Source of the DNA: a virus
Virus record (IMG/VR): IMGVR_UViG_3300032931_000315
Coordinates: 1-23,914 of that record
Reading direction: 5' to 3' (one strand)
Length of the DNA: 23,914 nucleotides
Shown here: positions 1 to 23,914 of the stretch, in pieces
Layout of the letters: each line of letters begins with the position of its first letter
Numbering within the stretch: position 1 is the stretch's first letter
The notes under the pieces: model-generated
Databases searched by the model: none
The model's input: only the letters and a program-made list of their open reading frames with translations
What the model was told of the DNA's origin: nothing
Position numbers and translations under genes: made by a program

Positions 1-1785
1 CGCTATCGCTGAGGCGAGCTCGGAAGCGATTTGACGCTTATTGGCTCGAAGCCATTGATTCGTGTTGGCGGCGTCGATGGCGCTGACGTTGAACTGGATG
101 ATCACCGGCACCGGAGACGGCGATGAGATTTCGCTGTTGGAATTGCGACCCGGCCGGCTGATGACTTCGTCATCCTGGGCAATAATCGCTGTTTCGCCGG
201 GCCGAAGATCGTGGAATCGCGGTGCGTTCTCGAAGATGGAGCTATCGACCCACCGACGCTCGCTGATATCCCCGATTCGCCCGCCGACGTGTGCTACAGT
301 TGCCGGCGTTGCTGGATTCAAAATAGAACCAGCGAAACTTGTGACTGCCGTTTCGAGAGGTTTCGTTATAAAGGCTTTCCACATAGCCATCTCTATGGTC
401 CGACCCAAAGACAAAAATGCCTGCTCAGTAGTTTTGGCCTCGAACCGCATATCCTCGAACATCTTGCCGAATCCCTGGCCAATCGTTTGGGCCATATCCG
501 CCAAAGTTTCAGCCTTTTCGAGCCGATCCAGTTCCATCCGAAAGGACGCCGTCGCCGCAATCGCCTGCTGAGTGTTGGCCCCATATCTCGCCGCCGCTTC
601 GGCCTGGAAATCCACCAGCATCTTTGCCTGCTGGCGAGGCTCGTTAAGCCGACCGGTCAGGGCAATCTCTTCCTGTACCTGCCGCCGCAATGCCTCCATG
701 CGCTTATCGGCGGTTTTCGCTTCTACTTCCTGAGATATCTCCGACAGTTTGCCCTGATATTCCCGCTCAGCCTGTCCCCTCATTACGTCGAGATTGGGTA
801 GAATCATTCTCTTTGCTTCGAGGTCGGCAATTTGGCTTTCTATCTCGGCTGTGGATTTCGGGGCTCTTCCCATCGAGCCGAAACCGCCGAAGGCCATGCC
901 TCTCGGAGTTTTGGCTAATTTTTCCAACCCGGCAATCTGCTGGTCTATGGCGGCGTTGTATTTCTTGATCGCCTCAACTTCGATGCCGAGGGCGTCAATC
1001 TCTTTGAGTCTGTCTTCGTAACCGAATTGAGCCTGGAGATCAGCGGCTCCTTCTTTACCCGCCGCCTGCAAGGCCAGTGACCGCTCCAGGCTTTCTCGGA
1101 CCTTCTCCATCCCCTTGTAGAGATCATTGGATTTAGCCGCTATTTCCTGGGCGGCCGCCAAGCCGCTCAATTCGTGGGCCAGGCCTTCAGCGCTCTTGGC
1201 CAGGCGGTTGATGACGGGTAACCCGGAAAGAAAGGCGTCGAACATGCTTTCGCCGGTCCGCTGGGCCTTGAGCATGGCTGTCGCTGTGTCAGTTATTGAG
1301 TTGATCGCATAGGTATAAACACCCAGTCTAAAAACGGACTTGGCGAGTGCCATTGTTTTGTTGACCGATTGAGCGCCGTATTGCTCCATGATCTTCGACC
1401 GCTCCGCCGTTTCGGTCCTATTGATCAGGGTCAGCATAGACTCATTCTTCTGCCACGTGACGCGGAGGTTTGAAAAATAGTCGCCATGCTGTTTGAGGGC
1501 GGTCTCCAGACCGGTATGCGTCGCGGCGAAGAGCCGGTCCTGCAGGTTCCCGGCCGTTTCGAATTGGGCCTTGACCTGAGTGAGGGCGCTGGTATCGAAG
1601 CCGGCGAATTGGAACTGCCCCGCTATCTTCTGCTGCATGGCGGTCTGGGCTTTATCAATCTCCAGGGCCATAGCGCCGACGTCGGACCGGATCCTCCCGA
1701 TGTCCTGTTTGAACGAAGCGATTCCCTCGGCCGCCTTGTTGCGGGCGAGGAGCTCCAGAACGATTCTGCGGGTCAAGTCGGCCAT
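1..1785 (-). CDS. Tail tape measure protein, C-terminus cut by window edge
   Basis: A stop-free frame runs from ATG at 1785 to the left edge, giving 595 codons with the 3' end missing. The product is rich in alanine, glutamate, lysine and glutamine, and long helical stretches predominate. A glycine-rich insert (MAFGGFGSMGR) lies near the middle. The visible end has the pattern PRFHDLRPGETAIIAQDDEV, which resembles the C-terminal segment of lambda gpH-like tape measure proteins. Such proteins set tail length and act during DNA ejection. At roughly 0.15 nm per residue, 595 residues would give a tail of about 90 nm or slightly more (inference). The start codon has no clear ribosome binding site; the leader is repeat sequence. 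Unusually, the gene is about 6.8 kb downstream of the chaperone gene, which normally precedes it directly. A minor tail protein of another type is the alternative. Confidence 0.8.
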   Translation of the reverse strand, partial: MADLTRRIVLELLARNKAAEGIASFKQDIGRIRSDVGAMALEIDKAQTAMQQKIAGQFQFAGFDTSALTQVKAQFETAGNLQDRLFAATHTGLETALKQHGDYFSNLRVTWQKNESMLTLINRTETAERSKIMEQYGAQSVNKTMALAKSVFRLGVYTYAINSITDTATAMLKAQRTGESMFDAFLSGLPVINRLAKSAEGLAHELSGLAAAQEIAAKSNDLYKGMEKVRESLERSLALQAAGKEGAADLQAQFGYEDRLKEIDALGIEVEAIKKYNAAIDQQIAGLEKLAKTPRGMAFGGFGSMGRAPKSTAEIESQIADLEAKRMILPNLDVMRGQAEREYQGKLSEISQEVEAKTADKRMEALRRQVQEEIALTGRLNEPRQQAKMLVDFQAEAAARYGANTQQAIAATASFRMELDRLEKAETLADMAQTIGQGFGKMFEDMRFEAKTTEQAFLSLGRTIEMAMWKAFITKPLETAVTSFAGSILNPATPATVAHVGGRIGDISERRWVDSSIFENAPRFHDLRPGETAIIAQDDEVISRPGRNSNSEISSPSPVPVIIQFNVSAIDAANTNQWLRANKRQIASELASAIA

Positions 1786-1793
1786 AAGTTTTA

Positions 1794-1857
1794 GCCACGA
1801 AAAGGCACAAGATTCGCAAAATAATTCTGTGCTTTTTGAGCTTCTTTGCGGCTATCC
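1794..1857. repeat. Dispersed repeat, copy A (gene junction)
   Basis: This AT-rich stretch between the tail-terminator paralogue and the tape measure gene is nearly identical over about 60 bases to 2388-2450. Shared phrases are AAAAGGCACAAGATTC, CAAAATAATT and TTTGAGCTTCTTTGCGG. It occupies almost the whole spacer and forms the leader of the tape measure gene. Confidence 0.85.
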
Positions 1858-1867
1858 ATTTTCTGTT

Positions 1868-2377
1868 TCATAAACAATATTTCGTTACGACCGTGACTTC
1901 GGCCACTTCGAATCCCGTGCCCGGCAGGAACCGGACCGTGGGACAGTCGATCGTCAAGGCGAGGCCGTCGCAGGCCAGGCCGCCGACGTTGCCGGCCAGA
2001 ACTAATCGACGAATCGTCTCGGCGATCCGGCTGAGCACCGTATCGACGGATGTTAATTCGGGCAGGCTGCGAATGACGCCGTACAATTTGAAGATCGCCG
2101 TTACAAACCGGTTCGGGTCCGTCGTCTCGGTCTTGACCCGCTCTTCCACGCCGCAGAGAAAAACGTCCGCATGAAGAAAGTGCGAGTCGGCATGATCGTT
2201 GATATCGGGCCGAACGATCCGCAGTGTCAGCGTCTCATCGGGATCCTTCTGGCCATCGAGGGCGTTAGCGATCCAGTCGGCGATCCCGCTCAGCGGCGCC
2301 GGCCAGAACTGCTGAGGCCAGAAGCCCTCAGGAAAGAAGTCCTGCGGAAAGAACGTGTTGTCAAATTCATTTGCCAT
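1868..2377 (-). CDS. Second tail-terminator-like protein (gpU-position paralogue)
   Basis: This 169-residue protein is a paralogue of the product of 9820-10293. Both share an IADWIANALDG-type start, a TLTLR..RP segment, YG.IR.LP, a segment like IRRLVLAGN.GG.AC.GLA, and IDCP near the C-terminus. The other copy sits where lambda-like phages encode tail completion/terminator proteins, so a role in closing the tail or joining another ring is inferred. This copy has an extra N-terminal stretch at residues 9-28 made of four pentapeptides of the form F(F/W)Pxx. It lies between the fibre-like block and the tape measure gene. No strong ribosome binding site precedes the ATG. Sequence divergence suggests an old duplication or separate acquisition and not a recent copy. 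Confidence 0.6.
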   Translation of the reverse strand: MANEFDNTFFPQDFFPEGFWPQQFWPAPLSGIADWIANALDGQKDPDETLTLRIVRPDINDHADSHFLHADVFLCGVEERVKTETTDPNRFVTAIFKLYGVIRSLPELTSVDTVLSRIAETIRRLVLAGNVGGLACDGLALTIDCPTVRFLPGTGFEVAEVTVVTKYCL

Positions 2378-2387
2378 TTTTTAGATA

Positions 2388-2485
2388 GCCACTAAAAGGC
2401 ACAAGATTCACAAAATAATTATGTGTTTTTTGAGCTTCTTTGCGGCCATTGACTTTGTGTTTATTCGTGTTCATTCGTGGTTAAT
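2388..2485. repeat. Dispersed repeats, copy B plus GTGTTTATTCGTG-type unit
   Basis: Bases 2388-2450 repeat copy A at 1794-1857. Bases about 2454-2485 are a second unit containing GTGTTTATTCGTGTTCATTC followed by GTGGTTAAT, also present at 10336-10360 and 11175-11203. The TAA stop of the 380-residue gene (2481-2483) is part of the second unit. Confidence 0.85.
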
Positions 2486-3623
2486 TTCCATCCCTCGTCG
2501 TCACTGCCGTGCGGTTGCCTTTGCTATCGACCGTGACTTTCAGCCGGTCCTTCGTATCTCCGATGTCCCGGAACGTGATACTTGTCGTTCCTCCGCCCGA
2601 GCTCTTGCCCGTCATGACGCTCAGGAACAATCGCAACGCCTGGCGGAGCGTCACCGTGCCTTCGACCACCTCATCATGGACCGCGTCGGCGATGGCCGCG
2701 TTATCGACCGTGATAGAGGCAAAACCCACGTCCATTTCCGCCTTCGTCGGCGGATCGTAAGTCGCCAGTGCCGCCGCGACGGCCGCTTCAACCTGGGCGG
2801 AGGATAGATCGTTTTGATCGTTGATCAATGCGTCCGTGATGATATGCAGCGACGCCGCGGTGCCCGCCGGGTCCGGCACGACCAGGGCCGTAATCTGGTT
2901 CGGCAGCGTGGTCCCGGTGTCTTCGAGTATGGCATCAATGAGCAGATCGAGCCTGCCGCCGTTCGTCCAGTCGGTTTGAAGCTCGTTCGTATCGGCCAAA
3001 ACCAAAGTTAGATTCGGGTCCAACTGCTGCACTTCACCGCCGAAGCTGGCCTCGATGGTATAGGTGGCCATCAGGGCGTTCCAGATAGCCGCAGCGTGTT
3101 CGGCGTCGGTATCGTAGGCTGAGGTATCAGCCAGAATCGCCGTGAAGTTCGGGTCCCATTCCTGCGAGTATGAGACCAGGGTATTGAGGTCCGTCGAGTT
3201 GGAGTCGATTTCGGCCCGGATTTCTTCTTTGGTCGGCATATCTGAGAAGTTGGCCGGCGTCCAGATCGTGCCCGACCAATTGCCGTATTCCTGCCAGATA
3301 GCCGGGTCGGTATCCGCCGGGGAGCCGCCCGCCTGCTGGTGACTTACGATGGTGTAGTAGCCCGCCGCGATATTGGTGTCCATTGTGCCGACGAACATTC
3401 CGCCGCTCTTATTCGTCAGGGCAATGTCATAGTCGGCGGCCGTCCGTGCCCCCGTGCCCCACGCCTCAAACACCGAGCCTACCGGATACCAGACTTGACC
3501 GCTGGCGTTTCGTATCACGCCAAAGCACGTCGTGGCCCCGGCGTTGAAAGAGCGAATCTCGTTAGCCCCGAATGCTGGCCGCAAAAATGCACAAAAAGCA
3601 CAAAAAATCAAAAATCGTTTCAT
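2481..3623 (-). CDS. Phage fibre/baseplate-type protein with signal peptide
   Basis: The 380-residue product begins with a short basic end, a hydrophobic core (FLIFCAFCAFL) and a likely signal peptidase site after AFG, so export by Sec is predicted. The body has a beta-rich N-terminal domain, two similar segments (DPNFTAILADTSAYDTD and DPNLTLVLADTNELQTD), and a C-terminal module with LRQALRLFLSV, TGKSSGGG, FRDIGDTKDR and GNRTAVT. I recognise that C-terminal pattern as common in siphophage tail-fibre or receptor-binding proteins. The start overlaps the upstream stop by one base (TAATG), showing translational coupling. The signal peptide sits oddly with a virion role because tail parts assemble in the cytoplasm. 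The first codons resemble the repeat family of copies A and B. The virion role is inferred from the C-terminal module and position. Confidence 0.65.
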   Translation of the reverse strand: MKRFLIFCAFCAFLRPAFGANEIRSFNAGATTCFGVIRNASGQVWYPVGSVFEAWGTGARTAADYDIALTNKSGGMFVGTMDTNIAAGYYTIVSHQQAGGSPADTDPAIWQEYGNWSGTIWTPANFSDMPTKEEIRAEIDSNSTDLNTLVSYSQEWDPNFTAILADTSAYDTDAEHAAAIWNALMATYTIEASFGGEVQQLDPNLTLVLADTNELQTDWTNGGRLDLLIDAILEDTGTTLPNQITALVVPDPAGTAASLHIITDALINDQNDLSSAQVEAAVAAALATYDPPTKAEMDVGFASITVDNAAIADAVHDEVVEGTVTLRQALRLFLSVMTGKSSGGGTTSITFRDIGDTKDRLKVTVDSKGNRTAVTTRDGN

Positions 3624-5326
3624 TAGAAGTTCCCCATATAGACGGCCGCACCGCCGCCGCCCACCGCCGCTGCGTTGTCATCCTGATCCACACCGATATT
3701 CATCATATAGCCCCCAGTGACGCCTTCGTTGGCTCCGATTTGCATACCCGCGTCAAGACAGGGCGAGCCTGCCTGCAAGGTAAAATCCCCGGCGGCAGGG
3801 TTGGTCAAAAGTGGGTCGGCTGTAATATCGTTCGGGCCTTTGGAAACCAGATTCACGTCTGTAGTGTTATTCCAACAATTAAAGTCCCAGAGGTTGATAG
3901 GAGTCGCAGTAGTCCAGGAGGCCCCTGTCGTGCAACTGTCGATGATGTTATTGATGAAAACCAATAGAGATGCTGTTGTTCCTAAGATACCTGTTGTGCA
4001 ATTATAAATTGTACAGTTGAGGAGATAAATCTCGTTACTGCCGGCAACAGACACGCCTGTTGTACAGGTATCGGCAATACACGAATTTATACGAACCGCC
4101 GTACTCGTACTCATCCCATATCCGGTTACACTATCATGCGCGTAACATCCAATAAGACAAATGTTGTCGTTTACAATGAATGCAGTTCCGTTCGTGCTAA
4201 TCCCCTCGCATAAAAAGGCTTTGGAATTATTTCCCAGATTAAACGCAGTGTAAGCTGAAGCCGAAGTATTCTGCGATTTACAGTTGACTACAACCGAAAG
4301 CACGAAGGACACTCCGCTTGTTTGGGCAGACGTAAATCGCAGATTCTTAACTATTGAATAATATCCAAAAGACATTATACGTGTCGAGCAGGCAAACAAA
4401 GGCCGGTCCGTTCCGACGGCCGTATCATTGCGGGCGGCGGTGTATCCGATCCATTTAATAGGCAAAACTACCGTGCCATTTAAGGCTTGTACAATATTTT
4501 CGCCGGGCGTATATGTTCCTGCCGCTACATGAACCGTGTTGCCCGCAACCATCGCCTCGGTAAAATCATCATCAAGCGTTCCACCGATGAGAAAAGCCCC
4601 GCCAACCGCCCCGACTCCCACTGACATATTTCCTACGCTTCCACATGCCCGGTCAACCGTAACGGTATTGCCATTCGTGTAGGCCGTGATTTCGTACCAT
4701 CCCGCAATGTCGTTTGTCCCGGAGGTGATGTGGATGATATTACCCACCATTAACGCTGTGAATCCGCCCGTCACACTCGTCAGCGTCAACCACCCGGACG
4801 CCGATGTTGCGGCCAAGTCAGTCAGACTCAACTGAGCCGCCGCCTGCTGCGTGTAATCGTAGCCTCCGCCATTGCCTATCTGTACGAAACCAGTATTCTT
4901 TGTGTCCGGGTCTGCACCAGCGTCTAAACGGACATAGACGGTCGAATATCCGAGAGTATCGTTATCGCCCCAGTCCCACTGTCCGGCGGTCAGACTGCCC
5001 AGCGTGCCATTGCTGTCCAGATTGAACGTGCCGTCCGTCGTGGCACACTTGGCTTCAGTCAAAGAAGGATTGCCGCCCGCCGCTGTCTGACAGTAATACT
5101 CGTTCGTCCCTGAACCGGAGGCCGTCCATTTATACGTTGCACTGACCAAAGACAGCCATCGAAAACCGCCGCCGTTCGTCTGTGCCCCGCCGGTCCGAAC
5201 TTCCCAAATTGTATTGGCGTTCAGTTCGGCTCGAACCGAACCACAGAGTAGGCAAAGAACCAAACCGCAGATGAACGCGGATAGACGCCGATTTTTGTGT
5301 TGATTCGTGTTCATTTGTCGTTTCAT
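3623..5326 (-). CDS. Beta-helix tailspike-like protein with signal peptide
   Basis: The 567-residue product has a basic N-terminus, a hydrophobic core (residues about 16-30, LSAFICGLVLCLLCG) and an AxA-like cleavage site (SVRA before E). After this come a threonine- and glycine-rich domain and then regularly spaced short strands with asparagine and cysteine ladders (for example SCIADTCTTGV, NCTIYNCTTGI, NNIIDSCTTGA). These indicate a right-handed parallel beta-helix as in tailspikes and pectate-lyase-like proteins. The end includes SPCLDAG and a glycine-rich tail. The ATG at 5326 is one base past the upstream stop and has GGAGAG about eight bases before it, so this start is favoured over the inner ATG four codons on. 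Much of the signal-peptide coding sequence is repeat-derived. No catalytic residues could be assigned. Surface-polysaccharide binding is inferred. Confidence 0.7.
   Translation of the reverse strand: MKRQMNTNQHKNRRLSAFICGLVLCLLCGSVRAELNANTIWEVRTGGAQTNGGGFRWLSLVSATYKWTASGSGTNEYYCQTAAGGNPSLTEAKCATTDGTFNLDSNGTLGSLTAGQWDWGDNDTLGYSTVYVRLDAGADPDTKNTGFVQIGNGGGYDYTQQAAAQLSLTDLAATSASGWLTLTSVTGGFTALMVGNIIHITSGTNDIAGWYEITAYTNGNTVTVDRACGSVGNMSVGVGAVGGAFLIGGTLDDDFTEAMVAGNTVHVAAGTYTPGENIVQALNGTVVLPIKWIGYTAARNDTAVGTDRPLFACSTRIMSFGYYSIVKNLRFTSAQTSGVSFVLSVVVNCKSQNTSASAYTAFNLGNNSKAFLCEGISTNGTAFIVNDNICLIGCYAHDSVTGYGMSTSTAVRINSCIADTCTTGVSVAGSNEIYLLNCTIYNCTTGILGTTASLLVFINNIIDSCTTGASWTTATPINLWDFNCWNNTTDVNLVSKGPNDITADPLLTNPAAGDFTLQAGSPCLDAGMQIGANEGVTGGYMMNIGVDQDDNAAAVGGGGAAVYMGNF
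5240..5322. repeat. Dispersed repeat inside the 5' coding end of the spike gene
   Basis: The plus-strand phrases ACCACAGAG, AAACCGCAGATGAACGCGGAT and GTGTTGATTCGTGTTCATT match, in the same order and orientation, the spacer repeat at 10297-10360. Here the sequence is translated on the minus strand as roughly residues 5-28 of the 567-residue protein, covering the basic N-terminus and hydrophobic core. Confidence 0.75.
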
Positions 5327-5327
5327 T

Positions 5328-7940
5328 TCAACTCTCCGGGATGTAATAGTTGACGATAACGCTCCAAACCGTCAGGGTATCCGTCGGATCAGCGTCGATC
5401 AGGACGTAGAGAATATGCGCCGTAGGAATAACACCGCTGGTCAAATCCGAATTGGCCATGTTTGTCTCATTGGCATTGCCCGTCGTCGTATCCAGAACAT
5501 CGACCAGCACCGGATTCGCACCGGGAAATGCACCGTTGCCCAAGGCATCGCAATAGTACAGATTCGCGTTCAGCTCCGTCGTCGGGTCCGCCTTCGAGCA
5601 GTCCACGTACCACGACGTGATCACGATCCCATTGGGAAACACTGAGGCCCCCCGATCCATATCGAGAAGCTGCCACTCGGCGTCCACGTCCCACGCCCCG
5701 GCCAGGTCTCCGTGAAACTGCATCGAATGGACCAGGGGAACAGATTTTTCAACGCCGTCGTAAACCACCAGCTGCTTATTGGTACTATCGACGGCAATCT
5801 GACCCGCCACACCTAAAGTCACGTCGCCTGCGGTGTTGGCTATCTCGAACGTCGTCGCCCCGCCGAAGTCATAGACGCCCGTGCCACTGTCGCCATTGTT
5901 CAGAAGAAAATCGTCGTCCACGTCGAAATCGGCATCGGTCAGAGTTAAATGATCCCCCGCCGTATAAAGACCATCTGCTGAAATCGTTGCTGTTGACAAT
6001 GTCAGATTCATGGTTGTCGTATCTGATACAGCCAATACCTGTTCTGCACTCAGCGTACCGTTCGCAGCCAATACTACATACTGAGCGTTCGCTGGTGCTT
6101 CGCCGCCCGTTGAGAGCATCTTGAATTGAATCCTGATCTGCCGCCAGCGGGGATCGACCTTGCCGTCGCCTTGCTTGCCGACAATTCGCAACCAGACATC
6201 CGCGTTCGCCCCTGCTACCAATTCCGCCCAGGAGCCGACTTTGACACCCGTACCCGCACCCACGGCACATTCTCCAGCCGCCGCCGTGTCCGCTGCCTGG
6301 TACGTCACGTTGTCCGTCGAATACTGAAGATTGAAATCTGCCGTAGAGTATCCAGCCAACGTCTGATTGACAACGATCCTGTAGTGCGTACCGTAGGTCA
6401 AATCAAGTTTGAGCCTGGAACTGGTACTGCCGAAGAGTTCCGTCACCGCCGCCGGCATGTTCGTCCACGCCGCATCGACCGTACCGGAACTATAGACATC
6501 GACATCGCTGACGGCCGCATTGACCGCGCCTCCGCCGCCTGTTACCGTTTGAGCCATCCACTGAGAGGTTGCCGCATCCCAGGCCAAAGCCTGATCGTCA
6601 CTGGGCGTCGGTGCGTTCACATCAGCGATATCATCCAAGACCGATCCTGTTTTGTTCACCGCTATCCAGTCCACTTTATCCGCCGTGGAAATCGTATCGA
6701 GTTTACTGTCGGCTATCGAACCTGCCAGCATGGCGTTCGTGACACCAAGTGCTTTGACTTGCAGCGCATTGGTTGCAATCTCGATAGACGAACCATCGAC
6801 GTTGACCTCGAGTTCGTTGCCCGTCAGTCCTATGGCCCCTGCCGCCAAAAGGTCGGCCCTGATGTCTGCCCCAGAGAGTTCGACACCCAAAGACGCAGTA
6901 TAAGTCCCTGAGTTTGTCAGGTATGTATAGACCAAGTCATTCGTATTCAGGACGGGGTTGAGTGTAATCTGAACAAACTGATAGCCGTCATTGGCCGTTC
7001 CCTCCGTGATGAAGGTATAAGTGCCTTCCTGTACCTCCGCTGAAGCGTCGTAATCCGTCGCCCTCGTGGGTGCGCCCGATGCGTTCACGGTGTAGATGCC
7101 ATTGGTCGTCGCGTCGGCCTGGTCTTTGATGAGAATCCTATTGCCGGTAGCCAACTCAACGCCGTCGATGGTATCGCCATTCTCGAAGTCGGTAGCCAAA
7201 GTCGCTGCTGCCGTGGTCGCTATCCGGCAGGCCAGCTTGACTTCCAGGCTCTGAGCGAACGCATCGACGTAGGCTTTGTGGACCGCCTGATATGCCGTCG
7301 TGGGCGAAGAAGAGGGCAGAATCGGAAAAGAACTGAACGTTTTGATTCCCGCCACAGTCTCATTGCCGGTCAAAGCAACGGCCCCGGCCTGAGCCGCCGT
7401 GACGCTATGAGGATTCGCCGTCGAGGCCAAATGGGTGTCAATCACCGTGTGGGCATTCGAGCCTACACCAGAGAGATCGCTGTGAGCCAGAACCGCATCG
7501 ACGTAATCGCTTCCGTTGGCCCTGAGAACCTTTCCGTCGGTATAGGGTGTCCCGCTTAATGTCACGTCAAGTAAAGCATCCAGTGTCGTAGCTCCGCCCC
7601 CTCCGCCCGTCAAGTCTGTCTCAAGGCCGGCATCGTCAAGAATATAAAACCGGCTTGTTCCGGCGCCGTCGTCTTTGGCATAAACTCGAAGGATGTTCGG
7701 ATCGGGCGTGGCCGGCGTCGCAATCTCGCTATATTGCCCATAGCCAGTATGAAGAACATTCACAAACCCCGGCGAATCGCCCGTGCCAAGTCCAAGAGTA
7801 GTCTGTGCCGTTCCCTGAGTCTCATCATTCAAGAGCGTCCTGATGAAAATGGAAATGTAGGGCAGGATGGCCGAACCTTGCGCCCAGACCACCCCGGCAA
7901 GAACCGCCACCAGAACGAGAATCAGAAGGATTCGTTTCAT
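5328..7940 (-). CDS. Large phage tail-fibre-like protein with signal peptide
   Basis: About 870 residues. The N-terminus (MKRILLILVLVAVLAGVVWA before Q) is a clear Sec-type signal peptide. Next come phage fibre-type motifs: TANPHSVTAAQAGAVALTGN, ETVAGIKTFSSFPILPSSSP, AYQAVHKAYVDAFAQSLEVK, and a segment like ATGNRILIKDQADATTNGIY followed by PTRATDYD. These are known from tail-fibre shafts. Alanine/threonine/glycine-rich repeats follow, then a C-terminal beta-rich domain. The ATG at 7940 is preferred over the in-frame TTG at 7946, as TTG has no ribosome binding site; the ATG also lacks a strong one. It is followed after one base by the spike gene, so they form one operon. A receptor-binding or shaft role is inferred. 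The signal peptide is unexpected for a cytoplasmically assembled tail. Confidence 0.75.
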   Translation of the reverse strand: MKRILLILVLVAVLAGVVWAQGSAILPYISIFIRTLLNDETQGTAQTTLGLGTGDSPGFVNVLHTGYGQYSEIATPATPDPNILRVYAKDDGAGTSRFYILDDAGLETDLTGGGGGATTLDALLDVTLSGTPYTDGKVLRANGSDYVDAVLAHSDLSGVGSNAHTVIDTHLASTANPHSVTAAQAGAVALTGNETVAGIKTFSSFPILPSSSPTTAYQAVHKAYVDAFAQSLEVKLACRIATTAAATLATDFENGDTIDGVELATGNRILIKDQADATTNGIYTVNASGAPTRATDYDASAEVQEGTYTFITEGTANDGYQFVQITLNPVLNTNDLVYTYLTNSGTYTASLGVELSGADIRADLLAAGAIGLTGNELEVNVDGSSIEIATNALQVKALGVTNAMLAGSIADSKLDTISTADKVDWIAVNKTGSVLDDIADVNAPTPSDDQALAWDAATSQWMAQTVTGGGGAVNAAVSDVDVYSSGTVDAAWTNMPAAVTELFGSTSSRLKLDLTYGTHYRIVVNQTLAGYSTADFNLQYSTDNVTYQAADTAAAGECAVGAGTGVKVGSWAELVAGANADVWLRIVGKQGDGKVDPRWRQIRIQFKMLSTGGEAPANAQYVVLAANGTLSAEQVLAVSDTTTMNLTLSTATISADGLYTAGDHLTLTDADFDVDDDFLLNNGDSGTGVYDFGGATTFEIANTAGDVTLGVAGQIAVDSTNKQLVVYDGVEKSVPLVHSMQFHGDLAGAWDVDAEWQLLDMDRGASVFPNGIVITSWYVDCSKADPTTELNANLYYCDALGNGAFPGANPVLVDVLDTTTGNANETNMANSDLTSGVIPTAHILYVLIDADPTDTLTVWSVIVNYYIPES

Positions 7941-7953
7941 TTTCAAATTTTTA

Positions 7954-8026
7954 GACGGGATTACAGAATTTTTCTTTTGACAGGATTGACAAGATGAAAT
8001 TATCCTGTTTTTCCTGTTATCCCGTC
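7954..8026. repeat. Large nested inverted repeat in spacer
   Basis: The outer arms are GACGGGATTACAG (7954-7966) and CTGTTATCCCGTC (8014-8026), complementary except for one position. Inner arms are ACAGGAT (7980-7986) and ATCCTGT (8002-8008). The phrases CCTGTT and CCTGTCC recur around it. It fills most of the spacer between the 170-residue gene and the fibre gene. It has no adjacent T tract typical of a terminator and resembles a dispersed chromosomal repeat. Confidence 0.7.
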
Positions 8027-8060
8027 CAAATCTCCGAGCCTGTTCATCCTGTCCAAAAGT

Positions 8061-8573
8061 TTAATCGAGACCCATCGCGATGACGTCCACGTCCATTGTG
8101 GAGCTGCCCGTACCGTCGTGTTCGAGCTTGAGATTCTTGTTCGTCGTAGTGACCAGGCCCGCCGCCGACGGATCCGTCCAGAGGAATACTCCACCAGGTT
8201 TAACGACGACAATATCGGAAGTGTTTGCGATGATTCCTAAATCAGTGGCGGCCCCACCGAACAATTTCAGTGACGCATCACTGGATTTGTTCTTGATGTA
8301 AAGGAACTTCAATGCCGCCATCGTCAGGGCGCGATTGAAGATATCCAGCAATGACCCCGAGGCGTACAAATCCAACGTCGTATTAGCGCCGTCGGCCAGG
8401 GTGATCGTATCGGCGTAAATGATATTGACGGCCCCGGCGCCGGTACCATAAGCCCAGTCGACGTTGCCCACGGCGACGGGTACCTGGAACTCACTCAGGT
8501 CGCCGGCCAGAAAGGCCCTCAAATCAATCACAACCCCGGCCTGGCCGCCTAATCTTGTAGATCCTACAGACAT
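8061..8573 (-). CDS. Small virion-type protein of unknown role
   Basis: A 170-residue beta-rich protein with no cysteine and no membrane segment. Its pattern, with LYIKNKSSDASLKLFG, then IVVVKPGGVFLWTDPSA and an LKLEHDG end, resembles small beta-barrel proteins often encoded next to phage fibre genes. I do not know an assigned function. The ATG at 8573 has AAGGAG seven bases upstream. That ribosome binding site touches the stop codon of the frameshifted chaperone product (8585-8587), so expression is tied to the chaperone operon. A tail or fibre accessory role is inferred from position only. Confidence 0.55.
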   Translation of the reverse strand: MSVGSTRLGGQAGVVIDLRAFLAGDLSEFQVPVAVGNVDWAYGTGAGAVNIIYADTITLADGANTTLDLYASGSLLDIFNRALTMAALKFLYIKNKSSDASLKLFGGAATDLGIIANTSDIVVVKPGGVFLWTDPSAAGLVTTTNKNLKLEHDGTGSSTMDVDVIAMGLD

Positions 8574-8584
8574 GGTTAATCTCC

Positions 8585-9243
8585 TTATGTTGGGTTAAAA
8601 AAATTCTTGAAAATTTGGTCCAGCGATTGCTGGTTAACTTCGTCTTTTTGTTTCTTGGGCTGGTAAGAACCATCCAGCATTTTCATCATCTTTTTTGCAA
8701 CCTTTTCATCCTTGTAGCCAAAACTGCCCGAAATCAACGCCCTGCTGTTGGCCGCCGGCTCGCCTACGGGCCAGTACTGCTCGATGATGTACTGCTCTAT
8801 GCACTCGTAGACGGTGTGGCGCTTGCAGAACTCGCTAACAGAACACTTATACTCTCGTGCAGTTCTCGCAAGCCAGAGTCGCCAAGGATCTTCCGTAAGT
8901 TTTTTAGTATGGCGTCCGCACCGACCATATTGAAGCCGTTGACTCTCAGAATGGTATCCACAAGCTCATCTATCTTCATGCCGAACTTGCCGTTGATTTG
9001 ATTGACTTCATTGTCATCAAACAGACGGTTGCCCTCTTTGTTATAGACGGACAACTGGACCAGCTTGGCGCCGGCCGAACAAGCCCTCAGCTCATCGCTT
9101 CCGTTCTTCCATTTGCGATAGACCTCAAGATCATAAGCCGTCAGGCCGCGAATGACGACCTTCCGGCCGCCGATCTCGACATCTTCTTGTGGGATTTTGT
9201 CCCATTCCTCGATGATCGCTTGTTTGTCTTCCTTCAGTGACAT
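8585..9243 (-). CDS. Tail assembly chaperone, -1 frameshift product (gpGT-like)
   Basis: A stop-free -1 frame continues from the slippery heptamer at 8899-8905 to TAA at 8585-8587. It adds 104 codons (beginning LTEDPWRLWLARTAREYKCS) and would make a fusion of about 219 residues. The added part contains YIIEQYWPVGEPAANSRALI and YKDEKVAKKMMKMLDGSYQP, which looks like genuine protein sequence and lacks any start codon of its own with a ribosome binding site. In lambda the G and GT products together bind the tape measure protein during tail assembly, GT being made by -1 slippage. The same arrangement directly after the tail tube gene supports this reading. The frame change itself was found by manual translation. 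Confidence 0.8.
8797..9243 (-). CDS. Tail assembly chaperone, unshifted product (gpG-like)
   Basis: The 148-residue acidic/helical protein begins MSLKEDKQAIIEEWDKIPQE and ends in a low-complexity Ser/Ala/Thr tail (SASATPSTSA). It lies immediately after the tail tube gene, where lambda-like phages encode gpG. Residues 113-115 (Leu-Lys-Asn) are encoded by CTA AAA AAC, which contains a canonical slippery heptamer. The low-complexity end after this point is a sign that the other frame is the constrained one there. The ATG has AAAGGA about six bases upstream. The role, with the frameshift product, is to coat the tape measure protein and bring tail tube subunits to it. Confidence 0.75.
   Translation of the reverse strand: MSLKEDKQAIIEEWDKIPQEDVEIGGRKVVIRGLTAYDLEVYRKWKNGSDELRACSAGAKLVQLSVYNKEGNRLFDDNEVNQINGKFGMKIDELVDTILRVNGFNMVGADAILKNLRKILGDSGLRELHESISVLLASSASATPSTSA
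8899..8905 (-). promoter_or_regulatory. -1 ribosomal frameshift site A AAA AAC
   Basis: The heptamer is in the correct phase relative to the gpG-like frame: it begins on the last base of codon 113 and is followed by the CTT of the new frame. Slippage by one base opens the 104-codon extension. A stimulatory pseudoknot downstream was not worked out. Confidence 0.75.
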
Positions 9244-9262
9244 TAGTTTCCTTTCGTTTTTG

Positions 9263-9295
9263 GGCCACAGAGGGCACAGAGAACACAGAGGTTAA
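9263..9295. repeat. CACAGAGG-type dispersed repeat
   Basis: Phrases GCCACAGAGGGCACAGAG, AACACAGAGG and TTAAATATT lie between the tail tube stop and the chaperone gene. The same unit recurs at 11081-11166. It leaves only the last bases of the spacer for the chaperone ribosome binding site. Confidence 0.8.
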
Positions 9296-9305
9296 ATATT
9301 CCAGT

Positions 9306-9719
9306 TTATACTCCCGTATGGGTATGAGCGCCACATCGCTCGAACGTAACCGTGAACTCCTCGACCCCGTCCGCTTCACTGGAACCCGGGTCGCCCAGAT
9401 CCGCTATAACCGCCAATCCCGACATCTTCGAGCCGGTCGGATGAGTCACCAGCAGAGTCGCCTTTGTTTTGGCGTTGAAATCGGTCTGGAGTTGAGCATA
9501 GACGGAGGCGGCCGCCGGATTGTAAATGAAAGCCAAAGTCACCTGGCCCGCGTCGAACGCTCCGACGATCTTGTCGGCATAACCGCTGGTCGAATCGCAG
9601 GTGAGCACGGGATGAATCGTGGCCTTCCGACTGCCTGGTACGGGTGCTTTGAGTTCGGGAAGCACCGTACCATTCCACGTTAAGGTTGTCCCAATTGCTG
9701 TTATTCCATTTGTTGCCAT
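9306..9719 (-). CDS. Major tail tube protein (gpV N-domain-like)
   Basis: The 137-residue protein has the composition and layout of siphophage tail tube proteins. It starts MATNGITAIGTTLTWNGTVL, with the central pattern KIVGAFDAGQVTLAFIYNP and an end EFTVTFERCG. Such proteins polymerise as hexameric rings around the tape measure. A strong AAGGAG ribosome binding site precedes the ATG by about seven bases, in keeping with a highly expressed structural gene. It lies between the tail-terminator-like gene and the G/GT chaperone, the conserved lambda order. No additional immunoglobulin-like domain is present after residue 130, unlike lambda gpV. Confidence 0.75.
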   Translation of the reverse strand: MATNGITAIGTTLTWNGTVLPELKAPVPGSRKATIHPVLTCDSTSGYADKIVGAFDAGQVTLAFIYNPAAASVYAQLQTDFNAKTKATLLVTHPTGSKMSGLAVIADLGDPGSSEADGVEEFTVTFERCGAHTHTGV

Positions 9720-9737
9720 GATTTACTCCTTTTGCAA

Positions 9738-9806
9738 TTGACTATTGACTATTGACTATTGATTATTCGTCGCTCGTCTATCGTCTATCGTCCCCGCCTC
9801 GGCGGG
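9738..9806. repeat. Heptamer tandem repeats plus CCCGCC-TC-GGCGGG palindrome
   Basis: Four seven-base units (TTGACTA three times, then TTGATTA) occupy 9738-9765. CGTCTAT is repeated at 9775-9788, and a perfect palindrome CCCGCCTCGGCGGG lies at 9793-9806. The block fills the spacer between the tail-terminator-like and tail tube genes. Related copies lie at 20512-20562 (in TerS) and at 22707-22757. Confidence 0.85.
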
Positions 9807-9819
9807 CAAGCCTCGTCTC

Positions 9820-10293
9820 TCACGCCTGCGTATAACCATCCTTCAGCGCGGTTCGATACGTTACGCTCACCGTGACGTCCGCCACCAGACCGCCGGCCAT
9901 GATCTCAAAGTCCACCTTGGGACAATCGATGCTCACCGCCAGGCCGCCACACGCCGTGCCGGCTGAATTGCCGGCCAGGAGCAAACTGCGGATCGTCTTG
10001 ATCATCCTCGATACGACCGTGTCGGCGTCGGCGACGGTATCCGCCGGCAGCTCCCGGATGATGCCGTAGCAGGTCAAGGCCGCTTTCTCCGTCCGGGATG
10101 AGACCGTGGTGCGGCTCTCGGTCGCAAGGCCCTCGGCCTCGATCACGACATCGCCGTGCTGGAAGTCCTCGACGGTCCAATCCAAGATCTTCGGCCGGAC
10201 GGCCCGCAGCGTGAGCGTCGCATCGGCGTCCTGCTTACCGTCCAGGGCGGCGGCGATCCATTGAGCAATTTGTTCGTGAATCGTTTCAGTCAT
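9820..10293 (-). CDS. Tail-terminator/completion-like protein (gpU position)
   Basis: A 157-residue protein lying between the gpZ-like gene and the tail tube gene, which is where lambda encodes gpU (tail terminator). It has an N-terminal helix (IHEQIAQWIAAALDG), beta strands, and a helix around LLLAGNSAGTACGGLAV. The product of 1868-2377 is a clear paralogue. In the family role the protein caps the tail tube and joins it to the head. The assignment rests on position, size and fold pattern; I see no decisive motif. No strong ribosome binding site precedes the ATG; the leader is repeat sequence. Confidence 0.55.
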   Translation of the reverse strand: MTETIHEQIAQWIAAALDGKQDADATLTLRAVRPKILDWTVEDFQHGDVVIEAEGLATESRTTVSSRTEKAALTCYGIIRELPADTVADADTVVSRMIKTIRSLLLAGNSAGTACGGLAVSIDCPKVDFEIMAGGLVADVTVSVTYRTALKDGYTQA

Positions 10294-10296
10294 TTG

Positions 10297-10360
10297 AAAC
10301 CGCAGATAAACGCTGATGAACGCAGATTGTTTTGTGTTTATTCGTGTTCATTCGTGGTTA
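10297..10360. repeat. Dispersed repeat between gpZ-like and gpU-like genes
   Basis: Contains AAACCGCAGATAAACGCTGA, GAACGCAGATT, GTGTTTATTCGTGTTCATTC and GTGGTTA. The final TTA is the complement of the gpZ-like stop codon. It is the non-coding counterpart of the repeat translated in the spike gene at 5240-5322. Confidence 0.85.
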
Positions 10361-11080
10361 AGCTCCCTTCGCCCAGTTCCGCAGCTCGACGCCGATCTGA
10401 TCGTTGATGAGTGCGTTGAGGTCCACACTGACCTCCGCCGGCACGGCGTCCTTGAGGCCGGGCTCATTGACGATCACCCGCCAGACCGAGGGACCGAACT
10501 TCTCACTGATTCCCAGCCGCGCCGCACCTTTGCGTTTGAAGACGCCGCGGTGACTCTTCTTTGCGATCTCGGAGGCCGTCAGACCTTCGGCCTCCCATTC
10601 GGCCCGGCGTTCGGCGGAACTCGTGCGCAAGTCACTGCCGGCCCCGCCTTTTTTGCCGACGGCCGTCGCGATGAACGCCCCTTCGATCAATTGTTGAGTG
10701 CGGCTAATGCGATAACGCACGCCGAGACCTGAACTGAGTTTCGAGGCCACGCCCCGGGCGATCTTCTTTTGGACGGACTTGGGCAAATTCGTCTGCTTGG
10801 CCTCGAATACGGCCAGGGGAAACCGCACCGGGTCCGCCGATAACGCGGCGGAGATATTCGCGGCGGTCGCTTTTCTCTTGCTCATCGACTTGCCGACGAT
10901 GGTCGGCTTGAGCGTTGTCGCTGAGCTGATGGCGTTCTTGTACTTCGTAAACGCCTGGTCGATACCGCGATTGAAACTGCGCACCAGGACGCGATTGAAC
11001 CCGCCGGGGATCGCCCGCAGAACGTTCTCGGCCTCCTTGAGGCTCGCTTCATCAATTTTGATTTGTACCGCTAAAGACAT
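10358..11080 (-). CDS. Minor tail protein Z-like (gpZ/HK97 gp10-like)
   Basis: The 240-residue basic protein starts with helix-forming sequence (LKEAENVLRAIPGGFNRVLV, then RSFNRGIDQAFTKYKNAIS), a pattern I associate with the prophage minor tail protein Z family. A segment near residues 145-190 contains GRRAEWEAEG-like charged helices and SHRGVFKR. In lambda gpZ helps connect tail to head during tail completion. Position, between head-completion and tail-terminator-like genes, agrees. The ATG is directly preceded by repeat sequence ending CTGTGGCTT and lacks a Shine-Dalgarno match. Confidence 0.7.
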   Translation of the reverse strand: MSLAVQIKIDEASLKEAENVLRAIPGGFNRVLVRSFNRGIDQAFTKYKNAISSATTLKPTIVGKSMSKRKATAANISAALSADPVRFPLAVFEAKQTNLPKSVQKKIARGVASKLSSGLGVRYRISRTQQLIEGAFIATAVGKKGGAGSDLRTSSAERRAEWEAEGLTASEIAKKSHRGVFKRKGAARLGISEKFGPSVWRVIVNEPGLKDAVPAEVSVDLNALINDQIGVELRNWAKGA

Positions 11081-11205
11081 AAGCCACAGAGTTTTCAGCC
11101 ACAGAGAGCACTACTTCGACAGGCTCAGTATGGTGAGCGAAGTCGAACCAAGAGGACACAGAGAATTAAATATTTGTGTTTATTCGTGTTCATTCGTGGT
11201 TAATT
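11081..11205. repeat. Composite dispersed repeat with TTCGAC hairpin
   Basis: The spacer consists of GCCACAGAG units, a stem-loop (TTCGAC 11115-11120 with GTCGAA 11142-11147; inner GCTCA 11123-11127 with TGAGC 11134-11138), GGACACAGAG, and the GTGTTTATTCGTGTTCATTC unit. The hairpin unit is of a type widely dispersed in bacterial chromosomes. No gene is seen in it. Confidence 0.85.
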
Positions 11206-11207
11206 AT

Positions 11208-11552
11208 TTAGTGACATTCGTAGGTCACCCAAACGCCGTTTGCTTTCACGATCCGGGCCAGCTGCATGACTCGTGCCGCCGCCCCCGGACGCGGCGGGAC
11301 GCTGATTGTCTGATTATCGCCGAACTCCGAGGCGGCGATGCCGAGCACCGCATCGTTGGCGACCTTAATCTTGACTTGTGGACTTCGATGCCGAACGATA
11401 GGCGAGACCGCGGCGTCATCCTCGACGTATCGAACAATCGCCGTGATCACCCGGTTAAGCGTCCCGGGCTGAAACGTCACCGGCTGGCCGAACGCCGTCA
11501 GAAACGCCGCCCGGCCGGCCGTCATCCAGGATGTCTCGAAAACCGTCACCAT
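11208..11552 (-). CDS. Putative head-completion/connector protein
   Basis: The 114-residue protein follows the major capsid gene by 11 bases (ATG at 11552; the longer frame would overlap the capsid gene and has no ribosome binding site). It begins MVTVFETSWMTAGRAAFLTA and contains AFGQPVTFQPG and ISVPPRPGAAARVMQLARIV. The position between major capsid and gpZ-like genes matches lambda gpFII and other small head-tail joining proteins. The recognisable similarity is weak, so the function is inferred from order and size. Confidence 0.5.
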   Translation of the reverse strand: MVTVFETSWMTAGRAAFLTAFGQPVTFQPGTLNRVITAIVRYVEDDAAVSPIVRHRSPQVKIKVANDAVLGIAASEFGDNQTISVPPRPGAAARVMQLARIVKANGVWVTYECH

Positions 11553-11563
11553 GACTATTCGAC

Positions 11564-12511
11564 TCAGGCGTCCACTTTGAGCAGATGACCGAAGTAGGCG
11601 TCGAACACCCATTCCGTCGAGAAATCGCGGACGCGGAAAATATCTCCTTCGACCTGCTCCTCGCGATACTGCACGACCTGGCCGATCCCGTTATCGATGC
11701 CGGTCCATTCCACGATCCGCCCCAGGCCCGGCGTGGCTCGCCCGCCCGTATGCTTCTTGAAAATCAGGGCGTAATCGTCCGACCAGATCGTGCCGGCGGC
11801 AAAGACCTGGCCTTCGGCCCCGCTGTCGTAACCCGCCCATCCGACGATCAGATTGGATAGACCGAAGATCGTGGCCAGGGCCTGTTCGAGCATGGCCCGG
11901 GTAATCAGTGCCGCCCCGGGGAACCGGGCCAGAATGGCCGTATTGAGAAGCAGATTTTCCATCGTTGCACGGCCGACCAGCATCGTGTCCGGCAAAACTC
12001 CGGTATTGGTGAGCACCTTGGTGATGGCTGTGGTGATATGCCCAATGGCATCCGATCCGGCGGCGTCCCAGGGAGCGCCGCTGCGATCGGTATAGAGGTC
12101 CGAGCCGGTCCACATGGTCGTATTGAACAGGGCGGTCGCGACCCGGATTTCCCGCTCGACGAACATCTTTCGGGTGATTGTTTGCACCGATTCGTACTCG
12201 GCGTCATAATCGCTCTCGTAGGTTGCCCTGTCTTCGTCGGTCAGAGCGATTTCGAGACCATGATCTTTGCACTGGTAGCTTTTATCCTCGGAAATCAGGG
12301 TGACCCTTCCGAAGGCCGCTCCATTGGCGTGGTCACTATTCGCCCGTTTAAGGTTCTCGCGGGTAATCACACCCATCGTCGCCGCCTTTTTGCTGACCGG
12401 GATTGGGGGCAGGGCGATATCGGCGACGAAACCGTCCGTCCCGGGATTGTACTCGTGGAAGGCGACGCCGAGGTCTTCTCGCGGCGTGCTTCTGGTCGAT
12501 TGCTGAATCAT
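11564..12511 (-). CDS. Major capsid protein
   Basis: The 315-residue product follows the protease/scaffold and decoration genes, the standard place for the major head subunit. It shows the make-up of HK97-fold capsid proteins: an N-terminal arm, an ITRENLKRANSDHANGAAFG segment, long helices around YDAEYESVQTITRKMFVERE, and a peripheral-domain segment with DTMLVGRATMENLLLN followed by ALATIFGLSNLIVG. An AGGAG ribosome binding site lies about seven bases before the ATG, and a 45-base hairpin stands about 60 bases upstream. It assembles as the icosahedral shell. It is not obviously close to lambda gpE by eye; the family within the fold is uncertain. Confidence 0.75.
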   Translation of the reverse strand: MIQQSTRSTPREDLGVAFHEYNPGTDGFVADIALPPIPVSKKAATMGVITRENLKRANSDHANGAAFGRVTLISEDKSYQCKDHGLEIALTDEDRATYESDYDAEYESVQTITRKMFVEREIRVATALFNTTMWTGSDLYTDRSGAPWDAAGSDAIGHITTAITKVLTNTGVLPDTMLVGRATMENLLLNTAILARFPGAALITRAMLEQALATIFGLSNLIVGWAGYDSGAEGQVFAAGTIWSDDYALIFKKHTGGRATPGLGRIVEWTGIDNGIGQVVQYREEQVEGDIFRVRDFSTEWVFDAYFGHLLKVDA

Positions 12512-12570
12512 GTTTTATCTCCTAAAAAGTTGTTGGCAAAAATTTTCATTGCCCCGTGGTTTGCGGGCGC

Positions 12571-12615
12571 AAAAAAAGCGGCTGCAAGGAGGTTGGGCTC
12601 CCAACAGCCGCTTTT
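12571..12615 (-). terminator. Hairpin 1: terminator/attenuator before major capsid gene
   Basis: Arms of 11 bases, AAAAGCGGCTG (12574-12584) and CAGCCGCTTTT (12605-12615), enclose a 20-base loop. Read leftwards the stem is followed by seven T, giving an intrinsic terminator form. The loop carries TTGGG-CT-CCCAA and, on the minus strand, CCTCCTT. It is nearly identical to 16922-16966. Confidence 0.75.
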
Positions 12616-12686
12616 GTTTGCCTTGAGTTACTCGCCGCCTGGCCTGGCCGCGAGTAAACCCGCATATTGACTTTCTTTGTTCGTAC

Positions 12687-13811
12687 TTACGCCGTCTGCT
12701 GTGCCACGCGAATCCAGTCCAGCGTTACCGTGTAATCGTCGGCGTGGGCGGCTTTGATCGCGATGGTCGGCACGAGAACGTCCGCTGCAGGGAAATCGGC
12801 GACCGCAATATCGACCGCTGAGATTGCCGTCCCGGTAGCCACTCCATTGAGATACATCTGGATCGTGGCTCCATCGTAATACAAACCCAGGGTCAGGTAA
12901 GTATCCGCAACCGGGGTCGCAAAATCGTCGTCGTGCTCGTTCTGGGTCTGGGCCGCCACGTCATAGACGACGTCGAACTTATCTCCATCCGCTTCCTTCA
13001 ATTGGAAACCGATAGCGCCGACGTCCGCCAAGGTCCCGGCATCGACAATCGTATCCCCGGCCAGGACAACGTCACCGGCCATCAGGCCGATAAATACGCC
13101 GGCCTTCGCGTCGGTTAAAACGCTGACTTTCAACCTGGCTTCCAGAGCCCAGGCGGCCCCACCACTGGACGTTATCGGGCAGGAGGGGAACTGGACCTCA
13201 GCGGCTTCATTGTCCGCCGTGGTGAACAAACTCAAGGCGCCTTCACCCGCCGCCCCGGGAATGACCCGAATGACGGAGCTGGTATCGGCAAAGGCTTCGC
13301 TCGGCTCATTCTCACCGTGGGTGAAATCCCGCTCGAGCAGAGAGCCGGCGAATGGATTCCTTCGCATCTCGACCAGGTTAAAATTGCCCCAGATGGCGGC
13401 CGTCGGCAAAGCCGTAACCGCTCGGCTGCGGGCCGAATCGGCGGCGGCCTCCGTGCCGACGTATTTCGGCAGAACCTCGATAATGTCCCCATTAGCCCCC
13501 GATGCCTCAAGGGCCGTACCGATCTGTTCGCCGTTTACCGTCGCGGAAATCTTGCCGCTGGCTGCCGCATAGACTGCAGCACCCGCGCTGATGACGCCGC
13601 TGGCCATCATCTTTGACGTGCCTTCGACGTCGAGGCGGATACAGGCGTGGGCATCTTCGGAATAATCCACAACCGCCTGGACGGTGCCACAACCGGTCTC
13701 GCCGGCGCCTGCATAAACAACCGTTGAGCCGGATATCTTGACCCTGCGGAACGCGACGAGGTCCTCGCCGGCAATCAGGGTGATCTCCGGACCGTTTACT
13801 TGCTTACTCAT
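12687..13811 (-). CDS. Capsid decoration protein with concanavalin-like domain
   Basis: 374 residues. About residues 1-115 (ITLIAGEDLVAFRRVKISGS ... GTVQAVVDYSE ... ISAGAAVYAAASGKISAT) match the DUF2190/phage cement protein pattern, small proteins that stabilise capsids from outside. Residues about 150-374 look like a LamG/concanavalin-type beta-sandwich (WALEARLKVSVLTDAKAGVF, then LGLYYDGATIQMYLNGV, ending LDWIRV). Gene order (protease, decoration, capsid) matches lambda C-D-E. AGGAG precedes the ATG. The fusion would display a carbohydrate-binding-type domain on the head; that role is inferred. The boundary between the domains is approximate. Confidence 0.7.
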   Translation of the reverse strand: MSKQVNGPEITLIAGEDLVAFRRVKISGSTVVYAGAGETGCGTVQAVVDYSEDAHACIRLDVEGTSKMMASGVISAGAAVYAAASGKISATVNGEQIGTALEASGANGDIIEVLPKYVGTEAAADSARSRAVTALPTAAIWGNFNLVEMRRNPFAGSLLERDFTHGENEPSEAFADTSSVIRVIPGAAGEGALSLFTTADNEAAEVQFPSCPITSSGGAAWALEARLKVSVLTDAKAGVFIGLMAGDVVLAGDTIVDAGTLADVGAIGFQLKEADGDKFDVVYDVAAQTQNEHDDDFATPVADTYLTLGLYYDGATIQMYLNGVATGTAISAVDIAVADFPAADVLVPTIAIKAAHADDYTVTLDWIRVAQQTA

Positions 13812-13897
13812 AGTTTATCTCCTGAATTAGAGCTTTTTCATACGTTTACGTTGACCCTGCAGCTTCTTGCGAAGCAAGAGCAAGGTGACAGAAACTC

Positions 13898-14311
13898 TTA
13901 AAGGCCCAGGGAGGCTTTATACGCCTTATGCAGCTCCGGGCGCTCGCGGGCCAATTTCTTGTACGCCAGACCCAGTGGAATCTTTTCGTCTTTGGACATC
14001 TGCTTGCCCAATGTTACGAAATTCTCTCCGTCATTCGCGGAGTCCCCCGATTCCAACGGGGCCGCACCTGCATTTGCTTTGGCGTTCAGCTTCTTTTGCA
14101 GCACATCTGAATAGGCCGCCTTAGCCTCGATCAGACTGGATCCCGCCTCGAATTGCGCGACGGCAAAAGGCAAATCGTCCGGGAAGGCCGCTTTGAGATC
14201 GGACAATCGCTTTCTGGATTCGGCGGCCGCTTCCTGCCGGGCCGTCACGCCAGCCTGCGCGATCTGTTGCTGAACGTCGGCGTTTTGGTTTTGGTCGTTT
14301 GTGCTACCCAT
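13898..14311 (-). CDS. Nested scaffold protein (Nu3-like), internal start
   Basis: An in-frame ATG at residue 271 of the protease (14309-14311) has AAGGAG at 14320-14325, eight bases upstream, as good as any start in the window. It would give 137 residues (MGSTNDQNQNADVQQQ...), helical and without the protease domain. In lambda the scaffold Nu3 is made from an internal start in gene C in just this way. The separate product is inferred; the start signal is seen directly. Confidence 0.7.
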   Translation of the reverse strand: MGSTNDQNQNADVQQQIAQAGVTARQEAAAESRKRLSDLKAAFPDDLPFAVAQFEAGSSLIEAKAAYSDVLQKKLNAKANAGAAPLESGDSANDGENFVTLGKQMSKDEKIPLGLAYKKLARERPELHKAYKASLGL

Positions 14312-15121
14312 AACAGTATCTCCTTTTGTAATGATAGTATTGTTGGCGACAACCTGGTCGATCAAATTCAACTCCTTCGCCGCTTCGGCGATCCACAGTC
14401 GGCCGGTTGCTAATTCGGCCGCCTTGCTTTTGTCCATGTTCCGGCCGGCGGCGACCGAGGCAACGAACTGGCCGGCCAGGCCGTTGATGACTTCCTTCTC
14501 GGCGGCGATCTGCGAGGGCGTGATCGTGTCCATGCCCATGCCTTTGTGCTCTCCGCTGCGGATGACGACCGCCTTGATCCCCGCCTTTTCCTCCCACCCG
14601 GTCCAATCGTAATAGACCGCATAGACACCGATGGATCCGATCTCGGCGGTCCTGCCGGCGGCGATACTCTGTGCCTGGGAGGCGAGCCAATAGGCGCCGC
14701 TGGCGGCCAGGTCCTCTACGTAAGCCGTCACGGGCTTGCTCTGGCGGGCATTATAGATTGCATCGGAGGCCGTCAGAACGCCGGCCACCATGCCGCCCGG
14801 CGAAGAAACGGTCAACTGGATGGCTGAGACCTTGGGTTCGGCCAGAGCCTCGGCGATCTGTGAGGCGATTTCGTCATAGCCGGTGGCATTGAAACCCCAC
14901 AATCTCACCCAGCCGGGTACGGTCTTGAGCAGCATCCCGCTGATGGCGATATGAGCGACGCCGTCCCTGACGTCCAACATTTTTTTCGGCATGGCGACGG
15001 CAATAGAGGCCACTAAGGGACCTACCGATATCTGCGACAGTTTCTCAAAAAACAATTTCAGGGCCGTCGGCTCCATGACCCACTTCTGCGACTGCATCTC
15101 GGCCAGAATGGCTTCATTCAT
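13898..15121 (-). CDS. Head maturation protease, S49 family (gpC-like) with scaffold domain
   Basis: 407 residues from ATG 15121, chosen because AGGAG lies seven bases upstream (15129-15133); a longer frame to 15166 lacks this. The N-terminal part is an SppA-like S49 serine protease. Ser141 in LAASGAYWLAS is the likely nucleophile and Lys193 in SGEHKGMG the likely base. SSPGGMVAG is the oxyanion-side loop. After residue about 270 comes a glutamine/alanine/lysine-rich helical domain typical of scaffolds. It overlaps the portal stop by eight bases. It cleaves capsid, portal or scaffold parts during head maturation, as lambda gpC does. Confidence 0.85.
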   Translation of the reverse strand: MNEAILAEMQSQKWVMEPTALKLFFEKLSQISVGPLVASIAVAMPKKMLDVRDGVAHIAISGMLLKTVPGWVRLWGFNATGYDEIASQIAEALAEPKVSAIQLTVSSPGGMVAGVLTASDAIYNARQSKPVTAYVEDLAASGAYWLASQAQSIAAGRTAEIGSIGVYAVYYDWTGWEEKAGIKAVVIRSGEHKGMGMDTITPSQIAAEKEVINGLAGQFVASVAAGRNMDKSKAAELATGRLWIAEAAKELNLIDQVVANNTIITKGDTVMGSTNDQNQNADVQQQIAQAGVTARQEAAAESRKRLSDLKAAFPDDLPFAVAQFEAGSSLIEAKAAYSDVLQKKLNAKANAGAAPLESGDSANDGENFVTLGKQMSKDEKIPLGLAYKKLARERPELHKAYKASLGL

Positions 15122-16631
15122 CGTCGGTCTCCTGATCGTCGGTTTTGTCGTCAACATCTGAGCCATCGGCCGGCTGTTTGGCTTTCTTACCGTCGTCGCT
15201 CTTGCCCGTCGATAGGCCCGCGAAGAGCCGCCAGTCCACCTCCACGCCCGTATCGTCCTTGATCCGCTTGGCTCGATCTATGGAGTCGCGGATTTCTTTC
15301 TCCCTCAGCTCCACGACCTCTTCGCGATCCTGGCCGCGGCTCTTGCACACCTCCGCGTGCGTCATCACGGCCCGGTCGATCATCATGCCCTTTGCCTGCA
15401 TCTCCTTGAGCTGGTCGATCCAGGGATAGGTCGGCTTGATGAGCGAATACGGAACCTCTCTGCGATTGCCGAACAGACCCTCATCTCTCCATCCCTCGAA
15501 TTGCCAGTCGATGATCGGAGAATAATAAAACGAATCCATCTTTTCCTGCCAGTACAAGAAAGCCTGGTACGCCTGTTCGAGTATGGCGCGGCTCTGGGAA
15601 TAGTTGCTGTTGGTCCAATCGAGCAGGACCAGCTCCAAAGGCAGGCCGACTGGTAAACCCAATAAACGTAAAAATGTTCTCAGGGACTCGGTAAAGTTCT
15701 TGCCTGGAATATTATGGTCGATCCCCTTGATCTCTTCGGCGGGTTTTCCGTGAAAGATCAAGGCGTATTCCATCTCCATCAGTCTCGAACCGAGTTGCCC
15801 GCTCGTATCGGTTCCGGTCTTGTTCGGGTCCTCCTTACTTTCGATGTGGGCGAGTACATCGGCGTTTTCCCTGGTTATACTCACCACGAGCCTGCTCAAT
15901 AGCTGCATCCCGATGGCTTCACTATCGCAGGCATCGTTGATCCGGTGGAGCATCGGGAAAGAAGATTGGAGGGCCGGAACGCCCCGTGTCGAACTGGGCC
16001 GGTCCGTATTGGTCATAAAGAGAAAATCTTTCGGATCGATCTTGGGGGCCCCTTGCGTGGTCAGGTATCCCTGTTCGTTATACCGGCTCACCCAGTATCC
16101 GGTGATCGCGCCGAACATGTTCTTTTCGACCCCCTGCTGCCCTTGTTTGCCGCCATCGATCTGTTCGGCCTCGATGAGCTGGATGAGACGTTTATTCGTC
16201 TTGATGGCCCCGATGTCACCTGTCAGTATCGCCTCGCGCAGGAACATTGCTCCCGTTTCGGCTCCACTGAGCAATCCGCGTATCTCGGGACGGCGATTGA
16301 ATCCATCCCATAAGGATTCGACTTTTCGGTTGAAGTTGGCGTTATCCGTTTTCACCTGCAGACCGAAACCGTTGCCGACGATATAACTGACGGCCCGGTC
16401 GATCATGCCCTTATAAATCCCGTTGTTGCGATAGAAATCCCGGCTCTGGTTGATCAATCGCGGCCGATCATAACGGCTGTGGGCGTCTCCGGCCCCCTGG
16501 GAATAGGACCGGCCCTCCCGCTCGGCAATGGAGGCGGAGCGAAAACCGAGCGCCGTGTAGCGGCCGTGCTGGCCTTCCACGGTGAAGCGGTCCGTCGGTC
16601 TTTCTGCTTTGGGTGTTCGGATCGCGGCCAT
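15114..16631 (-). CDS. Portal protein (lambda gpB family)
   Basis: 505 residues. Recognisable portal features: RLINQSRDFYRNNGIYKGMI followed by DRAVSYIVGNGFGLQ; AMFLREAILTGDIGA; GKNFTESLRTFLRLLGLPVG followed by LPLELVLLDWTNSNYSQSRA; and FEGWRDEGLF. These fit the lambda-type portal family, which forms the dodecameric DNA gate. The acidic C-terminus (DVDDKTDDQETDDE) is lengthy for this family and overlaps the protease start. The ATG shares one base with the gpW-like stop (TAATG). Confidence 0.9.
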   Translation of the reverse strand: MAAIRTPKAERPTDRFTVEGQHGRYTALGFRSASIAEREGRSYSQGAGDAHSRYDRPRLINQSRDFYRNNGIYKGMIDRAVSYIVGNGFGLQVKTDNANFNRKVESLWDGFNRRPEIRGLLSGAETGAMFLREAILTGDIGAIKTNKRLIQLIEAEQIDGGKQGQQGVEKNMFGAITGYWVSRYNEQGYLTTQGAPKIDPKDFLFMTNTDRPSSTRGVPALQSSFPMLHRINDACDSEAIGMQLLSRLVVSITRENADVLAHIESKEDPNKTGTDTSGQLGSRLMEMEYALIFHGKPAEEIKGIDHNIPGKNFTESLRTFLRLLGLPVGLPLELVLLDWTNSNYSQSRAILEQAYQAFLYWQEKMDSFYYSPIIDWQFEGWRDEGLFGNRREVPYSLIKPTYPWIDQLKEMQAKGMMIDRAVMTHAEVCKSRGQDREEVVELREKEIRDSIDRAKRIKDDTGVEVDWRLFAGLSTGKSDDGKKAKQPADGSDVDDKTDDQETDDE

Positions 16632-16900
16632 TATGTCAGCATCCTTCCCTGGGTGAAGCTGGTTCTCTGGACCGTCGTGGTCGAGCCGGCGAGATAGCCC
16701 TCAATTTTCTGGGCTTGGTCCTTCATCGACTCGTAATCGAGCGATTCTCCGTCGCTCGCCATTCGGGCGGCGCGGTTGCCTAAAATGAACCGGATCGCCT
16801 CGAGACAACTCCGTGACTTGGTCGCGTCACCCTCCCAGAGCAGATTATCGTTGTACTGGGCAATGGCGTCCGTGATGCTCGATGCGCTGGTCAGTGACAT
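16631..16900 (-). CDS. Head-tail joining protein (gpW-like)
   Basis: 89 residues from ATG 16900, with GGAAAGG about eight bases upstream. An earlier ATG at 16975 is rejected because it would translate the terminator-like hairpin. The small helical protein (SLTSASSITDAIAQYNDNLL ... IRFILGNRA ... MKDQAQKIEGYLAGS) sits between the terminase/zinc-ribbon genes and the portal, as gpW does in lambda. Its job there is to close the head and provide the tail-binding site. The call depends chiefly on position and size. Confidence 0.6.
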   Translation of the reverse strand: MSLTSASSITDAIAQYNDNLLWEGDATKSRSCLEAIRFILGNRAARMASDGESLDYESMKDQAQKIEGYLAGSTTTVQRTSFTQGRMLT

Positions 16901-16921
16901 TTCTAAACCTTTCCAGGGAAT

Positions 16922-16966
16922 AAAAAAAGCGGCTGAAAGGAGGTTGGGCTCCCAACAGCCGCTTTT
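16922..16966 (-). terminator. Hairpin 2: terminator/attenuator before gpW-portal block
   Basis: Arms AAAAGCGGCTG (16925-16935) and CAGCCGCTTTT (16956-16966), with seven T following in the leftward direction. The loop differs from hairpin 1 at one base. Only 21 bases separate it from the gpW-like ATG, too few for a separate promoter. Confidence 0.75.
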
Positions 16967-17077
16967 CTTATCCAAGTTTTTTCCCGCCCGTCAGCGGAAT
17001 TTCAGTCTCTATCTTTAAGGTTTGTCGACCGCAAAACAATAAAAATGACAGAGAAAAATCATTTTGAACCGAAAATT

Positions 17078-17093
17078 CTTCCAAACTTGGAAG
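17078..17093 (-). terminator. Short hairpin after zinc-ribbon gene
   Basis: CTTCCAA-AC-TTGGAAG is a near-perfect palindrome just after the TAA of the zinc-ribbon gene, followed leftwards by AATTTTC. It is a weak terminator candidate. The remaining spacer to the gpW-like gene shows only hairpin 2. Confidence 0.4.
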
Positions 17094-17097
17094 GATT

Positions 17098-17340
17098 TTA
17101 CACTTTGACGCCCTGGACCCGGTAGCGGTGACGGCAAATTGCCCTCTGGCACTTCCTATACTGCCAACCCATTTTAGGGTCCGTGCGAGCGCAGATCGTG
17201 TCCGTAGTGCCGCATCGGGGGCATTTGCTGACCGTCGGGAAGGACCATTGTTTCTGCTTTTTCTTCGTCTCAGGTTTGGATTTTTCCGCGACGTCCTGGG
17301 GCGGCAAACTCTCATTACTGTTCGGCTCTTCGGTGATCAT
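17098..17340 (-). CDS. Small zinc-ribbon protein
   Basis: 80 residues. A charged, disordered N-terminus (about 35 residues) is followed by a zinc-ribbon-like domain with Cys40, Cys43, Cys64 and Cys69 (CPRCG ... YRKCQRAICRHRYRV). This type of domain binds nucleic acid, or occurs in small regulators such as Ogr- or InsA-like proteins. The ATG has AAAGGAGA six bases upstream, and the gene follows the terminase stop by 15 bases. Its role in packaging or late regulation is not known. Mu Com, a small zinc-finger translational activator of mom, is a loose parallel only. Confidence 0.6.
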   Translation of the reverse strand: MITEEPNSNESLPPQDVAEKSKPETKKKQKQWSFPTVSKCPRCGTTDTICARTDPKMGWQYRKCQRAICRHRYRVQGVKV

Positions 17341-17355
17341 TCAATTCTCCTTTGG

Positions 17356-19371
17356 TTAATATCGCGTTCTAATCGGTTTGGGATTTATTTCTTTGCCTAA
17401 CTTTTCCTCTTGTTTTCTTCGGTGGACGATGTTCACGTAGTCCACGTCCTGCAGGTGGAAGACACCGGCCAGCTCGGCGGCCAGATCGCAATAATTGTTG
17501 GCGTCCAGGAGGTGATTCTCGCGGAAGCCCGGTTTCTTGACCCATACAATGATCTCGCGGCCGCTGCGGGAGCGCTTGACTAATTGGGCCTCGCTGGCTA
17601 ACTGGCGGGCCAGCGATTCGGGCAGATCGCTCGGCAGGTGCATGTAACCGGGACCGGGTCCTTTCTCCTTGTCAAAAAGCGACTGCCAGAACCGATCCTT
17701 GGCCATATCGACGTTCAGATCGAATCGCCGCAGGGCCTTGCCCACGACGTCGCGGGCCTTGTAAAAATTGTTGTGCATCCTATCCCGGCCGTAACCCATC
17801 ACCGGGATCACGGCGCCTTCAGGAAAGCGCAGGCAGAAATCATAGACGACGGTCGATTCTTCATCGCGGTCATCCTGCTGGTACCGGCAATCGATGGCCG
17901 CCCGCGTTGCATAGTACCGGACCGATTCATCCACGGCCGAGACCCATTCGCCCCGCACGTATTTTTCGACGATCTCCCAATTCTCAGCCCGGCCTGTGTG
18001 GCCCGTCTCAATCCGCCCGGCCCACAGCAGCCATTGCTCGTTGCGGAAGCCATAGCCCTTCGTCACGGCCCATACGCAGTCGGTCTGAACGTCGATGCCG
18101 TGGCAAATCATCTGAACACGGCGCGGCACGAGACGTTTCTCCATTGCATAATCCGCCACGTGGGTTTTGAGATGCGTCAGGCTCGTCGCCCGCTCCTTCT
18201 GCTCCCACGCCCGGGCGTGCTGGATATTCGTGAAGGATCTGTAGGCCGAGATGTCCCCGGCTTCCCGCCGTTTGATCGCTGCCACAAACTCATGCGCCAG
18301 TTGATCGACCGTCGTGAACATCGGATCGACCAGGACGGCCGGGATCGTCAGGGCCTTGTACTCGGCATCGTTCCATTGCCCGGCGATCTCGCCATCCGGG
18401 CCTATCGAGTGGCCCTCGGGGCAGGCCCGGCAGCCGGAGATGGCGGCCTTGCGCTCCAATTCGCTCCAGCGGCTGTTGCAATGGGGGCACACGTAGCGGG
18501 CCGTTCGCCGTTTGCCCTTGCCCGGCTCGTAATATTCCACCTCGAAAAACTTATCGTCTTTGTCCTTGTCGATAATCACGTTCTCGAACATGGCCTCGTG
18601 ATACTTGCCGCAGTCGGGACAGACGATATGAATCGACCATTTCTGGCACGCCTCGAAATTCTTATCGGCGATGTCACCCTTATTGCGGGGCCGCGTAATG
18701 AAAAACCGCTTACTGATCGACTCGTAGGTCCGCGTTCCGGCACGCAGGGTCTTGATCGTATCGGAGTCTTCCGTCTGCTCCACGGTCCACAGAACCACCT
18801 CATCGCCACCCAAATACCGGATCGCATCATCTTCGAGCGTGATGGCGCTCGTCGGCCAGCCTAACAGTAATTGCATATTGTCGAGGTCCGTCGGCTCTCC
18901 GATGAGCAGGTTGCGGATGTCCCCGCCCAAGTGACGCATGATGCGCGGTGACTTCTCGAACGCCGGCTTGAGTTTCTTGATCCGTTTTTTGGCCGTGCCT
19001 TCGCTGGGCAGAACGATCTTCATCGGTCCCGGGACCACGTCGATCACGTAGCCCATCCATCCGCCTAATATCGTTGACTTGCCGGTCTGCCGGGCCGCAT
19101 AGACCCAGAGCTCCCGCGTCGTCAGATCGCACAGCCATTCGATCACCGGCCGCCAGAACGGCGTTCGATCCAGCCGCCACGGGCCCGTGAGCCGCGAGGA
19201 TTTCTCCGACAGAACATAATTGCTCTGCATCCAGTCGAGCATGTGCTGCTTCCGACGGGGCGCCAGGACCTCCAAAACCTCCGCAGGCATCGGCATGGGA
19301 CGGAAGTAGGCGAGCGCTTCGGCTCGCCGATTTATGATTTCTGATTGTCGATTTTCGATTGCCTGGATCAT
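17356..19371 (-). CDS. Terminase large subunit (GpA family)
   Basis: 671 residues from ATG 19371, whose ATGA overlaps the stop of the 45-residue ORF; an earlier in-frame ATG at 19455 is less likely. Motifs: Walker A ARQTGKST (about residues 93-100); Walker B-like LGGDEVVLW; a cysteine cluster (IVCPDCGKYHE ... YVCPHCNSRW ... CRACPEG) characteristic of GpA; the nuclease motif GIDVQTDCVWAV; and a C-terminal region with conserved LLDANNYCDLAAELAG. It translocates DNA into the prohead and cuts it; GpA enzymes usually cut at cos sites. The codons for residues 3-16 are repeat-like sequence. Confidence 0.92.
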   Translation of the reverse strand: MIQAIENRQSEIINRRAEALAYFRPMPMPAEVLEVLAPRRKQHMLDWMQSNYVLSEKSSRLTGPWRLDRTPFWRPVIEWLCDLTTRELWVYAARQTGKSTILGGWMGYVIDVVPGPMKIVLPSEGTAKKRIKKLKPAFEKSPRIMRHLGGDIRNLLIGEPTDLDNMQLLLGWPTSAITLEDDAIRYLGGDEVVLWTVEQTEDSDTIKTLRAGTRTYESISKRFFITRPRNKGDIADKNFEACQKWSIHIVCPDCGKYHEAMFENVIIDKDKDDKFFEVEYYEPGKGKRRTARYVCPHCNSRWSELERKAAISGCRACPEGHSIGPDGEIAGQWNDAEYKALTIPAVLVDPMFTTVDQLAHEFVAAIKRREAGDISAYRSFTNIQHARAWEQKERATSLTHLKTHVADYAMEKRLVPRRVQMICHGIDVQTDCVWAVTKGYGFRNEQWLLWAGRIETGHTGRAENWEIVEKYVRGEWVSAVDESVRYYATRAAIDCRYQQDDRDEESTVVYDFCLRFPEGAVIPVMGYGRDRMHNNFYKARDVVGKALRRFDLNVDMAKDRFWQSLFDKEKGPGPGYMHLPSDLPESLARQLASEAQLVKRSRSGREIIVWVKKPGFRENHLLDANNYCDLAAELAGVFHLQDVDYVNIVHRRKQEEKLGKEINPKPIRTRY
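19310..19363. repeat. Repeat-like 5' end of TerL coding sequence
   Basis: A GCGAGC-GCTTCG-GCTCGC palindrome (19310-19327) is followed by short reiterated phrases (ATTTATGATTTCTGATT, GTCGATTTTCGATTG) typical of the dispersed spacer repeats. Translation gives the low-information segment AIENRQSEIINRRAEAL of TerL. Confidence 0.6.
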
Positions 19372-19505
19372 TCCGACTTCAACTTTTTGGCTATGAGAGC
19401 CAGATTCGATGTGAAGGTATCCTTTGTGAGACCACCTAAAAGAAAATCTGTGCACATTGACATAATCAATTCTACATGTTTTTTGAATTCTGCATCATCC
19501 ATCAT
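19368..19505 (-). CDS. 45-residue peptide between TerS and TerL
   Basis: ATG 19505 begins one base after the TerS TGA and has AGGT/AGGTGAC close upstream. The stop overlaps the TerL ATG (ATGA). The peptide MMDDAEFKKHVELIMSMCTD... is helical with a K-rich end and no recognisable domain. Tight coupling on both sides supports translation. A second ATG three bases later is equally possible. Function unknown; a terminase-associated factor is inferred only from position. Confidence 0.55.
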   Translation of the reverse strand: MMDDAEFKKHVELIMSMCTDFLLGGLTKDTFTSNLALIAKKLKSE

Positions 19506-19506
19506 G

Positions 19507-20718
19507 TCACCTACCTTTTTCCTGTTCTGTATCCTGTATTCTGTGTCCTGTCTCCTGTTCTTTGTCACTCTGCGGTCGAATCATTTCGTAAAGTTCGCCC
19601 AGCTTGGCCAGGGCCGGCTCCGAAAGTTTCAACTCCGCCGGGATATGCTGTAGTTTGGCCATCACTTCATCGCGGAAGTCCTCGAGGCGTTCCACGATCT
19701 GCTCTCTCGGCTGGCCGAAGATTCGATTGGCCAGGTCCGAGGCCGCGTTGAAGGCGTTGACGACGTTCTGCATCATCGCCATCTGAAAACCAAGTATCTC
19801 GCCGCGATTGGCCAGCTCCCCTTGTTCCTGCTCTAATTTCAATTGCATGTGTTTGACCTTGACGTCCTGGAAGGGACTCAAGGGACTGATGGCATCTTTG
19901 CCCCGCACGGTCTTCTTAAGTGTGAACTCTTCATACCACGCAATCGCCCGCTGCAGGTCGAATGAGCCATCCGTGTTCTGGGGCAGACCCTTTTCCGTGT
20001 ACCACTGATAGATCGTCGTGCGCGTGACGCTGAATAATTCAGCCATCTGGTTGACGCCAACGCGATTGAAATTAGCCGACGCGGGATCACCCGTCTCACG
20101 CTGGCGGTCCACGGCCCATCTATCCATGAACTTGATCGCCGCCACGTTGCCCTCCCCGGCGGTCTTACGCATATTCTCGCGATTAGTAATGAAGGCGTTG
20201 GCCCTGGCCGATTCCCACAATTCGCCGGCTTCCTTATCGCGGTCGAGAAAATCCCGCAAGGCCTGACCCGACTCGAACTGTGAAAAGCCGAGATCCTTCA
20301 ATCGCTTGGCCGCCTCGTACACTTCAGCAACCGGTCCCAGCTCACAGAGCAATTTCAGCAGCCGCCCGCGGTCGAAGGCGGCACGCAGCCGCGGATGCCG
20401 CTCGAAGTACTTGACCAGGTTCGGCTTGATCCCGGACTGCGCATCCGCCTCGGCGATATCCTTGCAGGCATAACCCAGACGCTGCGCTGCCGCTTCGGTC
20501 AGTTTCGCGGATTGACGATACTTGCCCGCCGGGGCGGGGACGATGGACGATGGACGATTTTTTTTTGCTGCCGGGGACTGCGATTCGTAGCCTTGCAACT
20601 CCGCCAACTCGGCGGCGGTGAGAACCTGGGTTTCTTTGATTTTTCGCAAAAGACTCAAATGTCGCTGTTTTTTTGCGAAATCCACTGCAGAATCGACTAT
20701 TTTGGCGTTTTTTGACAC
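19507..20718 (-). CDS. Terminase small subunit-like (Nu1-type HTH)
   Basis: 403 residues from GTG at 20718. A helix-turn-helix at residues 223-245 (NQMAELFSVTRTTIYQWYTE, then KGLPQN) matches the Nu1/phage packaging type that reads the cos region and recruits the large subunit. Residues 268-330 form long helices (VKHMQLKLEQEQGELANRGE) expected for oligomerisation. It is far longer than Nu1 (about 180 residues); the extra N-terminal half is unrecognised, and residues about 55-66 and 385-403 are coded by repeat sequence. The GTG lacks a good ribosome binding site, so the exact start is uncertain. Confidence 0.75.
   Translation of the reverse strand: MSKNAKIVDSAVDFAKKQRHLSLLRKIKETQVLTAAELAELQGYESQSPAAKKNRPSSIVPAPAGKYRQSAKLTEAAAQRLGYACKDIAEADAQSGIKPNLVKYFERHPRLRAAFDRGRLLKLLCELGPVAEVYEAAKRLKDLGFSQFESGQALRDFLDRDKEAGELWESARANAFITNRENMRKTAGEGNVAAIKFMDRWAVDRQRETGDPASANFNRVGVNQMAELFSVTRTTIYQWYTEKGLPQNTDGSFDLQRAIAWYEEFTLKKTVRGKDAISPLSPFQDVKVKHMQLKLEQEQGELANRGEILGFQMAMMQNVVNAFNAASDLANRIFGQPREQIVERLEDFRDEVMAKLQHIPAELKLSEPALAKLGELYEMIRPQSDKEQETGHRIQDTEQEKGR
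19512..19560. repeat. CCTGT-type repeat forming the TerS 3' end
   Basis: Reiterated CCTGTTCTG, TATCCTG, TATTCTG, TGTCCTG and TCTCCTG units. On the coding strand they give the tail KEQETGHRIQDTEQEKG. Related CCTGT phrases occur at 8003-8050. Confidence 0.7.
20512..20562. repeat. Heptamer/palindrome repeat inside TerS coding sequence
   Basis: Read leftwards this holds ATCGTCC units of seven bases, then CCCGCC-CC-GGCGGG and GCAAGTATCG. It corresponds closely to the non-coding block at 9775-9815. The palindrome on the plus strand is 20525-20538. It encodes roughly RPSSIVPAPAGK. Confidence 0.8.
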
Positions 20719-20725
20719 TTTATTC

Positions 20726-20753
20726 TTGTTTTTTAACGGAAATCGACTACAAT
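20726..20753 (+). promoter_or_regulatory. Possible sigma-70-type promoter for the ASCH gene
   Basis: TTGTTT at 20726-20731 and TACAAT at 20748-20753 are separated by 16 bases. Transcription would begin at about the ATG at 20760, which agrees with the missing ribosome binding site. Based on consensus resemblance only. Confidence 0.35.
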
Positions 20754-20759
20754 AAAACC

Positions 20760-21089
20760 ATGAAAGCTATCTCGATTCAACAACCTTGGGCGACTCTGAT
20801 ATGTGCCGGCATCAAGCGAGCCGAGGTGCGCACGTGGCAAACGAAGCATCGCGGCGATCTGTTGATCGTCTCCAGTAAATATCCTGTTTATCCGGGACTG
20901 CCCGGGGGGATGGCTCTTTGTATTGTCGAATTGATGGATTGCCAACTTATGACCGAAGCGGACTCGACAGATGCTTGTATCCCCTATCAGCCCGGTTTTT
21001 ATGTTTGGCTTTTGGATAATATTCGGCCCCTTGAAAAATCGTTTCGAGTTCGCGGCCAGCAAAAGTTCTACGATGTACGAGTGAGCTAA
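20760..21089 (+). CDS. ASCH-domain protein
   Basis: 109 residues; the only convincing plus-strand gene. The start MKAISIQQPWATLICAGIKR, then AEVRTWQTKHRGDLLIVSSK, is the ASCH signature: a PUA-related fold that binds RNA or modified nucleic acid. Some members, such as YqfB, hydrolyse N4-acetylcytidine. Key positions seen are Lys19, Glu22, Arg24, Thr25 and Trp26. ATG 20760 is chosen over an upstream in-frame start at 20673, which would add sequence opposite TerS without similarity to the domain. No Shine-Dalgarno is seen, so the mRNA may be leaderless. It converges on the ABC-GNAT gene; the two stop codons overlap (21086-21089). Confidence 0.85.
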   Translation: MKAISIQQPWATLICAGIKRAEVRTWQTKHRGDLLIVSSKYPVYPGLPGGMALCIVELMDCQLMTEADSTDACIPYQPGFYVWLLDNIRPLEKSFRVRGQQKFYDVRVS

Positions 21090-22168
21090 CATCTTTTTCC
21101 CGTAATATATTCAAATCTCGCCACAGGGACTCCTTGTCGGCCCGTTTTGCTACGACCAGAATCTGTGTGTCGCGCCGTCCCATGTGGGAAAAACTGATCA
21201 CATCGCCAATTCACGTCTCGATTCAAACCGCGAATCATCGCCGGATGAGCCGAAACAATGCTTAATCGCTGTCCGTCTTTTTCGCATATCTGGCCCAACA
21301 TTCGCAATACGGCGCGTCCTATCCCCACCCCCTGATAATCGGGCAGTACAACGAGACGATGAACTCTACGAATGTTCGCATGACCCATAGACTGCAATGT
21401 CGCCGCGAAGGCAACAATCTCATCACGCCAGAACGCCGCATACGTTCGACTGCATCGCACAAGAGTCCCGCTTAAATAGTGATGCGGCGCAAACATGTTC
21501 CATAATTCTTTGGGCGCACGATACAACTGTAGCTCGATTTTGGGTCGCCGAAGACGCTCCCGTGAAAAAGTCCATGATTTTGTGTCGAATGTCCAGTCGC
21601 TTCCCAGCCATTGGGCAATATCATAATGGCAGGAAACAGCAATCATTCGCATCCGGCGGCGCCGAATGGCTTTACTTATCGCATGAGAGGCAATCTGCGC
21701 CACCTGTCGATCCACGACGCTGCTGAACTCATCGATAACGATCATCGTTTTGTCCGCGTATTGCACCATGGCTCGCGCCATTTCTGCGCGGAATTTCTCG
21801 CCCGTGCTCAAAACCTTAAACGGCTTGCACCAGCTCGGGGGACTGCTGAACCCGACAGCGTTCAGCGCCGCGATACAATCCGACGTTGTCGCTGACTTCG
21901 GAAACCCGTCGAGTATGGATTGATCGAGGGGCCAGTCAAATTCTTTGTGCACGTATTCGCCAAACAACTCGCGAGCAATCGTACTTTTGCCCGAGCCGCT
22001 CGGACCTACAATCAATCCGATACGCCAATCAAAATTCTCGATTGGCAACTCAACATGCCAGCTATGTCTTAATTTCTTTTCGAGAGGTAGATCGAATATC
22101 GTGCGTAGTTGTTTGACGCGAAAAGTCTGAACATAATTTATCTCTCTCACAATGTCAACAGTCGGCAT
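21086..22168 (-). CDS. ABC-type ATPase fused to GNAT acetyltransferase
   Basis: 360 residues. N-terminal ABC ATPase: Walker A GPSGSGKST (55-63), signature LSTGEKFR (120-127), Walker B TMIVIDEF (141-148), D-loop-like SSVVD and switch histidine His181. C-terminal GNAT domain from about 215, with an HHYLSG box (229-234) and motif A LPDYQGVGIGRAV (275-287) for acetyl-CoA. There are no membrane segments, so it is not a transporter. This architecture corresponds to COG2401 (ABC-type ATPase fused to a predicted acetyltransferase). The HHYLSG box resembles Mom-like DNA-modifying GNAT proteins (inference). The gene overlaps the ParB-like gene by 22 bases, so they are co-translated. Confidence 0.85.
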   Translation of the reverse strand: MPTVDIVREINYVQTFRVKQLRTIFDLPLEKKLRHSWHVELPIENFDWRIGLIVGPSGSGKSTIARELFGEYVHKEFDWPLDQSILDGFPKSATTSDCIAALNAVGFSSPPSWCKPFKVLSTGEKFRAEMARAMVQYADKTMIVIDEFSSVVDRQVAQIASHAISKAIRRRRMRMIAVSCHYDIAQWLGSDWTFDTKSWTFSRERLRRPKIELQLYRAPKELWNMFAPHHYLSGTLVRCSRTYAAFWRDEIVAFAATLQSMGHANIRRVHRLVVLPDYQGVGIGRAVLRMLGQICEKDGQRLSIVSAHPAMIRGLNRDVNWRCDQFFPHGTARHTDSGRSKTGRQGVPVARFEYITGKRC

Positions 22169-22707
22169 GCGTAACCCTCTTTCTCAAGACGTTCAAATAA
22201 TTTTTGTTGCGTCGATTCATCGACGCATTCCACGAATATCCCAAACTGCTCATCCGGAATCTTCGCATCTTTTTTGGACATCTTGCTAATCTCGCCGCGA
22301 AGCTCCGCGATCCTCATATCCAGGAACGCGGTATCTTTCGGCATCTGCTTTTGCATCGCCTCGATATATTGGCTGATATCCTCGATAAACTGGCCCTGGA
22401 TCAGCGGGTTATTGAGGGATAAATTCAGCAGCTTCTCATCGGCGGCGCTGCAATCGACCGTGACGCAGATACATTGCTTGACGCCCAGGGCCGCCAGTGC
22501 CTTGAGCCGCTGATGACCGCCGACGATTGTTTTCTTGCCGCCGCGGACGTTGATGATGATGGGCTCGACGCATCCGAACCGCTCGATGCTCTTAGTCAGT
22601 CCGGCCAGGGCCTCGTCATCAATCGTCCGGGGATTATAATCCGCCGCCTTGAGCTGCGAGAGTTTGAACGTCTTAATCCCCGGTGTTTGAATCGTCGATT
22701 TACTCAT
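22147..22707 (-). CDS. ParB-like nuclease/NTPase-domain protein
   Basis: 186 residues. The N-terminal half is a ParB/Spo0J-like domain: LSQLKAADYNPRTIDDEALA (NPR at 25-27) and IVGGHQRLKALAALG (63-77). The C-terminal half is helical and ends VECVDESTQQKLFERLEKEG then CRLLTL, a tail I associate with phage ParB-like proteins that accompany DNA modification genes. There is no helix-turn-helix of chromosome-partition ParB. Reported activities of related domains include CTP binding and DNA nicking; none can be assigned here. The ribosome binding site (GAAGGGA) lies in the dispersed repeat upstream. It overlaps the ABC-GNAT gene. Confidence 0.8.
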   Translation of the reverse strand: MSKSTIQTPGIKTFKLSQLKAADYNPRTIDDEALAGLTKSIERFGCVEPIIINVRGGKKTIVGGHQRLKALAALGVKQCICVTVDCSAADEKLLNLSLNNPLIQGQFIEDISQYIEAMQKQMPKDTAFLDMRIAELRGEISKMSKKDAKIPDEQFGIFVECVDESTQQKLFERLEKEGYACRLLTL

Positions 22708-22757
22708 CTTCGTGTCCCTTCGTGCCCCCGCCTCGGCGGGTAAACTTCGTGGTGATA
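22707..22757. repeat. CTTCGTG repeat with CCCGCC-TC-GGCGGG palindrome
   Basis: CTTCGTGTCCCTTCGTG, a perfect palindrome at 22727-22740, and ACTTCGTGGTGAT fill the spacer between the 347-residue gene and the ParB-like gene. The repeat provides the ParB-like ribosome binding site. Confidence 0.8.
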
Positions 22758-22758
22758 A

Positions 22759-23802
22759 CTAAACGATCGGTCGAAATTCCGTGTGGTTGCACTCCAGGCA
22801 TTTCGAGGGTTGTTCAGCTTGTATATATTGCTTGAAACAGTTTTTACATTCCCATACTTGCGGAGTCTTATCTGTCCGGTCCTCATCGGATGGATCAGCC
22901 TCTGTTTTGGCTTCTCGCCGCGTCGCCGGCCGGGCCGGGTTATTCTCGCGTTGCTCGGTTTCGTCGGCGGCTTTTTGCTTGACCATCTTACGCAGTCGCT
23001 TGGCCTCGGCCTTTTCGCCGCGGGCCTCGGCGGCGACGGCCGCGGCCTCTTCCTCGATGCTGAAAATACCCAGATATTTCACTTGACCGTCGATACAAAC
23101 AATTACTTCATATCGCGGCGTCCCATCGGCCAGCGGCTTACCGAGCTTGACGCCCTTGTAGTGAGTCAGCTTGGACTGCCGATCTTTCTTCGGCCCTGCC
23201 GGCGGCTTAGTTTTTTTGGGCGGTTTGGCGGAATTGTTATCACGCTGCTTGATCAAGTCGCTGATACGCTGTATTTCAGACTTGTCACTAAGTCTCTTAG
23301 CCACGGCCATTGCCGCTTCGAGCATGTCGGTAAATGTGCCAAGAGATTGATTCTTTTTTGCCTGCCCATCCCAGTAGTTCGCCCGGTATTTGGTCGGGCC
23401 ACCCGGCAGATGAGATATAACAGGGACAACCCCCTTGAATTTCCCAGGTTTAATGATGTGCCGAGATCCTTTTTGAGACCCTGGCCGACCACTTGATTGA
23501 ATAGCCGTTTTCATCTTTAGCGGGCCCCGCCGGCGCTCGGGCGACGGTATATCCTGCTCTGTCATCAGAGCAGGCGACAGAATTTCTGCCGGCGGTTGAA
23601 TAGGTCCGCTCATTTCGACACGGAGCTTTTGGGTGATAGCGTCGGCTTGTTCAACACTTGTCAGAGGTGCCGCTAAAACGCCCGGGTCATCCTCCATCGT
23701 TCTGAGCAACTCCTCCGCCCGGCGGATGTCATCCATCTGGTGTTCGAGGGCCGCCCGGCGAAGGGCCAGCTCCTCAATCGTCAATCGCACATAGTCCTTC
23801 AT
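22759..23802 (-). CDS. AP2-like repeat protein with C-terminal zinc ribbon
   Basis: 347 residues. Residues 1-40 form a charged helix (coiled-coil-like). Two related segments, about 120-180 (FKGVVPVI ... KYRANYWDGQ ... LGTF...EAAMAVAKR) and about 214-275 (YKGVKLGK ... RYEVIVCIDG ... LGIF...EEAAAVAAEA), have the AP2/ERF-like pattern GV-YR-G-LG-F-EEA-A, a DNA-binding three-strand fold common in phage HNH and accessory proteins. The last 35 residues hold Cys319, Cys322, Cys335 and Cys338 (WECKNCF ... CLECNH), a zinc ribbon. Lysine/proline linkers separate the domains. AAGGGA precedes the ATG. Probably a DNA-binding accessory or regulator; no nuclease motif is seen. Confidence 0.65.
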   Translation of the reverse strand: MKDYVRLTIEELALRRAALEHQMDDIRRAEELLRTMEDDPGVLAAPLTSVEQADAITQKLRVEMSGPIQPPAEILSPALMTEQDIPSPERRRGPLKMKTAIQSSGRPGSQKGSRHIIKPGKFKGVVPVISHLPGGPTKYRANYWDGQAKKNQSLGTFTDMLEAAMAVAKRLSDKSEIQRISDLIKQRDNNSAKPPKKTKPPAGPKKDRQSKLTHYKGVKLGKPLADGTPRYEVIVCIDGQVKYLGIFSIEEEAAAVAAEARGEKAEAKRLRKMVKQKAADETEQRENNPARPATRREAKTEADPSDEDRTDKTPQVWECKNCFKQYIQAEQPSKCLECNHTEFRPIV

Positions 23803-23914
23803 CGTGATTCCCTTCGAATGGCGTCGTTCTTAACTTCAACACACACAAACCCTTACGTATGTAAACCCGTTAAAAAAAATTCTGAACCCATCCCGAAACC
23901 GCAGTTCGTTTATC
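23803..23914 (-). other. Upstream region of the leftward operon (start of window)
   Basis: No gene is seen. It has a ribosome binding site (AAGGGA) near the 347-residue ORF, an A/T-rich run, and a short dyad TTAC-GTAT-GTAA near 23855. A promoter cannot be assigned with confidence; a regulatory site in the dyad is possible. Confidence 0.3.

Follow-up and report, generated by a model that had tools for sequence, protein, structure and literature searches.

Predicted Sec-type signal peptides on phage fibre-type genes and the origin of some of them from intergenic repeats

In this study, we examined three consecutive fibre-type genes in a fragment of a tailed phage (the window, which is a whole IMG/VR record of 23,914 bases coding mainly on the minus strand). 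On balance, we lean towards the reading that these genes are a recruited fibre cassette that was refitted for Sec export in this clade, with signals drawn from repeats more than once. A broader idea, that intergenic repeats serve time and again as source material for signal peptides and that phages of the clade made exported adhesins out of recruited fibre genes on several independent occasions, is put forward tentatively, as a possibility that we hold somewhat short of even; signal gains were counted by inspection, without a tree, and the sample consists of fragmentary metagenomic records from few independent genomes.

Predicted signals on three consecutive genes

The gene order in the window runs from an HNH gene through small and large terminase, portal, S49-type protease, decoration protein, capsid, gpZ-like protein, tail terminator, major tail protein and chaperone to p170, followed by the genes for products of 870, 567 and 380 residues, p169 and a partial tape-measure-type gene (1–1785, minus strand). 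The conserved gene before the cassette, p170 (8061–8573, minus strand; phrog_22694), is without a signal in the window, and its structure is a jelly-roll with weak matches of low TM. Tail-terminator-type paralogues lie both after the cassette (p169, 1868–2377, minus strand) and upstream (9820–10293); a scan with p169 brought nothing new.

The original prediction that the 870-, 567- and 380-residue products (7940–2481, minus strand) each begin with a Sec-type signal, basic and hydrophobic with an AxA-type end, was borne out under our home-made rule. The 870-residue fibre-type protein (5328–7940, minus strand), which falls in PHROG virion/decoration and tail-fibre families, starts at an ATG at 7940 (an alternative TTG at 7946 gives 872 residues) and has the predicted signal MKRILLILVLVAVLAGVVWA/QGS (7881–7940, minus strand). 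It is followed by a beta-helix spike-type protein of 567 residues (3623–5326, minus strand) with the predicted signal MKRQMNTNQHKNRRLSAFICGLVLCLLCGSVRA/ELN (5228–5326, minus strand); its DUF5123/NosD matches fall just under the Pfam cut-off, and it is 74% identical to a signal-free gene of an unrelated phage, G004, whose DUF5123, NosD and Beta_helix matches lie above it. The tail-appendage-type protein of 380 residues (2481–3623, minus strand), with the predicted signal MKRFLIFCAFCAFLRPAFGA/NEI (3564–3623, minus strand), has a body common to many IMG/VR loci; its structure model was poor and was not used. Among annotated phages, the 567-residue protein was unmatched and the 380-residue protein had one partial match. 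Pfam, PHROG and homologue comparisons place all three in kinship with phage fibres and spikes, and they depart from what is expected of a tail fibre or spike assembled in the cytoplasm, namely the absence of an export signal. A lipobox cysteine of the Llp type is absent, as QGS, ELN and NEI come after the hydrophobic cores. The signals end in VWA, VRA and FGA, motifs that are frequent by chance, and the F at −3 of the 380-residue protein is atypical. Start-site error was ruled out: the mature N-termini lack an in-frame start, and so does the stretch from the predicted cleavage site up to the conserved body, the first in-frame start codons occurring at residues 37, 60 and 36.

Signals were called by a heuristic rule that was adjusted in several versions during the work, one of which required A at −1 and was set after the signals had been seen, and robustness was counted over 15 variants (five hydrophobicity thresholds by three motif settings). 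The basic N-region and hydrophobic core of the three proteins are stable over these variants, and on the coding strand of the window the rule finds only these genes signal-like among 19 genes of at least 90 residues. Across the variants, 6–8 of the 8 fibre-slot genes in the window, G001 and G665 were signal-like, compared with 2–4 of the 91 other genes of six clade records (p 7e-7 to 1e-9). When the window was left out, because its genes had prompted the test, the counts were 4–5 of 5 and 2–4 of 75 (p 5e-5 to 2e-6); these p values overstate independence, because G001 and G665 are related. That signals are confined to fibre-slot genes does not depend on the choice of rule. Three other genes were signal-like: a probable spanin lipoprotein (G001), a LamG gene (G009) and an ORF of G008 (13726–14371), which was rejected as a signal gene since it appears to lie antisense to an HNH-like gene. 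The AxA cleavage motif, including the A at −1 in all ten collected signals, is weak evidence: cleavage sites were partly picked by eye, and a comparable motif follows 45–64% of ordinary gene starts, a background that the slot genes exceed at p = 0.02–0.03.

Relatives, insertion and a repeat origin for several of the signals

Of the phages that share this gene order, the closest is G001 (IMGVR_UViG_3300032053_000240), in which each of the three counterpart genes has a signal (MNYRLLTILLFCSLVVFVFA, MKFRVFLIFVFCLLCSIVQA and MKQKIFSHELTRIIAKIFLCVICGICGSIQA); these signals differ in sequence from those of the window, and one clearly derives from another repeat. Its fibre is 68% identical to the 870-residue protein and its third product 61% identical to the 380-residue protein, whereas its middle gene is a LamG gene unrelated to the 567-residue gene, yet with the same VYMGNF end. 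Because the stop/start overlap before the 380-residue gene is the same in both phages (TTCTAATG in one, TTCTGATG in the other), the start codon is fixed, and what differs is the signal that separates it from the conserved body. The structural genes of a third phage, G665, are mostly 89–99% identical to those of G001 (some 74–75%), and two of its fibre-slot genes have repeat-built signals, one of them from the D3 repeat family described below and on a different spike. A small fibre-slot protein of G665 at L337 (11672–12094) combines a signal built from a repeat with the C-terminal motif CPYCGGTG. In a LamG pair of G009 (54% identical over 240 residues) one member has a repeat-built signal and the other none, and in L343/L344 p170 carries a repeat-built signal where an MS start is usual, a signal absent from the other p170 sequences whose start is in view. 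Beyond the clade, a pair of neighbouring fibre-type genes with signals occurs in both G007 and L028, and a single such gene in L098.

The original prediction had also looked to relatives of the same proteins that start after the hydrophobic stretch as evidence against it. Such relatives exist (in G004, G005, L083 and L007/L009), but the signals of the window remain. G004 has, in the same order, kin of the 870-residue C-terminus (82%), of the 567-residue protein and of the 380-residue N-terminus (29%); these homologues are without signals and start MSNRLF, MALAANTVWEV and MSDELTH, the second beginning at the predicted cleavage point of the window protein. The signal-free homologues elsewhere, together with the repeat origin set out below, suggest from the sequences that the signals of the window cassette were added later. 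In more distant, cassette-free relatives (G659, L345, L350 and others) the tape-measure gene directly follows p170, and the fibre genes are therefore an insertion between otherwise adjacent genes, as in a lysogenic-conversion moron. The tests for a moron-type promoter and terminator of its own gave 7 promoter-like sites (5.2 expected) and 11 terminator-like sites (6.7 expected). Entry of the cassette first, and signal gain afterwards, is the simplest account. Elsewhere in the window, two gene gaps hold near-identical, terminator-like hairpin elements of 48 nt (AAAAAAAGCGGCTG...CAGCCGCTTTT; 12571–12618 and 16922–16969).

Three repeat families, D1, D2 and D3, are located in gaps between genes of the window, with their copies on the plus strand. 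Two intergenic D2 copies (1792–1868 and 2386–2462) are kin to the 380-residue signal, a D1 copy (2454–2489) is intergenic save for an end overlapping the 3′ end of the 380-residue gene, and further intergenic copies are a joint D3 and D1 copy (10297–10366) and a D1 copy (11170–11208). The 567-residue signal is made of a D1 (5294–5329) and a D3 copy (5262–5300) and is 84% identical over 63 nt to intergenic 10297–10359 (E 7e-12; 0 of 200 shuffles). For the 380-residue signal, which comes from one intergenic repeat, the best match is to G658 (36325–36361; E 1e-4, 0 of 200 shuffles), and matches within the window lie at 1825–1852 and 2419–2448 (83–86%, E 0.003); the 870-residue signal has no repeat match. 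That two of the signals consist of intergenic repeats had escaped the original prediction. Heptamer tandem repeats (ATTGACT, TCGTCTA, CTGTATC and GGACGAT) also occur in or near gene gaps, at 9737–9817, 19527–19558 and 20514–20557.

When the ten collected signal DNAs were compared with the clade records, with 200 dinucleotide shuffles as the null, seven had repeat matches at other loci that no shuffle equalled. The three without a significant match are two 870-type signals and that of the G001 middle gene; the G001 fibre signal starts by eye in a heptamer-like run, which stays below significance. Control gene starts matched their orthologues only, except for a repeat at codons 28–36 of the terminase gene. 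The large terminase of the window (17356–19455) has an N-terminal repeat-derived hydrophilic stretch (IENRQSEIINRR), and similar ones are seen in G001 and G008. Read in the signal frame, 69 of the 91 matching repeat copies are open and 22 contain a stop, so that freedom from stops is weak evidence of selection.

A planctomycetal host is probable, although the evidence for this is weak. The best terminase relative among the sampled genomes is that of the planctomycetal G307 (E 5e-149, ∼40% identical); at 1e-40 there are no relatives in the Verrucomicrobiota, Acidobacteriota and Chloroflexota samples, the best Desulfobacterota match reaches 4e-29, and a terminase scan of genome contigs gave no match. 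No signal-bearing fibre cassette was seen in the planctomycetal prophage regions of G307 and G187. The repeats were of no use for naming a host, as they are present in many phyla; one of them, AACCGCAGATRAACGCDGATRRACGC (L112–L191), occurs in cyanobacteria, Methanoperedens-type archaea, Planctomycetota, Acidobacteriota and proteobacteria. The product of window 21086–22168 resembles an ATPase fused to a domain of acetyltransferase type, and G187 has a 38% homologue close to a p170-like gene.

Proposed export and its alternatives

Among the explanations offered in the original prediction, that of exported proteins gains ground in part: since relatives have different signals at the same positions, start codons are fixed and signals are confined to the fibre slot, the proteins appear meant for export. 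These patterns suggest that the three fibre-type proteins act outside the cell, and in our analysis action on the host surface seems the most plausible of the options, while a special host cell plan may alter tail assembly. We propose that a set of fibre-type adhesin genes entered the tail operon between p170 and the tape-measure gene and that each gene would have gained an N-terminal signal, attached where its body naturally starts and, for two of the three in the window, made from short repeats between phage genes. The products would be exported by Sec and cleaved, in late infection or from a prophage. Once outside, they might attach to the kinds of surface target that virion fibres recognise and could conceivably, like T5 Llp, mask receptors against superinfection or against the loss of progeny on debris.

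The repeats themselves favour signals: a strong hydrophobic core is encoded by 24% of 79 repeat copies in the signal orientation, compared with 9% in the other orientation and 5% of random windows. This lends some weight to neutral extension, whereby repeats at gene starts were read into frame and are hydrophobic by chance, with no export following; repeats do lie at many gene junctions, one of them within the terminase N-terminus, and most copies are free of stops. We nonetheless regard neutral extension as unlikely, as the signals are confined to fibre-slot genes and the same positions hold signals of no detectable repeat origin (the 870-type signals and that of the G001 middle gene). It is also rather doubtful that the proteins are virion fibres which leave the cytoplasm before assembly and attach to the particle only outside it, at lysis or thereafter. 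The genes sit within the tail operon, the G004 homologues resemble ordinary virion fibres, and p170, a conserved tail-region gene, gained a signal in L343, all of which would suit such a route; against it, the cassette-free relatives have otherwise the same gene order. We know of no assembly route in which tail fibres are exported before joining the particle, and our literature search found none.

More improbable still is that the N-termini stay uncleaved as membrane anchors, tethering fibre parts to the inner membrane while assembly proceeds. A basic N-region with a hydrophobic core would enter the membrane, and we keep the anchor explanation in play because the cleavage motif is only mildly informative, but the 567-residue core ends in VRA immediately before the point at which its signal-free homologue starts. 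If the recruited cassette is indeed exported, the presence of a fibre-type fold within the tail operon of a phage would not suffice to make a protein part of the virion.

Relation to known systems

T5 Llp is a small exported phage lipoprotein that masks the receptor. The proteins of the window would share with it the predicted role of an exported phage protein that blocks a receptor, but they are large and have no lipobox. Unrelated phages, G004 among them, have fibre-type genes with homologous bodies in the same order, and those genes lack the signals. Phage target proteins of diversity-generating retroelements (DGRs) offer a further comparison, as phage adhesins that are contrasted with surface-displayed bacterial ones; in a survey of phage DGR proteins, the absence of signal peptides was taken to support phage origin (PMC6199706), whereas the fibre-type proteins described here carry predicted ones. 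One repeat-derived signal peptide is already on record from a bacterium: a repeat forms part of the signal peptide of Yersinia pestis YPO1552, whose homologues have unrelated signals (Delihas 2007; PMC2759123). Our search of the open-access literature found no repeat-built signals on phage tail fibre genes and no recurrent use of this kind. The DNA source of a signal peptide is rarely recognisable; here it is visible beside signal-free homologues and intergenic copies, and because it can still be recognised, the conversion of a repeat into a signal can be put to the test. YPO1552 is a single bacterial chromosomal gene, whereas the signals described here involve several repeat families, several phages and fibre-type genes.
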